Shown here one piece after another: positions 1-64,000 of a stretch of 64,000 bases of DNA. Below the pieces are notes generated by a model, which did no database searches, was not told where the DNA came from, and saw nothing but the letters and a program-made list of their open reading frames with translations. The number at the start of each line of letters is the position of its first letter. The first letter of the stretch is position 1. Where the stretch lies: positions 1 to 64,000 of the IMG/VR virus record IMGVR_UViG_3300042344_000673. One strand, written 5' to 3'. The DNA comes from a virus. The translations under genes were made by a program, and so were the position numbers.

Positions 1-530
1 AACCATCTGTACCAGAAGTTCCTGAAGAGCCATCTGTTCCACTTGTACCTGAAGAGCCATCTGTTCCAGAGCTTCCACTTGTTCCTGATGAACCATCTGT
101 ACCAGAAGTTCCTGAAGAGCCATCTGTACCAGAAGTTCCTGAAGAGCCATCTGTACCAGAAGTGCCTGAAGAGCCATCTGTTCCAGAGCTTCCACTTGTA
201 CCTGAAGAGCCATCTGTTCCACTTGTACCTGATGAACCATCTGTACCAGAAGTACCTGAAGAGCCATCTGTTCCACTTGTTCCTGATGAACCATCTGTAC
301 CAGAAGTTCCTGAAGAGCCATCTGTTCCAGAAGTTCCTGAAGAGCCATCTGTTCCAGAAGTTCCTGAAGAGCCATCTGTTCCAGAAGTTCCTGAAGAGCC
401 ATCTGTTCCAGAGCTTCCACTTGTTCCTGATGAACCATCTGTTCCACTTGTTCCTGATGAACCATCTGTACCAGAAGTACCTGAAGAGCCATCTGTTCCA
501 CTTGTACCTGACGTTCCACTAGTACCCCCA
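1..530 (-). repeat. In-frame tandem repeat coding collagen-like triplets
   Basis: Degenerate tandem units of 9-27 bases, each a multiple of three, fill this stretch. Read on the minus strand they give Gly-X-Y triplets. Unit variants differ mainly at third codon positions, and one variant codes G-S-S in place of G-T-S. This is coding repeat DNA without spacers. Confidence 0.9.
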
Positions 531-682
531 GTGATACTGTCGGTTAAGGCAGAAAAATATATCTGTTGAGAATCCCCGGTTAAGGTTGGACTACCTTGTT
601 CGTAGTTCGTTACAATATAGAGCACATCGCTGGGGGCGGCTGACAGTGCTATACCTAAGTCGGTTATTCTTACATTTGCCAT
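1..682 (-). CDS. Collagen-like (Gly-X-Y) tail fibre/adhesin protein, partial
   Basis: The frame is open from an ATG at 682 through the left edge with no stop, so the gene is 3'-truncated by the window. The first ~50 residues (starting MANVRITDLG) are non-repetitive. After them every third residue is Gly, in triplets such as G-T-S, G-S-S and G-T-D, which is the collagen triple-helix pattern. The Y positions are Thr, Ser or Asp and I see no Pro in the repeats. The repeat is coded by 27-base and shorter units. Collagen-like stretches are common in phage tail fibres, where they form trimeric shafts. A TATTTATT octamer lies 4 bases before the ATG. The repeat and frame are certain; the fibre role is inferred from the repeat and from the neighbouring adhesin genes. 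Confidence 0.75.
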   Translation of the reverse strand, partial: MANVRITDLGIALSAAPSDVLYIVTNYEQGSPTLTGDSQQIYFSALTDSITGGTSGTSGTSGTDGSSGTSGTDGSSGTSGTDGSSGTSGSSGTDGSSGTSGTDGSSGTSGTDGSSGTSGTDGSSGTSGTDGSSGTSGTDGSSGTSGTDGSSGTSGTDGSSGTSGSSGTDGSSGTSGTDGSSGTSGTDGSSGTSGTDGSSGTSGSSGTDGSSGTSGTDGSSGTSGTDG

Positions 683-686
683 AGCT

Positions 687-694
687 AATAAATA
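687..694 (-). promoter_or_regulatory. TATTTATT octamer before collagen-like gene
   Basis: Coding-strand TATTTATT ends 4 bases before the ATG at 682. It is one of a set of such octamers before operon-leading genes. Confidence 0.45.
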
Positions 695-724
695 TTTTTA
701 ATCTTTACTTTTTTCATTTTATTT

Positions 725-1696
725 TTAACATGGACCGCATAAACTTCCAACAACAAATCCATCTGTCCCAATTTGCCACATTCCTCCCGAAGTATCGGTT
801 GTGTCAGTATACCAAAGGTTGTTGCCGTTGTATGGTGTATTTAGGGCTGCGTCTGAGTAAAATCTCAATACGTTTGACCATTGTGAAGTTGGTGAGTAAG
901 TAGTCTGTGTCAAAGTGTATGTAGAACAACTACAACTACTATCCCCTGATGAAACAGCATAGGCAGTTGAATCTTCCTGAAGAATTAGTGGATTACCGTC
1001 TTGTGTAATCAAGACGTTACCAAATTGGTCAATTATCAATATTTCGAAAACAGTTGGTGTTGAAGAAGGTGTTGGAGTTGGAGTTTGGGTTGGCGTTTCA
1101 GACGGCGTTTGAGTTGGTGTCTCAGTAGTAGTTTGTGTCGGAGTTTGAGTTGGTGTCTCGGAAGGTGTTTGAGAAGGTGTTGGCGTTTGAGTTTCTGTTG
1201 CGGTAGGAGTTGAACCAGGTGTTGCGCTAGGTGTGGGTGTTTGTGTCGGTGTTTCAGTGGTGGTAGGTGTTTGTGTCGGTGTCTCAGTGGTGGTAGGCGT
1301 TTGGGTCGGTGTCTCAGTGGTAGTTGGTGTAGGCGTTTGGGTCGGTGTCTCAGATGGCGTTATTGAAGGTGTTGGTGTATTTGTAGGTGTTGGTGATGGT
1401 GTTGCTGGAGGAGGTGTTGTCGTAGGTGTTGGTGTTGGAGAAGGGGTAACACATGGCCCAAGTTGAACCACAACCCCATTCAACATTTCAGTTCTTGTTT
1501 GAGCCGAATAATATAATGTGGCCGCTGATAATGGGTCGGGATAATTACTTACATAGACATCAAAGGGACCTAATGCGTTTGTGTTTGGTGTAATCTTTAT
1601 TATATAGGAATTACAAGTATCTGCGGAAATCTGTTGTTCAATAAAATTATCACAGCCAGGTGCAGTATTTACAACGAAAATCGATTGAAGGGACAT
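725..1696 (-). CDS. Pro/Thr-rich linker adhesin with Cys-ended C-terminal domain
   Basis: This 323-aa protein has three parts. The N-terminal ~83 residues form a globular domain. Residues ~84-215 are a low-complexity Pro/Thr/Ser/Glu linker built from T-P-T-Q and T-E-T-P units. The C-terminal ~100-residue domain ends CGPC. The C-terminal domain matches that of the protein cut by the right edge (63235 onward): both share LTQT-Y, a Trp, F-(Y/F)-(S/T)-D, N-(T/N)-P-(Y/F)-N-G and L-(W/Y)-Y-T. The start is the ATG at 1696; an in-frame TTG lies 18 bases upstream at 1714. A TATTTATT octamer sits 16 bases before the ATG. A receptor-binding or tail-fibre role is inferred from architecture and position. 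I do not recognise a named family. Confidence 0.7.
   Translation of the reverse strand: MSLQSIFVVNTAPGCDNFIEQQISADTCNSYIIKITPNTNALGPFDVYVSNYPDPLSAATLYYSAQTRTEMLNGVVVQLGPCVTPSPTPTPTTTPPPATPSPTPTNTPTPSITPSETPTQTPTPTTTETPTQTPTTTETPTQTPTTTETPTQTPTPSATPGSTPTATETQTPTPSQTPSETPTQTPTQTTTETPTQTPSETPTQTPTPTPSSTPTVFEILIIDQFGNVLITQDGNPLILQEDSTAYAVSSGDSSCSCSTYTLTQTTYSPTSQWSNVLRFYSDAALNTPYNGNNLWYTDTTDTSGGMWQIGTDGFVVGSLCGPC
1050..1448 (-). repeat. Pro/Thr-rich coding repeat
   Basis: Imperfect repeats of 12-24 bases code T-P-T and T-E-T-P units on the minus strand. The complementary strand shows an open frame of Gly/Val repeats that is only a shadow of this composition. Confidence 0.85.
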
Positions 1697-1712
1697 CAGG
1701 TCTTTTTTTTTC

Positions 1713-1720
1713 AATAAATA
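1713..1720 (-). promoter_or_regulatory. TATTTATT octamer before Pro/Thr adhesin
   Basis: The octamer ends 16 bases before the ATG at 1696 and is followed by an A-rich leader. Confidence 0.45.
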
Positions 1721-1774
1721 CCTGAACTATATTGATTTTTAAACCACCATAAAAAATAAAATAAACTAATAATA

Positions 1775-2134
1775 TCAAACGAGCACCAAAGAACAATTTG
1801 ACTCGTCTATGGATATTCCACTTATCACACAGCTTGACTCTTGAATCGAAATATTAACAATACAATCAACCAAACTTACGGTAATGTTAAATGAACATCC
1901 AAAAGTACAATCCAAAATCTTAAATAATTCACAACCGTTAGCATCAACTAATTTCAACATTATCGCCGGAGCTGTATTGAAAATTGGAGGAATCGAAGAG
2001 TTGTAACTAATTTCAGGTGGTACTGTAGTATTGATTGTACCAATTAGGCTTTGATTATTCCCATAAACATCCGCAATGTAAACTTGAACTGGTGTGCTAG
2101 CCCCCGATATGAAGTCTATTCTTACCTGTGTCAT
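1775..2134 (-). CDS. Small Cys-rich virion protein, unknown
   Basis: This 119-aa protein is rich in beta-prone residues and carries six Cys in its second half. The start is the ATG at 2134, whose ATGA overlaps the stop of the SprB-repeat gene at 2131-2133, so the two are probably translated together. A TTG at 2143 also keeps the frame open but would overlap more. I do not recognise a family. Position at the end of the baseplate operon suggests a small virion component, perhaps attached to the preceding repeat protein. Confidence 0.55.
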   Translation of the reverse strand: MTQVRIDFISGASTPVQVYIADVYGNNQSLIGTINTTVPPEISYNSSIPPIFNTAPAIMLKLVDANGCELFKILDCTFGCSFNITVSLVDCIVNISIQESSCVISGISIDESNCSLVLV

Positions 2135-4281
2135 GACAAACAACTTATATCATAGTTTATAACCAAATCTATAACGATACTTTGATTGAGCAAAGCAGGA
2201 TTTGTACCATTGGTTTGAATTGTTATTTGGTTGGTTTGTGGATTTACAATGACAGATGTTACACCAGGTACACCATAAAGTAATGTGGTAATTGTATCGT
2301 AATACAAATTATCTGAAGGAGCAACATTTAATTGTGTTGTCGTGAAGAAAGTTGTTTGACCACTCAATCCACTTGGCTCAACTTTGACTTGTGCTGTGAA
2401 TGTTGCAGAGTTAAAAGTACAACCCGAGTTTCCAAAAATTAAGTCTTGGTATCCATCATTCAACATCTGTAATAATCCAAACTGACATGGTGATACCGTA
2501 GTTAAGAACTCGGAACCCATGACATATGTGGTATAAGAGGCGTAGGTCGAAAAACAAGAAATTGTCGTTTGTCTAGTTAGGTAACATCCTGTTAAATCAG
2601 TAATAGTAACACTATAAGTTCCTCCTGTAAGACCCGATACTGATATTTGTTGTGGATTATTAGGTACGTTATCAGACCATTGATAGGTAAATGGTGGTTG
2701 ACCACTCGAAATAAATGCGGTTATTGTACCACTATCCCCCGTTCCACAACCTGTACTGTATATTGAAAAATCTAATGGTATAGAATTACCCACAAAAACT
2801 TGTGCCGTCTGTGTACACCCTGAAGAATCTGTAACTTGAACCACATGTTGTCCTGCGGTAATATTAGTGAACGTCACAGAACTTAAAGTTGTATCTGAAA
2901 AATAAGTTATACCATCTAAACTATATTGAAAAGGTTCAACGCCCCCACTTGTCTTTATCAATTCAATTGCCCCGTTTGAACCATTACATGTTGTTCCACT
3001 TACAAGTGTAGAAATTGTAAATAAATTATCTGTAAAAATGTCAACATCTTGAGCGTAGGCACAACCAGTCTCATCAGTAACAAAAAGAGAATAAGTACCT
3101 GCCGATAAATTATTGAAAAACTGATTGGACTCAATTGATGTTACAATTTGTGAATTTGAGTCAGGATAAATAAGTTGGTAAGTATATGGGGGGCTTCCTT
3201 CTGTTACATTTATTAGTAAGGAACCACCAGTACTTGAACAAACGGAGTTCTCAATCGTCAATGAAACTGAACCCAAACTTTGTGGAGTTGATATTTCTGT
3301 TCCCACAACAATATTACACAATCCGGCGTCCGTTACTGAAAACAAATATGACCCTGAAGGTATATTATTCAAAACAAATTGTTGAGAATAAGTTATAAGT
3401 ACATTTCCCGTTGAAGCAGAATAATAATATGGTGCCGTTCCTCCTGATATGTTGAGCGTCAATGACCCGTCACTACTAAAACAAGTTGGTGTTATTGCTG
3501 AAAAGTAAGTAAACCCTAAAGGTTGAACTTCTCCGACTCCTACCGACTTTGTTCTTTTACAACCGTTAGCATCCGTAACTTCGACTGAGTATGTCCCTGT
3601 GGTCAATCCTGTTATTGTGCTTCCCGTATCACCATTACTCCAAACATAAGTGTATGGTGGTGTGCCAGTTTGACCTGTGACGTAGACTTTACCGATTGGT
3701 GTGAACGTGTTGGCACATGGGGAACTCGGCACTGAGTAGAAACCGAAATCTAACTCATTCGAACTTGAAATTATAAAACTTGGAGTGGAACCTGATGTTC
3801 CTCCAATATCCTCCGCAACAATGTAATAACTGTCAGCAGATAAACTTGTGAAAACAAACTCTCCCGAATTAGTATAACCCGAACTTACTAAACTATTTGA
3901 GGTGGTGTAAAGATAAAAATTGGTTGTTGCCAAATTAGCGGTCGAGGTGGCACTTACCGACCCGTTATTAAGCCCACAAGTTGTATCAACGAGACCTAAT
4001 ATGGAAGCACAGATTCCACTACTTACTAAGACGTTAATATTATTGTATCCGTAATTGTTAGGTGTGCTTGAATCAATTCCGTTAATTACGTAAACACCAG
4101 GAAAAAGACCCGTTCTTGTTGATGTACCGCCGATACTATAATCTGAACCCAAATCGGGGTCGACCCATGTGACAGTATATGGTGGAGTACCCCCAGTAAA
4201 TGTAATACTTATCACACCCGCACCAGTATTCAAACTGTCACCAGTTATCAATAATGAATAATTAAGTGCTACGTTAGACAT
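2131..4281 (-). CDS. SprB-type repeat virion/adhesin protein
   Basis: This 716-aa protein is built from about seven tandem ~70-residue modules over residues ~1-580. Most contain a G-x-P-P-(Y/F)-x-Y motif followed by G-T-Y-S-V-x-V-T-D-x-x-G-C; the module near residue 200 is the clearest. This is the signature of SprB repeats, known from Flavobacterium cell-surface adhesins used in gliding. The last ~130 residues form a different domain ending D-I-S-C-L-S. The gene overlaps the upstream 992-aa gene by 8 bases and is coupled downstream by ATGA. It is probably a surface-exposed tail or baseplate decoration that binds the host. The repeats are clear; the virion location is inferred from the operon. 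Confidence 0.75.
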   Translation of the reverse strand: MSNVALNYSLLITGDSLNTGAGVISITFTGGTPPYTVTWVDPDLGSDYSIGGTSTRTGLFPGVYVINGIDSSTPNNYGYNNINVLVSSGICASILGLVDTTCGLNNGSVSATSTANLATTNFYLYTTSNSLVSSGYTNSGEFVFTSLSADSYYIVAEDIGGTSGSTPSFIISSSNELDFGFYSVPSSPCANTFTPIGKVYVTGQTGTPPYTYVWSNGDTGSTITGLTTGTYSVEVTDANGCKRTKSVGVGEVQPLGFTYFSAITPTCFSSDGSLTLNISGGTAPYYYSASTGNVLITYSQQFVLNNIPSGSYLFSVTDAGLCNIVVGTEISTPQSLGSVSLTIENSVCSSTGGSLLINVTEGSPPYTYQLIYPDSNSQIVTSIESNQFFNNLSAGTYSLFVTDETGCAYAQDVDIFTDNLFTISTLVSGTTCNGSNGAIELIKTSGGVEPFQYSLDGITYFSDTTLSSVTFTNITAGQHVVQVTDSSGCTQTAQVFVGNSIPLDFSIYSTGCGTGDSGTITAFISSGQPPFTYQWSDNVPNNPQQISVSGLTGGTYSVTITDLTGCYLTRQTTISCFSTYASYTTYVMGSEFLTTVSPCQFGLLQMLNDGYQDLIFGNSGCTFNSATFTAQVKVEPSGLSGQTTFFTTTQLNVAPSDNLYYDTITTLLYGVPGVTSVIVNPQTNQITIQTNGTNPALLNQSIVIDLVINYDISCLS

Positions 4282-7252
4282 TACAATTTATGTTTATATT
4301 TATCCCCGTGTTTAGAACCAATTCCTCATTAACATAATAGGGTGACGATGTTAAGTTCACAAAACTGATATTATTCCCATTTATATAGAATGTATATCCA
4401 TAATTGTAAAGTTGTGGTAAGTATTGAATCAAAGCATTTCTCCAATCTGTAGCGGTTGGTATGTCATTTGAGCCAACACCATAAAAAAAAGGTTGTTGTA
4501 TAAGAATATTATTTCCAATTCTTAAATCAATATACCATGTGGTGGTAACTGAATCTAAAATACATTGAGTCAGGCTAACACCTGATGAACTTAACATACT
4601 ATTGACAGAAAAATATAATATCGAGCTGAAATTAGAAACTTGTACATCCCCGTTCAACCATGGGTAAATTGAGAATGATGGATTAACACAATTAGAGGTG
4701 TAATTGAAAATACCGCTTGATATTTTACATGGATTTGCCTCGACAGGTTCTTCGATACAACCTCTCTGTCTTCTATAAACAAATTTTTGTTTGTGTAGAA
4801 CGGAGTTCTCGAATTTTATACCTCCTTGCCAAATGGTTGTAGCAGGAATCATTTGTTCCACCAACTTCATCCAATACGGACCTATACCTTCTACATAATC
4901 AATTAATTTCTGATAAGTGTATTTGTTATTTGGTAAACCAACAGTTTGTTCAGATTGGATATATTTCCACCAAATGGACTGTAAGGTTGGGTATCCTCCT
5001 GTTTTTCCATCCGTTATGTATAATCTATTTCTTGTGTTCACCATATTTTCCCAAAAAGTTTGGTAGAACTCAAAAAATGTTTTTTGTTTTGGCTGTGGAT
5101 TTACATAAGTCCAGTCAACACCACCAGGTACAGGGTATCCCACCGTGAGACCAGATTCAGGAATCGGATAGTCATATCTTCTTGATTGGTCCCAAACATC
5201 GTAAACTAATCCTTGAGCAGGATTTAAGAATAAATCTATGTTTTTGACATTAAGAACAAGTTTTTCATTCCCAACATAATAGTAGGCGTTGTAATCCGCT
5301 TGATTCGATATCCTTAACTTATCATCATCATCTAACCAACTCTTATTATTATCAATAATCTTCCTTAACTTGAATCCCAGGTTCATATATGGAAAATCTC
5401 TGTATCTATCGAGATAAAGTTGACCATAGGTAAAAGGTTGTAGTTGTGTTTGAATATCGATGTTTTGACCTGTGTATACATTTCCTGTGATGGTAACTTG
5501 GTCAGGACTTCTATGTTGTGGTGTAACCTCGTACCAACCCGCACCAAGTTGGAAGAAATAATTTTCAGTATCTCTCGGTGCCTTCGGATAACCTAAATCA
5601 TCTACAGGATAATCATCTCGAGTGATTATTGCTGCTTCATACGTAGCGGAAGAAGTAAATGCTGAAAATAAAACCCCTTTTACTTTAAAAGTAACTCCTG
5701 GTAAATATGTTGGCGTTTGCTCAACATATGTTCCACCAGTAATTGCCAGATATTGTGTTGTAAAGTTTTTTAAATTTATTCTTTGGTCGGCTAAATAAAT
5801 GTGTTCGTTATACTCAATCAATGATTCGGGAGCACCAATCAATCTCATTAGAAACTCTATAGACCTTCTTGTACCTTTTGACTTAAACAAATAAGCGGCG
5901 TTCAAGATTAAATTTCTGTAGAAGGCGTAGTTTAATTCTGTTGGTGTTAAAGCTCTAGCGTAACCAGGGTAATTGGGTTTACTTTGGTTGCCAAACACGG
6001 AGTCCAAGAAATTTTCATTCGTTATTGGTGAAAAGTTAGAAGACCATCCGAGTGTTTGAGACAAGTTGACTAATAATTGATTCGGAATGTTATTTCCTGG
6101 GTTATATTGAACTGAGTTCATAAACGCCAAGGACTCAATAAATTGTTTTACTTGGTCAAAGCTCCTACCATATATTTGTAATATCTTTTCAACCTTTTGA
6201 TTTAGGGTATCGAATTCTTTTATAGCATCAGTAACCAAAAACCTCGAAATTAGGTTTGTCTTATAAGAGTCTAAATCTACAGCAATAGATTGAAGTTGGG
6301 TTAAGTATGTATCAAAAGCGGCACCGAGAATTGACAAGTTCCATGGTCCATCTTTTGGCCACGTTACTTGTTGATAATTGGTATAAAACTGACCCGCTTG
6401 ATTCTGTGCTGGTATTTGGAAGAAAGCAGTATACTCAGGAACAGTCAATCTGTTAATCAAAAACTTTTCAACCTCATCGAAATCTTCGAGAAATACCTTA
6501 TCAACGATGTAGTCGTTTGGTCTTACTAAGAAATTACCGAAATAAGTTGTTGCTGTCGTTGGGAAAGGTTGTCCTGAAACGTAAAAACCCAAAGGACCTG
6601 TAGTGGTAGAAGGTGACGGTTCAAAACCAACAACCTTATATTCGATATCATTAATAGAAATGGCATAATCCAAATACGTTTCGGTTAGGTTTCTATACTT
6701 TGAGGTGATAATTTCACGAGCCTCAATATTTGTAGTGGCACTTACACTATATTCAATCGCAAATGGGTTATTCAATCTATCAAGGTTGACCTGAAAGAAT
6801 GTCTCATCTGAAATAGAATCGTACGTGATATTGATAGCGGTTGCCCCTGTTGTAAAATCAATATTATCAAATAAAACTTCTATTGCCGCAGGAAAATAGT
6901 TAATAATTTTGGTTACAGAAACACTGAACCTTTTGGCTAAAGAACCATACAAAGAAAAATTAAGAACTTGAGAAACATCATAATTAGGATAGACTCTAAA
7001 CTGAGTTGCTTGAATCGCTCTACTTTGTAAAACATCTTCTAAACCCAAATCATCCAATGATAAAGGTTCGGAGAATGCCCCAACATTAAAGGTTCTATTT
7101 ACCTTTTCTGTAACAATGTCATTAAAATCAAAAACACCTAACGTAAGTCCTCCACCATTGACAGTCTGTAAACCAACAATGTTGTCAGAGAAAGTTCCCG
7201 CACCATTACCAGGTCTCGGAGGGTAAAAATATTTGGTTCTTGAAGTACTCAT
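4274..7252 (-). CDS. Baseplate wedge candidate with gpI-like motif (gp7-like)
   Basis: This 992-aa protein sits in the gp25/gp6 operon. Around residue 460 it has the run F-K-S-K-G-T-R-R-S-I-E-F followed by L-I-G-A-P. This resembles the K-G-T-x-x-A-(V/I) ... L-x-x-L-G signature of P2 tail protein I, which together with J corresponds to T4 gp7 and gp6. A C-terminal ~140-residue region, after a Cys pair near residue 850, is rich in beta-prone residues and may be a separate attachment domain. The start ATG at 7252 overlaps the preceding stop as ATGA. A wedge role is inferred from this motif and from the operon; a general structural protein is the fallback reading. Confidence 0.5.
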   Translation of the reverse strand: MSTSRTKYFYPPRPGNGAGTFSDNIVGLQTVNGGGLTLGVFDFNDIVTEKVNRTFNVGAFSEPLSLDDLGLEDVLQSRAIQATQFRVYPNYDVSQVLNFSLYGSLAKRFSVSVTKIINYFPAAIEVLFDNIDFTTGATAINITYDSISDETFFQVNLDRLNNPFAIEYSVSATTNIEAREIITSKYRNLTETYLDYAISINDIEYKVVGFEPSPSTTTGPLGFYVSGQPFPTTATTYFGNFLVRPNDYIVDKVFLEDFDEVEKFLINRLTVPEYTAFFQIPAQNQAGQFYTNYQQVTWPKDGPWNLSILGAAFDTYLTQLQSIAVDLDSYKTNLISRFLVTDAIKEFDTLNQKVEKILQIYGRSFDQVKQFIESLAFMNSVQYNPGNNIPNQLLVNLSQTLGWSSNFSPITNENFLDSVFGNQSKPNYPGYARALTPTELNYAFYRNLILNAAYLFKSKGTRRSIEFLMRLIGAPESLIEYNEHIYLADQRINLKNFTTQYLAITGGTYVEQTPTYLPGVTFKVKGVLFSAFTSSATYEAAIITRDDYPVDDLGYPKAPRDTENYFFQLGAGWYEVTPQHRSPDQVTITGNVYTGQNIDIQTQLQPFTYGQLYLDRYRDFPYMNLGFKLRKIIDNNKSWLDDDDKLRISNQADYNAYYYVGNEKLVLNVKNIDLFLNPAQGLVYDVWDQSRRYDYPIPESGLTVGYPVPGGVDWTYVNPQPKQKTFFEFYQTFWENMVNTRNRLYITDGKTGGYPTLQSIWWKYIQSEQTVGLPNNKYTYQKLIDYVEGIGPYWMKLVEQMIPATTIWQGGIKFENSVLHKQKFVYRRQRGCIEEPVEANPCKISSGIFNYTSNCVNPSFSIYPWLNGDVQVSNFSSILYFSVNSMLSSSGVSLTQCILDSVTTTWYIDLRIGNNILIQQPFFYGVGSNDIPTATDWRNALIQYLPQLYNYGYTFYINGNNISFVNLTSSPYYVNEELVLNTGINININCNV

Positions 7253-8160
7253 TGAGCTGTGATAGTTGTGAAGTTTTTACTGAAGTCGATATTATTACCA
7301 CGATTTTGTCTAACCTCATATAGAAGAGCATTGAATTGGTCTCTAATTTCATACAAGTTGTATTGTCTGTATATGTTGTTCTGTGAATCGTAGATTGTGT
7401 ATATACCATCATCAATAGACTTGGTTTGATTACCATAAAGGGCAATTGCGAGAGATGATATATCGTATTCAACCATTTCAACCTCCAATGTTACCGGGTT
7501 AAAAAATGTATTTGAAATAATAACCTCTTGGTCAGGTTGACCAATATATGGTGTTGCGTTTGGATTGTTGGTAGGTGATGATGACGGGGATAATGTCAAA
7601 AATAATAAGTTTGCCGTACCATCAACATATCTATATCTTATCGCCTTTTGAGTAGAATTCGTTTGGTTAGATACGACAGGCTCACAATAGAAACAAGAAG
7701 TTACAACTCTGAAGAAGTTAGGAATTTTTGAACCATCAGGGTTTAAATACTCCACTCTGAATCCAACAAGTCCTTGAGGTACGAATTTATTTTGGAACTC
7801 AGGTGGCACGTTTGTAACATCTATAATAATTCCTTTGACGTTGGGAAGAGCGCTTAAAACACCACAATCCGTGATTACAGTTCTTATTTGTGCTGGTCTC
7901 AAATAGAGAGTATAAATACCAATTGCGTTGAATTGATTGGCCGGCAGAGTTAAATTATATAACCCACCCAAAACTTCGACACCAGCATTTCCCCCAGTTG
8001 CCGTATTGTTAAAAAATGGTCTCAAAATTGTTGGTGCGTCCAACCTTGTTAACGTAAAATCTTGAGTCGCATCACGAGTCGGCGTATACACCATAAGGAT
8101 TTCTACATCTTCAGGTGAAACATCACTCGGTCTTATTGTACCATATGAACCTATCGCCAT
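7249..8160 (-). CDS. Virion structural protein, unknown
   Basis: This 303-aa protein has no family I can name. It has an N-terminal beta-rich part and a C-F-Y-C pair near residue 160. A Ser/Pro/Asn-rich stretch lies near residue 195, and the C-terminal part is charged and rich in Tyr and Asn. A TATTTATA octamer ends 13 bases before its ATG, so it may head its own transcript. It is coupled to the 992-aa gene by an ATGA overlap, which ties it to baseplate assembly. Confidence 0.55.
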   Translation of the reverse strand: MAIGSYGTIRPSDVSPEDVEILMVYTPTRDATQDFTLTRLDAPTILRPFFNNTATGGNAGVEVLGGLYNLTLPANQFNAIGIYTLYLRPAQIRTVITDCGVLSALPNVKGIIIDVTNVPPEFQNKFVPQGLVGFRVEYLNPDGSKIPNFFRVVTSCFYCEPVVSNQTNSTQKAIRYRYVDGTANLLFLTLSPSSSPTNNPNATPYIGQPDQEVIISNTFFNPVTLEVEMVEYDISSLAIALYGNQTKSIDDGIYTIYDSQNNIYRQYNLYEIRDQFNALLYEVRQNRGNNIDFSKNFTTITAQ

Positions 8161-8173
8161 ATTTTCTTTTTTT

Positions 8174-8181
8174 TATAAATA
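8174..8181 (-). promoter_or_regulatory. TATTTATA octamer inside baseplate operon
   Basis: The octamer ends 13 bases before the ATG at 8160, in a 23-base spacer with an A-rich leader. Confidence 0.45.
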
Positions 8182-8183
8182 GT

Positions 8184-9263
8184 TTAGTCCCTGTTTTGGA
8201 CATTGAAAAATCCGTATCCGTAATTTAATAAATCACCAATATTATCAACCTCACCTAATCTCTGAACCCTCTCGTAAGCACTATTTTTTCCTCTTTCAAC
8301 ATACACGTCCGTTTGTATTTGAGGTTGGTCAATAAGTTTTAATAGTGCCTCATCTTTAGTTATGGGCTCCGCAGTTAAATTGTTCGCGGTAAATCCTGAT
8401 GATTCAACAAAAAATATTGTCGAGCCGTCGGAAAAATCATAGTAGTTTATATTGTTAATTGTGTAACCGGTTGAGAAAGTTCCAATGTCCGTTACAACAC
8501 CCCATATTTGTCCATTACTAATAACTGGAACCCCTACTTGATATTTGACAGGACCATATAATTGTAGTTCAGTCAATCGGGACCTGGTTATACCCGAAAC
8601 AACATAAGGTACCGTCGTGTAATTGTTCGAAGTCTGAGGTGCCACTTGGTTTACCGCATCCCCTGAAAAAATATAATTGTAAGAAATAGGAGTTGCTGAC
8701 CAGCTTCCCGTGTTAGGGAAAAAGAATGCTGTCCCATTTGGATTCGGTGGTATAATATCTTGATATGGCGTTGTTATTTTCTTTTCAACTTTTGTTATTC
8801 CCCACGGATTGGTTTGTGTTAATGTTATGGTATAAGCTGAAGAGGTTACTGGATAGTTATGTGGAATGTTATTTGGAGTAAATGTTGTAATTATTTGTGG
8901 TGCGGACCCATCACCCCAGTCAACAACGTAATTCGAAAGTTCCAAAAACTTTTGAAATTCGTTAGAAGTATTGTAAACATAGTAAGTGTATGGATTTCCT
9001 GTTGTCGAACTAAATATAAAATTGGCAACCACATCTTTTTGTAAAACAGCACCATCAAACGGAGAATAATATCCTACGTCAACCGCAGATTGGGTCAACA
9101 TTAAATTAACTGTTAGACCAGTCAACAATGAACTTCCGTTTGTACCCCCACTTAAAACTTGAGTCATCGATGAATATACTCCAACAGGTATCCCTTTGTA
9201 GTTGACAGTGAAAATGTCACCTTTGATATTCTCAGGAGATACTATAAAATTATAAGTGTCCAT
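8184..9263 (-). CDS. Virion protein with PKD-like domain
   Basis: In this 359-aa protein, residues ~110-175 contain V-D-W-G-D-G-S, then H-N-Y about 20 residues on, then Y-T-I-T-L-T-x-T-N-x-x-G. This is the W-x-(F/W)-G-D-G-S ... H-x-Y ... Y-x-V-x-L pattern of PKD immunoglobulin-like domains. The rest is not recognised. The gene is coupled to the upstream 269-aa gene by TAATG. PKD domains in phage virions usually decorate surfaces or bind glycans, so a baseplate or fibre decoration role is likely. No other domain is visible. Confidence 0.55.
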   Translation of the reverse strand: MDTYNFIVSPENIKGDIFTVNYKGIPVGVYSSMTQVLSGGTNGSSLLTGLTVNLMLTQSAVDVGYYSPFDGAVLQKDVVANFIFSSTTGNPYTYYVYNTSNEFQKFLELSNYVVDWGDGSAPQIITTFTPNNIPHNYPVTSSAYTITLTQTNPWGITKVEKKITTPYQDIIPPNPNGTAFFFPNTGSWSATPISYNYIFSGDAVNQVAPQTSNNYTTVPYVVSGITRSRLTELQLYGPVKYQVGVPVISNGQIWGVVTDIGTFSTGYTINNINYYDFSDGSTIFFVESSGFTANNLTAEPITKDEALLKLIDQPQIQTDVYVERGKNSAYERVQRLGEVDNIGDLLNYGYGFFNVQNRD

Positions 9264-10072
9264 TACTGTGGGGGGTTTACATATTCATACCAATTTATTG
9301 GATTTGCGGCATCTCCGAGCCTTTGTCTTACTTGATTGAAAACTTGATAAGTTTGTGTCGGGTAATCTAACTTCACAGGAAGGTAAAGATATTTGGATAT
9401 GTCAAACATATAAGGGGTTCCCGCTTGAGCCAGGTTCCATTGCCCCTCGTTCATCATTTTGACAAAATACCCTTTTTCCGCATTGTAAAACTTAGCGGTC
9501 ATCCAAAAGTTTGTTATATCCAAAAATTCCCTGCTTTTTAACCAATAAATAAAATAACCCTCTTTGTCACCAACGTAGTCTAAAACAAACTCAGGTTTTT
9601 TTATTGTGACGTTAGTTCTCTGCATAATTGCCGAGGTTACCAACCCCTGTTGTGTTGGAATGATGAGTGTAAAATAATTTGTTTGTCTCTTCTCATCGTT
9701 GTTATCGTAAAAATCCAACTTGAAAAATGAGTTGGCAAAATTATTATTGTAATAATAAATGTCTTGTGTTGAGAAACCCTCTGCCAAGTAATTGGGTTGC
9801 CAGTTCAATTGGTTAGTGAGAGAACCCCCTGAATAAAAATAAAACTTATAGTTAATTTCAGTCACTCCGCTTGAAGTCCCACTATAAGGTTGATTGGCAA
9901 ATCTTGTAACTTCGAAGTCTCTTCCATCACCTAACACCTCAGCAATAACCCCTTGTTCATATAGTTCAATGGAATCTCCAACATTAAGATAATCCCAATT
10001 AAGTTCGATAGGAATGTTTAAGGACCTATCGATTCCAACGGATTGGCTAAGTTTTACTTTACTCGCAGGCAT
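9263..10072 (-). CDS. Virion structural protein, unknown
   Basis: This 269-aa protein has no recognisable motif. It is rich in Tyr, Asn and Phe like its neighbours and lacks membrane segments. The ATG at 10072 is preferred over the in-frame TTG at 10075. It overlaps the upstream 563-aa gene by 14 bases and the downstream gene by one base (TAATG). The tight packing places it in the baseplate operon. Confidence 0.5.
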   Translation of the reverse strand: MPASKVKLSQSVGIDRSLNIPIELNWDYLNVGDSIELYEQGVIAEVLGDGRDFEVTRFANQPYSGTSSGVTEINYKFYFYSGGSLTNQLNWQPNYLAEGFSTQDIYYYNNNFANSFFKLDFYDNNDEKRQTNYFTLIIPTQQGLVTSAIMQRTNVTIKKPEFVLDYVGDKEGYFIYWLKSREFLDITNFWMTAKFYNAEKGYFVKMMNEGQWNLAQAGTPYMFDISKYLYLPVKLDYPTQTYQVFNQVRQRLGDAANPINWYEYVNPPQ

Positions 10073-11750
10073 CAATCAAAGGTTTAATTGGGTAGTTTAT
10101 TCCACCTAACACATTGTTGTAATTAATACCTTCAGGTATTAATCTGAATATTACATTCTGATAGGGGTAGTGGGCTTTATTTAAATATGGGTAATCAACC
10201 CCACGATTCAAATTATCAAAAAAACCGTATTGGTATAAATCTCTCCATCTGAAGGATTGGTCTGCTTGTGAATAATATGAATAGCTAGGGATGTCGACGA
10301 CAGATTCTGCCGGTCCTTCATCAACATAATCCGAAAAGAATCTCAAATTCATTTGTTGGTAAGGTTTATAGTAAAAACCTGGAGCATTTGGATTTGGTAG
10401 AATTGTTGTGGTGAAGACGTTTTGGTTATATTTTATTTTATGATAATATGGGGAAATGACTCTCTCGATTTGTTGATAATCATTCCACTCACAGAAGTCA
10501 CCGTCCATGATATCACCTTTGGATAAATCGGAGTTATAATAAAATGTCTTTGTTGTTCCACTCGTCTTCGTGTAAGATTGTAAAGGTATATTTGTATTGG
10601 AATTAAAATTCGTAGTTGCCCACCAAGAGGTTGTCTCAGATGATAGATTGAACTGCCAACCTTGTTTTATACCTATCCCATTGGATGGTTCGTTGAAATA
10701 ACCCGAGTATCCTTTGAAAACAATGGTTAAAAAAAGTTCTGTAATCGGTCTCTTTTGATTATCTATTAGGTCAATTATGTCCAAATCTTTGGCAACTGTG
10801 AAATTATAGGCATTACTACTTGTCTTTTGAACAATTCGATTAATGTTATTTGGCGTTAACGAACTAAGCTCTAACTTTCTTTGTTCTTGAAAAACGTTTT
10901 TCTCGAAACCAGCCTTTGTCACAATTAAGTCTTCAACATCGGTTAAGATTTTATGTCGTCTGACATAATATTTCGATGTGGTCTCTAACTCATTAGCGGC
11001 ATTAATTACTCTTCTAAAAGTTCCGACAACACCATCTTGAAATGTTGTTCCTGTATATCCCACGTTTAATATATTGAAAATGAATGGTGAAGATAAAAAC
11101 GTATCGTCACCCAAAGAATGTACCTGAAATAAATCTTCCTGTTTGTAGCTAAAAGGCAATTTCACAAATTCTCCAACCGCCAGTCCATGTTCCGAAATAC
11201 ATTCGAATGAAATTAACTCCTGACCATTTTGTGTAATATTCTTAATGGTGAAAGGAATACCATCCTTAGCAACCCACGAACCTATAGAACATAAAGTGGT
11301 ATTGAAAACTTGATTCTCATTATTTTCTACGGGATAACTAAGATAGAATGTCCAATTATAGGTGTAAGCACTTTTTGCTCTGTAATCCAAATGATTGTCA
11401 GGGATGTTAGGTCTGTAAAAATCGAATTCATAGAACTGTGGAAAACCACCCCAAATACCACTCACAACAGACTCCTCTTCAGCGACATGCCATAAGTTAT
11501 TCCTGAACGGTATGTAATCTGTAGTTCCAGAATAAGTATTATCGTAGAGATAGGTAACCTTAAAGGTGGGTCTAAAAATTGTAGAAGCTTGTCTCTCATT
11601 ATCATAAACTTGACTGAGTTCAACTGTGGAAGTTCTATCATATTCAATAATCTCCCGTTGTTGCTGTTCCAGTCCGAGCTGAACGGATTGGTCAACACTT
11701 GGGGAAGCTTTGTATTGTATGGCACTTGGTATGGATGTATACCTATTCAT
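10059..11750 (-). CDS. Virion structural protein, unknown
   Basis: This 563-aa protein is rich in Tyr, Asn, Thr and Ser, with many aromatic residues and no membrane segment or recognisable motif. It overlaps the 1633-aa gene by 8 bases at its start and the next gene at its end. Composition and context match large baseplate or tail proteins. I cannot assign a T4 counterpart. Confidence 0.5.
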   Translation of the reverse strand: MNRYTSIPSAIQYKASPSVDQSVQLGLEQQQREIIEYDRTSTVELSQVYDNERQASTIFRPTFKVTYLYDNTYSGTTDYIPFRNNLWHVAEEESVVSGIWGGFPQFYEFDFYRPNIPDNHLDYRAKSAYTYNWTFYLSYPVENNENQVFNTTLCSIGSWVAKDGIPFTIKNITQNGQELISFECISEHGLAVGEFVKLPFSYKQEDLFQVHSLGDDTFLSSPFIFNILNVGYTGTTFQDGVVGTFRRVINAANELETTSKYYVRRHKILTDVEDLIVTKAGFEKNVFQEQRKLELSSLTPNNINRIVQKTSSNAYNFTVAKDLDIIDLIDNQKRPITELFLTIVFKGYSGYFNEPSNGIGIKQGWQFNLSSETTSWWATTNFNSNTNIPLQSYTKTSGTTKTFYYNSDLSKGDIMDGDFCEWNDYQQIERVISPYYHKIKYNQNVFTTTILPNPNAPGFYYKPYQQMNLRFFSDYVDEGPAESVVDIPSYSYYSQADQSFRWRDLYQYGFFDNLNRGVDYPYLNKAHYPYQNVIFRLIPEGINYNNVLGGINYPIKPLIDACE

Positions 11751-14700
11751 TCGGGAGATACTTTGTTTTAAATTTATCCAAAGCTGTTTGTCCTTTCATA
11801 ATTCCAAAATAGAATTGGTTAGGAGCACCTACAATAAATTCACTTCTCATGTTAGGAAAGGTTTGTCTTCTATAATTACCGGCAGCGTCAGAGCTGAATA
11901 TATACCCTCTCTGAGTTGTGTCAGGGAAAGTGGTAAAGTTTACAAAATAACTCGGTGTCGTAATTCTTCTCCTATCTAACGATTGATATGGAAAAAACTT
12001 GATTCCTGTTAAAGATGGGTTGGTTACATTATAATTTGTATACCAATCATTTTTCTCACTCCCAAAAATTGTTTGGAAGGTTAGATTTGCCGGTTGAGTA
12101 AGTTTCCACTGATAGAAAGGAACAACTTGAGATTTTATTCCGAAGTCGTAGGTTATTGCGTTTTGATTAGAATTAGGTCTGAAGTTCAGTCGACCTGGAC
12201 TCAAAAAGTCCTTGTTTTGTAAATCAACTGTTGTTGAAGAAAAGAAAACTCCCATTGTTGGTTGATTCAAATCACCCACGATAACCACAGGGTCTGAGGT
12301 CTGACCAAACACACTATAAAACTCAGGAGAAAAAGGTATAAGTCCAAGCTCACAATTTATTGACAAAAGTTGTGTTACATCTGCATCTAATCTTTGTTTT
12401 CTTCTTTGTGATACGTTAGAAAATCTAGTAAACAATAAAGACAACGCATCGTTCTTACCAATCTGAATAAGATTTTGTAAAAATTTCCTATTTGTGATTC
12501 TCGATATGGCAAACATGTTAATCAAGTCAGATGTATCAGAATAACTTGTGGGTGCCAAAGTCCTCATTAGATAGGCGTTAGTTCCAGGGTCGAATGAAAT
12601 CTCTCTATAAACTTCGTCCTTCATACCCAAATTAGCAATTGTAGTAGGAAATAATAAATTCCTCTGATTAGTTGGAGAGTCGTCTGTGATTGTAGGTCTA
12701 CCTATAAATGGTTGGTTATTTGTCGAACCGGTATAATAAGGAGAACTTCTATAATAATAGTTGTTAGTATCCGCATCAAAGTATGCCAATTGTTTAGCGA
12801 AGTTAGGCCGACCTGGTTTGTTATTTTTATCGTAAATCCTATCAACTTGAATCGGGAACATAAATAAGGAACCGTTAATCCAATTGTTTGTAAATGATTG
12901 TGCCAAAACCCCTCTACATAAACCAAAGAAAAATCTAAATCTGAAACCCCATTCTTGGAAAGTTAATATATCCTTCGTCAAATCCTTCCAAATATTTCTA
13001 GCCAATACATAACAACCATTTTCAACAGTATCCCCACTAGGACAAGAAGGTATTACACCAAAATTGACTCCATCTCCACTATAACAGGTCAATGAAACCA
13101 AATTCTCACACTCGAAAGAATCTAAAACGTTGATAGAAGCTAATTGACCAGCAATATCCGGACTTACCAACTCAGCACCTCCTGCCATATTTGCTGTGGT
13201 TAATTGAAATTGTCCAACAGAAACGGAATAAATCCCGAAACTCAGGTTTTGCTGTAATAATGCCGGATTGTAATTCCAATCTGAACCATCCAACGTGTCT
13301 GATGAAGGTAGACGGTCAGTTCTCATTACATTTCTAACGTTTGACGTTATTTGGAAAGGAGTAGAACCCGTAAAACTCGGAAGTAAAACTTTAGACCAAT
13401 AGTACGTTATACAGTTTTCTGGTTTAAATCCTCCAGGGTATTGAGGTCCTGTGTTCACCTGTAACCAATAAAAAGCGGCTCCCGATAAATCTTCATTAGA
13501 TTGATAAGTGGCGAATTGTCTTTCGGGGGTAGGAGGACTATTTAAAACAAATTTATTTGCGGTTTGTGAAACAACACCTACGGGTAAAGAGAGGAATGGA
13601 TATGCGTTCTGTGGATAATTATCCCTGTCGAGTGCCCCATAATAACCGACAGCCGACGTAGTATAAGCAGACCATTGACTACCTCCCCTAAAGAAATGTG
13701 ATGGATAAAATATGTTTGTTTGAGAATTAAATCTTTGAATTGACATAGAACTATCATTCAACTTCTGAATGGGTATGTTAATTCTAGTTGATGCGGTCAC
13801 CGTAAGAGCATTCTCACTTGGGAAACCAAAAATTTTACCAATACCAAAACGATTAACATATTGTGGTGAGTATGGGTCAACCCCCCTTTGTAGAATTGTT
13901 ATATATTGCGTATCAAAGTTAGGATATAAGCTTCTGATGTTATAAGGCTGAGTGTCTTGAGGTGCCCATCCGAAGGGACCAAATTTAACATATGTTACTA
14001 CTGTATTAGAATTCAATAGAGTTGGGAAATAAGGTCCTGTGGTATTGTTCCAAAGTACTGCCGCTTCGCTAACAGTAAGAGCAGTAACCACTTGATAATA
14101 CTCAATATCACTTGGATAAGAATAATTTGTATTTGTAGACCCTGTTGTCAAGTTGTAATCAACACTGAGGTTGTTCAATTGGTCATTCGGGTTACAATAT
14201 TCAACAGTGTATTGAGACGCACCTGGATTGAGAGGGGTTCCACTAATTCCATTCGGGAACCCTGTCTGAGCACTATATGCGGGTGTAAAATAGTTTCTGT
14301 CTCTCGATGAATCTGGTGTAACGAAAGTCAACATACTTCCAGTCTCAAGTTTCGTTGTTAACAAAACTGTAAGTGTGTTATCAAAATGTTGTACTTGAAC
14401 GTTTCCCGGATAATCAAACGAGACACTTATTCTATTGATACCACCATTATCATCAAAATATTTTGCTCTTGTATTGAAAACGTTTATTCTCTCAGCCATC
14501 GGAAGATTTGATGAAAAAGAATAAATGTCTGAAGCTAAAGCCGCCTGTGTATTGGGAAATCTTGATACCGGTGACTTGGTGGTTTTATATATGTTTATAT
14601 TATTTTGTGAAAGATTATTTGTTCCTATTGCGTTCGCAATACTCAAAGCAAATGTTTGTTGATTGTCAGGATTTTGTTGTGATACTGGAGGTAAAACCGT

Positions 14701-16644
14701 TACACTATCAATGTAATTTACAAATCTCGAAAATGGGGTAAAGAATGAGTTGTAATTGGAAACGAGTCCTTCGTATAATGAATCACCACTACAATCACAC
14801 GCAACACAAGATGGATATGTTAATGCGGGGAGTTTTATTGGCCCGAATGGCTGTTTACCTAACCATTTGGTTATGGCGTCCCACACTAAAGCAAAAGCAG
14901 CCCATTTAGCCGAAATCAATAGTTCGTAAACACCTGCTCCGGCAACTCCACTCAAAACGCCCAAAAATAACATAGCAGCAACTAAGGCGTGAAGTCCCGA
15001 GACAACCCATAGAAATGTTGAAAAGGGTTGCTTCAATTCATACAAAAATTCATAAATTCTTGCAGCTAAATGGTATGACCATATCAAAATGGGACCCAAT
15101 AGTTGTAAAACTTGTAGAAGAATTGAATAAACGAAAAAAGTCAAATCGAAATTTCTAAACCCTTCATTCACAGGAAACTTATTAATAGTTTGTTCACAAC
15201 TATCATTGTTAATTTCTTTGATTCCAACAAATCTACCCCTAGCACCATTTTTAAATTCGTCTATCAAACCGGCAACTGTGTAAACTCTGTTAAATGAGAA
15301 TTGATAAAACGTGTCTTCGCAATCAATTACCTCCTGAAGTCTATTCAATTTAGCTTGTCCTGTAAATCCTTGCGTGTATCCTGACCAATCCAAACCGAAA
15401 TAATATGAACTCTTTAAGCTGTCTGGTGGAGTAAAAAATGAATTCGGGTCTGTGTTGATGTCAGGCCATCCATACTCTTTCACGTTCGGTACAAGATAGT
15501 ATGGTCTCCTCACTTGTTCAGTAAGGTTCTGTGATTGCTGCCACTTTATCTTGAATCTATATTTGGCCCTTGTTGGAATACCAATAGCAGGGTCATTTGA
15601 TAGAACAGTTTCTCCGAACTCGTTAGTGACTAAATAATCCAAATTCATTGGTAACTCCACAACCCATGTCCCATCACCATCTATTAAGTTACCATTTTGT
15701 TCCAAACCATATCTTTCTATTATCGGATTACCATCCTCGTCTTGAAAAATTGTTTGTCTTATAGCAACGATTTGTCCCGGACCCGCCTGTAAACCACATA
15801 AGTTACCAAAATCATCTCTCGGTCTTGCGTTTTTCCTTATTCTGAAGTTGTCACCTGTGGAGTAGATTGAGCCCATGAAAACAGCCGTCGGTTGAATATC
15901 AACGTTAGCGTCATCTCTCAAATCAAAATCCATTCGATTGATAGCAATTTGACAAAGTGACTCATCTCCCCAAAGAGGAGCAATTTCTATATTCCTGTTG
16001 AAGGATATGATTTGAGGTAGTGAATTCAGGTCGTTCGATGTCCTGAATGTGTTCCCGTTTACTTGGGATTCTGTTGCCAAACCCATTCTAATCAAATCTT
16101 GAGGAGTGAGTGAAAACTCCCCTATATCAGACAAATCAACATCCATGAAAAGTAGTTGGTCTCCCAATGGAGCACCCATAATCATGTAATCACCACTATC
16201 ATTGGTTTTAGTAGTGAATTTATAATATTTGTCATATATTTCTACAACTGTACTTCCTGTAAGAGCGTCTGCTCGTGTTGGTAATGTCCCTGTTGCGGCA
16301 TGTGTTGAATAGGATTTTTCGTATGGAAGAAGATTATATCTGTACCCATCTTCATTTTTATCATCCACTGATTTATATGGATAGATACTTGTTATTATAG
16401 GGTTGGATTCATCAATCGATTCTATCGGTATGAATATCGAAACTCTCGCATTTGGAATTCCAAAACCACCGTTAGCTGTGACTCTACCTACAACCACACC
16501 ATAATCAGCACAATTCCTATTATAGATTTCAGATTGTAATATTTTCAAGGACAGGATTTCTAAAAATTCGAAATCTTGGTCTAACTGTATGTTCAGCGTT
16601 TTGTTGGTACCTAACTCTGTTCTAATTCTATAGGATTGTCCCAT
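11743..16644 (-). CDS. Giant baseplate-operon protein with Ig-like domain and hydrophobic segments
   Basis: This 1633-aa protein begins with ~40 residues, then a carboxypeptidase-regulatory or CnaB-like domain (~45-190): G-R-V-T-x-N-G-G-x-G-I-P-N-A-R-V, later T-N-D-S-G-D-Y-M-I. Residues ~500-595 hold at least three hydrophobic stretches long enough to span a membrane, followed by a C-V-A-C-D-C cluster near residue 615. The remaining ~1000 residues are beta-prone and aromatic-rich and are unrecognised. It is transcribed directly after gp6 and has a TATTTATT octamer 13 bases before its ATG. Membrane segments are unusual in a baseplate protein; a role in penetrating the host envelope is one possible reading. 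Confidence 0.55.
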   Translation of the reverse strand: MGQSYRIRTELGTNKTLNIQLDQDFEFLEILSLKILQSEIYNRNCADYGVVVGRVTANGGFGIPNARVSIFIPIESIDESNPIITSIYPYKSVDDKNEDGYRYNLLPYEKSYSTHAATGTLPTRADALTGSTVVEIYDKYYKFTTKTNDSGDYMIMGAPLGDQLLFMDVDLSDIGEFSLTPQDLIRMGLATESQVNGNTFRTSNDLNSLPQIISFNRNIEIAPLWGDESLCQIAINRMDFDLRDDANVDIQPTAVFMGSIYSTGDNFRIRKNARPRDDFGNLCGLQAGPGQIVAIRQTIFQDEDGNPIIERYGLEQNGNLIDGDGTWVVELPMNLDYLVTNEFGETVLSNDPAIGIPTRAKYRFKIKWQQSQNLTEQVRRPYYLVPNVKEYGWPDINTDPNSFFTPPDSLKSSYYFGLDWSGYTQGFTGQAKLNRLQEVIDCEDTFYQFSFNRVYTVAGLIDEFKNGARGRFVGIKEINNDSCEQTINKFPVNEGFRNFDLTFFVYSILLQVLQLLGPILIWSYHLAARIYEFLYELKQPFSTFLWVVSGLHALVAAMLFLGVLSGVAGAGVYELLISAKWAAFALVWDAITKWLGKQPFGPIKLPALTYPSCVACDCSGDSLYEGLVSNYNSFFTPFSRFVNYIDSVTVLPPVSQQNPDNQQTFALSIANAIGTNNLSQNNINIYKTTKSPVSRFPNTQAALASDIYSFSSNLPMAERINVFNTRAKYFDDNGGINRISVSFDYPGNVQVQHFDNTLTVLLTTKLETGSMLTFVTPDSSRDRNYFTPAYSAQTGFPNGISGTPLNPGASQYTVEYCNPNDQLNNLSVDYNLTTGSTNTNYSYPSDIEYYQVVTALTVSEAAVLWNNTTGPYFPTLLNSNTVVTYVKFGPFGWAPQDTQPYNIRSLYPNFDTQYITILQRGVDPYSPQYVNRFGIGKIFGFPSENALTVTASTRINIPIQKLNDSSMSIQRFNSQTNIFYPSHFFRGGSQWSAYTTSAVGYYGALDRDNYPQNAYPFLSLPVGVVSQTANKFVLNSPPTPERQFATYQSNEDLSGAAFYWLQVNTGPQYPGGFKPENCITYYWSKVLLPSFTGSTPFQITSNVRNVMRTDRLPSSDTLDGSDWNYNPALLQQNLSFGIYSVSVGQFQLTTANMAGGAELVSPDIAGQLASINVLDSFECENLVSLTCYSGDGVNFGVIPSCPSGDTVENGCYVLARNIWKDLTKDILTFQEWGFRFRFFFGLCRGVLAQSFTNNWINGSLFMFPIQVDRIYDKNNKPGRPNFAKQLAYFDADTNNYYYRSSPYYTGSTNNQPFIGRPTITDDSPTNQRNLLFPTTIANLGMKDEVYREISFDPGTNAYLMRTLAPTSYSDTSDLINMFAISRITNRKFLQNLIQIGKNDALSLLFTRFSNVSQRRKQRLDADVTQLLSINCELGLIPFSPEFYSVFGQTSDPVVIVGDLNQPTMGVFFSSTTVDLQNKDFLSPGRLNFRPNSNQNAITYDFGIKSQVVPFYQWKLTQPANLTFQTIFGSEKNDWYTNYNVTNPSLTGIKFFPYQSLDRRRITTPSYFVNFTTFPDTTQRGYIFSSDAAGNYRRQTFPNMRSEFIVGAPNQFYFGIMKGQTALDKFKTKYLPNE

Positions 16645-16657
16645 TAAAGACTTTTGT

Positions 16658-16665
16658 AATAAATA
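16658..16665 (-). promoter_or_regulatory. TATTTATT octamer before 1633-aa gene
   Basis: The octamer ends 13 bases before the ATG at 16644. Confidence 0.45.
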
Positions 16666-16729
16666 GTTTATGTGTAATTTTTAAAGAATACACACAACTC
16701 AATTATAGTCGTAATAATTGAATAATAAA

Positions 16730-18568
16730 TTAAGACAAGGTAACTGTTTGGAAATTCTTAACTGAAACTCTAATATCTTTATTAGGATATCTTATTTGAT
16801 AAACTTGACTCGGTTGAGCGAATATTGTGTCATCTACAGGTTGAATTAACTTTGTTGCCGGGTCAGCGTATTCCATCGATGTTTCCGCTGACGAGTATTG
16901 ACCCCCCACTTCATTAAAAATATCTAAGCTGGCCACAGTCAGAACACCATTAGTGTTTTGTACAATACTTTTAATTTCGGAAAGGTAAACATTTTGACCC
17001 AATTGTCTGAGTTGTGGGTTGAAATAAGTAGATATCTTATCAATAACATTTGTGATTACTTGTCCTGAGTTTTGTGCCGAGTCGAGTACTATAGAAATAT
17101 CAACACTTAAGTCGATAACTTCAGCACTGAAAATAGAAATATAATCGTTCATCATTCGATAGTTCGAAAGATAGCTGGCAATGTTTTGTCTCATCGTATT
17201 AGAAACAATTGAAGTCAGTTTCCCTGAAGAGTCGTATGATAAAATTTGTATTAAAATCTTATTGTTATTTTCAGTTATGGAAACTTTAGCAGGTGCTCCA
17301 AACTGAGAAGGCATGTTTCTTATAATTGACTCATAGTCTTGAACGGTAACAGCTCTCTTTTGAGCCGCAAAATTATATGTAACATAATTCCTAACTTCTT
17401 CTATATTAGGTGCTCCCGCTCCACCGACAGCCGCTGTTACGTTTGTACATCTCAATGAGTTGACAACTGATTGGTTTGTTTGTTCGGAGGGTCCGTTAAC
17501 AAAGAACGAGACAGTACCCACTTGATTAATTACGTTTGTACCTAAGTTTGTCCCCAATCCACCTCCAACTCTATATTGTATAAACAATGTTGAATTAGGT
17601 GATAACGTAGAACCTAACGAAAAGTTATTTGAGTATTTTTGTAAATCCAACGTTGTTCCTAAAGTGGTGAATTGATTTAAGGCGTCTTGAGCAGTGTTTG
17701 TTCCACCACCGAAAGTTAGTTTTTTGAAACCCTCTGAAGTATATTCAGAAATAAAACGATTTTGAGTTTGTATATATCTACCCACCTTGATTCCTGGTTG
17801 GTCAGAAACTTTTGTTGGGTCTTCAACCCAAACTCTATCTTCTGCTAAGGCGTCTACTTCGTACCATTTATTTTCAAGACCTAAAAACTCCGACACAGTC
17901 GGTACATTCGTATATTGTGTGCCATTCTTTAAGAGGACACTTGTGATACCCAATACGTTTTTTTCAGGTAGGTATAACTCGAAGAACGGCTTTACATCGT
18001 TTGGAGAGATAACTCTTTTAAATACTTTTGTAATACCGTTAACAACTATCTCCCTTTTTGTTATTGTGTAATTTAATAAAACTCCATTACCATTAAAGTT
18101 CGGAATTTTTAACCTATTGAGAACCCCTTGAGAATTGTAAGGTGATGAAAAATCAATGTCCTCGACATTTTCAAAAACTATTCCGGCGCCGACTACCTGA
18201 GACCCCCTCTGAAGAATTCCCAAATATCTTTCATCTTCTTTATCTCCGAAAACAGGAACTGTGATAGAAAAATCAACAATAGCAACTGAAGGTCTTTGTC
18301 CAGGTATTTTTAAACCGTAAGTTCTGGCTATATTATAAACAGAATTTTTCTGTTGGGCATACTGTAAAACTGTTTCTTGAACACTCCTGTCTATATTATA
18401 GTTGAGATTGTCGGCAACTGCCGCGTTCAAATCCAAGAACACTGAAAAAACCGAAGCGTCGTTAAAATCCTGAATAAGTTCCGGATAATATGTTCTAACA
18501 TAATTTTGAAGTTCAGTTCTAATTGCCTGAAAATCTCTGGTTGCGTACGATATTTTTCTGTTTGCCAT
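16730..18568 (-). CDS. gp6: Baseplate wedge protein, T4 gp6 / J-like
   Basis: This 612-aa protein is close in length to T4 gp6 (660 aa). The N-terminus has the family's Y-x-x-R-D-F-x-x-I-R-x-E-L-x-x-Y-V pattern. It continues with a helical part containing D-L-N-A-A-V-A-D-N-L-N-Y-x-I-D-R-S, then a J-like beta region. Near residue 390 comes A-Q-K-R-A-V-T-V-x-D-Y-E-S-I, the usual baseplate J transition. In T4, gp6 forms the wedge ring that holds the baseplate together and pairs with gp7. It lies immediately after gp25, as expected. Five bases separate it from the gp25 stop. Confidence 0.88.
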   Translation of the reverse strand: MANRKISYATRDFQAIRTELQNYVRTYYPELIQDFNDASVFSVFLDLNAAVADNLNYNIDRSVQETVLQYAQQKNSVYNIARTYGLKIPGQRPSVAIVDFSITVPVFGDKEDERYLGILQRGSQVVGAGIVFENVEDIDFSSPYNSQGVLNRLKIPNFNGNGVLLNYTITKREIVVNGITKVFKRVISPNDVKPFFELYLPEKNVLGITSVLLKNGTQYTNVPTVSEFLGLENKWYEVDALAEDRVWVEDPTKVSDQPGIKVGRYIQTQNRFISEYTSEGFKKLTFGGGTNTAQDALNQFTTLGTTLDLQKYSNNFSLGSTLSPNSTLFIQYRVGGGLGTNLGTNVINQVGTVSFFVNGPSEQTNQSVVNSLRCTNVTAAVGGAGAPNIEEVRNYVTYNFAAQKRAVTVQDYESIIRNMPSQFGAPAKVSITENNNKILIQILSYDSSGKLTSIVSNTMRQNIASYLSNYRMMNDYISIFSAEVIDLSVDISIVLDSAQNSGQVITNVIDKISTYFNPQLRQLGQNVYLSEIKSIVQNTNGVLTVASLDIFNEVGGQYSSAETSMEYADPATKLIQPVDDTIFAQPSQVYQIRYPNKDIRVSVKNFQTVTLS

Positions 18569-18573
18569 CTATG

Positions 18574-19047
18574 TTAAATATTAACAATAACAAAATCACT
18601 TTCAGCAAACGTTTGTCCGTTTGTAGAATAGTCAATTCTTATTTTTGCCGTATACTCAGAGGTCCCTTTACCAGGCACTCTGAGGATATCATATACTCTG
18701 GTATCACCAGGTTGTGACCTATAAGTTAGGGTATCAACTTCATCAGCAGAATCGGCAGGTTCTATGGTTATTTTATTAACCAAAAGGTTCGGCATAAATC
18801 TTTGTATAGAATCTCGAATATCGGCCTCAATGGCTGAAAAGGTTAAACCATCAAACGGTTCAAACAAAAACTCATAAAGTCTTGTACCAAACTCTGGTAA
18901 GTAATATCTGGCACCTTTCCTTGTTAATAGTAAGTGTGTAAGGTCTGCTCTTATTTGTTGTGCCCTATAGTCTGTGACTTGAAGATAATCTCCTTGGAGT
19001 GAGTCGGCAAAAGGGAAATTTATCCCATATGTAATTCCATTAGCCAT
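18574..19047 (-). CDS. gp25: Baseplate wedge protein, T4 gp25 / GPW family
   Basis: This 157-aa protein has the gp25 core L-T-R-K-G-x-R-x-Y-L-P-E-F-G-T-R-L-Y-E-F-L-F-E-P. A helix (I-E-x-D-I-R-x-x-I) and a beta hairpin follow. T4 gp25 (132 aa) sits at the wedge-sheath junction and nucleates sheath polymerisation. The family fold resembles lysozyme but is not expected to be an active enzyme here. It heads the baseplate operon, and a TATTTATC octamer ends 4 bases before its ATG. Confidence 0.88.
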   Translation of the reverse strand: MANGITYGINFPFADSLQGDYLQVTDYRAQQIRADLTHLLLTRKGARYYLPEFGTRLYEFLFEPFDGLTFSAIEADIRDSIQRFMPNLLVNKITIEPADSADEVDTLTYRSQPGDTRVYDILRVPGKGTSEYTAKIRIDYSTNGQTFAESDFVIVNI

Positions 19048-19051
19048 ATGA

Positions 19052-19059
19052 GATAAATA
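19052..19059 (-). promoter_or_regulatory. TATTTATC octamer before gp25
   Basis: The octamer ends 4 bases before the ATG at 19047 and would start the baseplate operon separately from the replication genes upstream. Confidence 0.45.
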
Positions 19060-19061
19060 TA

Positions 19062-19259
19062 TTAGTTAGTTTTTTTTGTTAAAGTATTACCGGGAATATG
19101 TCTAGGGTCATAAGGACAATGTTTACATTTAAAACCACAACAATATCCACGATTTAAATGATAAGCCTCAGTCAAAACGACTAAACCATTTTCATTGTGA
19201 TAGTAAAAAGAAGGGTCAAGCTTTATTTGCTTGACCCCTTTTGGATTTTCTTTTTCCAT
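19062..19259 (-). CDS. Small Cys-rich DUF5522-type protein
   Basis: This 65-aa protein has the signature (V/L)-x-T-E-A-Y-H-L-x-R-G-Y-C-C-G-x-x-C-x-H-C-P-Y. It is typical of the DUF5522 family of short proteins found mainly in Bacteroidota. The four Cys and a His could bind metal. Its function is unknown. It starts 3 bases after the ribonucleotide reductase stop. A strong hairpin followed by a T-rich stretch lies within its first ~20 codons, so its translation or transcription may be attenuated. The host-type family supports a Bacteroidota host. Confidence 0.7.
   Translation of the reverse strand: MEKENPKGVKQIKLDPSFYYHNENGLVVLTEAYHLNRGYCCGFKCKHCPYDPRHIPGNTLTKKTN
19213..19237 (-). terminator. 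Hairpin inside the start of the DUF5522 gene
   Basis: The 9-bp perfect stem GGGTCAAGC/GCTTGACCC has a 7-base loop. On the minus strand it is followed by TTCTTTTTA. It lies ~25 bases downstream of the reductase stop and overlaps the next coding region, so it may be a terminator or an attenuator. Confidence 0.5.
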
Positions 19260-19262
19260 TAA

Positions 19263-21125
19263 TTAAGCCATTACTATTTCACAAGCACCACCAGCACATG
19301 CCACTTCACCACTTAAGTTTGTATCATCGTTTTCTTCAACGATTTTTGACAAATCAATCTCATGTAAAGTTTTCATTAGCTCTTCGTATTTTTCTTTAGT
19401 ACAATCTTCGAATGGTGCTTGGATATATGTACCACCATCATATGGTAACACTGACAATCCATTATAGTGTTCTCTATTTTCCCACATCCATTCACCAACA
19501 GCAGGCCACTCATGTTCTCTAATTGAGACCGTAGCACTTACATTGTGTGAGTTCGAACCACTTCTGTGAGCGGGTTTAATCCATTCCGTATGAACTTTCT
19601 TAACTCTTTCTAAGAGTTGGATTGGAGATTCATTTCTAAGAATTGAACCTTCGGGTGCTCTTTGTGGGATTCCAATTACCGCAGTATCGTGTGGTCTGAA
19701 ATATTCGTCCTCAATTAATTCAGGATGATTTTTTTGTAAATGAGAATAGATTGCCTCATTTTTACCAACACGTACTCTTCTAATATAATATTCGTTATGC
19801 CAAGCGTGAATTCCTGATGAGGTTCCAAGTGTCAACGAAGTTGTTCCTGCTGGTTTAACGGTTGTTGTTCTTGCCGCCTGATTAATACCAAGGATTTCCG
19901 CAACTCTCTTATTTTCTTCTTTAACAACCTTAGCAGCTGCTTTCATATCTAATTTAAGAACAGCCCCTGAACCGATACCTGTCATTGAAATTCCAATCAA
20001 AGCATCTTTTTCAGTTGTTCTTTGCCAAATAGGTCTAAGATAATGAAAATCAGTGTATCCAGCCTGTAGTGTCCCAATAAAGGTCGCCGCTTTAACTCTT
20101 CCTTCGTAATCTTCTTGAGATACTACGTTTGACACGTTAACCTCAGTTAAATTACAGAATTGGAAAGGTCTAAGAGCAATTTCACAACATGGATTGGTTC
20201 CCCAATCTTTATCATTTGTCAAATAGATACCAGGTTCACCGGCCCCACTATTCTCAATTCTTTTCCAAAGTTCCATAAAATAATCTTTGGTAATCTTGTG
20301 TCTCACCAATACTGCTGAGTTGTTAGCTCTTCCTCTCTGAGGATTCGTTTCCCACCAAGAGCCACTCTTACAACCAATCATTTCATCGTCAGTTGCTGAG
20401 AATAAAGAGATTAGTGCCGCTCTTCTGATACCACCAGCCAATACCGCATCAGCAATATGACAAACCATATCATGAACTTCAATTGCTTTGAGTTTTTCTC
20501 CACCTTCCTTAGAATCAAGGATACCCTCTAATTTAATTAAACACTCCTTGAGAGGTTGAGGACCAGGAGCTTTTCCGCCTGATGTAACCAATCTAGCACC
20601 TTTCGGTCTGATGTCACTAAAATCGAATTGAATATGTGAACCTCCGAAGAAATAAGATTTCACTAATACTTTTACCGCGTCAGCCCAACCTTCGATGGAG
20701 TCTGCCACCAACCATCTTCTACTTCTCTCTTTTGATGGTTTTCTAATCTCAGGTAATAATTCAACGTGATGTTTTTGAACTGAGTATCCAACACCTGTTC
20801 CCCCAAGTAACAAGAACATGATTTCTGAGAATACTCTCCAGTCATCAACAGGAGCGTAAGCACAGTTGTAAATTCTATTAGGTGAAATATCAATAGGTTT
20901 ACCAGCGAACTGCATTGACCTCATTGATGGGAGAACTTGTTTTTTGAATACATACATGTAGTTCTCTCTGATTTCTTTTTCAAGTTGTGGATACTTTTTG
21001 ATATGCATATCCATGTTTCTTGTGACAAGTTCTTGCCACGTCTCTCTTCTCTTCAATTCCGGAATGTACTTAGCATACTTCATGTACACTGTGATGTCCG
21101 ATAAAATCCTGTTCGAAATGTCCAT
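19263..21125 (-). CDS. nrdJ: Adenosylcobalamin-dependent ribonucleoside-triphosphate reductase (class II)
   Basis: This 620-aa protein reduces ribonucleotides to deoxyribonucleotides for phage DNA synthesis. It has the family's R-S-M-Q-F-A-G-K-P-I and I-Y-N-C-A-Y segments, which supply one redox Cys. The active-site loop N-P-C-C-E-I-A-L ... F-C-N-L-T-E-V-N carries the radical Cys and the Glu. It also has T-V-K-P-A-G-T-T-S-L and a C-terminal redox pair C-A-G-G-A-C. I see no glycyl-radical or iron-ligand features of other classes. It is shorter than Lactobacillus RTPR (~740 aa). The usual loop is N-P-C-G-E, so the extra Cys here is odd. It is transcribed after the helicase, with a TATTTATC octamer 53 bases before the ATG. 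Confidence 0.88.
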   Translation of the reverse strand: MDISNRILSDITVYMKYAKYIPELKRRETWQELVTRNMDMHIKKYPQLEKEIRENYMYVFKKQVLPSMRSMQFAGKPIDISPNRIYNCAYAPVDDWRVFSEIMFLLLGGTGVGYSVQKHHVELLPEIRKPSKERSRRWLVADSIEGWADAVKVLVKSYFFGGSHIQFDFSDIRPKGARLVTSGGKAPGPQPLKECLIKLEGILDSKEGGEKLKAIEVHDMVCHIADAVLAGGIRRAALISLFSATDDEMIGCKSGSWWETNPQRGRANNSAVLVRHKITKDYFMELWKRIENSGAGEPGIYLTNDKDWGTNPCCEIALRPFQFCNLTEVNVSNVVSQEDYEGRVKAATFIGTLQAGYTDFHYLRPIWQRTTEKDALIGISMTGIGSGAVLKLDMKAAAKVVKEENKRVAEILGINQAARTTTVKPAGTTSLTLGTSSGIHAWHNEYYIRRVRVGKNEAIYSHLQKNHPELIEDEYFRPHDTAVIGIPQRAPEGSILRNESPIQLLERVKKVHTEWIKPAHRSGSNSHNVSATVSIREHEWPAVGEWMWENREHYNGLSVLPYDGGTYIQAPFEDCTKEKYEELMKTLHEIDLSKIVEENDDTNLSGEVACAGGACEIVMA

Positions 21126-21178
21126 TTTTTAAGTTTTTGTTAGTTTGTATTTTTTATCAAAAAATCGGTGATTTTTAT

Positions 21179-21186
21179 GATAAATA
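21179..21186 (-). promoter_or_regulatory. TATTTATC octamer before ribonucleotide reductase
   Basis: It lies in the 135-base AT-rich spacer between helicase and reductase, 53 bases before the ATG at 21125. The distance is longer than for most copies, so support is weaker. Confidence 0.3.
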
Positions 21187-21260
21187 TAATGTTGTGTTAT
21201 AAGCGACCTTGTTTTTTTATAAAAAAAATTAAGTTTTTTTTGAAAAAAGTAGATATTTAA

Positions 21261-22637
21261 TTAGCTAGTTTTTTCTTCCCGTTGTCTTCTTTTTTCTAAA
21301 AGTTCTCTGACTCTATCTCTCTTCTTTTCTTCTTGTTGTTCTTCAAAACCTAAGAATGTTATTGAGGACTCTGTATCGATTTCTAATAGTTCATTATTGA
21401 ACTTACAATTTTCGAATACAACACCGTCTTTACCCAATCTCGATTTAGTAATCGCGATTGTCGCCAGATTCATTTCTTTTTGTTGGAGTGTTTTGGCAAC
21501 TGTTATAATAACGTGTCCGACTTGTGCTTTTTTGATTGAACCGCCCATTTGGTCTGTGGTTACAACTTCAGATGAGATTGAACTTCTGTTACCTTGTGTT
21601 GCCGTCCATCCAACCAAATTGAGTTCGTGACACATTGCTTCAAAAGCTCTCATTACTGAACCTTCGGCTTTCCACTCATCTTTAGCACTTTGTTCTGGAA
21701 GAACACAATCGATATAATCCAAAAGAATTAAATCAATCTTTGTACCATCAGCAATGATTTTACGAACTTGATTCTTGATTGAACCCATTGTGACAGTATC
21801 CGAAGCCAACTTTTTCAGGATTAACTTATTTTTCATAGTCTCCTGAATTTCGGTGATTTTTGATAAAACATCTTCTTTGTGAAGGGCTAACTCGTCAGGA
21901 GCTATACCTGTCCAAATTGTAAAATGTTTTCTTTGAACAATTTTAGGATTGTCTTCAAAAAATATTTGTAAGACATTGTATCCCATATTGAACGCTGTGT
22001 TGGCTATCTTAGTGAGAATTGTAGTTTTACCCACACCAGTTGGTGCCAATATAACTCCAATCTCCCCTTTCGCCAGTCCACCTTTGAGCAGTTTGTCAAT
22101 ACCTTGAATTCCCATAGGGATTGGATGTCTGTAGTCCTCTTCCAATACAGTGTCAAGTCCAGTGAAGATGTCAGAAACATTTTTTTCAACCTCCCCAACT
22201 TGTAGGGCTTCTCTAACTAAACCTTCAACTTTGTCATAGGATTCGAAGTCTCCCTCGGTAATAATCTTTTGGGCTTTGTCCATGGCTTTTTGTAACTCTT
22301 GTTGTTTACAAAATTTCAAAGCCTTTTCTTGGACAAATTGGGTACCTTCAAAGGGTGCGTCTTTGACTTGTTTTAGTGTGTCCAAAACAATTTTAGCAAC
22401 TAACTCTTGTGTAATCTCAGACTTGATGAGTTGTTCTAATGTCTCAAAGTTTGGTGCCGACTCATATTTTTTATGGTACTCTTTGATTAACTGTAAAATT
22501 ATCTTGAAATACTTGTTGTCAAAATATGATGGTTCTATTACATCAATAATGGAAGATGTAAAATCTTTATCTTCCATTAATTGATTGAGTAATTGTATTT
22601 GAAACGTGTTCCCTAAATAGTCAAAATTTTTATTCAT
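21261..22637 (-). CDS. gp41: DnaB-type replicative helicase, T4 gp41-like
   Basis: This 458-aa protein has an N-terminal helical domain (~1-110) and a RecA-type ATPase domain. Walker A is A-P-T-G-V-G-K-T-T (~198-206) and Walker B is L-I-L-L-D-Y-I-D. A Q-G-N-R-S sensor-like segment and a charged C-terminal tail follow. T4 gp41 (475 aa) is the hexameric 5'-3' helicase that unwinds the fork and works with primase. No primase is in this window. It is transcribed within the gp32-UvsX-exonuclease group, 34 bases after the preceding gene. Confidence 0.85.
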   Translation of the reverse strand: MNKNFDYLGNTFQIQLLNQLMEDKDFTSSIIDVIEPSYFDNKYFKIILQLIKEYHKKYESAPNFETLEQLIKSEITQELVAKIVLDTLKQVKDAPFEGTQFVQEKALKFCKQQELQKAMDKAQKIITEGDFESYDKVEGLVREALQVGEVEKNVSDIFTGLDTVLEEDYRHPIPMGIQGIDKLLKGGLAKGEIGVILAPTGVGKTTILTKIANTAFNMGYNVLQIFFEDNPKIVQRKHFTIWTGIAPDELALHKEDVLSKITEIQETMKNKLILKKLASDTVTMGSIKNQVRKIIADGTKIDLILLDYIDCVLPEQSAKDEWKAEGSVMRAFEAMCHELNLVGWTATQGNRSSISSEVVTTDQMGGSIKKAQVGHVIITVAKTLQQKEMNLATIAITKSRLGKDGVVFENCKFNNELLEIDTESSITFLGFEEQQEEKKRDRVRELLEKRRQREEKTS

Positions 22638-22671
22638 AAACTATATCTATACCCCTTCATTAATTAAATAT

Positions 22672-23124
22672 TCAGGCAGAGAGGTCGAATTCCAAATATT
22701 TGTAAGTCAAATCTTGATTTGAAAAAATGTCAGTAAGTTCTTTGAGAATATCTTTCAAAAATGGTCGCACGTCCACTGTATAACGAACCTTTGGTGGAAA
22801 TTTTTTTCCGTCAAAAATTCTATGACAAAGTGTCTGTTCTCCGAGTTTGACATAGATATTGAAAACTTCGGGACCATCAGTTTGAGAAGTTTCCATGATT
22901 TTTGGGTCGTGGATGATTGACTCTTTGTTGTCCATCATGTAAACAACAGTTTTCATCTTTAGGTAGTACTGTAAAGATTCTTTTACCGACTTGATAAATT
23001 CGTAAAACTCAAGTGAGTTTTTTGCTTCGGGATTGTAACCCCTAACATTGTAATACCTTTGGACTACAATGTTGTCATTTAGAGTTAACAGGAACTCCAT
23101 TTTAATACTGTCTTGTTCTTTCAT
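22672..23124 (-). CDS. Unknown protein in the replication operon
   Basis: This 150-aa protein has no motif I recognise. It is a mixed alpha/beta, charged, soluble protein with no membrane segment. The ATG at 23124, giving M-K-E-Q-D, is preferred because an in-frame TTG at 23163 lies inside the oxygenase gene. Its place between oxygenase and helicase suggests a replication or DNA-metabolism accessory role, but nothing in the sequence proves that. Confidence 0.5.
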   Translation of the reverse strand: MKEQDSIKMEFLLTLNDNIVVQRYYNVRGYNPEAKNSLEFYEFIKSVKESLQYYLKMKTVVYMMDNKESIIHDPKIMETSQTDGPEVFNIYVKLGEQTLCHRIFDGKKFPPKVRYTVDVRPFLKDILKELTDIFSNQDLTYKYLEFDLSA

Positions 23125-23140
23125 GTTTGTTTTATTAAAA

Positions 23141-23872
23141 TTAAAATTTAAAAATTTCTTCAATACCTAATTCTTGGTTTTTATAAAATATTACCATATG
23201 GGGATTTTCAGGAGAATTATCAGTAAAGTAATATAACGCCAAAGATAAACGTTCCAAATTGTCGGGACAATTAAGAGGAGTTGGGTGTCCGTGAAGAGCA
23301 TTGTCGATGTCGAAAATAACCGCTCTATTGTATATAGGTTCAATTTCAACTTCTTTTTTCCAAGTTTCTTTATTCCATAGTTCGAGATTACCCCCATACT
23401 CGGTTACCCAATTTTTATTTAAATAAAGTAATAAATTCAATCTTCTATGTTTTTTTGTACCTGGTTGTAAGTTGTAATCTTCATGAATTGATAGTGAACC
23501 CCCTTTTTTTATTTTGTGAATTCCTCCACCAATCAAATAAGGGTCCCTGAAAAGATTATCTATACCCGTAAGACTTTGTAAGAATATTAGAAATTCCTTG
23601 GAATTTAGATATTCCATTAGAAGATTTGTTATAGGAAGTTTGTTCTTTATTTCTTGAGCGGTCGTGTCATGGTTTGGATAATAAAATTTATTAATCTCAT
23701 GTTCATTCACCCACTCAGTAGTATTATGAAACCAATCTTGATGGTTTTTGATTTCTTCCAAAACATTATCTAATAAAAATTCAGATAAAAAATTATCAAT
23801 TATAATGTGAGGATATGGCTTGGCAGATAAAAACTGTGTTCTTAAATTATTCGCCAAATTTAGGTTTATCAT
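23141..23872 (-). CDS. 2-oxoglutarate/Fe(II) oxygenase, prolyl 4-hydroxylase-like
   Basis: This 243-aa protein has the jelly-roll iron site. H130-x-D132 (S-I-H-E-D) follows G-G-x-L-S, H194 lies in N-A-L-H-G-H-P-T-P-L, and R208 in E-R-L-S-L-A-L-Y-Y is the expected 2-oxoglutarate ligand. The N-terminal P-H-I-I-I-D-N-F-L is typical of 2OG-Fe(II) oxygenases of the prolyl hydroxylase class. The substrate is not evident; it could be a protein Pro, a nucleotide or an amino acid. The ATG overlaps the exonuclease stop as ATGA, so it is co-translated with a replication gene. Confidence 0.75.
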   Translation of the reverse strand: MINLNLANNLRTQFLSAKPYPHIIIDNFLSEFLLDNVLEEIKNHQDWFHNTTEWVNEHEINKFYYPNHDTTAQEIKNKLPITNLLMEYLNSKEFLIFLQSLTGIDNLFRDPYLIGGGIHKIKKGGSLSIHEDYNLQPGTKKHRRLNLLLYLNKNWVTEYGGNLELWNKETWKKEVEIEPIYNRAVIFDIDNALHGHPTPLNCPDNLERLSLALYYFTDNSPENPHMVIFYKNQELGIEEIFKF

Positions 23873-24861
23873 AATCTACGTTTTTCTTTTCTTATAAGTT
23901 TCATAAAGGGTCTTAAGAAATTAACCCAAGCTTCGTCATTTTTCGGAAGGTACTTAAAAAGTCCATCTTCCATCATAAGTCTCATCAAATTTTTATATCC
24001 TCTGTCGGTGGGGTCAATTGTGTCAATATGAATTTGTTCGACAAGTGATTTACCATCCTCCGTGATTAAGGGATTACTGAGGTCAACAATTTTTTGGTTA
24101 ACTCTATAAAACTCTTCTCCAAGTATACCATTTTTGGTCCGTCCAGTCAAAATATTTTGAACTGTTTTGGGAACCTTTTTTTGCCTTATATCTCGTGCGT
24201 TATCGAGAATTTCTTGAATAGTGCTTGGTTTATCAAGCAAAAAAGGGAATAATTTGACTAAAGTTTTTTCACCCAAACCCTCGATACCATCGATGTTGTC
24301 AGATTTATCACCTGTGAAAACTTTTGTAATAGTTACGTTGTAGTGTGGTATATCCACTTTGTTAATAGTAACCTTATCTCCGAACTTCAAATACTTCTTT
24401 ATTACAGGGGAATAAATTGTCACATTTTCTGAAATGAGTTGTGTCAAATCTTTGTCCGCAGAAAAAATTATAATTTGTTCATCGTTAGCGATTTGACAAT
24501 AATGAGCAATCAAATCATCAGCCTCGTTGTTTAACATTTCGACTTGTCGAACATAAACTTCTTCCAAATACATTTTTACTCTTGCCTTTTGGTTCAGATA
24601 AGATTCGTATTTATACTCATTCATGTCTTGTCGACGATTACCCTTGTATTGAGGGTAAATTGATTTACGAATTGATGAGTTCGAATCTCCATCCCAAAAC
24701 ACAACCACTTTATCGTGATTATGCTCCTCCAAGAATCGTCTAAGTGTATTTATGAAGTGGTATACTCCCCCGATGTGAGAACCGTCGTTAAAGAGGTCCT
24801 TTACCCCGTGAAATCCAATTTTAAATAGGTTGTCCCCATCTACCAACAAAGTCTTTGTCAC
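23869..24861 (-). CDS. rnh: 5'-3' exonuclease / RNase H, FEN-1 family (T4 Rnh-like)
   Basis: This 330-aa protein is close to T4 RNase H (305 aa). It has the family's acidic sites: L-L-V-D-G-D-N near the start, V-V-F-W-D-G-D, E-A-D-D-L-I-A, S-A-D-K-D-L-T-Q-L and T-G-D-K-S-D-N-I with the helix-hairpin-helix G-I-E-G-L-G-E-K-T. It removes RNA primers and 5' flaps during lagging-strand synthesis. The start is GTG at 24861, because an in-frame TAA lies 9 bases upstream and no ATG fits. It lies between UvsX and the oxygenase. Confidence 0.85.
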   Translation of the reverse strand: MTKTLLVDGDNLFKIGFHGVKDLFNDGSHIGGVYHFINTLRRFLEEHNHDKVVVFWDGDSNSSIRKSIYPQYKGNRRQDMNEYKYESYLNQKARVKMYLEEVYVRQVEMLNNEADDLIAHYCQIANDEQIIIFSADKDLTQLISENVTIYSPVIKKYLKFGDKVTINKVDIPHYNVTITKVFTGDKSDNIDGIEGLGEKTLVKLFPFLLDKPSTIQEILDNARDIRQKKVPKTVQNILTGRTKNGILGEEFYRVNQKIVDLSNPLITEDGKSLVEQIHIDTIDPTDRGYKNLMRLMMEDGLFKYLPKNDEAWVNFLRPFMKLIRKEKRRL

Positions 24862-24884
24862 ATATTCATTTTAAGGGTGAACAA

Positions 24885-25886
24885 TCAATCTTCTTTTTCT
24901 TCTGTTAAAGTGAAATCCCCTTCAGCGCCAATGATATCTTTCCAGTAATCAGCATACTCTTTTTTATAGGATTCGATAGAAGCCTTTTCTTCAGCACTGT
25001 CCTTTCCCGCTAAGAACCCATGTGGGGTAACAATAATTCTTCCGTCGTCATATCCTAATCCGTTGATATGATTTTTCATAACGGACACTTTACTTCTAAC
25101 GGCAAATTTAACTGAACGTTTGTCTTTGGTTGCTGTAATTTTTGTAGTTCCAGCACCTTTTTGATTTCCGAATAAAAACACAAGTGAGGAGTTCAACCAT
25201 ACTGATTCGCCACCTTTCGCTTTAATTTTCGGTTGACCAAATGGATTATCCGGAAGTTCAACCCAAGGTTGATTGATAATGATTAGAGTATTCTCGTATT
25301 CGGTATCCGCCTTTCTTGAGCCTGAAATTCTTTGATTGATACCCATTCCAATCTTGTCAGATAATACAGAGGCATTGTGTTGTTTTCCACCTTTACCTTC
25401 GTAGGTCATCTTACAAGGGACAGAACCAACAGAGTCCCAAATAAAACAAAGACTATAGTTCAATTCACCTTTTTCTTGAGCATCTAACAACTCATTGATG
25501 TAGTCGGTAATTTGTTCGATATAACTAAAGTTGTTATTGAATAAGAAAAATCCGTCCCAATCCATTTCACCTGTTTCTTTATCAACGACTTCTTCACATT
25601 GGAACCCCATTAATTTTGCGTGGTCGAAGCTCCATTTTTGTTCAGTAATGATGAATACGGGAAGAATCTCTTTTTTCTGAGCATCAACAGCAGCTTTGAT
25701 TGCGGCAGTCGTTTTACCTGTATCTGAGTGCCCCAAGAACATATTAATATGTCCAATAGCAGGACCAGGTAGTCCCACGGCATCCAAGAAATCTGAACCT
25801 AAATCCAAAAATCTTTGGGGTTTATATTTCGCAGAAGTTGAGAACTTCTTTTTTAAATTACTAAAGTCGTTTTTCTTAATAGCCAT
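24885..25886 (-). CDS. uvsX: UvsX/RecA-type recombinase
   Basis: This 333-aa protein has Walker A G-H-S-D-T-G-K-T-T (~52-60) and Walker B L-C-F-I-W-D-S-V-G-S. An I-I-I-N-Q-P-W region and an acidic C-terminal tail (E-E-K-E-D) follow. T4 UvsX (391 aa) drives strand exchange and recombination-dependent replication and acts with gp32. Here gp32 is two genes upstream in the same direction. The 70-aa gene ends 3 bases before its start. Confidence 0.85.
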   Translation of the reverse strand: MAIKKNDFSNLKKKFSTSAKYKPQRFLDLGSDFLDAVGLPGPAIGHINMFLGHSDTGKTTAAIKAAVDAQKKEILPVFIITEQKWSFDHAKLMGFQCEEVVDKETGEMDWDGFFLFNNNFSYIEQITDYINELLDAQEKGELNYSLCFIWDSVGSVPCKMTYEGKGGKQHNASVLSDKIGMGINQRISGSRKADTEYENTLIIINQPWVELPDNPFGQPKIKAKGGESVWLNSSLVFLFGNQKGAGTTKITATKDKRSVKFAVRSKVSVMKNHINGLGYDDGRIIVTPHGFLAGKDSAEEKASIESYKKEYADYWKDIIGAEGDFTLTEEKED

Positions 25887-25888
25887 AA

Positions 25889-26101
25889 TTAAAATTCTAA
25901 ATCGTAATCAATAAAATCGAGTAGGTCATCATCAGGATAATATTCCACCCAAGTATCGTTCACTTTGAGGTAAAAACCCCCACCATTCCCATCTTCCCAC
26001 TTTCTCAATTGGAGTGTATCTCCTTTCTCATTTTCCAATTTAAATTCAAAAGTAACGGATTCGTAAATTTTTTTTGGTTTTTCTCTTACTTTGAAACTCA
26101 T
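25889..26101 (-). CDS. Small unknown protein between gp32 and UvsX
   Basis: This 70-aa protein has a basic N-terminus, a beta-prone middle (F-E-F-K-L ... L-Q-L-R-K-W) and an acidic C-terminus (Y-Y-P-D-D-D-L-L-D-F-I-D-Y-D). No family is recognised. It sits directly behind a hairpin that follows gp32. A role in recombination loading is possible from position only; a UvsY-like function cannot be claimed from the sequence. Confidence 0.55.
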   Translation of the reverse strand: MSFKVREKPKKIYESVTFEFKLENEKGDTLQLRKWEDGNGGGFYLKVNDTWVEYYPDDDLLDFIDYDLEF

Positions 26102-26113
26102 AAAATAAAAATA

Positions 26114-26134
26114 AGGGCGGTTTTTAGCCGCCCT
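26114..26134 (-). terminator. Terminator after gp32
   Basis: The 7-bp stem AGGGCGG/CCGCCCT has a 7-base loop and is followed on the minus strand by TTATTTTTATTTT. It lies between the gp32 stop and the 70-aa gene, so it could reduce read-through from the highly expressed gp32. Confidence 0.6.
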
Positions 26135-26144
26135 AAGTTATAAA

Positions 26145-26993
26145 TTAGAATGGTAAATCTGTGTCAGCGTCTTGGTCTGCTTGTGGGTCAACAAGTTTTG
26201 AACCTTTGGAACCACCCATTGCCGTTTCTGAAACTTCGTCGTCACCATAAACATAACCACCTTTTTCAGAATCCCATTTTGGTGTTTTACCTTCAGCAAT
26301 TGCTTCAAGATACTCAACAGGTTTTTTACTATAAACGTCAGTCCAAGTTAACTCATCAGATAACCATGCTTTAGCTTGGTCTTTATCTTCAGAGATTGGT
26401 GCTGGGTCGTCATACATAATAGCAGAAACTGTTGTGTATTCTTTACCTTTTGGAGTTTTAGATTTAGCCAACTCGATGATTAAGTCACGACCTTTATCAG
26501 GGTCAGTGATATCCCCCTTATTTCTCCAAATTGGAATAATCTTATCTAAGATACCTTCGTTCTTATAGTTGTGTTTGAATCTCCAAAACTTTGGGCCGTC
26601 TTGTTCATTGTCACGGTCAATAACTTTAACGATATAGAACTTACGTGACTTATATTGTTTAGCTAATTCTTTGTCAGATTCTTTACCTGTACTCATTAGC
26701 TCTTCGTAAACTTCGTTCAAAGGTGAACGTTCATTGTCATTTTTTCCTGGGTCGTAGAACTTTTGCCATTGACCACCAACTTGGATTTCATGATACCAAG
26801 CCTCTTTAAATGGTGAAGAACCATCTGCTGTTGGAAGGATACGAATTTTACGTTGTCCTGATTTCTCTTTATCACCAAGGATTAAAGCGAAATACTTTTT
26901 CATTCTTTCGTCTTGCGACATTCTTGATTGGGCCCCGCCCCCTGTTTGATTTTTTTCATACTGTGCCAATACGGCGTCTAATACATTACTCAT
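26145..26993 (-). CDS. gp32: Single-stranded DNA-binding protein, T4 gp32-like
   Basis: This 282-aa protein is close to T4 gp32 (301 aa). The N-terminal basic part and the core F-K-E-A-W-Y-H-E-I-Q-V-G-G-Q-W-Q-K-F-Y-D-P, then R-S-P-L-N-E-V-Y and S-R-K-F-Y-I-V-K-V-I-D-R, follow the family pattern. There is no Cys in the whole protein, so the zinc site of T4 gp32 is absent. The C-terminus is acidic and ends D-T-D-L-P-F, which resembles the D-D-I-P-F interaction tip of bacterial SSB. A promoter lies upstream and hairpins flank the gene on both sides, so it is probably transcribed strongly and partly alone. Confidence 0.8.
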   Translation of the reverse strand: MSNVLDAVLAQYEKNQTGGGAQSRMSQDERMKKYFALILGDKEKSGQRKIRILPTADGSSPFKEAWYHEIQVGGQWQKFYDPGKNDNERSPLNEVYEELMSTGKESDKELAKQYKSRKFYIVKVIDRDNEQDGPKFWRFKHNYKNEGILDKIIPIWRNKGDITDPDKGRDLIIELAKSKTPKGKEYTTVSAIMYDDPAPISEDKDQAKAWLSDELTWTDVYSKKPVEYLEAIAEGKTPKWDSEKGGYVYGDDEVSETAMGGSKGSKLVDPQADQDADTDLPF

Positions 26994-27015
26994 TGTTTAA
27001 GTTTTAAATGTTTAT

Positions 27016-27047
27016 TAAATATAATTGGGATTTCCCTATTTGTCAAA
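27016..27047 (-). promoter_or_regulatory. Promoter of gp32
   Basis: On the minus strand, TTTG is followed after 20 bases by TATATTTA. This is close to the Bacteroidota pattern TTTG-N19-21-TAnnTTTG. The same bases also read as TTGACA-17-TATATT, a standard sigma70 form. It lies just after a terminator and 22 bases before the gp32 ATG. Confidence 0.5.
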
Positions 27048-27050
27048 TTG

Positions 27051-27074
27051 AAAAGGGACCTTTCGGTCCCTTTT
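27051..27074 (-). terminator. Terminator upstream of gp32
   Basis: The 10-bp perfect stem AAAAGGGACC/GGTCCCTTTT has a 4-base loop. It ends transcription of the 217-aa gene, whose stop is at 27076. T runs flank it on both strands, so it could act in both directions. Confidence 0.75.
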
Positions 27075-27075
27075 A

Positions 27076-27729
27076 TTATTTTTTAAACTCGAAACTGTCA
27101 GATGTTTGACTACCAGGTTGAAATGAATTTTTTATATCATTAACATTTATATCTGTCACTTCATCTGAAGTTAGGACATAATCATGTTTACCTGTTTTTT
27201 CCATATCTTCTTTTTTATCTTCAAAAAAATCTGAAAGTTTTTGGTTGAATGGATATGAGTCGTATGTTCTAAGTTCTAACTTTTCTTGTGGAGTTTTCTC
27301 TCTGTATTTCTCAATTTTGTTTTCAAGCGAATTCAATTTAGACATTATTGAATCCATTTCAGCTAATTTGGATTCCAATGTTGAAAGTTGATTGAATAGA
27401 TTTTGGAAATACTCTTCTTGTTTAGTTTCAATATTTTTCTGAGAATCTACCAAGTCAGTAATTTCTAATTCTTCGGTATCACCACCCTTTTCCTCTGAAT
27501 CACCTTTATCATCTATCTTTTCAACGTCGGGGTCATTCTCCACATCTATCGGTTCAGCGGTCGCTGGTTTGGGTTCCCCTTCTGCTGCTGGTGCCTCTGC
27601 TGGAGGTGCCTCACCTGATGGTGCTTCCTCACCTGGCACCGGTAGAATCTCAGCGGCTTGCTCGGTTATATATTGATTGATACTTTTGTATCTTTCGATT
27701 TCACTTATAATTTTTAAATCTAAACTCAT
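27076..27729 (-). CDS. Acidic coiled-coil protein, unknown
   Basis: This 217-aa protein has a short N-terminal helix, a Pro/Ala/Glu-rich disordered stretch (~30-65) and a very acidic segment (~65-95). A predicted coiled coil (~97-145) with L/I at heptad spacing follows, then a charged tail. No enzyme motif is visible. The composition would suit a scaffold, prohead core or tail-assembly protein, but this is inference. It is followed by a strong terminator and preceded by the 74-aa gene with a 4-base gap. Confidence 0.5.
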   Translation of the reverse strand: MSLDLKIISEIERYKSINQYITEQAAEILPVPGEEAPSGEAPPAEAPAAEGEPKPATAEPIDVENDPDVEKIDDKGDSEEKGGDTEELEITDLVDSQKNIETKQEEYFQNLFNQLSTLESKLAEMDSIMSKLNSLENKIEKYREKTPQEKLELRTYDSYPFNQKLSDFFEDKKEDMEKTGKHDYVLTSDEVTDINVNDIKNSFQPGSQTSDSFEFKK

Positions 27730-27733
27730 TTTG

Positions 27734-27958
27734 TTAATCGTTTAAAAGTTGTTTTATCCCTCTTGCGGTTTCAACTCTTACTTTTCTATTCAAAGTCTGC
27801 ATATGCCCAGCTCTTTCAATCAAACCATCTCTTTCTCTCACAACGTAACAATCACCAGTTTCTAAATCACAAACTTGTTTTGTTCCGTCTCCTAAATCTT
27901 GCTCAGTATATTTAACTGATTTTCCAAGATAGTTGTTCAATACTGTTTTTAAATCCAT
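27734..27958 (-). CDS. Small unknown protein
   Basis: This 74-aa protein has a Cys-x5-Cys pair (C-D-L-E-T-G-D-C) in a beta-prone middle and a basic C-terminal helix. No family is recognised. A TATTTATA octamer ends 13 bases before its ATG, so it heads a short transcript with the acidic coiled-coil gene. Confidence 0.55.
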   Translation of the reverse strand: MDLKTVLNNYLGKSVKYTEQDLGDGTKQVCDLETGDCYVVRERDGLIERAGHMQTLNRKVRVETARGIKQLLND

Positions 27959-27971
27959 AAAATATATTTCC

Positions 27972-27979
27972 TATAAATA
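27972..27979 (-). promoter_or_regulatory. TATTTATA octamer before the 74-aa gene
   Basis: The octamer ends 13 bases before the ATG at 27958. A second copy, TATTTATC, lies at 27991-27998. Confidence 0.45.
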
Positions 27980-28002
27980 TACAATAGTTAGATAAATATC
28001 AA

Positions 28003-31000
28003 CTATGCCGTGTATGTAAAGTTAGTTGTGGAATTAATCGGGTTCGGTGTGGATGAGCTAGTTATTTGGATAGGACCTGAGACAGGTAATGCTCCAACTC
28101 TTGGGGGAACAGAAAATTTGATTTTTTTGGTATTAATAAATTGAAGTGTTCTCTTGTCCACTAATGAGCCAGCAACAGTAATTGTTTTTACAAATTGTAA
28201 AGCGTCTCCCTCTAAGGTTATAATATCACCTTCCTTACCACTTGTAGGACTGAATGATGTTATTAGGGTTAATGGACAAACCGGAGATGCGGGAGTCTGT
28301 GTATTTAAACTGTTTGGATTAGACGGCACTGGTGACTCAAAAATAGAAAGTGTAGTTTTAATTCCAACACTTTGAGCACTTTTTTCCGCCTGTTCTAGTA
28401 CAGGACCAAACTCCCTGTTATAATAATCAGAGAAAGTTTCAAAATACTCTTCAGATATATTGGACTGTGGGAAAAAACATATGTAGTACTTCAACATTCC
28501 GACTTGAGCTCTTTCTTTATTTGGAGTTAAAATAGCAATCATAAAATCAATATATGCGTCGAGAGTTTGGAATAGGGCAACAGGCATTGATTTTTTTTGA
28601 CTTACAGTTGTAAGATTAACACAAGTATAAACCCCTTGTATCATGAACTGAGTTGGTCCTGCGTAATTGAAGTCCAAAGTTATATTACCCAAGTTGTTTC
28701 CGAAAGCACTAAACTGACCTGAAGGATTTCCGCTTTTAGCGTACGTCCTAACATAAGAAATCATATAAATCATTGTTTGTAACAACGAGTCATTCGGTAA
28801 TTTCTCCTTAAGTTTAGCTGCGAACTGGGTTGGTGTTACTCCGCTAAGTAGATTTGTAGAACTTGTGGACTGCCAGTTAGCGTAGGCAGCATTTAGGTTT
28901 TCGGCACAAGAATTTTCAGCGGCTGCTGAATTATCATCAGCATTTTTAATTAGTTGGAACGAACGAGCAATTTCCGTTACGTCGGCATTTTTAGTCGCGG
29001 CTTTTTGTTGAAGAACAAGAGCTTCAATTTTTGAAATCAAATTTGAATTAACCTTTTGTAAATAATTTTCAATTGAAGGTAAATCATAGATTGACTGTCT
29101 TGTTCCTTTGAAAGTAGTTTGGAATGAACCTGGTGTAATAGAATGACTTACTTCTGTAATCATGTAAGGTCCGTTGAACATTGGTACGTGCCTTAGATTA
29201 AAGTACATCATTGGTTGTATAAGAGCGTTTCCTAAACATGTTATTTCCGCCGAGTAACTTCTCTTTTTATAGTAGTTGTAAAGGCTAACATTTTGTGTAC
29301 CAGTATTTCTCGTTTTTGATAAATTAATCATATCTAACAATGCTTGTATAGATTCCGATGTTGCCAACCCTGGGTCTTGAGCAACGGTAATCTGAGAAAA
29401 TACATTCTGATTCCTTATACCCATATCAACGTTGAAACCAACACACTTGTTAGATTGAACGTAGTCTCTAGCAGATTTTCCTGATAAATCTTCAATTAAC
29501 GGTACTTCAGAAACTCTTCTTAAATCAAATGAATCGTCACCGTAACCAGTCTCTGTTGATGGTAACTGAACGTGTTCTGAAGGTTTACCAACAAAGAAAC
29601 ATACAAACTTAGGAGTTGCCTTCCTATAATCAACAACATTATAAGTTCCCCAAAGTTGGTCACCGAACTCTAATGAGCCTTGAGGGTTCGGAACCGTTAG
29701 CCCCTCAACGTCTTGAATATTATAGAAATTAACATAGGCCGGTAGTGGCATAACCGTAAAGTTATTTTGAATCAAAAGTCCACTGATTAAAGTAAACACA
29801 CTCATACCTTCATTGAGAGCGTTTTTGTTAATCATATTTTTTACCCCAAATATATCAAGTATAACGGTGTCCCCGATATTTCTTGACGCTCTATCCAAGA
29901 ATAAGAAATCTTCGAACAACGTGGTTGTTTTGTAATCCGCACCAGAAATCCATTTATCATTAATCGATTGGAACAATGTATACAACTCCAATCTAGCTTG
30001 CTCACCTACCAACGGTGCGGGTGCTTGTGGAGTAGGTAGTTCACTTTGATTTGGAAGATTTTTCTGGGTCAAAACTATAACCTCACGGAGAAATCTATTT
30101 TGGAGTGTTTCCAAACTATTGATGTATGTTCTAAGATTTGTTTTGAAGGTTTGTGAATTCAGGTTTGCGTTTTGAAGTTTCTGAGTAGCATAAATCTTAA
30201 TAAGTTGTGAAAGTATTGTGATGTTATCTACGGTAAAACTTATGTTGTTGTCCACAAAGAAATCCGTTATGTATGACCCTTGGTCTGTATATGTCAAACC
30301 CGGAATTGTTGAAAACCCTACTTGTGTTTCTAACTGTCTCCAAGCGGCCAAATTGGCAGTTCTCGATTGAGCCAATGTAGTTGTTCCATTTGCTGTTGGT
30401 AATGAACCATCAACATAAGGTAGGAATGGAATCGGTTGAACCAAAGTGGGTTGTGCCTCTTGCCATGACAGATAAGATTCCCAAATTCTACGATTGAAAT
30501 TCGATGGGTTCCCATTTCTTAAAATAACATCATATTCCATGATAGATGTTACCTGTGATTTAAAATTATTGTATTGATTTTCAATCACGTTATTGAAATA
30601 TGTGTCCATAGAGTCCCCCGATAACTTCGGTGACACTTTCATAACACTTGTCATGAATGATTGAAAATTTCTGGCAGTAGCATCTATTTGAACTAACTGT
30701 TGACCAATCTGAGAATTGACTATACCATAATTTATATCGGTACTCGGATTAGTATAATTTAAAAACTCTTTCTCTATGATATCCAATGTTTTTGAATCAA
30801 ACACTGAAAATATTTCCTCGATTTTTGAATAGTCAGTAAACCTTAAATCTAAGGGTGAAACATTCTCAGCGTCAGGCTGAATCTTGGTTAAATACGAGTC
30901 TGGGTTTGGTTTTGTAACAAGACTGTTGTCAAAGTATCCATAGTTTGAGGCCGACCACAAAAACCTAGCACTACCATTGTACATAGCGTTGTTGTCAGTA

Positions 31001-34000
31001 AGATTCTTAACCGTCACGGGAGCCGTGTTTAAGTTACTCACACACTCTACCGCCGCTTGATTCAAATTACAACCAAATGAGGGTAAAATGAAATAATCAA
31101 CATTTTCAACAGTCGGGTTCGGAGGTAAGCAGTTGGTTGGGTCAGTAAAGTTGTTCTTTACAGTACCTGGTACAACAGCTGACCATGTTGTAAGGTTCAG
31201 AGTGTTAGAACCCTGTTGAGCCCCAACTATATTAGAACCATCATAATTGTTATAAAGTAATAACCCAGCAGATATTGAGGACTGAATCTCTGCGTCTGTA
31301 TAGTTAACATATAAATCTTGACCCGTATAAAAATAATATAAGTCATTATACAACTTCGGGTAGAATCCTGTTTGAATACTTATGTTACTTGTAGTATCAT
31401 CCTGAAGAACAACAGATGTAGTGTTAGCGTCTCTGTTAACCTTGAATTGATATTGTTTCAGTTTTGAATTTGTTTTTGGGTCATAGTTACCAACGTAGTC
31501 CCAATCTTTCCAAACGGAAGTTAAAATATCGGTGCTAGAGTTTACAAAAGTTTTATATCTATGCCAAGCAGCACCCAACTTTAAAACCCAAACGTACGGG
31601 ACCTTATGTATAGCACCAAATTTATTGAAACAAGATGCAATATAATCCAACTGTTCCGTTTGGTTGTAGGTTTTATATCTTTCCCGAAGCGTTCCAACAG
31701 GAAGTGACATTAGGAATAGATATGCGGCTTTCAAATACGGGTTATTTTTATCGTTCCTTTGATTGTCAACACCTTCTTGTATCGCATTCAAAAAATAAGG
31801 CGTATTAAGAATTGATGTTGTTGTTTGGTTAGGAAGAATTCTCGTTGGAGAATCTGACGTTGTGAATCCCTCTGTGGGTATAAAAGTAGTTATCCTATTT
31901 GGACTGTTTTCGTAATAAGCTCGAAGGTTTGATGAAACCAAAGTTTGTGTTGTTGAAAGAATATCAGGTAGAGTGGTATCGTAATATGAAAAATTTGTGA
32001 CAGGTCTCGCTGTTTTGTAATCGAAAATATTGTTGAAATTGGATATTTGGTCTCTCGGGTCATAAACCGTTAAAACTTTATTAGTATTATAAACTTCATC
32101 GAAAGAGGCGTCGGTACCAAGAGCCATATTGGATTGTACCCAACCCAAATCTGTAAATGGATATGTGTCAACAATTATTGGAGCGTTCGTATTTGTACTA
32201 CCAACTAACTCTTGAAGAGGTGTTAAAGGTAAGTTCTTTTGTGGTTCGGGTCCGATTTGAGTTATCTTGATGATAGAAAAAGGATTCTCTGTGTAAGTCT
32301 TCAAATATGAAGTGACAAATCTGTCGGACGCAAATTGTAACCAACTTTGACCTGTACCTTGATTAGATATTTGCTCAAGAAAAGCAGGATATGTTTGTGG
32401 TGTTAATAATGTGTTCTTCAACTTGTACGACAAATATGGAGAACTGACTCCTAACGATAAAATTATATTACTTGCCTCAGTATCTCTATTCAAGTTAGTC
32501 AACTGATTAAGTTGATTTTCATTAGCCCTTATGAAACCCAAGTAATGACTACTTACAATCTGTCTTTCATAAATTTCATAAAAGAAAGGTATCTCTATCT
32601 TATTTGAATAACTAAGAACGGGGGATGGAAAATATAGAGGATTATAATTTGTGATGAACGTTACTCCATTAACGTCAATAGGGCTTTGTGAGACAGGTGG
32701 GTTGAACTTCTGAGCCAGTCCCTTAACATATTCTTCAACAAATTCTACTTCCGGCCAAATCTGAGAATTAAGTCCCTTTGTAAAATTAACGACAGATGGG
32801 CTAGCCAGATACTGAAGTTGGAATCTTCCTTTTTTGAAATCGGTACTTTCCTGATAGAACGTTGGCCAAGGATAGACAGGTTCTTGTGATGTAACCAATC
32901 CTTGATTGTCGTTTTGCGCTGTGGCAGTGAGGGCGACGTTTCTATTATTCTCCAAATTGTTAGCTGAAGATGGATTGTTTCTCACAACCAACCTCCTTAC
33001 GTCATTATCCTTTACAGCCCAAGCATTCGTATGGACATCTTCTAAAAGTCTTATAAATCCCTCAGCGGTCGCCATAATGACAGCTATTATGTTCCTCACC
33101 GTGGGTATAAATCCAATTCCGTTTGATTGTTCTTGGATTATTGCTCTCAATTCTTCTGTGATAGCTTGTTCAAATTGTTGTAGTTTTTTACCCGCCTCAG
33201 TATCAAGTTTTTGAATCGTTTCTGTAAATCTTCCCTGACCCTCGAAGACAAAATAGGTTTTCGGTATTTCTTTTTTTGTTGCCCCATCTATTAAGGGTTT
33301 GTTTTTTGCTTCGAAATCTTCTGTCACTTTTCTGATTTGTTCATCAGTTGGTGAGGTAACCCCAAAGAAGGATTGTGCTGTCTTATTGAAATCTATAACA
33401 TCTTTAGTAAGACTTACCGCAATCATGTCATAACTTATGTTATTAAGTTTGATTTGTTCTGGTTTACCCTTCCCAAGAGTTGGGTTGTCGTTCAATATAG
33501 CATTATATTGTGTAATCAGATTTTGAAGGTTGGTTATTGCCGCAAACTCAAAACTGATGTTACCTAAAATATTTTCTTGGAACCTATAAACATTTGTATT
33601 GTCCTTAAGAACAATCGGTTTCGGGTTCAAGTATCTTCCATACCAACTTGTACCTGCTGTTCTTACCTTATCAAAATAAGCAGCCAATGATAATCTGTAG
33701 TTTTTTATGTTCGTTAAGGGCTCGATGTTCGCCGCAGGATAAGAGTTAGCAATGAGTTGCTCAAACGTATCCAACTTGTTCATTAATTGAACTAGAGTTA
33801 GTTCAGGAAAATCAGGGACGATAAGTCCCTTACTTTTATATTCCTTATATACTTCAACAATTTTTTGATAACCTTTCTCACTGACCAAACTTTCTGTAAC
33901 TGTGTTCTGATTACTGTTAGATGTATTTTGGTTTCTTGTAATTGTTGTTGAGTTTTGTTTTTCTAAATTAGCATTCGAAGTCGAACTATTCGGAATTATA

Positions 34001-34797
34001 GGTTGCGTTTTGATGTCAAACACTCTACTATACATGTGAGGTGCCGCAAGCAAGTGAGCCACCAATATTTCATTCAAGATATTGAATTTAAAACCTCTAA
34101 ATTCCAAAGTGACGTGATAATTTCCTGTCGCACTGTTGAACCTTGCATTAAACTTTTCGAGATTCAACTGATACTTTATCGCTTGACCATAATACCCTTT
34201 CAGCGTTAGATAGAATTGTGGATAGGGTAAGTTAAAAAAAGCAGCATATGGTGATTTATTTCCAAGTTCAAAAAGTCCTTTACCTTGTATATCCTCCAAC
34301 TCTATCTGAACGGATGGTATAAAAGAAGAAGAAACTTTAACATTTATTGATGTGATACCTAACAACCCTGTATCAATAACGTTTTGCTCATCAACAACAG
34401 TATCTTCATAGTAGGGTTGGTTCGTACCTGGAATTAGGTCAATTTTCTGTAGGGGTTGATTCGATGCTTGTTGTTGAAGAGCATTTCTACCCGTTAATTG
34501 GTCATAATACCCTTGTCCCAAATATGTGTTCTTGGTGGGTCTGAGAAAATTAATTTTGGCAATGGTAGTGGTCTGTCTGATGTTATCGGTTGGTGTAAAC
34601 CCTAAAGCAAGTTTGGTTCTTGGAATGACCTCTGCCTCCAAGTTAGCGAACATAATCAAGTTCTCATGGTCTACCAATCTTTCGTAAATCCTCCCTTGGT
34701 TGTCTATTGTTCTGTTGGGGTCTACAAGAATGATATTATTATAATCGAACTCAACGTATATATTCCCACTTTGGTCAGGTTGTTGATTATCTGCCAT
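28003..34797 (-). CDS. Giant baseplate hub-like tail protein with C-terminal IPT/TIG domain
   Basis: This 2264-aa protein's residues ~1860-1905 contain M-Y-F-N-L-R-H-V-P-M-F-N-G-P-Y-M-I-T-E-V-S-H-S-I. This resembles the hub (gp27/gpD-type) segment in which a loop after a beta barrel reads V-P-x-F-x-G-x-Y-x-V-T-x-V-x-H. The last ~95 residues match an IPT/TIG immunoglobulin-like domain (F-S-P-T-S-G-K-E-G-D-I-I-T-L-E-G). Long Gln/Asn/Ser-rich parts lie between and I cannot assign them. It overlaps the gp53/LysM-like gene by 11 bases. The combination suggests the central hub or its enclosing protein. Confidence 0.6.
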   Translation of the reverse strand: MADNQQPDQSGNIYVEFDYNNIILVDPNRTIDNQGRIYERLVDHENLIMFANLEAEVIPRTKLALGFTPTDNIRQTTTIAKINFLRPTKNTYLGQGYYDQLTGRNALQQQASNQPLQKIDLIPGTNQPYYEDTVVDEQNVIDTGLLGITSINVKVSSSFIPSVQIELEDIQGKGLFELGNKSPYAAFFNLPYPQFYLTLKGYYGQAIKYQLNLEKFNARFNSATGNYHVTLEFRGFKFNILNEILVAHLLAAPHMYSRVFDIKTQPIIPNSSTSNANLEKQNSTTITRNQNTSNSNQNTVTESLVSEKGYQKIVEVYKEYKSKGLIVPDFPELTLVQLMNKLDTFEQLIANSYPAANIEPLTNIKNYRLSLAAYFDKVRTAGTSWYGRYLNPKPIVLKDNTNVYRFQENILGNISFEFAAITNLQNLITQYNAILNDNPTLGKGKPEQIKLNNISYDMIAVSLTKDVIDFNKTAQSFFGVTSPTDEQIRKVTEDFEAKNKPLIDGATKKEIPKTYFVFEGQGRFTETIQKLDTEAGKKLQQFEQAITEELRAIIQEQSNGIGFIPTVRNIIAVIMATAEGFIRLLEDVHTNAWAVKDNDVRRLVVRNNPSSANNLENNRNVALTATAQNDNQGLVTSQEPVYPWPTFYQESTDFKKGRFQLQYLASPSVVNFTKGLNSQIWPEVEFVEEYVKGLAQKFNPPVSQSPIDVNGVTFITNYNPLYFPSPVLSYSNKIEIPFFYEIYERQIVSSHYLGFIRANENQLNQLTNLNRDTEASNIILSLGVSSPYLSYKLKNTLLTPQTYPAFLEQISNQGTGQSWLQFASDRFVTSYLKTYTENPFSIIKITQIGPEPQKNLPLTPLQELVGSTNTNAPIIVDTYPFTDLGWVQSNMALGTDASFDEVYNTNKVLTVYDPRDQISNFNNIFDYKTARPVTNFSYYDTTLPDILSTTQTLVSSNLRAYYENSPNRITTFIPTEGFTTSDSPTRILPNQTTTSILNTPYFLNAIQEGVDNQRNDKNNPYLKAAYLFLMSLPVGTLRERYKTYNQTEQLDYIASCFNKFGAIHKVPYVWVLKLGAAWHRYKTFVNSSTDILTSVWKDWDYVGNYDPKTNSKLKQYQFKVNRDANTTSVVLQDDTTSNISIQTGFYPKLYNDLYYFYTGQDLYVNYTDAEIQSSISAGLLLYNNYDGSNIVGAQQGSNTLNLTTWSAVVPGTVKNNFTDPTNCLPPNPTVENVDYFILPSFGCNLNQAAVECVSNLNTAPVTVKNLTDNNAMYNGSARFLWSASNYGYFDNSLVTKPNPDSYLTKIQPDAENVSPLDLRFTDYSKIEEIFSVFDSKTLDIIEKEFLNYTNPSTDINYGIVNSQIGQQLVQIDATARNFQSFMTSVMKVSPKLSGDSMDTYFNNVIENQYNNFKSQVTSIMEYDVILRNGNPSNFNRRIWESYLSWQEAQPTLVQPIPFLPYVDGSLPTANGTTTLAQSRTANLAAWRQLETQVGFSTIPGLTYTDQGSYITDFFVDNNISFTVDNITILSQLIKIYATQKLQNANLNSQTFKTNLRTYINSLETLQNRFLREVIVLTQKNLPNQSELPTPQAPAPLVGEQARLELYTLFQSINDKWISGADYKTTTLFEDFLFLDRASRNIGDTVILDIFGVKNMINKNALNEGMSVFTLISGLLIQNNFTVMPLPAYVNFYNIQDVEGLTVPNPQGSLEFGDQLWGTYNVVDYRKATPKFVCFFVGKPSEHVQLPSTETGYGDDSFDLRRVSEVPLIEDLSGKSARDYVQSNKCVGFNVDMGIRNQNVFSQITVAQDPGLATSESIQALLDMINLSKTRNTGTQNVSLYNYYKKRSYSAEITCLGNALIQPMMYFNLRHVPMFNGPYMITEVSHSITPGSFQTTFKGTRQSIYDLPSIENYLQKVNSNLISKIEALVLQQKAATKNADVTEIARSFQLIKNADDNSAAAENSCAENLNAAYANWQSTSSTNLLSGVTPTQFAAKLKEKLPNDSLLQTMIYMISYVRTYAKSGNPSGQFSAFGNNLGNITLDFNYAGPTQFMIQGVYTCVNLTTVSQKKSMPVALFQTLDAYIDFMIAILTPNKERAQVGMLKYYICFFPQSNISEEYFETFSDYYNREFGPVLEQAEKSAQSVGIKTTLSIFESPVPSNPNSLNTQTPASPVCPLTLITSFSPTSGKEGDIITLEGDALQFVKTITVAGSLVDKRTLQFINTKKIKFSVPPRVGALPVSGPIQITSSSTPNPINSTTNFTYTA

Positions 34798-35110
34798 AAT
34801 AATAAAAATAATTTTCCAACGCGCCTTTATAATCCTGTAATGATGGGATGAGCGGGAACGGAATTACCAAAACCGCACCATCATAGATATTGTTTTCCAT
34901 CCCCATGAATATAGGGTTAGCCTGTAATATTAACCAACTATAATAGGGTGAATTATAAAACTGTTGTGATACTTTATCTAATCTACTTATACCGACCCTA
35001 TAAATAAAGGATTTATCGGTTGTTTTGGCTGGTAGTTGAACAAATGGTACCACAGTTTGTTCACCATTAATTAAAAACTCATTGTATCTGTTATAATATT
35101 GGTAAGCCAT
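34787..35110 (-). CDS. Tail protein, gp53/LysM-like
   Basis: This 107-aa protein has the pattern R-L-D-x-(V/L)-x-x-x-(F/Y)-Y ... Y-Y-x-W-L-I-L-x-A-N, followed by a G-A-V-L-V-I-P-F-P ending. This is the LysM-like fold used in T4 gp53-type wedge and LysM tail proteins. T4 gp53 is longer (196 aa). It lies between two giant tail proteins and is coupled to the upstream gene by TAATG. A role in joining hub and wedge, or in binding peptidoglycan, is inferred. Confidence 0.5.
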   Translation of the reverse strand: MAYQYYNRYNEFLINGEQTVVPFVQLPAKTTDKSFIYRVGISRLDKVSQQFYNSPYYSWLILQANPIFMGMENNIYDGAVLVIPFPLIPSLQDYKGALENYFYYYGR

Positions 35111-38100
35111 TAGTTAAGTTTTATTTTAGAAACCCAAGCATTGGTTGATACCTCGTCATTCCAAGTTTGTTTATTAGAAGCCAAATTAGTGGAAGCCCCC
35201 AATGATTTTATCATTGTCGTTTGTGATGACAGTGGCGGCTTAAACAACTTATATGTTAACACTCTTTCTTTAGAAGGGAATGGATTATAGTTGATAAAAG
35301 TCTTAAGTTGGGTATCAGAGGTTTCCATTGTTTCTAGAAACTTGGTGGCAATAGCCGTTTCTTTATCGAAGAAACTTTTTGCCATAACCTTCCAATAGGC
35401 ATCGAACTCGGCTTCAATCTGTCTGTAGTCAGCACCACCAACTGTAATCTCAGGCGCATTTTTCAAGTTGCCAATAATGGCATTTTTGAAAGATTCATAG
35501 TTATCTGTCTTCAAATCTTGAGAACACAATAGATACATTCGTTTGAATTGTTTATTCAAAAAGTCTGAATTGTCAAAATTAGGATTTGGGTCAAGATTGA
35601 ATGGTACAAACACTTGACCGATAACATCAGCAATCGTTGGTGACGGTGCTGAGTTTGGAACTGTCATACCATATATCATAAAGCCTTGATAATCTTGCCC
35701 ACCATAATCGAAGTCAACCGAACTGTTTGTTTTTATTTGGAACTCAATCAAATTTTTTCTTATGGTTTTGATATCCTCAATCATCTCATCCAAAGTGTTG
35801 GTTATTAAACCAGCGTTTGCCGCAACCTTAGTTGTTCCACTAGTTTCGAAAACCCTTATCGTCATGTTCTGCTCTTGATATCCGTCAGTACCTGTTCCAG
35901 GTGCAGAAGCACCCAAAGGTACAGTGTTAGCCCTCGCAATAAACTGTAAATAATTTTGTTGTTGATTTGTAACCTCTTGGATTATATTAGACAACGGTGT
36001 AAGGAATGCCGATTTTTTGTTTTTGATAAATGTTGTATAATTCCTTTTTATTTGTCTGATTGTTTTCGGTGTGAAACTTTTCTGTGGTTTCGATATAAAA
36101 GTTATGAAACCGTCTTGATTATTGAATGAGTTTGTATTAATAGCCGTTTCATATTCATCAAAAAAAGGATTAAATAACTTTTGAATATTGTCCGGTTTAC
36201 CAAAGATATAAACATCCTCTGGCATTGATTGCTCAACATAAAATGTGCCCTTTTGATAAATTCTTTGTAGGGACCAAAGTTGTAACATGGCGTTATTGTA
36301 TTGTTGTAAAACTTGTTTTTCTTTGTTCATTATTGTTTGGAAATAATTCCTAGTTTCACCAACAAATCCGTCCATAAATTCTTTATAAGATATGTCACCG
36401 AACTCATCCGTTGAGGTAATCTGACTCGTAAGTCTTTTACCAATGGTATTTGTGTTAGAAAAGGTATAATTGTTCTGTACTTGATTAGATAGTGGTGGAG
36501 GTGGATTTCCTATCGATTGAAGGAAGTTTTTATCCAACACTTTTATACTCGTGTCTGTTACATCTGCTCTATCATCCCACATTTCGGTGTTCGCGTAATA
36601 GTTGAATGATAATGCGTTTTGTAGTTTATCAACGGCTTGAGCTAGTCCACTACCACCAACGAAGTTGAAATTCATAGATACATTAGCAATCATTGGCTGT
36701 ACACCAATTCCTTCAGGATTTATATCTAAGCCTTCAAAAGTTAATGAAAGGGATGTCGGAATAATCTTAGTGTTATAAAAATCTCCAACACGAAGGACCA
36801 ACACAGGTGGTGTACCGAATGCTGTGTTCGTGGCGTTGTTGTATTGTAGTTCTGTTGCTCCGTTTATATCTTTGATTGTTGGTATAGTGTCACCTGGTCT
36901 CATACATTGTTGTAAAAATGTAAGTCTTGAATTAAGACCTTCAGGTGTTGTTGAGTGAAATGCCGGTTGGAAAAACTTCAACTTATCTTTGAGGTTGTCG
37001 TAAACCATTGGTGTCTCGGTCTTAATTGTTTCGAAATAATCACACTCGGATAATAAAGCCCTCAAAACTCTTTTTGTTATGTTATCTCTTTGAATGTATT
37101 TTTGTTCGATTTGGGTTGTAGGTGGAATTTGTGGTATTGGTTGAAGTTGTGGTTGAGGGTCATTGTTTGGTTGTGGTACAGGACCAGGGTTAGGAAACTC
37201 GGGGGTTGTGGTTGTTGTAACAGTTATTTTTTCGATTGTTGTCCTCCTACAAGCCATTGCTCGAGTGGTATAAATTTCATCACCCGTATTTGTACAACTC
37301 CCTTGATTTTTTACAGTTCTATTTGCGTTAGCATCAAAAGAAACCACATCACCATTTTCACCAAAGTTTTTTTCAACAAAAGTCAATCTGTTTTGGTCAC
37401 TCGCCTTTTTGACTTTTGGAAAAGACAGGATAAATTTCTTCATAGATTCTAATCTTCTTTCTCCTAAACTCTCATTGTAAGTTACACTTGCTCTTCCTGA
37501 TGTGTTAGATAATAAATTAAGAGAAACGGTCGCACTTTTATTTGTTTCCAAATCAGTACCTAATTTTTCTAAAAATTCTTTCATTTTCGAGAAGTTAGGT
37601 TTGATAACTGTTTCGAAAAAGTTGTTCAAAGATGACCCCTTAGCACTATAAAGTGATTGTTGACCCAAATAAACGTTATAGTAGTCTTCATAAGATTTGA
37701 CAGGTTCTCCACTTACAGGTTCGTTATTAGGGAAATATCCAGCAAGTCCTTCGTATTCTTGTACGTTGGTTGTTGGTGTGTTAGTGGTTGGGTCAGTTGT
37801 AGGTTGTCCCGTACCATTGTTACCACCAGGTTGAACGGTTGTATTGTTTCCTGTCGCAGTTGTATTGACGATAGCTGAAATTTGTTCTCTACTAGCCTCT
37901 TTCGATGAAATTATTTGTTGTAACTCATATAGGTCACTCGGGCTAACAGTATAATATTTTTTCGCCAATTCATACAAATCGTATTTTCTACATCCGGCAA
38001 AGAATGAATCCAAAATACCGTTAATCCTCGTTTTGTTGGTTTCCTTATTGAGAATCTTATTAACAATGACATTCAAGACGGATGGATGGTCAACAACGAT

Positions 38101-40194
38101 TTTCCAGTTAAGTGTCCCCGTTCTTTGAGTGTTTGTATAGGTATAAATTGGTTCAGGTCTTCCCAAGAAATCTTGTCCTTTCCAATTGGCTGTCACGCTC
38201 TCAGTAAACTTCAAATCATATGGTGGGAACCACATTACTCTTCCTCCGTTAGGTCCTCTTTCACAAACGGGTAACTCAGAGACATTAAAACCTGGTGTGT
38301 TTGAGGTTCTCCAAGCTAGATTTTCCAAGGAGAACATATATTTTTTTGCCACGGAAACATTACTAGCGGTGTCCAAAATTAAGTTTGAAGAATCTTGTCC
38401 ACCTTCTCTTTTGTTTGGAGCAATGTTCAAATTATAAGTTTTATCTAAAACAGAAAAGGCGAATTTTCTTCCTTCTGTAGTCATACCATCCACTTTCTGT
38501 AAATCATTGTATTGGAGATATGGGATGTCTTTGGCAAAAACACGACAATACTCTGAACCAACCTCTTGTCCAATAGCACCTATATATCTATAAACCCTTG
38601 AACCCTTAGTAAGTTCCTTATATCCGTCATTAAAGACTTTACTAACTTGGTCTATAGCATTTCCAACGTGTTGTAATCTTCTCCCCCCTTGTGGTTGACT
38701 ATCAATTATTTTTTGTGTGTCATATAGAATAGAACCCTCTCTAAACACATTATTTGTAGATTCAGTTGAGTTGTATGAGGACGGCTTAAAATCTTCATCT
38801 TGTTCAGTTACTTCTCCACCTAACCCCACTTTTTTGCCGGCATTGTCTTTGTATTTAGGTGACACCCATGTGAACCCTCCTTCAATACCACCACCGTCAA
38901 TGTAGGTTGGCGCGTTAGGACCCAACTTAACAGACTTACTTGGTCCTTCGTAAAGTTGTGCTAACTCACTTGGACCATAAACAGGGGATTGAAGCTCCCT
39001 ATTAAACTGGTCAACAGGTAAATCACCACCAGGAGAAAAAACTCTTGATGGGTCAGATGTAGTACTCCCAACATAAAAGTTACTATTGTTTTGTGTAGTA
39101 CCTACTAGTTCACCAGCAAGTCTATTGAAAACGTTTCTATCGTAGTTTGGCTTATATTTGTTGTAATCTAAGTTGAGAAATAATCTTCTTCTTGTTCCTG
39201 CGCCAGTGTTGTCTAAAAAGAGTTGTGAACCTGTCTTGGTTCCTCCTAATAATCTTGAGAAGAAGTTTCCTAAAATCGATTGTGTACCTGTTGCTGCGAG
39301 TGTAAGTTGTTGTATAGTAGTAGGTTGTTGTGAATTGATACTTGGGTCAAAATAAGAGCCAGGTATTGTTGAAGTAGGTAAAATACTCCCCGCCAATCTC
39401 AAAGCAAAATCTGTTGCAGCTAAGATTGGTGTTTGAGGTACTGTAATTGAATAATTAGGTTCTATTAATGGAACCCTTCCTGTTACCATACCTAAAATGT
39501 CAGTACCGCTGTTAGCAGTAAAAATATTTGCTCTCCCTAATGTTTGTCTCCTGATTTGAGCCGCAACTCTATCTATAAAATCTTTCTTAAGTGTCTTGGC
39601 TCCAAGTGCCGCCAAAAAAGAATCTTGACTCAGAAGCCCATCACTTCCTGAAGGGTCTTGTTGAAGTAAAATGTTAATTGGTGCGTAAGAAGATGGGTTA
39701 AATGTAGATGGATATGGTTGGTTATTATAATAATTTCTATAGGCTTGAGGTCTTTCTAAACTCTCTACAAATTGTCCCGCGTCAGCAAGTTGAAGAGACC
39801 CTCCCCCATAAGCATTAAGTGGTCTCCATGCCGGAGATATCGTTCCAAAACCAGTTTGAGCCGCTATTTCTGATTGGTCCAAAATTTTAGCATCTTGTTG
39901 GTATGGACCATACTCTCCTTCATTTGATTTTGTATTAAGAAGAGCGTTTGGGTCAGGGACTTGTCTGTAACCACCTTCAGGTCCAAACTGATTTTTTGGA
40001 TATAACTCATCAGCAAAAATAGGTGTATCAATTAAAGAATCTGGTGAATCAACCACCGGAGTTATGTTGTAACTATACTCCGTATTAACAGGTGGAGTCA
40101 GTCTCCTTGGAGATTTTGGATAGGGTGGTAAATTTTTTGTCAAACACCTATTTCTAAAGGCTTCCGTATTTACAAAATCTAAAGGGCTTGGCAT
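35110..40194 (-). CDS. Giant tail protein with OmpA-like domain
   Basis: This 1694-aa protein has an N-terminal Pro/Asn-rich part. Near residue 680 comes F-L-G-R-P-E-P-I-Y-T-Y-T-N-T-Q-R-T-G, a pattern I associate with tail tube or hub-associated proteins. Residues ~880-985 resemble an OmpA C-terminal domain: Y-N-E-S-L-G-E-R-R-L-E-S-M-K, then N-R-L, F-G-E, and a final C-R-R-T-x-I-E. The Asp of the usual G-H-T-D is not present. A Pro/Gln-rich linker follows (~995-1030). The ATG at 40194 is preferred over TTG at 40197. A TATTTATC octamer sits 14 bases before it. A baseplate hub or peptidoglycan-contacting role is inferred. Confidence 0.5.
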   Translation of the reverse strand: MPSPLDFVNTEAFRNRCLTKNLPPYPKSPRRLTPPVNTEYSYNITPVVDSPDSLIDTPIFADELYPKNQFGPEGGYRQVPDPNALLNTKSNEGEYGPYQQDAKILDQSEIAAQTGFGTISPAWRPLNAYGGGSLQLADAGQFVESLERPQAYRNYYNNQPYPSTFNPSSYAPINILLQQDPSGSDGLLSQDSFLAALGAKTLKKDFIDRVAAQIRRQTLGRANIFTANSGTDILGMVTGRVPLIEPNYSITVPQTPILAATDFALRLAGSILPTSTIPGSYFDPSINSQQPTTIQQLTLAATGTQSILGNFFSRLLGGTKTGSQLFLDNTGAGTRRRLFLNLDYNKYKPNYDRNVFNRLAGELVGTTQNNSNFYVGSTTSDPSRVFSPGGDLPVDQFNRELQSPVYGPSELAQLYEGPSKSVKLGPNAPTYIDGGGIEGGFTWVSPKYKDNAGKKVGLGGEVTEQDEDFKPSSYNSTESTNNVFREGSILYDTQKIIDSQPQGGRRLQHVGNAIDQVSKVFNDGYKELTKGSRVYRYIGAIGQEVGSEYCRVFAKDIPYLQYNDLQKVDGMTTEGRKFAFSVLDKTYNLNIAPNKREGGQDSSNLILDTASNVSVAKKYMFSLENLAWRTSNTPGFNVSELPVCERGPNGGRVMWFPPYDLKFTESVTANWKGQDFLGRPEPIYTYTNTQRTGTLNWKIVVDHPSVLNVIVNKILNKETNKTRINGILDSFFAGCRKYDLYELAKKYYTVSPSDLYELQQIISSKEASREQISAIVNTTATGNNTTVQPGGNNGTGQPTTDPTTNTPTTNVQEYEGLAGYFPNNEPVSGEPVKSYEDYYNVYLGQQSLYSAKGSSLNNFFETVIKPNFSKMKEFLEKLGTDLETNKSATVSLNLLSNTSGRASVTYNESLGERRLESMKKFILSFPKVKKASDQNRLTFVEKNFGENGDVVSFDANANRTVKNQGSCTNTGDEIYTTRAMACRRTTIEKITVTTTTTPEFPNPGPVPQPNNDPQPQLQPIPQIPPTTQIEQKYIQRDNITKRVLRALLSECDYFETIKTETPMVYDNLKDKLKFFQPAFHSTTPEGLNSRLTFLQQCMRPGDTIPTIKDINGATELQYNNATNTAFGTPPVLVLRVGDFYNTKIIPTSLSLTFEGLDINPEGIGVQPMIANVSMNFNFVGGSGLAQAVDKLQNALSFNYYANTEMWDDRADVTDTSIKVLDKNFLQSIGNPPPPLSNQVQNNYTFSNTNTIGKRLTSQITSTDEFGDISYKEFMDGFVGETRNYFQTIMNKEKQVLQQYNNAMLQLWSLQRIYQKGTFYVEQSMPEDVYIFGKPDNIQKLFNPFFDEYETAINTNSFNNQDGFITFISKPQKSFTPKTIRQIKRNYTTFIKNKKSAFLTPLSNIIQEVTNQQQNYLQFIARANTVPLGASAPGTGTDGYQEQNMTIRVFETSGTTKVAANAGLITNTLDEMIEDIKTIRKNLIEFQIKTNSSVDFDYGGQDYQGFMIYGMTVPNSAPSPTIADVIGQVFVPFNLDPNPNFDNSDFLNKQFKRMYLLCSQDLKTDNYESFKNAIIGNLKNAPEITVGGADYRQIEAEFDAYWKVMAKSFFDKETAIATKFLETMETSDTQLKTFINYNPFPSKERVLTYKLFKPPLSSQTTMIKSLGASTNLASNKQTWNDEVSTNAWVSKIKLN

Positions 40195-40208
40195 CAATTA
40201 TTATTTCT

Positions 40209-40216
40209 GATAAATA
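40209..40216 (-). promoter_or_regulatory. TATTTATC octamer before 1694-aa gene
   Basis: The octamer ends 14 bases before the ATG at 40194. Confidence 0.45.
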
Positions 40217-40232
40217 GATGTTTCTAAATTTT

Positions 40233-42053
40233 TTATGGTTTCTTGGCCGGAGCGAGTCCCAATTTTTTCAGAAGCATTTCTTTTTGTTGTGTGGTTAACA
40301 TGTCAATCAGTTCATTGAGGTTAACTTGTGTTGTCTTATTTTTATCTCGGTCGTATAGGTCTATGACACCCCTAATATTATGCGTAAGTTGTAGCGGACT
40401 CATCGTGTTCATAACCATTGGATTCATAGCACTCGATGGACCATAAACCGTAGGTGATGGGATTGCCTTCGGGGCGGTTTCTGTCTTTTTTGGTACTTTT
40501 ATACCAGTAACTTTTTCCCCTTTTCCCCCTTGGGTTTCTATACCCGGTATAGCACTTACAATTTCTTTCAAAAATTCTTCCCCGAATCCCTCTGTCACAT
40601 CACCCAAAACAACACCCATATTTTTTAACGGTGTCATAATCGATGATTTCATTAACTCCATTATATCTTTATAAGCCTCTCTTTTTTGGGTTTCATCTCC
40701 AGAGCTGGCCTTATCATACAAACTTTGAAAAGCCACCTTCATTTGTCCACCTGTTATGTCTTGTGTTATCTCCTCCATTTGTTTCCTTATATTTGTGGTG
40801 GTATTCTCCAAAAATCCCATATATCCTGGTGCACCCAAAACATTTCCCGCCACAGTTGCGTTGAGTTTTTTAAATTCTGCCAATGTTTTTTCCCCTGTTG
40901 TTAACTGTGCTCTTTGTAGGTCCTCCATTGTTTTTGGGGCCTTTTTCTGTTCTTCCACAATCCTTGACATTTCCTCTTTAGTAACATCGGCAATGTTCTT
41001 GTAAGCCTCTGCTTCACCTGGTCTTGAAACTTTAACCTCCATGGTACCCTTATCACCAATTCTCGAAATATTTGCTAAAAGAGTTTTGTCGTTTTCACTC
41101 ATATCCAAGGCTAGCCCTGTTTGGTTAATCAACGCTAATCTTTTATCCAAATCAGCAGCAGCTAAAGCAGCTTCTCTCATTGCCTTAGCACTAACCCCTG
41201 TTTGTGCTTCCATTTCTCTCAGTGTCAAAATACCTTGGGGATTTATCTTGAAACTCTTTGTTTGTTCGTCGAAATAAGTAAATTGTCTAGCAACATTGAT
41301 AAGACTATCTTGTAACCCTGAAGGGTCGGTTAGCGATTGATTCAATAAAGCCATAGGGTCAACAAGGTTTCCAGCCGCAACACCCAATCTTTGAAATGCC
41401 GAAGCCACACTAACTGCTTGGTCTGGGTCTAAAACCTTTTCCGCCAACTGAAACGTTTGATTCATATCAAACCTCAACATTGAAGCCTGTGCCGCCATTT
41501 TAGTAAGGCCTTGTACCCCATTACTGAAATTGAACCTTGACATTTGGTCCATGTTTTTCAAAACATCTCCCATCACTGTTTTAGCATTCAGCCCATAACT
41601 TTGTACTTGTACAATTGAATTCAAAACATTACTTGAAATCTGTTGGTAGTTATAACCAACGGCTCCGAAGGCTTCAACAATTTTAGCAGTTTCTACACCC
41701 AAAACTTGTGATACTGAATAAACTTCTCTCAAATCTTCAGAGGAAGCGACCACTACTCGTCTAGCACCAGCAGCTATACCGGCAATTGTGTTAGCAACGT
41801 CCTTGGTTTCCGCACCCAAGGCTTTCATTGCTGGTGTGGCATTCTGTATCCTTACCAAGAACTCATCCATTCTTTGTCTTGACTGAATGAAAGCCTTGTT
41901 CAAATTTTCACCACCCTCAACTAACTCTTGAGTTGCGGTTTTTAGATTACCGAGAACATCAGGTATCTTGAGAATTTCGTTCTTAATCTGGGCCCAGACA
42001 TTGAGTTTCTCTGCGTCGCCCGGATTTTCGGCCTCTACTCCTGTTTTTGCCAT
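40233..42053 (-). CDS. Tape measure protein candidate
   Basis: This 606-aa, mostly helical protein is rich in Ala, Gln, Met and Lys. The middle has the repeated helix pattern seen in tape measures (S-V-A-S-A-F-Q-R-L-G-V-A-A-G-N-L, Q-T-G-V-S-A-K-A-M-R-E-A). T4 gp29, the tape measure, is 590 aa. It lies just after the gp26-like gene and its overlapping +1 frame, which is where tape measure genes follow tail chaperones in many phages. No membrane segment or lytic domain is obvious. A TATTTATT octamer sits 12 bases before the ATG. Confidence 0.6.
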   Translation of the reverse strand: MAKTGVEAENPGDAEKLNVWAQIKNEILKIPDVLGNLKTATQELVEGGENLNKAFIQSRQRMDEFLVRIQNATPAMKALGAETKDVANTIAGIAAGARRVVVASSEDLREVYSVSQVLGVETAKIVEAFGAVGYNYQQISSNVLNSIVQVQSYGLNAKTVMGDVLKNMDQMSRFNFSNGVQGLTKMAAQASMLRFDMNQTFQLAEKVLDPDQAVSVASAFQRLGVAAGNLVDPMALLNQSLTDPSGLQDSLINVARQFTYFDEQTKSFKINPQGILTLREMEAQTGVSAKAMREAALAAADLDKRLALINQTGLALDMSENDKTLLANISRIGDKGTMEVKVSRPGEAEAYKNIADVTKEEMSRIVEEQKKAPKTMEDLQRAQLTTGEKTLAEFKKLNATVAGNVLGAPGYMGFLENTTTNIRKQMEEITQDITGGQMKVAFQSLYDKASSGDETQKREAYKDIMELMKSSIMTPLKNMGVVLGDVTEGFGEEFLKEIVSAIPGIETQGGKGEKVTGIKVPKKTETAPKAIPSPTVYGPSSAMNPMVMNTMSPLQLTHNIRGVIDLYDRDKNKTTQVNLNELIDMLTTQQKEMLLKKLGLAPAKKP

Positions 42054-42065
42054 TGAATCTTTTTA

Positions 42066-42073
42066 AATAAATA
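42066..42073 (-). promoter_or_regulatory. TATTTATT octamer before tape measure
   Basis: The octamer ends 12 bases before the ATG at 42053. Confidence 0.45.
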
Positions 42074-42088
42074 GAAGATTATGGATTT

Positions 42089-42253
42089 TTAATCTTTTTT
42101 ATTGTTTTCAATCCATTTGTTTAAGAGATATTTTCTCATAAACAAGGGCATGATAAGGAAATCTTGATATGTTACACTGAAAATTGTGCTTAATAAATAA
42201 AATTCGTCTATTTGTCCCTGTCTATAATCAGAAGAAAGGGCGAAAAAATTCAA
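42089..42253 (-). CDS. Overlapping +1-frame ORF, probable frameshift extension of gp26-like protein
   Basis: This open frame overlaps the last 26 bases of the gp26-like gene in the +1 frame and runs to a TAA at 42089. It has no ATG at its beginning, only a TTG at 42253. After the likely slip site it codes 50 residues: A-L-S-S-D-Y-R-Q-G-Q-I-D-E-F-Y, then a hydrophobic/aromatic helix-like part and a basic tail (M-R-K-Y-L-L-N-K-W-I-E-N-N-K-K-D). The composition is protein-like, not random. A TTT-TTT-C site at 42242-42248 would let tRNA-Phe slip +1 from UUU to UUC, giving a 292-aa fusion. The alternative is a separate 54-aa protein from TTG. Confidence 0.55.
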   Translation of the reverse strand: MNFFALSSDYRQGQIDEFYLLSTIFSVTYQDFLIMPLFMRKYLLNKWIENNKKD

Positions 42254-42968
42254 CCCCAAAACCAACATTGACCGTTAGTTTTTCTCCTGATGGGGCTGTT
42301 ACTGTCTTTTTTAAATCCAAACGTGGTTCGTTTTCTAATAAGAAATTTTTGATATACTTTGAGTCAGTAATTGGCATTCTTTCGATTTCCTTTGACAATT
42401 CCCCCTTATCTGTAATCCCATTAAGTTCAACAATTTGTCTTTGTAATTTCCATGTTACTCTCGGGGCAATCCTACCTTGTGGATAAGAATCTGCCATACT
42501 TTCGATTTCATTTGCCTCCCCGAAGGTCAGTGGTCTTATTTTAGCAACTGAGTTGGATTTGGGTAGTGTTATTGTAAAAGTACCATCTTCGTTTGGTTTC
42601 ATTCCTTGTTTTATTGACATTTGGTCTAACAACACATTTGTCTCGAAATTTTTTCTTGTTGAGGGGTCAACAAGGTTCAAAGTCATCTCAGGACCAAAAG
42701 AGGTATTTCTCAAGAAAATCAAAATTGCTTCTACATCCCCTTGGAGTAGGTCTTCAACTCTTAGGTCAGGTTCATAAATTTTATTTCTAAGGAGAGTTGT
42801 TGTTATATCCCCTGACCCTCCCATCAAAATGTTTTCATCGTTCGCAGTTAGATAACCAACTTTGACTGATGACTTTTTATTTTTATAAAAAACTCCACCT
42901 GAAGGGAGAGGTACCACGTCATGTGGTAAGTTCATATATTGTTGTCCGTATTCTCTTGATTGGTCCAT
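42228..42968 (-). CDS. Baseplate hub/assembly protein, T4 gp26-like; tail chaperone candidate
   Basis: This 246-aa protein begins, after a short leader, with V-P-L-P-S-G-G-V-F-Y, then K-V-G-Y-L-T-A-N-D-E-N-I-L and L-L-x-G-D-V-E-A-I-L-I-F-L-R. This is the pattern of the T4_baseplate (gp26/gp51-like) family. In T4 these act in hub assembly. Here it sits between tail tube and tape measure, the usual place of tail assembly chaperones, and its 3' end overlaps a second frame. A 12-bp terminator hairpin whose T-run touches the ATG lies just upstream. Confidence 0.6.
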   Translation of the reverse strand: MDQSREYGQQYMNLPHDVVPLPSGGVFYKNKKSSVKVGYLTANDENILMGGSGDITTTLLRNKIYEPDLRVEDLLQGDVEAILIFLRNTSFGPEMTLNLVDPSTRKNFETNVLLDQMSIKQGMKPNEDGTFTITLPKSNSVAKIRPLTFGEANEIESMADSYPQGRIAPRVTWKLQRQIVELNGITDKGELSKEIERMPITDSKYIKNFLLENEPRLDLKKTVTAPSGEKLTVNVGFGVEFFRPFF

Positions 42969-42976
42969 AAAAAAAA

Positions 42977-43006
42977 TTAACCGTATAGTTTATTCTATAC
43001 GGTTAA
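42977..43006 (-). terminator. Terminator after tail tube gene
   Basis: The 12-bp perfect stem TTAACCGTATAG/CTATACGGTTAA has a 6-base loop. On the minus strand it is followed by eight T residues that run to the start of the gp26-like gene. It lies 32 bases beyond the tail tube stop. Confidence 0.8.
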
Positions 43007-43038
43007 ATATAATTTGTATTGATTTTTTCTAAATAGTA

Positions 43039-43527
43039 TTAGAAAACTAATACACAACGGTCCATTCTCATTTGACAAGAAATCGTAGCCAACTTATCGT
43101 CTGAGTAGTTCAAAGCATTGAAGTTAGCACTTGTTAGGAATGTACCATAAAGAATCCATTTTTCAACAACAACTCCCGTTGGGTCCAACATCTCGAGGTC
43201 CACGTCTTTCTTATAACCCGCGGCATATCCCATACGTCCTGTTACAGACTCGGCGTGTAATCTCACCCACTCCATAAGTGCTTGAGCCGCTGAGGGTCCG
43301 ATTGGGTCTCTAAACACCACTGGTAAAGCATCCCACGTAAATCTTCCCGCAACAAATGTTGAGGTGTTCAAGAAGGGTATTTCAGTTTCAGCAATTTTGA
43401 TACTTGGTCTTGCCGTTGATTCAACGAACCACTCATTAATCCCTAAAGACGAAGGAAATCTTAGAATAAATCTATTATTCCTTTTTGGTTCGTAAGGTAA
43501 CGGCATCCGCATTAGTAAATCTGCCAT
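43039..43527 (-). CDS. gp19: Tail tube protein, T4 gp19-like
   Basis: This 162-aa protein is almost the same length as T4 gp19 (163 aa). It has the family's N-R-F-I-L-R-F start, W-F-V-E-S-T-A-R-P, the loop R-F-T-W-D-A-L-P-V-V-F-R-D-P-I-G-P-S-A-A, and the late V-x-K-W-I-L-Y-G-T-F-L. It forms the inner tube of the contractile tail. A strong terminator follows, as expected for an abundant protein, and a TATTTATA octamer lies 32 bases before the ATG. Confidence 0.9.
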   Translation of the reverse strand: MADLLMRMPLPYEPKRNNRFILRFPSSLGINEWFVESTARPSIKIAETEIPFLNTSTFVAGRFTWDALPVVFRDPIGPSAAQALMEWVRLHAESVTGRMGYAAGYKKDVDLEMLDPTGVVVEKWILYGTFLTSANFNALNYSDDKLATISCQMRMDRCVLVF

Positions 43528-43559
43528 ATTAAAAATTTTTTGTTATTCTGTTTATATGT

Positions 43560-43567
43560 TATAAATA
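43560..43567 (-). promoter_or_regulatory. TATTTATA octamer before tail tube
   Basis: The octamer ends 32 bases before the ATG at 43527, leaving an A/T-rich leader. Confidence 0.45.
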
Positions 43568-43622
43568 TACCTATTTACAATTTTTTCTACTTTACTTTTT
43601 TTTTAACTTGAATATATATCTA

Positions 43623-44447
43623 TTATACTTCTTTTTTCTTGCCTCCAGCAGTAGAATATGTTTTAACTATATTATCTGGCTTATCTTTAAAATGTCTTTT
43701 CATTACTTCTACGTTCTTAGGGTCATCATCTGAAAAACCTATTTGAGGCATAAATTTGTTAGCTATATCTTTTTTTAGAAATGCTCTTTTTTCTAGTAGT
43801 GCCGCCATCCCTTTTATATAATTCACAAATGATTCCATAGCTCTTACCTTAGCTTCCTCAGGATTGGTTGCCCCCGACTCATCCCCAAAAGACACAGGGT
43901 TATATTTGTTCAGTTCCAAGTATGTCTTAATCAATTGTTCATCGTCCATTTCTTCCTCACCTACAAACGAACGGTATTTTTTTAGATTCTTGACGAGCTC
44001 GTCTTTATCAATACCTTTGAAATCTGATACAATATAGTTGTAGACAGCTTGTTTTAAAATTTCGGGATTATGACCACGAGCTGTTATTATGGCAAATATC
44101 GAGCCGTTGTTTATTGCTTCCCTAAAATCATCAAACGCAGGACCAACTTTAGCGTTCATAGCATCAACCAAAAATTGTTTGTCACCTTCGGTTCTGAAAT
44201 TTCTAAATGGGTCTTCAGCAAAACCAACAATTGTTTGTCCGTTATAATTAAAATTTTCCTTACCCACCATAGTTCTGTATGTGGCAAAATCTTCTGTACT
44301 CATACCAACTTCTTCACCCTCACTGTTTTTTAGAATAATTTTTGTTGGCATGTGGACAATATTATCGTCCCAATCAAATGCATAATATTTCAAGTCTGGG
44401 GAACCTTCAGGTTTGAAACCTTCGTGTATGTCGTATTTTTCAATCAT
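43623..44447 (-). CDS. HAD-superfamily phosphatase
   Basis: This 274-aa protein has HAD motif I F-D-W-D-D-N near residue 25, motif II I-I-T-A-R-G-H, and a late acidic motif I-G-F-S-D-D-D-P-K-N typical of motif IV. A Gly/Asp segment S-F-G-D-E-S-G lies before it. The insert between motifs I and II is large. The substrate is unknown; nucleotide or polynucleotide phosphate groups are common phage targets. The ATG at 44447 is preferred over an in-frame TTG at 44468. A TATTTATA octamer sits 4 bases before the ATG, directly behind the sheath terminator. Confidence 0.7.
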   Translation of the reverse strand: MIEKYDIHEGFKPEGSPDLKYYAFDWDDNIVHMPTKIILKNSEGEEVGMSTEDFATYRTMVGKENFNYNGQTIVGFAEDPFRNFRTEGDKQFLVDAMNAKVGPAFDDFREAINNGSIFAIITARGHNPEILKQAVYNYIVSDFKGIDKDELVKNLKKYRSFVGEEEMDDEQLIKTYLELNKYNPVSFGDESGATNPEEAKVRAMESFVNYIKGMAALLEKRAFLKKDIANKFMPQIGFSDDDPKNVEVMKRHFKDKPDNIVKTYSTAGGKKKEV

Positions 44448-44451
44448 TGTA

Positions 44452-44459
44452 TATAAATA
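44452..44459 (-). promoter_or_regulatory. TATTTATA octamer before HAD gene
   Basis: The octamer ends 4 bases before the ATG at 44447 and directly follows the sheath terminator T-run. Confidence 0.5.
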
Positions 44460-44473
44460 GTTTGACAAATAAA

Positions 44474-44501
44474 AAACCCCCCAAAATTGCTCGGGGGGTT
44501 T
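44474..44501 (-). terminator. Terminator after tail sheath gene
   Basis: The 9-bp stem AAACCCCCC/GGGGGGTTT has a 10-base loop and is followed on the minus strand by a T-rich run. It lies 18 bases beyond the sheath stop. Confidence 0.8.
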
Positions 44502-44519
44502 GTATATTTTACTTTTCTG

Positions 44520-47500
44520 TTAGATGTTCTCAAATGAAGCACCTGTCGGAGTTATAAAGAACTCAATATCAATAAACTCGAGAGCTTTCGTAGGTTTAAG
44601 ATAAATCTTACCTGTTAGAGTGTTTCTATCTAAATCCTCTGGTGAAGATGAAACTGTCACACGGAAGTCATACAAACCTCTATCTCTTCTTATTGAGTCT
44701 AATATCGGATTAACACTATCTAAGAATTGTTGTCTTACGATTTGGTCGTTTTGTTCAAACAACAATCTAACAGCTACAGCAGATATTAACTTACGTGCCT
44801 GAAGTAATAATCTTCTAACATTTAATCTGTTGAGTGCCGTATCCGCCACTTGAAGTGTTTTGTTACCCCAAATTACAGTTCCTACATCAGCAAATGTTGC
44901 GATTGGGTTGATTCTTCCTTGATAAAGAGTATCTCTATCTTGTTGAGTCAACTTAATTCTAGCCTTGATTGAATTTACAAGACCTCTTGTGTAACCCGCC
45001 GATGCGAACCAAGGGAATGAAATATTGTCAGTTAAAGCCAAGTTTCTACAAACCTCACCTGTCGGTGGTAAGTAAATTTGGGTATTATTAACAGTATCTC
45101 TAACTAATATCCAAGGATAATAAGTTGCTGTATAGTTCGAGTCAATTCCAGTGTCATCCAATCTGTCAACCGCAGTTTGTGGGTATTGAATCAACTGAGG
45201 GTCAGTACCGTCAGGTGAAAGCAAATCATAGTCTGGTGTTGTCGTGATATAAACGGAATCAGCTCTTTGGAATTGTATCATATCAATTGTTTTTTCAACA
45301 AGTGAGAAGTTATTGATATAATCGATACTAGCTGTCGCGAATACGTTTATGTTTGTTGCCTCAGGATTTGCGAACGTTAGAATACCAAGTAAATAAGCGT
45401 AGTAATCTGAGTTAGCAAAGTCTTGAGTATTATCTTCAACAACAATTCTTTTGAAGATACCTTGACCTGTTGCGTTGGGGTAACGAGAAGAAGGGAAGAA
45501 CCCTGCTAAGAATCCACTTTGACCGATTTGGAATCTGTCTTCGTTTGTTCTGTATTCTCTATAAATGTCCCATCCGTCAAAACCACCAGCAAAACAAATA
45601 GTATATTTTCTTGCGTAGATGAAGTAGTAAGGGTTTGCTTGGTCTTGAGGGTCGTTTCTGAATTCAGCTACACCACATTCGAATGCGGTCTGCCCTGAAG
45701 TTTGGAAAGCGGAACCAATTGTAACAACAGTTGCTCCAGAATCCATGTGGAAACCTTTTGAAATTTGGTTGAAAGGTAGGGATGTAGTTGCGTTGTAGAA
45801 ATCCACAACAGGGTTAAGTCTACCTTGATACCCTAACATTGATTCGTCCACTCCTACAGTATTAGAAAATCCTAAATATGTTCTTCTTACGATGTCTCCA
45901 GGAGATTCGTCAGCAGGTCCCGAATAAAAAGGTGTGTTGTAAACTGTTTCACCAGGGAAAAAGTATTTCACTTTGAATTTTGGTACAGGTGCTAAGTTAG
46001 TTGGTGACCCGTATATTTTTTGGTTGTAACCATAGAAACCACAAGGTAAAGCATCGATTGGGGCATTCTCTGCCATTTCCACCATGATAAATTTAGATAT
46101 TAAAGCAAATTCACCATCATGGGAACCGATTCTTTTTGCCACAAAATTATTAGACGCTGGGTCCATTGTACAGTTTGTGAACTTCTCAATTACAACTGGG
46201 TTAGCATCTGTATCGAAGAAATTACGTACTAATACATCAAATGTCATATTGTTGAAAGACAAGTTAGCAATTGAAACTTTGATTTCAACGTTCGCTGAAT
46301 CCCCGTCTGAAATAGAAATAAATCTAAACAAATCATAAACCTTATTACCTCTCAATTCCGAAACTAAGAAAGGAGATTTTGGTGATTGGTATTGCTCTAA
46401 TCTCCATCCGATAGATGTGTTAGACAAAGACCTAGCACTATCTAATGAGACTAAATTACAATTTAAACCTCTTATGTAAGATTGAAGATACGCATTCGAA
46501 AGAGCCGCAGGATAAACTTCGTCAACAAAAATAGGAACCTCATTTCTAGGTTTTCCAAAGTTTGTTGTACCGAGAACTTTAGTTATGAATTTTGAAGATG
46601 TAGGACTCATAGAAGTCTCAAATGAGAAGTCATCACCAGCGTTAGTAACCCCCGAAAGTAAGAATGTAAAATATGGGTCAGTTGTTATACCAGAATATTG
46701 GTCAGTACAAACCATTGTAACACCTGTTGTAGCACTAACCTCATAAATTGGACCGTGATTCTCACTTGTATTACTGTTAGTAAATAAAGATATACCTCTT
46801 GACCTCAAAGTAGCAATAACCATATTATTGTACTCAGTAAAGGAGAATGCTGAAAAAGTATAAATGTTACCTGACACAGTACCTGAAAATTCGTCAGTTC
46901 CTGTCGAGACTAAATTAGTTACAAAATAATCGTAAGAATAACCTGAATATAAATTACCTGTTGTAATATCGAAGTTAGCATAAAACCAAGCATCGTTATC
47001 ACCTGATGTTAATTCGTTGAAGTCTAAATTTGCAGAGTTAGTCTCGAAACCATTTATGACAACAGGGTATGTTGTAATCAATGATTGAAAATCAGAATTC
47101 GGAATAGCTCCATAAATGAAACATGTATAACCAGAGGATGCTGGTGCTTCCATTATTGAATCCAAATTCGTTGTGAACTCTTGATTGATTGTTGAAGTAC
47201 CTCCATTACTTAATCTGAATTGAACTTGTAATGAATTAGCAAGTATAGACGGTAAAGCAGTTAAATAACTGATTGTATTGTTAGCAGAATTTCCTGAGAA
47301 ATCAAAAGAAAATGGAATTATACCACCATCTAAAGCCATTGTTGTGGGGTCAGGATTTGCTACGGTTGTTATACTCCAAGAAGGACCGGCATCATAACCA
47401 GACAATCCCAACACCCTTGTTACAAAAAGTTGGTTTGATTGTTGAAGGTATGATTTAGCAATATATGCCGCCTCATACTTTGGAATTTGTGTACCCACAA

Positions 47501-47708
47501 ACTTGACAGGTTCAGTACCACCAAAATAGGCCTGAAACTCATCGTAGTTGGTAATGAACACTGGCTCGAAAGCTGGTCCTTTTATAGTCTCTCCAACGAG
47601 ACCTAATGTCGTTACACCCACACTCTGAGCCACGAACGATAAATCGGTCTCAGAAGTATAAACTCCGGGGGAAACATAAACTTTTTTGTTAGCGATTGCT
47701 GTTGCCAT
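44520..47708 (-). CDS. gp18: Contractile tail sheath protein, T4 gp18-like
   Basis: This 1062-aa protein begins with the sheath signature Y-V-S-P-G-V-Y-T-S-E-T-D and G-L-V-G-E-T-I-K-G-P-A. The C-terminal ~250 residues keep the conserved core: Y-P-W-I-L-V-R-D, P-P-T-G-E-V-C-R-N, F-A-D-V-G-T-V-I-W-G-N-K-T-L, then L-N-V-R-R-L-L-L-Q. It ends with a long beta strand region. T4 gp18 is 659 aa, so about 400 extra residues lie in the middle, probably as surface domains. It forms the outer tail sheath. A terminator follows it, and a TATTTATC octamer lies 38 bases before its ATG. Confidence 0.9.
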   Translation of the reverse strand: MATAIANKKVYVSPGVYTSETDLSFVAQSVGVTTLGLVGETIKGPAFEPVFITNYDEFQAYFGGTEPVKFVGTQIPKYEAAYIAKSYLQQSNQLFVTRVLGLSGYDAGPSWSITTVANPDPTTMALDGGIIPFSFDFSGNSANNTISYLTALPSILANSLQVQFRLSNGGTSTINQEFTTNLDSIMEAPASSGYTCFIYGAIPNSDFQSLITTYPVVINGFETNSANLDFNELTSGDNDAWFYANFDITTGNLYSGYSYDYFVTNLVSTGTDEFSGTVSGNIYTFSAFSFTEYNNMVIATLRSRGISLFTNSNTSENHGPIYEVSATTGVTMVCTDQYSGITTDPYFTFLLSGVTNAGDDFSFETSMSPTSSKFITKVLGTTNFGKPRNEVPIFVDEVYPAALSNAYLQSYIRGLNCNLVSLDSARSLSNTSIGWRLEQYQSPKSPFLVSELRGNKVYDLFRFISISDGDSANVEIKVSIANLSFNNMTFDVLVRNFFDTDANPVVIEKFTNCTMDPASNNFVAKRIGSHDGEFALISKFIMVEMAENAPIDALPCGFYGYNQKIYGSPTNLAPVPKFKVKYFFPGETVYNTPFYSGPADESPGDIVRRTYLGFSNTVGVDESMLGYQGRLNPVVDFYNATTSLPFNQISKGFHMDSGATVVTIGSAFQTSGQTAFECGVAEFRNDPQDQANPYYFIYARKYTICFAGGFDGWDIYREYRTNEDRFQIGQSGFLAGFFPSSRYPNATGQGIFKRIVVEDNTQDFANSDYYAYLLGILTFANPEATNINVFATASIDYINNFSLVEKTIDMIQFQRADSVYITTTPDYDLLSPDGTDPQLIQYPQTAVDRLDDTGIDSNYTATYYPWILVRDTVNNTQIYLPPTGEVCRNLALTDNISFPWFASAGYTRGLVNSIKARIKLTQQDRDTLYQGRINPIATFADVGTVIWGNKTLQVADTALNRLNVRRLLLQARKLISAVAVRLLFEQNDQIVRQQFLDSVNPILDSIRRDRGLYDFRVTVSSSPEDLDRNTLTGKIYLKPTKALEFIDIEFFITPTGASFENI

Positions 47709-47746
47709 TATTTTTGAAATTAATTCTTGCTAAGATTTATTTTATT

Positions 47747-47754
47747 GATAAATA
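47747..47754 (-). promoter_or_regulatory. TATTTATC octamer before tail sheath
   Basis: The octamer ends 38 bases before the sheath ATG at 47708. A divergent copy on the plus strand starts 37 bases away. Confidence 0.4.
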
Positions 47755-47791
47755 TTCATATGCGAATGAAAAAACTTTACTTTTGAATATC

Positions 47792-47799
47792 TATTTATA
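47792..47799 (+). promoter_or_regulatory. TATTTATA octamer before small plus-strand gene
   Basis: It is on the plus strand and ends 33 bases before the ATG at 47833. It faces away from the sheath copy, so this spacer may be a divergent promoter region. Confidence 0.4.
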
Positions 47800-47832
47800 A
47801 ACGGTGAGAATAAATTCTACCTTTTTTCTACC

Positions 47833-47994
47833 ATGAAAGAAAAGAAAGAAATAAAGAACATAAAAATTGACCCTAAAGTACATGAAACACTAAAAAAGTA
47901 TTGTGACAAAAGGGGTATCAAGATTTACAAGTTTCTCGAAAATTTGATAATGGAAAAGTGTAAAGAAAAGAAAGATATATATGGTGAGGATTAG
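47833..47994 (+). CDS. Small ribbon-helix-helix-type regulator
   Basis: This 53-aa, very basic protein fits the ribbon-helix-helix plan. A short strand (K-N-I-K-I-D-P) is followed by helix 1 (K-V-H-E-T-L-K-K-Y-C-D-K-R-G) and helix 2 (I-K-I-Y-K-F-L-E-N-L-I-M-E-K). CopG/Arc-type proteins of this size bind DNA as dimers through the strand. It is the only plus-strand gene between the sheath and the neck genes, and its 3' end overlaps the neck gene stop by 4 bases in convergent orientation. It may regulate the flanking divergent signals. Confidence 0.55.
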   Translation: MKEKKEIKNIKIDPKVHETLKKYCDKRGIKIYKFLENLIMEKCKEKKDIYGED

Positions 47995-49031
47995 ACCAAT
48001 TTACTCTCCCATGTAATCACCGCTTCTTTTGTGTTGTCCAACTTTGTAACAGTTAGTGTAAGAGTATCGTTTGTTGTGATTTGAATTAATGAAACGTCAT
48101 TCCCATAATAATCTCCATTTATATAAACATCATAGTTGTCCACATTCTCTGAGGATATGAATTCCATGTCAGCGGTAAAGTCGATTGTATCAACAAGTGT
48201 GTTATTCCCAACAACAAAAAGAAACCTAGAAGGAAATTCATCAGGGTTCGATGGATATAATTCTCTTTTGACTTTTCTGACAGAAGTGTCAACCTCCACC
48301 AATTGAGTCACCCGAGCAATAGCAGGTTTAACCTCAAATTCCTCTTCATCAATCAAATAACCCAACATAGTAAAATCATAAGATTGAACATAATACTTTC
48401 TAGCCTCCATAGTCATCTGAGACTCGTCCGAAATATTATTCATAATGATTGGAACATATTGTCCTTTTATAAAAGTGTATGCTTGTCTTGATGAGAACTT
48501 CTGCATTACAATTTTATTAAGTTGATTAAGTTCCCTCATTCTATTACAAATAATTTTAACACTGTAATTAATATCTACTGGCACAGGTTGAGGTATTGTG
48601 TAAATGTCCATACCCTGCATGTTACCGTTCCAAGTCGGTACAGAAGCATAATAGAATTGTTTCCTTACAGGTATTGTATAAAGTAAAGCTGGATTTGTAC
48701 CATACTTTACTTCAGGACTTCTCACAACTGTTATGAAGGGAGGAGACGGGTTATAGTCCAAATCAACAAACTTCCAAGTTTCCAAATATTGTGCCCAGTT
48801 TTGAGTAGTTATGATTATATCCAACATGGGCACTGTTTTTCCGGCAGTAACAACTTCCAAATCAGTTTTAACAAAATCCAACATTCCTCTATCCAAATCG
48901 GCATGAAGAACAGACTTTGGAAGATATGTACCATCTTTATTAATATACTCCAAAAGTTGTTCCCTCCTCGGGTATAATGTTTTCTGAGGAGTGAGAGGTA
49001 AGGTTGGTATTACTTTTTTTGGTAGTGGCAT
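47991..49031 (-). CDS. Neck/tail-completion protein candidate
   Basis: This 346-aa protein has a region (~70-200) with V-P-V-D-I-N-Y-S-V-K-I-I-C-N-R-M and F-S-S-R-Q-A-Y-T, then a D-E-E-E-F-E-V-K-P segment. A C-terminal ~90-residue domain follows, rich in Thr/Asp and beta-prone. It sits upstream of the sheath and beside a gp14-like gene, the place of T4 gp15 (tail completion and sheath stabiliser, 272 aa). The assignment to gp15 is by position and general look only. A TATTTGTA octamer variant (49036-49043) ends 4 bases before its ATG. Confidence 0.4.
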   Translation of the reverse strand: MPLPKKVIPTLPLTPQKTLYPRREQLLEYINKDGTYLPKSVLHADLDRGMLDFVKTDLEVVTAGKTVPMLDIIITTQNWAQYLETWKFVDLDYNPSPPFITVVRSPEVKYGTNPALLYTIPVRKQFYYASVPTWNGNMQGMDIYTIPQPVPVDINYSVKIICNRMRELNQLNKIVMQKFSSRQAYTFIKGQYVPIIMNNISDESQMTMEARKYYVQSYDFTMLGYLIDEEEFEVKPAIARVTQLVEVDTSVRKVKRELYPSNPDEFPSRFLFVVGNNTLVDTIDFTADMEFISSENVDNYDVYINGDYYGNDVSLIQITTNDTLTLTVTKLDNTKEAVITWESKLV

Positions 49032-49034
49032 TTC

Positions 49035-49583
49035 TTACAAATAGTTTTTATATTTTCTAAAAAAAACAGAGGGTTGTTCCCGATGAATAACATCTACATT
49101 AACAACTTTGTTTTTACCCAAAAGTTTCATTGCGTGATTCAAAGATTTCAAACCCCAAGTTCTATCGGGTTTCCAAGTCAGAATGGTGTTTGTTCCTGAT
49201 GGGTCGTATTTTAAATAGTTTCCCTCAATAGAAGGGTCAATTAATCCGACAAAGTTATAGTTCCCAACTTCAGGATAAGCCCTTAATCCCCCCTTCGAAA
49301 AACCCGAAACCGAATTAACTTTAGCATTTGGATATTTTCGTTTTATAGTTTCAGTAACAAATCCAACTGAATTTTCCCAAATACTATAAGCGACGTTTTT
49401 ATCTTTTAAAATATCTTTCCCTTGACTATACAAAAACTTGGCACCGTATTTTGAGCTAGGGGTCCCTCCAAAAATAATTGCCCAAGAATTAGAGTTATTC
49501 CCCTTGTTCAATATTATGGAATCATCCGACGAAGACAATTTCTCGAATAATTTATATTGAGATTCTGTTACAAGTATTTTCAT
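49035..49583 (-). CDS. Alpha/beta-hydrolase-like (lipase/esterase-type) protein
   Basis: This 182-aa protein has a nucleophile elbow S-G-F-S-K-G-G (G-x-S-x-G) near residue 96, preceded by a beta strand (A-K-V-N-S-V). Candidate acids follow in L-I-D-P-S, and candidate His residues lie in N-H-A-M and D-V-I-H-R-E. The N-terminal M-K-I-L-V-T-E-S-Q-Y is a separate short segment. It is small for the superfamily and no lid is visible. The gene lies between two neck-type genes with 3-base and 2-base gaps. An envelope- or polymer-degrading activity is possible, but the substrate is unknown. Confidence 0.5.
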   Translation of the reverse strand: MKILVTESQYKLFEKLSSSDDSIILNKGNNSNSWAIIFGGTPSSKYGAKFLYSQGKDILKDKNVAYSIWENSVGFVTETIKRKYPNAKVNSVSGFSKGGLRAYPEVGNYNFVGLIDPSIEGNYLKYDPSGTNTILTWKPDRTWGLKSLNHAMKLLGKNKVVNVDVIHREQPSVFFRKYKNYL

Positions 49584-49585
49584 TA

Positions 49586-50101
49586 TTATATTCCTCTAAA
49601 CTCGTTTTCACTCACATATGTGGCAACAACAGTTCTATAAAAAGGTTTGTATCCACCATATGTGTGTTTATTATCTGACCTCACATATCCATCATCACTT
49701 ACAGAATAATATCTCACTCTATCTTCGGTTTCATAATATCCCAAATAATCACCCATGAATATTTCCACACCCAAATCATCCAACTGTTTTTGGTAAAGAG
49801 AAAATCTCATATTACCTGGCTCTTGTTGTTCAACTTTAGAATTACCCAAAAATTTGTTTGTAGGTGCCATTACCTGAACAAGACCCTTCAACTCGACAGG
49901 TGCCAAGAATTGAACTCCGTCTTCCAAGACCTCGCCGTAGACGTCATCAGTTTTCGTTTTGTATCTATCGATTCTATAAAGAATTACAGTAAAGTTCATG
50001 TCCCCCTCTAACCACTCCTGCCCCATAGAAATGTCCAAAGCAAAATCCTCCCTTCCGAAAAACTTACCTAACCGAGAAATTGGAACTAAATTTTCTGCCA
50101 T
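49586..50101 (-). CDS. Neck protein candidate, T4 gp14-like
   Basis: This 171-aa protein has the shape of gp14-type neck proteins: F-F-G-R-E-D-F near the start, a Leu/Val beta region, then G-D-Y-L-G-Y-Y-E-T-E-D-R-V-R-Y-Y, and it ends with a strand plus N-E-F-R-G. T4 gp14 is 256 aa, so it is shorter. It sits beside the tail-completion candidate and divergently opposite a plus-strand block that holds a gp13-like gene. A TATTTATC octamer ends 3 bases before its ATG. Confidence 0.4.
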   Translation of the reverse strand: MAENLVPISRLGKFFGREDFALDISMGQEWLEGDMNFTVILYRIDRYKTKTDDVYGEVLEDGVQFLAPVELKGLVQVMAPTNKFLGNSKVEQQEPGNMRFSLYQKQLDDLGVEIFMGDYLGYYETEDRVRYYSVSDDGYVRSDNKHTYGGYKPFYRTVVATYVSENEFRGI

Positions 50102-50104
50102 ATT

Positions 50105-50112
50105 GATAAATA
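50105..50112 (-). promoter_or_regulatory. TATTTATC octamer before gp14-like gene
   Basis: The octamer ends 3 bases before the ATG at 50101, in a 45-base divergent spacer shared with the SET gene. Confidence 0.45.
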
Positions 50113-50121
50113 TTTTAATTT

Positions 50122-50129
50122 CATTTATA
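50122..50129 (+). promoter_or_regulatory. CATTTATA variant octamer before SET gene
   Basis: It differs from the common octamer at its first base and ends 17 bases before the ATG at 50147. Confidence 0.3.
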
Positions 50130-50146
50130 TTTCAAGTAAAAATTTT

Positions 50147-50545
50147 ATGAAAATATTTCCACCACAAAAAGTTTATGTCTCTGAAAGCAAAATTCATGGT
50201 ATGGGTGTCTTTGCTTCCGAAACAATAGAACAAGGAGAAATCTTCGAAGTGACACCATTGTTAGATTTGAAAATTCCAAAAGGGGAGCTAAGTGGGTGTA
50301 TGATTGATTACAGATTCAACTGGCCACAAGGCACAAATCCAGAACTTCAAGTTGTAGGGTGGGGATACGGTAGTTTATATAATCACTCCGAAACTCCAAA
50401 TGCCGCTTGGAAATCAAACATGGATAACTTCACCTTCGAATTTTATGCCACCCGAAAAATAGAAAAGGATGAAGAAATCCTTGTTTACTATGGTGATAGT
50501 CTTTATTGGAATGACGGAAGAGACCACGTCCAAATTAAATCATGA
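50147..50545 (+). CDS. SET-domain protein (lysine methyltransferase-type)
   Basis: This 132-aa protein has SET motif I (S-K-I-H-G-M-G-V-F-A) and the S-adenosylmethionine/pseudoknot motif G-Y-G-S-L-Y-N-H-S-E-T-P-N-A. Next comes F-Y-A-T-R-K-I-E-K-D-E-E-I-L-V-Y-Y-G-D, which contains the catalytic Tyr region. There is no pre-SET or post-SET Cys cluster, so it is a minimal SET domain. SET enzymes methylate lysines of proteins. Its stop overlaps the next gene's start as ATGA, so it is co-translated with a SNF2 helicase. The target is unknown. Confidence 0.8.
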   Translation: MKIFPPQKVYVSESKIHGMGVFASETIEQGEIFEVTPLLDLKIPKGELSGCMIDYRFNWPQGTNPELQVVGWGYGSLYNHSETPNAAWKSNMDNFTFEFYATRKIEKDEEILVYYGDSLYWNDGRDHVQIKS

Positions 50546-52296
50546 GTATAGAAGTTTCATTAGAATCTAAGGCACTTAGCATCCTTCAAGATTACGAAGG
50601 GGCTAACAATTATATTTTAGAACTTAAAAGAAAGTCTCAAGTCAACAAAAAATTTTATCCAACAAGAAGTCAGTCTGAGTACATTATCAATTTCCACGAC
50701 AAGCAACCCAAGGTTGCTAAAAAATGGGTAATCTTGGACGCTTATTTTGCTCAAAAACTTGCGGATGATAAATTACTCACACAAGTACCTGAAAAAGTAT
50801 GGGTAGAAAAACTTTTAGCGGAAAAAGAAAAGGCTTATCACATTTGGGGTAAAATCCAAGACTCAGAACAATTACACGAATTTTGGCTACCAAAAGCCTC
50901 TCTCATCAAAGATAATACAGTCAAAGACGTTGTCATCGATTATTCAAAATATGAACATCGTCCACCTCTTACACATCAAAAAGAAGCAATCCAAAAACTT
51001 GTAGAAAATAAAAAATATATTTTGGCTGATGATATGGGTTTGGGAAAAACTACGTCAACAATCATTGCTGCTTTGGAGTCAGGTGCCAAAAAGGTTTTAA
51101 TAATTTGTCCCGCAACATTAAAAATAAATTGGAAGAGAGAGATTCAAAACTACTCCACCAAAAGTGTGTATATTTGTGAAGGGAAAAACTTTGAACCGAA
51201 TCACGACTTCATTATAATAAATTATGACATAATAAAAAATTTCCATGACACTAAAAGAAAAAATGAATCGCAAATTGTTAGCGCCGATTTTGATTTGGTG
51301 GTTGTTGATGAAGCACACTATATCAAAAATGCTCAAGCTCAACGTACGAAACTAATCAATGATATTGTTAAAAAAGTCGATAGGTTGTGGCTTCTAACCG
51401 GAACTCCAATGACATCAAGACCAATTGATTATTATAATCTATTGAATTTGGTTGATTCCCCCGTGGCAAAAAATTGGATGGCATACGTTATTAGATATTG
51501 TTCCGGTTATCAATTTAGAGTTGGTCCAAGAAAGGTGTGGAACGTGATGGGGGCATCTAATTTGGAAGAACTAAGAGACAGAACGTTAAATTCAACTTTG
51601 AGGCGGTTGAAGGAAGATGTTTTAGATTTACCTGAAAAAATTATTACCCCCGTATACTTGAGATTAAAATCCAAAATATATGAGGAGGTTATGGGTGAGT
51701 ATTATAATTGGTATGAAAAAAATCCTGACGAATCGAAATCACTAACTGTTCAGTTCACAAAACTCACAAAGGTTAGACAGATTTTGGCGGATGAGAAAAT
51801 TGAAAAAACAATTGAATTAGCAGAAAACATTTTAGAACAAGACAAAAAAGTTATAATATTCTGTAACTTCACAAATTCATTAAATAAGATTACGGAACAC
51901 TTTGGAAAATCTGCCGTCAAACTCGACGGCTCAATGTCTAAAACTGAAAGACAATTCGCAGTGGACCAATTTCAAGAAAATGAAAAAGTTAAAGTTTTTG
52001 TGGGAAACATCAAGGCAGCTGGTGTTGGTATAACACTTACCTCAGCAGAAGCAGTTATAATGAATGATTTGTCATTCTTACCATCAGACCATTCACAGGC
52101 GGAGGACAGAGCTTACAGATTCGGGCAAAAGAATAACGTCTTGGTTTATTATCCCATTTTTGAAAACACCATTGAAGGAATAATATACGATATTCTCAAT
52201 AACAAAAAAAATGTAATTGCGACAGTTATGGGAGATAACAATCAAGTCGATTACGTCGAAGAAATTTTACAAAGAATAAATGAATTAAGAAATTAG
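50542..52296 (+). CDS. SNF2-family helicase/translocase
   Basis: This 584-aa protein has an N-terminal ~130-residue extension, then a SNF2 ATPase. Motif I is D-D-M-G-L-G-K-T-T (~165), Ia I-I-C-P-A-T-L, motif II V-V-D-E-A-H-Y-I-K-N (~255) and motif III L-L-T-G-T-P-M. In the second lobe it has A-A-G-V-G-I-T-L-T-S-A and Q-A-E-D-R-A-Y-R-F-G-Q. Such proteins move along double-stranded DNA and remodel protein-DNA complexes or fork structures. In T4, UvsW does fork remodelling, but this sequence is SNF2-type. Coupling to the SET gene is by ATGA. Confidence 0.88.
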   Translation: MSIEVSLESKALSILQDYEGANNYILELKRKSQVNKKFYPTRSQSEYIINFHDKQPKVAKKWVILDAYFAQKLADDKLLTQVPEKVWVEKLLAEKEKAYHIWGKIQDSEQLHEFWLPKASLIKDNTVKDVVIDYSKYEHRPPLTHQKEAIQKLVENKKYILADDMGLGKTTSTIIAALESGAKKVLIICPATLKINWKREIQNYSTKSVYICEGKNFEPNHDFIIINYDIIKNFHDTKRKNESQIVSADFDLVVVDEAHYIKNAQAQRTKLINDIVKKVDRLWLLTGTPMTSRPIDYYNLLNLVDSPVAKNWMAYVIRYCSGYQFRVGPRKVWNVMGASNLEELRDRTLNSTLRRLKEDVLDLPEKIITPVYLRLKSKIYEEVMGEYYNWYEKNPDESKSLTVQFTKLTKVRQILADEKIEKTIELAENILEQDKKVIIFCNFTNSLNKITEHFGKSAVKLDGSMSKTERQFAVDQFQENEKVKVFVGNIKAAGVGITLTSAEAVIMNDLSFLPSDHSQAEDRAYRFGQKNNVLVYYPIFENTIEGIIYDILNNKKNVIATVMGDNNQVDYVEEILQRINELRN

Positions 52297-52308
52297 TAAG
52301 GTTCGTGT

Positions 52309-52316
52309 TATTTATA
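52309..52316 (+). promoter_or_regulatory. TATTTATA octamer before SOD-fusion gene
   Basis: It is on the plus strand and ends 14 bases before the ATG at 52331. Confidence 0.45.
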
Positions 52317-52330
52317 TACACAGACCTCTT

Positions 52331-53869
52331 ATGTTAGAAATAGAAAAAAAAATATCACAACTCGAATTTAGGATTTTAGAGAATCACATAAACAAAGAGA
52401 AAGAGTTGTTACTTACAGAAATGAAAAAAATAGGGATTGAAAAACTCCCATATTCTTATTCAGCCCTCAAACAATTTATTGACCCTGAAACAATGGATTT
52501 CCATTATAATAAACATTATAAAGGATACGTTGATAAATTAAATGATGCCTTAGCTAAGAAAAAATATGGTGATTTAGAATTAGAACAAATTATCAAATCG
52601 ATAAGTAGATTTGACAAAACAATCAGAAATAATGCTGGTGGGGCATTTAACCACGCATTGTTTTGGAACATGCTGACCCCAAACCCCAAAAAATTAACAG
52701 GAATACTTTACGAAAAAATTGTGAAGGAGTTTGGTTCATTCACCTCATTCAAGAAAAAATTCGAAACAGTAGCTAAAGACAGATTTGGTTCTGGTTGGGT
52801 ATGGTTGGTTTTGACAGCAAAAAATAAACTTAAGATAATGTCTACCCCAAACCAAGATAACCCATTGATGAATGTCATCGAAGGTGGGGGTTTTCCAATT
52901 TTAGGATTAGATTTGTGGGAACATGCTTATTATCTGAAATACAAAAACAAAAGAGATGAATATATTTCTAACTTTTGGAAAGTTGTAAATTGGGATTTTG
53001 TGACAAAACTTTATGAAATGAAGACCGAAACCAAGCTTTTGGAAACCCAAGAAATCAGAAAATTAATTAACGAATCTAAGGAGCCTAAATTTTGTAACCC
53101 TAAAGAAACAATATCTTATAAAGCAGTAATAGATAATCCAAAATTGAAAAGAATTTACCAAGACGGTATAACAAAAGTATTAAAAAAGATATTCGGTGAA
53201 TTTTGGGTTGAGTCTGAAAAAGGGGAAATGTCTGGATTTTACGGTATCGAATCAGAACAAGGAAGGTCGATTTTGAATAACTTGAATACGAATTTCAATA
53301 CATTTTGTTTACTAACAAAGGCTATTAATAAAGAAATCTTGACAGAAAAACCTGATGGAAGGACCTTTGATTTTTCTCAAGAAAAAAATAGAACTTTGGA
53401 AGAAATGAATAGATTCATCAAAGTTTTAGACATTTTCAGAAAAAGAATTTTCAATAAGAACAACGAGGACTTCATAAACATAATAAATGTTTTGAGTAAA
53501 CTTTGGAAAAGAGGACAGAAGTCTGAAGATAACGCCCTGAAGAAAATGGAAGATTATTTTGGTAAAGACGTAGAAATAGAAAAACTCGGAGCTCATGGTA
53601 GTAAAAATGATGCTTTGAAAGGTATAGACCTGAAAATCAAACTATCCGGTGATTCTTTCACTGCACAAGTGAAACCATATTCTGTTTTTTCTGTTATCAA
53701 AGATAAAATTGAATTATTAGATACGGGTAATGTAAAACCTTACGATGTAGACTGGTTGATTTTTATTCAACCAAAATCCAATAAAACGTTAATATTTAAG
53801 AATAAACCATTGAGTAGTGAAGGACAATACGTTTTTAACGTGGAGTCACTAATTCATGAAATTGAATAA
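52331..53869 (+). CDS. Mn/Fe superoxide dismutase fused to a PD-(D/E)XK nuclease-like domain
   Basis: This 512-aa protein has an intact SOD at residues ~38-225. All four metal ligands are present: H62 in N-K-H-Y, H108 in F-N-H-A-L-F-W, D194 and H198 in L-D-L-W-E-H-A-Y-Y. Q175 in N-Q-D-N-P, plus N-N-A-G-G, points to the Mn/cambialistic type. A ~200-residue helical region follows. Near the C-terminus come G-I-D433-L-K-I and Q446-V-K448, the D-(x)n-(E/Q)-x-K signature of restriction-type nucleases. The C-terminal assignment is inference; the SOD is secure. The N-terminal ~37 residues form a charged helix. It lies in the plus-strand block after SNF2. Confidence 0.7.
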   Translation: MLEIEKKISQLEFRILENHINKEKELLLTEMKKIGIEKLPYSYSALKQFIDPETMDFHYNKHYKGYVDKLNDALAKKKYGDLELEQIIKSISRFDKTIRNNAGGAFNHALFWNMLTPNPKKLTGILYEKIVKEFGSFTSFKKKFETVAKDRFGSGWVWLVLTAKNKLKIMSTPNQDNPLMNVIEGGGFPILGLDLWEHAYYLKYKNKRDEYISNFWKVVNWDFVTKLYEMKTETKLLETQEIRKLINESKEPKFCNPKETISYKAVIDNPKLKRIYQDGITKVLKKIFGEFWVESEKGEMSGFYGIESEQGRSILNNLNTNFNTFCLLTKAINKEILTEKPDGRTFDFSQEKNRTLEEMNRFIKVLDIFRKRIFNKNNEDFINIINVLSKLWKRGQKSEDNALKKMEDYFGKDVEIEKLGAHGSKNDALKGIDLKIKLSGDSFTAQVKPYSVFSVIKDKIELLDTGNVKPYDVDWLIFIQPKSNKTLIFKNKPLSSEGQYVFNVESLIHEIE

Positions 53870-53876
53870 ATATTGA

Positions 53877-53884
53877 TATTTATA
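53877..53884 (+). promoter_or_regulatory. TATTTATA octamer before gp13-like gene
   Basis: It is on the plus strand and ends 3 bases before the ATG at 53888. Confidence 0.45.
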
Positions 53885-53887
53885 GAT

Positions 53888-55015
53888 ATGGCAGTAATTC
53901 CAGAACCAGAAAGAACCAGAATATATACGAGAATCAAACACCTTCTCGGTGCCCCGTTAAGGAGCGTCGAATTAGAAGATGAAATGTTAGATTCCTTAAT
54001 GGAACTATCCATCGGTGATTACGAAGAATACGTTCTACAATGGTTAATTGATAGTCAATGGGTTAACTTAGTAAACCTCAACATGTCTGAAAAATCAGTT
54101 GCTCAAGCTTTGATTACTAGGACCATGGATTTCGAACAACAATTTGCCTACTCATATTCTAAAATTGTGGGACTACAAACTGTGGGACCTTGGGTGTTGA
54201 AAAAAGATTATTTTATTCTCGAGGCTAACAAACAAAACTATGAAATCCCTGCTGGACGTGAAGTTAACGAATTACTTTGGTTCAGTAACCAACCTTGGAC
54301 AGCATTTGGTTTAGGTGGTGTTGGCGGATTCGGATTTGGTGGAATAGGATTAGGTGCTAATGAAGCCGGATATGCTCAAATGGGATACCAAGGTTCATAT
54401 TTTATGATGTCTGGTTTTGACTATTTGATTAGAATGCAAGAAGCCAATATCTTAAATAGAATTTTAGGGGGGTCATTAACATATAGAATAACGGCCCTTC
54501 CTGATGGCAAGAAGAACATTTTCTTATATAATACGCCAGGTGGAAGATTCAATTGGAGCAACTACAGTCTATACGCTGGTAAAGCAGTTTGGTATTGGTA
54601 TTATGATGTAAATCCTGATAACAGAGCAGATTGTTTGAAAAATAACCCTGATGTTATTAAGTTACCAACAGATGTTCCCATCTCTGAATTATCTTGGGAG
54701 GACTTGAATGTCCCTGGTCAACAATGGGTTAGAAGATGGTTTACTGCTTATTGTAAAGAAACGTTATCTCGAGTACGAGGTAAGTACATGGGTAACTTGA
54801 AAACTCCTGATACCGAAATTCAAATGGAATATCAGAGTTTGTCAACTGAAGCAAAAGACGAAAAGGCGAAACTTTTAGAAGAACTCATCGGTGAGAACGG
54901 ATGGTTGTCAAGACTTAGACCTGAGAAGGTTATGGAGCGAGAGGCATCTATAGCTGAAAACTTAAATAAACAAATGAAATTCAGAGCGTTCCCACGTCAA
55001 ATTTATGTAATCTAA
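53888..55015 (+). CDS. Neck protein candidate, T4 gp13-like
   Basis: This 375-aa protein has an N-terminal part I-K-H-L-L-G-A-P-L-R-S-V-E-L-E-D-E-M-L-D-S, then D-Y-E-E-Y. This is the L-G-x-P-x-x-x-V-E-L pattern seen in gp13-type neck proteins (T4 gp13, 309 aa). A Gly-rich stretch with F-G-F-G-G-I-G-L-G lies near residue 147, and a charged helical C-terminus follows. The ATG at 53888 is preferred over the in-frame TTG at 53873. A TATTTATA octamer sits 3 bases before the ATG. The next gene starts at TAATG. The neck assignment fits the nearby gp14-like gene. Confidence 0.5.
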   Translation: MAVIPEPERTRIYTRIKHLLGAPLRSVELEDEMLDSLMELSIGDYEEYVLQWLIDSQWVNLVNLNMSEKSVAQALITRTMDFEQQFAYSYSKIVGLQTVGPWVLKKDYFILEANKQNYEIPAGREVNELLWFSNQPWTAFGLGGVGGFGFGGIGLGANEAGYAQMGYQGSYFMMSGFDYLIRMQEANILNRILGGSLTYRITALPDGKKNIFLYNTPGGRFNWSNYSLYAGKAVWYWYYDVNPDNRADCLKNNPDVIKLPTDVPISELSWEDLNVPGQQWVRRWFTAYCKETLSRVRGKYMGNLKTPDTEIQMEYQSLSTEAKDEKAKLLEELIGENGWLSRLRPEKVMEREASIAENLNKQMKFRAFPRQIYVI

Positions 55016-55350
55016 TGGCAATCGTAAGAAGCATACCATCAAGAAGAATTATAAACGGACATTCTATACAAACTTCCGAAATTTCTGTAGTTTCTGAACT
55101 TAATTATAAAACTAACGGAGAGTCTTGCGTTATCATCCGAGGTGTTGAAGAATCTTTCGTTGTATTAGATTCCACAACTACTGACCACGTTGTTGTAAAA
55201 GCAATGACATACCTCACTGTCACACCTGATGTTGGAAAAATTGACGAAGAATATGATGAACTTGTTATGGACAAATTTGCCTGTGTTGAATTCAGATTTG
55301 CCAACAACAATTGGTATATTCTTTCATCAGACGGATTGAAACAATCCTAA
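55015..55350 (+). CDS. Small unknown protein
   Basis: This 111-aa protein begins M-A-I-V-R-S-I-P-S-R-R-I-I-N-G-H-S-I and then forms a beta-rich domain (~25-105) with alternating hydrophobic and charged residues. No family is recognised. It is coupled to the gp13-like gene by TAATG and overlaps the DNA polymerase stop by 24 bases in convergent orientation. A virion decoration or neck accessory role is possible from position only. Confidence 0.5.
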   Translation: MAIVRSIPSRRIINGHSIQTSEISVVSELNYKTNGESCVIIRGVEESFVVLDSTTTDHVVVKAMTYLTVTPDVGKIDEEYDELVMDKFACVEFRFANNNWYILSSDGLKQS

Positions 55351-58125
55351 TTTTTGTTCCCAACCATCCTCAGCTAATTCGTAAATATAATTCGGACTTA
55401 GTCCTCTTTTTTCCCAATAAGATAACTCTTGTTCAGTTATTTGTAGAACGTCCTCTTCAAGTTTATCTTGGTCACCTTCTTCAAAGGGCATACCGTTGAT
55501 TAATTCACATTGAGCGTTCGTGAATATACCACGGGATTCTGGGTCTGTTACAATTAAATTGTCTCTAACTTCTTGTTGAAAGACAACCAATAAAGGTTCG
55601 ATTCTTTTGTTGAAAGTTGCGATAGCTCGAGGAACATTGTACTCACCTGTCATCTCTGGATTAGTTTCCAAAATATTAGAATTAAGCATATAACAATTAA
55701 CAATTACACCATCAGAAATTGGTTTGTAATTTGGATTGAGGTTTAAGTTGTATTCGTTTGTTTCCTTAATTTGTTTAGCGGTCATTTTTTGTACATCACC
55801 TTGAGACGCCTTTTTACCATTGTTTACGTACATAATAACATCCCCAAGATTAACATTCAAACCCTCTTGTATTGCTAATTCCATATGCGCCATACGACTC
55901 ATACTATTTCCAGCCTTAGTTTTTTGTGTTAACCTTTTTTTGTAGTCATCTAAGGTTAGTTTAACTTTTGCTCGTTGGGCAATTTTAGATAATGGAACTT
56001 GTTGGTCAAATATCTTTTTCAGATACTCGTAGTAATATTCAATGAAGTTTTTACCATCACCATTCAACAAAAGTTTAATTCCTTTGTCCAAGAATTCTTC
56101 AATATATAAAGGGAGTTTTTTTGATTTAATGGAATTGCCAGTCAACTTTATCTTTCCCTTAGCATCCATAACTGCGTAATTTTTTCTGGCAAGATTTATA
56201 CAGGATGGCCATACACCATCGGTATCTAACGCCATTTCACCTCTCATGAAAATATCATTATATTCTGCCACGTCAGCGTCGGGACCAGTATATTCTTTTC
56301 CTACTTTAACTTTCCAGTTCAAACCCCGGCCAACGTAACGATGATTTTCTACTCCTTCAGGACTTGAAAAGTTTACACCGTCCGTATCCATAACAAGTGG
56401 AACGTATCCTTTTGACATAAAGAATTTAATCATCTGTCTCAAGTACTGACGACCTGTACATGTAATTTGTTCACCCATGTACATATCACCCCAAGCATAA
56501 ACCTGTGGTGCTGACAACGCACCGAACATTGAGTTAATGAAAATCTTGATTGGAAGTTGTTTGTTTGAATATGAAGAAGAAAGTGCTGGGTCAGTTGTAT
56601 AATACTCTTCGGCAAGTTGTTTATACTTAATACGAGTATCACGGAAATACTTCAACATTCCTTTCATCGCACCTGTCACATCACACTGTGGGAATACATC
56701 GTGTACGAGCTGAATAGAGGGGTATAGAGACGAGAAGTCGAGCTTGAGTACATTCTTACTATACCCAACCTTAAGTAGTCGAGAAAGACCTCCTACGAAG
56801 TCTGTCTTGTCTTGTTTGGCCGGGATTGCTAAACCGTGTTTATATGACCATGCCAACATTAACATTTTCCAAAGGGTTGCGGTTCCCATAGTTGATACCC
56901 TTTCATATGTTGTTGGAATCATTGAAGCAAGTAGGAATGAGGCTTGATTGAACTCTTTATCCACCGCTAATGTTTCTTCCAAGTCATCGTCAAGATATCT
57001 TTCGACTAAATTATCTCCGGTCGTTTTTAAATAAATGTCTGAACGACTTTCACATATAGTGTCAATCTTAGTATCTTGTCCAACTTTGCGGTAGTTACCG
57101 TTCTGAATATTCAACCAATACTCTTCTTTTTTTTCATACATTTTTCCAATATGGCCGTGGTCAATGTAAACTCGGTCTTTGGCTTCTTTGCCAATAAATG
57201 TGGTTATGTATTTAAGTCCCGCAGCTTTGATATTCGAATTGATTGCCTGAGCTCTTCTGACTGCGTGAATAATATCAATAACATTATACCCCCAAATTGA
57301 AGTCTGAGTATAATCCTCCACCTCATTTGCCAATTTCAATATTGATTCTTTTCTTGTGTACGAATGTTGGGGGTGAAGTGATTTTATCGACTTCCTCATA
57401 TCTATTCCTAATCTCTGACCTCTCTCGAACAACCAATGCCAGTCGAAGTTTGCTGAGTTGTAACCTCCAATGATTGAAGGTTTTATTTGGTCGATAACAT
57501 TAAAAAACTCGATGATTGCTCCCTTTTCTTGGGACTCGTCCAAACACTCAATGACTCTGTGAAAACCTTTGTTTGTTTTGATTCCAATCATAAAAATTCG
57601 ACCATCTTTAGGGTCCAAAGCATTTGTCTCCAAGTCGAATACCAAACGTGTCACATCATCATAATCAGTATATCCTTTGAATAGCCTTTTTTCCTTTGAA
57701 ACAAGATATTGTTCAACGGGGGGTAAAACCATAACTTTATCTTTGGTTTTTTCTCCCCAAGGGTCACAACCACCGTCACGGAAAAATTGTATAAGCTCAC
57801 GATATCCCTTCAGAGATTTTACCATAAAGGTTAAACCTTTCTCAAGTCTTTCGTCACCTTTAGTCTCGAGCTTATCAATAACAATTCCATATTTTGTCAT
57901 AGCCTCTTTTTGAGCCATTTTGGAGTTGTTATAGAAGTTGAGACCTCTTAGGTCACCAACCCAAGCAAAAGGGATGAATGTATCTTTACGAATTTCTTTT
58001 CCTTTACCAGGAATTTCTTTGATTTTAAAAATGGAGTTTGAAACGTAGTCAAACTCGATAGCAACTATAAATTCTTCGGGGTCGTTTCCATGTAGGAACG
58101 ACTCAATTTCTTGAGGGTCAATCAT
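55327..58125 (-). CDS. gp43: Family B DNA polymerase, T4 gp43-like
   Basis: This 932-aa protein is close to T4 gp43 (898 aa). Exonuclease motifs are intact: Exo I D164-L-E-T and Exo II N-S-A-N-F-D. Polymerase motifs are A: D-F-S-S-L-Y-P-S-I; B: K-I-F-I-N-S-M-F-G-A-L; C: V-M-D-T-D-G. The usual motif C is (Y)-G-D-T-D-S, so Ser is replaced by Gly here. A-R-K-N-Y lies after it. The protein copies phage DNA with proofreading. It is the only replication gene placed far from the gp32-helicase group. A TATTTATT octamer (58188-58195) lies 62 bases before its ATG. Confidence 0.92.
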   Translation of the reverse strand: MIDPQEIESFLHGNDPEEFIVAIEFDYVSNSIFKIKEIPGKGKEIRKDTFIPFAWVGDLRGLNFYNNSKMAQKEAMTKYGIVIDKLETKGDERLEKGLTFMVKSLKGYRELIQFFRDGGCDPWGEKTKDKVMVLPPVEQYLVSKEKRLFKGYTDYDDVTRLVFDLETNALDPKDGRIFMIGIKTNKGFHRVIECLDESQEKGAIIEFFNVIDQIKPSIIGGYNSANFDWHWLFERGQRLGIDMRKSIKSLHPQHSYTRKESILKLANEVEDYTQTSIWGYNVIDIIHAVRRAQAINSNIKAAGLKYITTFIGKEAKDRVYIDHGHIGKMYEKKEEYWLNIQNGNYRKVGQDTKIDTICESRSDIYLKTTGDNLVERYLDDDLEETLAVDKEFNQASFLLASMIPTTYERVSTMGTATLWKMLMLAWSYKHGLAIPAKQDKTDFVGGLSRLLKVGYSKNVLKLDFSSLYPSIQLVHDVFPQCDVTGAMKGMLKYFRDTRIKYKQLAEEYYTTDPALSSSYSNKQLPIKIFINSMFGALSAPQVYAWGDMYMGEQITCTGRQYLRQMIKFFMSKGYVPLVMDTDGVNFSSPEGVENHRYVGRGLNWKVKVGKEYTGPDADVAEYNDIFMRGEMALDTDGVWPSCINLARKNYAVMDAKGKIKLTGNSIKSKKLPLYIEEFLDKGIKLLLNGDGKNFIEYYYEYLKKIFDQQVPLSKIAQRAKVKLTLDDYKKRLTQKTKAGNSMSRMAHMELAIQEGLNVNLGDVIMYVNNGKKASQGDVQKMTAKQIKETNEYNLNLNPNYKPISDGVIVNCYMLNSNILETNPEMTGEYNVPRAIATFNKRIEPLLVVFQQEVRDNLIVTDPESRGIFTNAQCELINGMPFEEGDQDKLEEDVLQITEQELSYWEKRGLSPNYIYELAEDGWEQKLGLFQSV

Positions 58126-58187
58126 ATGTTTTTACGAGTGGTTTATTGGCTTTCACACTATCGTGAAGTTCACCTTACTCATTCCTC

Positions 58188-58195
58188 AATAAATA
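58188..58195 (-). promoter_or_regulatory. TATTTATT octamer upstream of DNA polymerase
   Basis: It lies 62 bases before the ATG at 58125. The distance is longer than usual, so the link is weak. Confidence 0.3.
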
Positions 58196-58222
58196 TAATA
58201 AAAAAAAATTACCTAATCAAAA

Positions 58223-58600
58223 TTAACAACAGGCTTGTTCGGCAATAAAACTATCCTGTATGTTTATATAAAGTTGTTCACGTATAGGTAAAATTAAATT
58301 ACCTTCATCGTTTTTGATTAGAAATTGTCCTTCGTATCTCCCAGGTGTATCTGTATCCATCGAATTAAATTGGAAATAAACGTAGTATTCTGTTGTTGCT
58401 CCGTCGGGTAATAATAAAGGCACAATGTAACAAGGAGCTCCAACAATTTTTGGAATACCTGTATAATAATCAACCATTGAGAAAAAAATGGTTGAAACTT
58501 CTAAAGCGGCCATTAACTCCAAGTAGCCCGCTCTTCCGTCTTTAACAACCTGCATTTTGAGAACAGGCAACGTGGCATTTTTTTTAATGTAGAATTCCAT
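58223..58600 (-). CDS. BppU-like N-terminal-domain virion protein
   Basis: This 125-aa protein follows the pattern of BppU-type baseplate domains. A basic start (Y-I-K-K-N-A-T-L-P-V-L-K-M-Q-V-V-K-D-G) leads to A-A-L-E-V-S-T-I-F-F-S-M-V-D. G-I-P-K-I, then D-T-D-T-P-G-R-Y-E-G-Q-F, and a closing I-N-I-Q-D strand follow. Such domains attach receptor-binding proteins to baseplates. It is a stand-alone domain ending A-C-C. A TATTTATT octamer ends 3 bases before its ATG. Confidence 0.55.
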   Translation of the reverse strand: MEFYIKKNATLPVLKMQVVKDGRAGYLELMAALEVSTIFFSMVDYYTGIPKIVGAPCYIVPLLLPDGATTEYYVYFQFNSMDTDTPGRYEGQFLIKNDEGNLILPIREQLYINIQDSFIAEQACC

Positions 58601-58603
58601 AAC

Positions 58604-58611
58604 AATAAATA
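58604..58611 (-). promoter_or_regulatory. TATTTATT octamer before BppU-like gene
   Basis: The octamer ends 3 bases before the ATG at 58600, in the 16-base spacer after the glycosyltransferase gene. Confidence 0.45.
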
Positions 58612-58616
58612 TATTG

Positions 58617-60293
58617 TTATGACTCTTTACGAAGTTCCCTACTATAATGTTCGAATCTATTGTGTTCCGTTGGAGTCAACAATAAAATACCAGGTTTGAT
58701 TTCTTCTTTTTTAGTGAGCTGATAGATGTGACTCATCCAAGTCTGTTCGAATGGATGTGCCCAAGTTGTATCCAAGAACATCTTTTTATTTCCTGTTTTA
58801 GACACTATTTGAGGCCAATTACAGTAATAAACATCACCTGTCGCATACGGTACACCTTTATGAGACAAAATATTTTTGAATTCCATTTTCGGGGCATTAG
58901 GGTCCAATCCCATCTCAGGTAATCTATTTTTCCCAGGCCAAAACTTTTCTCTCACATTCTGAGGAACATTATACCAAGACCACTGAACACTGTTATCACC
59001 AAAAAACTCTGTATAATTTAATTTTATAAAGTCAAAATTTTCCTTTTTGATAATTTCTAAAGACTTAGTGTATAGGTTTGGTACTTTTCTATTGAACCCA
59101 TTCCTACAAACCTCTCCGTCTTTACAGAAGAAAAACATATCGTCCTCGAAAAAAAAGTAAAAATCTAAATCTGGTTCATCCTCAAAATGTTCCGCAATCC
59201 ATTGTCTACCTCCACAAATACCTAAATTATCTTTTTTTATGTGTTCGAAGCCATATTCGTGACAAATACGAATATAATCAAAAGTTGTTGATGTATCTGT
59301 AGAATTATCTAATAAAAACTTTTTCGTTTTTAAAATAAAGTCTTTATCGTATTCCATCATAGAATCAATCAATGTTTGGAATTGTTTTGGACTATTGAAA
59401 CCTATAACATAAAGGCCAACCTTACTAATATCCAAATTTGAGACGCCTACCGTAGATGTTTCATTTTTTGGAACAAGTTTGTCATCTTTCAAATCTTCAA
59501 AAAACTTACCCACCAATCCGTTAGATTCAATTTCGAAGTAGTTTATTAAATCAGCATGTTTGTAACACATAATACTGAAAATAGATTCTTCAGTACCCAT
59601 GTAACCTTCCTCTAAAGTTGATTTTAACAAACCGTAATATATTCCGTTAATGTTTGATATGGAATCTTTAGGACCACCAAAAAATCCTCCTCTAGCAACC
59701 TTATTAACCTTAGAGCCGGCAATTGAGTTTAGTTTTGAATATTCAAATCCATGGATTTCATTTTCAGCATCATACGGGAAACAAATGAAAGAAAATTTAG
59801 AAATATATTTTGATAGTTTATCTAAAACTTTATCGTGTGTGAAATATCCCGGATGAACTGTATTTGTTAATCCACCGTCAATCCAAAATAGATATTCAGA
59901 ATCAAACCTATCAAGGATTTTAGCGTCGTTAAGGAGAAACACTTTTGACATCACAAGTGGGTTGTAATTCTCCAATCTAGCTTGGGTAGAATCTTTCAAC
60001 CAACCCGATAAGTTTTTCCAACTGTCCTTATTTCTAATTTCTTGAATCAATGGAAAAAATTCATTATTTCTGAACCAAGAGAGAGGTCTTTCTATAAACT
60101 GAGTATTTTTTTCAGTTCTTTTTTTAAAAACAATTTCTTTTAATTCTTTATCACCATAAATAATCATATTGACATCCACATTGAGTAGACTGTCAAACTT
60201 ATCCAAATAGTGTTGATAAGGTCTTGACCAACCTTCTGAGAGGGATTCTCGTCCGATATCCCAAATACCTGTAACAAGTGTTATATTACTCAT
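58617..60293 (-). CDS. Two-domain glycosyltransferase (HtrL/YibB-like plus GT-A)
   Basis: In this 558-aa protein, residues ~1-270 resemble HtrL/YibB-type transferases: an I-T-L-V-T-G-I-W-D-I-G-R start, L-F-W-I-D-G-G-L and G-G-F-F-G-G. Residues ~290-558 form a second GT-A-like domain starting V-G-L-Y-V-I-G-F-N-S-P with F-F-F-E-D-D-M as a likely metal-binding acidic motif. Both sites look intact. It overlaps the next upstream transferase gene by 8 bases. The sugar and acceptor are unknown. Confidence 0.7.
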   Translation of the reverse strand: MSNITLVTGIWDIGRESLSEGWSRPYQHYLDKFDSLLNVDVNMIIYGDKELKEIVFKKRTEKNTQFIERPLSWFRNNEFFPLIQEIRNKDSWKNLSGWLKDSTQARLENYNPLVMSKVFLLNDAKILDRFDSEYLFWIDGGLTNTVHPGYFTHDKVLDKLSKYISKFSFICFPYDAENEIHGFEYSKLNSIAGSKVNKVARGGFFGGPKDSISNINGIYYGLLKSTLEEGYMGTEESIFSIMCYKHADLINYFEIESNGLVGKFFEDLKDDKLVPKNETSTVGVSNLDISKVGLYVIGFNSPKQFQTLIDSMMEYDKDFILKTKKFLLDNSTDTSTTFDYIRICHEYGFEHIKKDNLGICGGRQWIAEHFEDEPDLDFYFFFEDDMFFFCKDGEVCRNGFNRKVPNLYTKSLEIIKKENFDFIKLNYTEFFGDNSVQWSWYNVPQNVREKFWPGKNRLPEMGLDPNAPKMEFKNILSHKGVPYATGDVYYCNWPQIVSKTGNKKMFLDTTWAHPFEQTWMSHIYQLTKKEEIKPGILLLTPTEHNRFEHYSRELRKES

Positions 60294-61167
60294 ATATTCT
60301 GTTAAATTCTTCTAAAATTCTATAAAAACTTTTATTTCTTTCGAAAAGTGTTGGGTCTGTTCCAGGGGGACAATTGTCAGGACACCACCAAATATCAAAA
60401 TGTTTTCTCGTAAATAATTCAGGGTGATTATAATACATAAGAGTCATTATAATTTCTTCGAAATAAACCCTTTCCACAGGACTAATTTTGAAAACATAAT
60501 CTTCGAAAATTGTTACCACATTATCCCATAAATCTCTATGACCACCAAACATACCACCTATAATGTGGATGTCTCTTTGATATTTGTTATACCATTTAGG
60601 GTCTACTGTACCCGACCAAAAGTTTCTGTCATTTTCTTTACCTAATATCAAAAATTTATTTTCAGAATCAGTCACTATATTCTTCAAGAAATCATTATTA
60701 AATAATGAACTCTCATAATATCTCCTCTGTGGATGTTGACTTCCGGTTAAATATTTGTTCGGTATCAGACCACAGTGTGACAATCCAGCATCAATCCAAA
60801 AGTAATAATCATACGATTTATCCTCATTCCACCACCAAGAAAACTTTGCCCATTGGATTTCAATACATCTATCACCTCTTTTAGCAGAATCATAGTCTTT
60901 ATATTTCTCGAGAATTTCTTGGAACTTTGTTTTTTTCAAATCATAAATTTTGAATTCTAACTTTTCTTCACTGATACCATGCTCTTGGTAGAAAAAATTT
61001 TTCAATCTTTCTATTTCTCTTTCTGAAGTATAACATAAGAAATCGGCGTCTGTCATTTTTAATAACGACAAAAGACTATATTGATAGTGGCCTCCTCTCG
61101 AAGGTCTCCCACCTAATTCAGTTCCTGACAGGTCGCTATATATACATGTGATAAATTTAACTCTCAT
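60286..61167 (-). CDS. HtrL/YibB-like glycosyltransferase
   Basis: This 293-aa protein has the same core as the first domain of the neighbouring 558-aa protein: Y-Y-F-W-I-D-A-G-L, then H-I-I-G-G-M-F-G-G. A Trp-rich stretch lies in between (W-W-W-N-E-D). The C-terminus has W-W-C-P-D-N-C-P-P-G. This suggests a duplication within the cluster. It overlaps the neighbours by 11 and 8 bases, so all four transferases are one transcript. Confidence 0.65.
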   Translation of the reverse strand: MRVKFITCIYSDLSGTELGGRPSRGGHYQYSLLSLLKMTDADFLCYTSEREIERLKNFFYQEHGISEEKLEFKIYDLKKTKFQEILEKYKDYDSAKRGDRCIEIQWAKFSWWWNEDKSYDYYFWIDAGLSHCGLIPNKYLTGSQHPQRRYYESSLFNNDFLKNIVTDSENKFLILGKENDRNFWSGTVDPKWYNKYQRDIHIIGGMFGGHRDLWDNVVTIFEDYVFKISPVERVYFEEIIMTLMYYNHPELFTRKHFDIWWCPDNCPPGTDPTLFERNKSFYRILEEFNRIYE

Positions 61168-61891
61168 ATCTGTAGTCCTTATGAACTTTTTGTAATTTGA
61201 TGTTTTTATTTTCTTGTAAATTTAAATATTCCCTTGGAATTTTTACCGGTGAATACTGATTCCAATTATAAGTTTGGGTATAAAAATTATTATAAACTCC
61301 GCCAGAAACATCTGACCAGTCACTAATTTGAGGACCAATTGGTAAAATTGGAACATAGCTCTGATAAACAGAGGTCACATTTTGATAAATGAAATCATCA
61401 ATAGCGTAGTATCCAATTTTCGATGGTTCCTCGATTTCTAAAACCTTGTCATAAATGGACTCGTGGTACATTATCATGTTTGTTGCGAATATACCTCTAT
61501 GATGTTCTTCTTTAGGAGGAAGATTAGTGGCATCCAAAAACCATTTAGAATTTGTACTTAGGTTTATTGGACGATTAATCGTTGGTGCTAAATTTATAAC
61601 CGCAAATTCAATCCCTGATGATTCCGTTTCAATTTGTTGAACTAAAGACTTTGCGTAAGGCATGATTGTACAATCATCCTCGATAACTAGAACCTTTTTA
61701 TACCCACGGGCTTTAGCCAATTTTATTATTTCCAAATGAGATTTTGTACAACCCACATGATTATTTAAATCGATTGCGGGAAAATACTCGTAGTCCCAAC
61801 CGATATATTCCATTTCTTTTTTTATCGATTCAAACCTATCTTTTCTTCTTTCTAAATTAACAACAAATTTCGGTGCGTCTGAAAAAATCAT
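61157..61891 (-). CDS. Family 25-like glycosyltransferase (LPS-type)
   Basis: This 244-aa protein has the GT25 start V-V-N-L-E-R-R-K-D-R, then P-A-I-D, G-C-T-K-S-H-L-E-I-I-K and V-L-V-I-E-D-D. Family 25 enzymes typically add galactose to lipooligosaccharide or, in animals, to collagen hydroxylysine. It is coupled to the 422-aa gene by TAATG. The acceptor in this phage is unknown. Confidence 0.75.
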   Translation of the reverse strand: MIFSDAPKFVVNLERRKDRFESIKKEMEYIGWDYEYFPAIDLNNHVGCTKSHLEIIKLAKARGYKKVLVIEDDCTIMPYAKSLVQQIETESSGIEFAVINLAPTINRPINLSTNSKWFLDATNLPPKEEHHRGIFATNMIMYHESIYDKVLEIEEPSKIGYYAIDDFIYQNVTSVYQSYVPILPIGPQISDWSDVSGGVYNNFYTQTYNWNQYSPVKIPREYLNLQENKNIKLQKVHKDYRYES

Positions 61892-63159
61892 TAGCTTACA
61901 TGATTGTGATTTAATTGTCCCGTCAGTCTCTCACACCAACCTTTCGATTCAGAGTGTGGCCAAACAACCCAATATTTTGGTAAAACATCAGTTTGGAATT
62001 CTCTCCATATTTTACAATACTTATCGGGGTCGTTCATCATTCTTGTGATTTCCGATTTATCGGCATCTTTTCTGAAGAGGGTCTCATCGTTGGGACCATG
62101 GAAAGCAACAACCCAAAAATCGTAGTCTTTTTCAGGGACACTTGAGTAACCTACGTCTATACAATGTTTGTAAACAGAAGCGAAATCCTTTTTCCAATCT
62201 TCCTCAGTTTCATAGTTGTATGGGTTAGGGGGGTAATTTTTGTCTAAAGTATATCTTTGAACTGCTCTTTTCTCGAAAAGTAAACCTGAATATTTTTCAT
62301 AATCTCTGAGCGTTCTCACGGGTCCAAAACCGAAAGGACCATCATGACCCTCTTGAGTTTCATTATCCATACCGAATAGCTTTCTATTTAACAAGTGTGA
62401 AACTCTATTTTTTTCTCCCCATGTTCTATCATCGTCCCACTGTTTTGTTCTACCCTTACGAGTATATTCATGATACACAACAGGGATGTGAGGGTGAAAA
62501 AGGTCATAACCCCATGTATATGCTCTAGCTGCGATTGAAATTTCTTCACCGTGGAAATAATATTCAGGGTTATGTTGAACCTCTTTAGCAAAACTTCCCA
62601 ATGTAAAACAGAAATGTGCCGAGTAAAATCTGGCAGTTACGGGTTTGGTCATTTCACGCCATCCAGGGATTGTCTCAGGTAAAAAGAATACCGCACCTTC
62701 AGGTATAAATCTATCAAATACCATTCTCCAAGCGTCTTGAGCTCTTCCCGCTGGGTCATTATCAGGGTCGAAAGATGGTACATAACCCGTAAGTAGAGGT
62801 TTTTTGTATCCATCTTTTTGTAACCCCTTTATCATATCGATTAGGATTACATCCCAATCTTTAACGAATCTCATGTGAGAATCTATTTGTAATGTATATT
62901 TTTCATTTTTATATAGTTGTTGAACTAAATGTCTTGCCCAACAAACCCCTTTTGCCTCTTCGTAAGGAATGTCTAAAATTCTGAACCTTTTATCATCTCT
63001 CCACTCATCAAGGTTGTCAAATCCGTCCGATTCTGAATATTGTCTCGCAATACCTAAAACTAAGTTTTCGGGTTTCTTGGCATTTGCTAACATATCTTTT
63101 ATTGTTAGGACTAACTGTGGGTCGCGATAACTAGCAATCTGTATAAAAATTTTACTCAT
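61891..63159 (-). CDS. GlcNAc-type glycosyltransferase
   Basis: This 422-aa protein has the family's opening I-F-I-Q-I-A-S-Y-R-D-P-x-L and L-G-I-A-R-Q. The metal site Q-I-D-S-H-M follows, then the late H-G-E-E-I-S-I-A-A-R-A-Y-T-W-G-Y-D-L-F-x-P and H-E-Y-T-R. Relatives (Glyco_transf, GlcNAc) transfer GlcNAc to Ser/Thr-type acceptors in cytoplasmic glycosylation. It heads the four-gene cluster and is separated from the adhesin by a terminator. Confidence 0.8.
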   Translation of the reverse strand: MSKIFIQIASYRDPQLVLTIKDMLANAKKPENLVLGIARQYSESDGFDNLDEWRDDKRFRILDIPYEEAKGVCWARHLVQQLYKNEKYTLQIDSHMRFVKDWDVILIDMIKGLQKDGYKKPLLTGYVPSFDPDNDPAGRAQDAWRMVFDRFIPEGAVFFLPETIPGWREMTKPVTARFYSAHFCFTLGSFAKEVQHNPEYYFHGEEISIAARAYTWGYDLFHPHIPVVYHEYTRKGRTKQWDDDRTWGEKNRVSHLLNRKLFGMDNETQEGHDGPFGFGPVRTLRDYEKYSGLLFEKRAVQRYTLDKNYPPNPYNYETEEDWKKDFASVYKHCIDVGYSSVPEKDYDFWVVAFHGPNDETLFRKDADKSEITRMMNDPDKYCKIWREFQTDVLPKYWVVWPHSESKGWCERLTGQLNHNHVS

Positions 63160-63185
63160 ATAAATTATTTGGTATAAAAATAAAA

Positions 63186-63209
63186 AACCCCCTACAAAAG
63201 TAGAGGGTT
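63186..63209 (-). terminator. Terminator between adhesin and glycosyltransferase cluster
   Basis: The 10-bp stem AACCCCCTAC/GTAGAGGGTT has one mismatch and a 4-base loop. T runs lie on both sides, so it can act in both directions. It lies 26 bases beyond the adhesin stop. Confidence 0.7.
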
Positions 63210-63234
63210 GTTTTTTATTTATGAAAATTTTATT

Positions 63235-64000
63235 TTAACATGGGGAACCAAATGGTGTTGAAAGTCCGCCATTATCGATAATAACACAAGGACCACAACC
63301 CCCTGACTCATTGGTATAATATAAACCTCCTCCATTGAATGGGTTGGTCAAATTTATATCCGTAAAGAACTGAGTAACAAGTTGCCAATCACTATTCGCA
63401 CCATAAACCGTTTGTGTCAGAGATACTGGGTCAATTTGACATAAAGTGTCACCTGATGAAATTAAGAATGCAGTTGGATTAATCTGAGCACTTATATAAA
63501 CAGGTAACCCAGGAGTCCAATTTGTGGTTGCTGATTGTATCAACACGGTATTACCTGTGAATCCTGTAATTGGAGGAACACTGATTCCTGTACCGAACAC
63601 AAATCCATCGCCTGCAACACCTGGAGGTGTTCCTGTATTAGCTGACCAATATTTGAATGCATTTGTATCACCAGAGTAAATTGCTGTACTTCCTGTTTGA
63701 CTCATTGTAATAGTAATACTTTGTCCAGTAAATTGTGAGAAGTAACTTGTTCTATCTATTCCGTCGGAATCAATAGAATTGAAGTAGATTGCTCTACCAA
63801 TACTTGTCATTTCGTTAGGGTTTGTTGTCCCTGAACTAGAGCCTGCTATTTCTGTCATTATCGTATTACCTGTAGTTGGGAAGTTGTAAGGTAATACTAT
63901 TAAATTAAATGAATATCCTGTTACTGGTTCAGGTGTAACACTTGGTGTTGGCGTTAATGTTGGAGTAACTGATGGTGTTCCAGTATTAGTTACACTTGGT
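63235..64000 (-). CDS. Pro/Thr-linker adhesin, partial at right edge
   Basis: The frame is open beyond the right edge: the residues upstream of the internal ATG at 63858 continue in frame with T-P-T-L-T-P-T-P-S-V-T-P-E-P up to base 64000. So the true start is outside the window. A ~200-residue domain with N-N-G, G-S-S and Thr-rich beta patterns follows. The C-terminal ~80 residues match those of the 725-1696 protein (LTQT-Y, Trp, F-F-T-D, N-P-F-N-G, Y-Y-T-N, and a Cys-ended tail F-G-S-P-C). It contains a C-G-P-C motif about 20 residues before its end. A tail-fibre or receptor-binding role is likely. Confidence 0.7.
   Translation of the reverse strand, partial: PSVTNTGTPSVTPTLTPTPSVTPEPVTGYSFNLIVLPYNFPTTGNTIMTEIAGSSSGTTNPNEMTSIGRAIYFNSIDSDGIDRTSYFSQFTGQSITITMSQTGSTAIYSGDTNAFKYWSANTGTPPGVAGDGFVFGTGISVPPITGFTGNTVLIQSATTNWTPGLPVYISAQINPTAFLISSGDTLCQIDPVSLTQTVYGANSDWQLVTQFFTDINLTNPFNGGGLYYTNESGGCGPCVIIDNGGLSTPFGSPC
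63898..64000 (-). repeat. Pro/Thr-rich coding repeat at right edge
   Basis: It codes T-P-T-P-S-V-T-P units on the minus strand, like 1050-1448, and continues outside the window. Confidence 0.75.

What the first reader, a model, noticed from the sequence alone, without database searches (positions are those of the whole stretch)
50147..53869. SET-domain protein translationally coupled to a SNF2 translocase, beside a SOD-nuclease fusion
The SET gene stop overlaps the SNF2 start as ATGA, so the two are made together. SET lysine methyltransferases and SNF2 remodellers are typical chromatin partners, and seeing both as an adjacent pair in a phage is unusual. The third gene carries a SOD plus a nuclease-like domain. 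All three are plus-strand genes in an otherwise mostly minus-strand region. They could form a module that modifies and remodels host DNA-bound proteins, or a counter-defence system.
Basis: partly seen in the sequence, partly recalled or inferred. Interest (0 to 1): 0.75.

Follow-up and report, generated by a model that had tools for sequence, protein, structure and literature searches.

The report
Phage lysine methyltransferase coupled to SNF2
Large uncultured phages, probably of Bacteroidota, often place a gene for a likely protein-methylating enzyme directly in front of, and usually overlapping, the gene for their core DNA-translocating motor, so the two should be made together; the pairing is real and recurrent, but the enzyme is an optional extra whose target is unknown.

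Summary
SET (50147-50545), SNF2 (50542-52296) and SOD-fusion (52331-53869) genes head a five-gene plus-strand operon; the SET stop and SNF2 start overlap as ATGA. Relatives split the trio into core and cargo: of 67 non-redundant IMG/VR loci, SNF2 is in 67, the SOD fusion in 64, SET in 42. SNF2 was the only Helicase_C protein found in four of four 317-321 kb relatives, and the window encodes UvsX-like and gp32-like proteins, so SNF2 is best read as a UvsW-type recombination translocase, not a chromatin remodeller. The fusion is an Mn-type SOD with intact ligands plus a probable PD-(D/E)XK domain. SET resembles PfSET7 and PBCV-1 vSET, with catalytic residues invariant in 34 of 34. It comes and goes (three lineages; tandem copies in both orders), yet sits between SNF2's conserved Bacteroidota-type promoter and SNF2; 31 of 42 SET/SNF2 junctions overlap or abut, against 0 of 57 and 1 of 64 at the next two. 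Most likely SET is an accessory protein-lysine methyltransferase that borrows, and may act with, the SNF2 expression unit, probably on a host protein. Activity, target and partnership are unshown; counter-defence is untested.

The parts
50103..50132 (+). Conserved Bacteroidota-type promoter-like element TTG-N20-TATATTT of the SET/SNF2 operon
   Evidence: Only exact match of the longer pattern in the window, mean 0.00 in shuffles; element or close variant in 65 of 67 relative clusters, spacer 20 in 64 of the 65; consensus TTTG/TANNTTTG from passages of PMC6847099
50147..50545 (+). SET-domain protein, likely protein-lysine methyltransferase, 132 aa, vSET/PfSET7-like
   Evidence: PF00856 2.6e-13; 5h6z 1.4e-13, 4rz0 2.4e-12, 1n3j 7.8e-9; G20, N79, H80, E110, Y115 invariant in 34 of 34 aligned
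50542..50545 (+). ATGA overlap: SNF2 start codon over SET stop codon
   Evidence: Read directly; -4 overlap in 14 of 42 clusters, -1 in 13, 0 in 4
50542..52296 (+). SNF2-family dsDNA translocase, 584 aa; inferred UvsW-type role
   Evidence: PF00176/PF00271, phrog_62 DNA helicase 9.4e-113, 1z63 1.5e-33; Walker A K169, DEAH 256-259 and motif VI residues invariant in 49 of 49 aligned
52331..53869 (+). Mn-type superoxide dismutase fused to a C-terminal PD-(D/E)XK-like domain, 512 aa
   Evidence: PF00081+PF02777; ligand positions invariant in 37 of 37 aligned
52439..53020 (+). SOD domain (residues 37-230)
   Evidence: phmmer to SOD 6gsc 1.5e-60; VIA-align Z 17.4, rmsd 2.3, 151 aligned with 3cei
53465..53866 (+). 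PD-(D/E)XK-like core (residues 379-512) with E399, D433, Q446, K448
53873..55015 (+). Head-tail adaptor-like protein, fourth gene of the operon (NECK380)
   Evidence: phrog_211 7.6e-9
55015..55350 (+). Conserved 111-aa protein of unknown function, last gene of the operon
   Evidence: conserved position in relatives
49586..50101 (-). Conserved left flank, divergently transcribed (G171)
55327..58125 (-). Family B DNA polymerase, right flank; promoter-like TTG-N20-TATATTT at 58191-58220 (-), 65 nt upstream
   Evidence: PF00136 1.6e-14; element
24885..25886 (-). UvsX-like recombinase (context for the SNF2 role)
   Evidence: phrog_97 4.1e-15; PF00154 1.9e-4, below its cut-off
26145..26993 (-). gp32-like single-strand-binding protein; same promoter type at 27017-27046 (-)
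   Evidence: PF08804 6.2e-10, phrog_1192 5e-13; element

Best explanation
A core-plus-cargo operon in a large phage lineage that probably infects Bacteroidota. Core: the SNF2 protein is the only Helicase_C translocase detected in long relatives and most likely does what T4 UvsW does beside UvsX and gp32 (branch migration, fork or R-loop remodelling in recombination-dependent replication). The next gene gives a Mn-SOD fused to a resolvase-like PD-(D/E)XK domain, which plausibly processes DNA under oxidative stress. Cargo: SET is an active-looking stand-alone protein-lysine methyltransferase that repeatedly occupies the slot between SNF2's promoter and SNF2 and is probably translated in a coupled way. 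The slot gives it the timing and dose of SNF2. Its patchy, mobile, divergent history suggests a host target (a nucleoid, transcription or defence protein) rather than a fixed phage one. Shown: order, junctions, promoter-like element, conserved active sites, core and accessory status. Inferred: the UvsW-like role, the nuclease activity, the methyltransferase activity, the coupling itself and the host target.
For: SNF2 in 67 of 67 clusters, SOD fusion 64, SET 42; with the structural-gene anchor alone, 36 of 36 clusters have SNF2 and SOD and 24 of 36 have SET. SNF2 the only Helicase_C match in 4 of 4 records of 317-321 kb. UvsX-like, gp32-like, DnaB-like and PolB genes in the window. PMC7824862 (passages) proposes that jumbo-phage Snf2/Swi2 proteins could replace UvsW. 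Nearest in-frame SNF2 ATG at -4, -1 or 0 from the SET stop in 31 of 42, and 11 others between -8 and +12, against 0 of 57 SNF2-SOD junctions, 1 of 64 SOD-NECK junctions and 7 of 40 same-strand neighbours in the window. Promoter element with and without SET, 40 of 42 and 25 of 25. SET presence needs 8 changes on the SNF2 tree, of which well-supported branches force 3. Type A and B SETs in tandem in both orders, L104 and L304. Low dN/dS in the closest SET pairs.
Against: No activity or target was shown for any protein. The UvsW role is by analogy; UvsX itself is a weak Pfam match. Three of the four long records look like one lineage (same coordinates and identities), so 'only helicase' rests on about two lineages. 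The host call rests on promoter type and on cellular SET relatives that include many Saprospiraceae; the polymerase's nearest named relatives, at only 26% or less, are phages of Salinibacter, then of cyanobacteria. SET's preference for the slot (52 of 65 distinct loci) argues that it is more than a random passenger and may act with SNF2. Every scan kept only the best 80 relatives, so the sample leans to the window's near kin. The median dN/dS over all 140 usable SET pairs is 0.41 (saturated dS), so strong constraint is shown only for the closest pairs.
Confidence: 0.45

Rival explanations
1. SET and SNF2 are functional partners: SET methylates SNF2, or proteins that SNF2 meets on DNA, and the pair remodels host DNA-bound proteins.
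For: 31 of 42 junctions overlap or abut and 42 of 42 lie within -8 to +12 nt, counting the second SET of L304 as the neighbour. Three SET lineages (two type A clades, one type B clade) occupy the same slot. Of 65 distinct closest SET loci, 52 have SNF2 next, 10 are elsewhere and 3 end at the contig edge.
Against: SNF2 persists without SET in 25 of 67 clusters. SET is relocated although SNF2 is kept in the phages of L016 and L018. None of 139 SET-bearing loci from outside the syntenic set has SNF2 in the flank held. No lysine column of SNF2 or the SOD fusion tracks SET.
Confidence: 0.27
2. SET is only an expression passenger: the divergent gap next to a conserved promoter is an insertion hotspot and overlaps arise because space is tight.
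For: Promoter element 7-23 nt upstream of SET (one locus, with a second SET between, 374) and 16-23 nt upstream of SNF2 where SET is absent. Other ORFs also occur beside the gap (L083, L286), and ORFs resembling HNH endonucleases follow SNF2 in L122, L302 and L304.
Against: Junctions just downstream are not tight (0 of 57; 1 of 64). Repeated occupation by the same family rather than by varied cargo.
Confidence: 0.2
3. The three genes form a dedicated counter-defence module.
For: SNF2 scores against helicases of Zorya, DpdE and DISARM; variable cargo at a fixed site is typical of anti-defence loci (general knowledge).
Against: Those matches are generic SNF2 similarity, far below the curated NCBIfam cut-offs. 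SNF2 and SOD fusion are core or near-core genes, unlike anti-defence cargo.
Confidence: 0.08

Closest known systems
PBCV-1 vSET (A612L, 1n3j) and Plasmodium SET7 (5h6z)
   Same: Compact SET domain; aligned NHS region and Tyr (window Y115 over vSET Y105) (that this Tyr is catalytic is recalled). vSET is viral and raises host H3K27 methylation (passages of PMC3089700).
   Different: Bacterial host without eukaryotic histones; operon with SNF2; activity and target unknown.
Stand-alone SET proteins of bacteria, archaea and other phages (many Saprospiraceae, Methanoculleus; Stenotrophomonas phages Moby, Marzo, Yut2; 735-kb phage LR756501)
   Same: Same small SET family; 418 cellular relatives found, best 80 kept; 6 of 50,697 phage records, two of them second copies. 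Stenotrophomonas phage Ps15 is also said to have a SET ORF (one passage of PMC9025141).
   Different: No SNF2 relative in the flanks held for any of the 139 such loci tested.
T4 UvsW and jumbo-phage Snf2/Swi2 helicases
   Same: SF2 translocase in a phage with UvsX-like and gp32-like proteins; PMC7824862 proposes Snf2/Swi2 as a possible UvsW substitute.
   Different: SNF2 subfamily; closest solved relative by sequence is Sulfolobus SNF2/Rad54 1z63. UvsW itself was not compared.
Bacterial Mn-superoxide dismutase
   Same: Residues 38-230 align to 6gsc at 1.5e-60; ligand positions conserved.
   Different: Carries about 280 extra C-terminal residues; no match to these in 50,697 phage records at E 0.01. 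A full-length relative exists in BFVD, A0A6J5L953, 501 aa, 46% identity, named only superoxide dismutase.

Membership tests
SET-domain protein lysine methyltransferase (PF00856) | SET profile over the curated cut-off | tested here: met
   50.7 bits against 22.4, full profile 1-105
SET-domain protein lysine methyltransferase (PF00856) | SAM-site NH(S) motif and catalytic Tyr (motifs recalled) | tested here: met
   N79, H80, Y115 invariant in 34 of 34 sequences aligned, of 42 SET clusters; Y115 aligns with vSET Y105
SET-domain protein lysine methyltransferase (PF00856) | Lysine methyltransferase activity | not testable with these tools
   Needs an assay
SNF2 family of SF2 translocases | SNF2-rel domain plus Helicase_C with conserved motifs I, II, VI | tested here: met
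   PF00176, PF00271; motif residues invariant in 49 of 49 aligned
Chromatin or nucleosome remodeller | Nucleosome-like or HU-like substrate in the system | tested here: inconclusive
   No PF00216 protein in 4 of 4 long relatives; other nucleoid families and host proteins untested
UvsW-type recombination helicase (functional role) | Sole SF2 translocase beside UvsX and gp32 | tested here: met
   One Helicase_C protein in each of 4 long relatives, about two lineages; UvsX-like and gp32-like in the window. Helicases without PF00271 not searched
UvsW-type recombination helicase (functional role) | Branch-migration or annealing activity | not testable with these tools
   Needs biochemistry
Fe/Mn superoxide dismutase | Both domains and the metal ligands | tested here: met
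   PF00081, PF02777; H58, H108, D194, H198 and Q175 invariant in 37 of 37 aligned; assignment to MnSOD ligand positions is mine, from recall
PD-(D/E)XK nuclease superfamily | E...D...(E/Q)xK on a matching fold | tested here: inconclusive
   E399, D433, Q446, K448 invariant; fold matches to named PD-(D/E)XK and resolvase models at E 0.035-0.23, aligned range not shown; no profile match

The most novel reading that the evidence does not exclude
A phage-encoded protein-lysine methylation system: a vSET-like enzyme made together with the phage's core SNF2 translocase methylates proteins that the translocase meets on DNA (host nucleoid, transcription or defence proteins, or SNF2 itself). This would be a functional analogue of eukaryotic methyltransferase-remodeller pairs, assembled repeatedly in one phage lineage.
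Probability: 0.27. Interest if true: 0.87.

Novelty: new variant of a known kind. Interest (0 to 1): 0.55.

Why it matters
Protein lysine methylation by phages seems essentially unexplored: in the searches listed I found only a gene list naming a phage SET protein. A slot that repeatedly captures SET genes in front of a core DNA motor gives a concrete system in which to ask what a SET enzyme does in a cell without eukaryotic histones, and whether the methyltransferase-remodeller pairing exists outside eukaryotes. The SOD-nuclease fusion is a second unusual architecture, present in 64 of 67 clusters.

Tried and rejected
Lysines covarying with SET presence: none in SNF2, SOD fusion, G171, NECK380 or G111; one column in G346 (K 0.62 against 0.08), not pursued because relatedness confounds it. 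SNF2 next to SET in other phages or cells: of 145 loci tested 6 had it, all syntenic members of this clade, and 139 did not; flanks were cut short at contig ends in many. The relocated SETs of L004 and L016 were not in that set; L016 has SNF2 about 6 kb away on the same contig. PADLOC and NCBIfam membership of SNF2: generic similarity only. HU-like phage substrate: none in 4 of 4. The C-terminal domain against PDB sequences, Pfam and phage records: nothing significant (DUF6602 in 6 of 20 members, best E 0.0088). The C-terminal scan of IMG/VR returned, in its best 80, only close kin (fusion partners there not checked one by one). The listed rows of the PDB fold searches are SOD or SOD-like matches, so they say nothing about the C-terminal part. 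The SNF2 model is weak (mean pLDDT 65); its PDB matches confirm only the SNF2 fold, and its N-terminal 130 residues stay unassigned. T4-late-type TATAAATA promoter (recalled): exact forward form absent from the divergent gap in 63 loci, which led to the TTG-N20-TATATTT element. My first junction count (33 of 42) included calls without a real start codon; recounted with in-frame ATGs it is 31 of 42. My first count of SET loci with SNF2 next (51 of 65) missed L491, whose SNF2 is split by an intein; recounted it is 52. Fisher p 2.7e-7 for junction tightness against the window's neighbours treats related clusters as independent and is only indicative.
Full report
WHAT IS THERE. The window is 64,000 bases of a 66,077-base virus record. 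They head a plus-strand run of five genes: SET, SNF2, SOD fusion, a head-tail adaptor-like gene and a 111-aa gene. The run is flanked by minus-strand structural genes on the left (tail sheath 44520-47708) and a minus-strand family B DNA polymerase on the right. The SET stop and SNF2 start share ATGA.

THE PROTEINS. SET is a 132-aa stand-alone SET domain. Its best solved relatives are Plasmodium SET7 (1.4e-13), 4rz0 (2.4e-12) and PBCV-1 vSET (7.8e-9). G20, N79, H80, E110 and Y115 are invariant in all 34 sequences aligned, of 42 SET-bearing clusters, and Y115 aligns with vSET Y105. Type A members share a C-terminal YW-x-DGR-like stretch that type B lacks. SNF2 has both helicase domains and invariant motifs in 49 of 49 aligned sequences, of 60 complete. 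The third protein has a Mn-type SOD with ligand positions invariant in 37 of 37 sequences aligned, of 64. Its C-terminal half has no significant family match but keeps E399, D433, Q446 and K448, is modelled as a long helix followed by a mainly beta region, and weakly resembles named viral PD-(D/E)XK and Holliday-junction-resolvase models (E 0.035 to 0.23; the output does not show which residues align, so that these fall on the C-terminal part is inferred). I treat it as a probable nuclease of that superfamily, not a proven one.

CO-OCCURRENCE. Four IMG/VR scans, anchored on SET, SOD fusion, SNF2 and the adaptor gene, each kept the best 80 of 87 to 597 relatives. They gave 199 loci holding both flanks, 98 distinct intervals and 67 clusters at 95% identity. 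SNF2 is present in 67, the SOD fusion in 64, SET in 42; 39 have all three, 25 lack SET and 3 lack the SOD fusion. SET-anchored loci bias SET upward, and the cap favours the window's near kin. With the adaptor anchor alone, 80 loci gave 63 with both flanks and 36 clusters: 24 with all three and 12 without SET. So the trio is not obligate. SNF2 is core, the SOD fusion nearly so, SET accessory. In the records behind four SET-less loci no SET was found elsewhere, but three of these records are 112-166 kb and so incomplete beside the 317 kb relatives.

COUPLING AND PROMOTER. In the 42 SET clusters the in-frame SNF2 ATG nearest the homologous start lies at -4 from the SET stop in 14, -1 in 13 and 0 in 4, that is 31 of 42. 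The other 11 lie between -8 and +12, two of them by a TTG, and in L304 the neighbour counted is its second SET gene. The next junctions of the same operon are at -4 to 0 in 0 of 57 (SNF2-SOD) and 1 of 64 (SOD-NECK); for same-strand neighbours in the window it is 7 of 40. The gap between the divergent left flank and SET/SNF2 holds TTG-N20-TATATTT or a close variant in 65 of 67 clusters, spacer 20 in 64 of the 65. It is present in 40 of 42 with SET and 25 of 25 without; of the two misses one shows a variant and one had its start set too far upstream. This resembles the Bacteroidota consensus TTTG/TANNTTTG (passages of PMC6847099, which also say that the -33 element is weak in their data). In the window the same spacing occurs 24 nt before the gp32-like gene (27017-27046) and 65 nt before the DNA polymerase (58191-58220), among 13 loose matches where a simple shuffle gives about 7. 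SET therefore sits between SNF2's own promoter-like element and SNF2.

HISTORY OF SET. On an SNF2 tree of 60 of the 67 clusters, SET presence needs 8 changes (3 forced by well-supported branches) and type (A, B, both, none) 14. On a tree of 84 SET proteins, the 13 syntenic type B proteins form one clade (97%), and the 31 type A proteins fall in two, one of them together with three SETs found elsewhere in phages (short alignment; I chose 41 of the 139 other SET loci by hand and 38 passed the filters, plus L004 and L016). L104 and L304 carry both types in tandem, in opposite orders (I looked only at loci with unusual intervals, so there may be more). Of 80 closest SET loci, best of 449, 65 are distinct: 52 have SNF2 next, 10 are elsewhere and 3 end at the contig edge. 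The 'elsewhere' group includes glycosyltransferase regions of related phages and different phages (judged by eye from the ORFs). None of 139 SET-bearing phage and cellular loci from outside the syntenic set has SNF2 in the flank held. The closest SET pairs have dN/dS 0.03-0.18 (27 pairs with dN up to 0.18, of 60 printed of 140); the median of all 140 is 0.41 with saturated dS. SNF2 medians 0.05 and the SOD fusion 0.13. SET is under selection but evolves faster than SNF2.

ROLE OF SNF2. In four long relatives (317-321 kb, about two lineages) a search for Helicase_C found one protein each, this SNF2. The window encodes UvsX-like, gp32-like, DnaB-like and PolB proteins. PMC7824862 (passages read) suggests that Snf2/Swi2 helicases of jumbo phages could stand in for UvsW. 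A UvsW-like role is the economical reading and would also suit a neighbour with a resolvase-like domain. It is inference.

MECHANISM I COMMIT TO. SNF2 drives joint-molecule or fork remodelling in recombination-dependent replication. The SOD-nuclease is its conserved neighbour. SET is a mobile lysine methyltransferase that lodges in the SNF2 expression unit and most likely modifies a host protein. The partner model, in which SET modifies SNF2 or what SNF2 meets, keeps about one chance in four because the same slot is used so often.

NOVELTY. Each component family is known. I found no description of a SET-SNF2 operon in phages in eight library searches, of which I saw listings only, nor in passages of three papers. 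One paper lists a phage SET ORF without function (PMC9025141). The SOD fusion exists, named only superoxide dismutase, in a viral structure library (A0A6J5L953). I rate it a new variant of known kinds.

Noticed in passing
window 50103-50132 (+), 27017-27046 (-), 58191-58220 (-): Promoter-like TTG-N20-TATATTT elements before the SET/SNF2 operon, the gp32-like gene and the DNA polymerase; a Bacteroidota-type promoter suggests the host phylum and shared timing with replication genes.
   Followed up: partly
L491:6399-9278: An SNF2 gene of 959 aa with an in-frame insertion of about 375 aa matching LAGLIDADG and Hint domains, that is, a probable intein inside the SNF2 ATPase domain.
   Followed up: partly
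L122:7311-7991, L302:6666-7427, L304:6758-7432: ORFs of about 220-250 aa resembling HNH homing endonucleases between SNF2 and the SOD fusion (HNH profile 0.0037, below cut-off, in L302; no match in L122; L304 not scanned).
   Followed up: partly
L104:5400-6202, L304:4166-4980: Two different SET genes in tandem in front of SNF2, in opposite orders in the two phages.
   Followed up: yes
L308 (LR756501, 735 kb phage): A stand-alone SET gene (45.8% identity) in a 735-kb phage record, with no SNF2 relative found in the record.
   Followed up: partly
window 23141-23872 (-): 2OG-Fe(II) oxygenase (PF13640, 2.2e-18) within the replication gene cluster.
   Followed up: no
window 19263-21125 (-): Protein of 620 aa matching ribonucleotide reductase (phrog_367, 2.2e-130), with a B12-dependent type II insertion domain (PF21995, 1.4e-7).
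   Followed up: no
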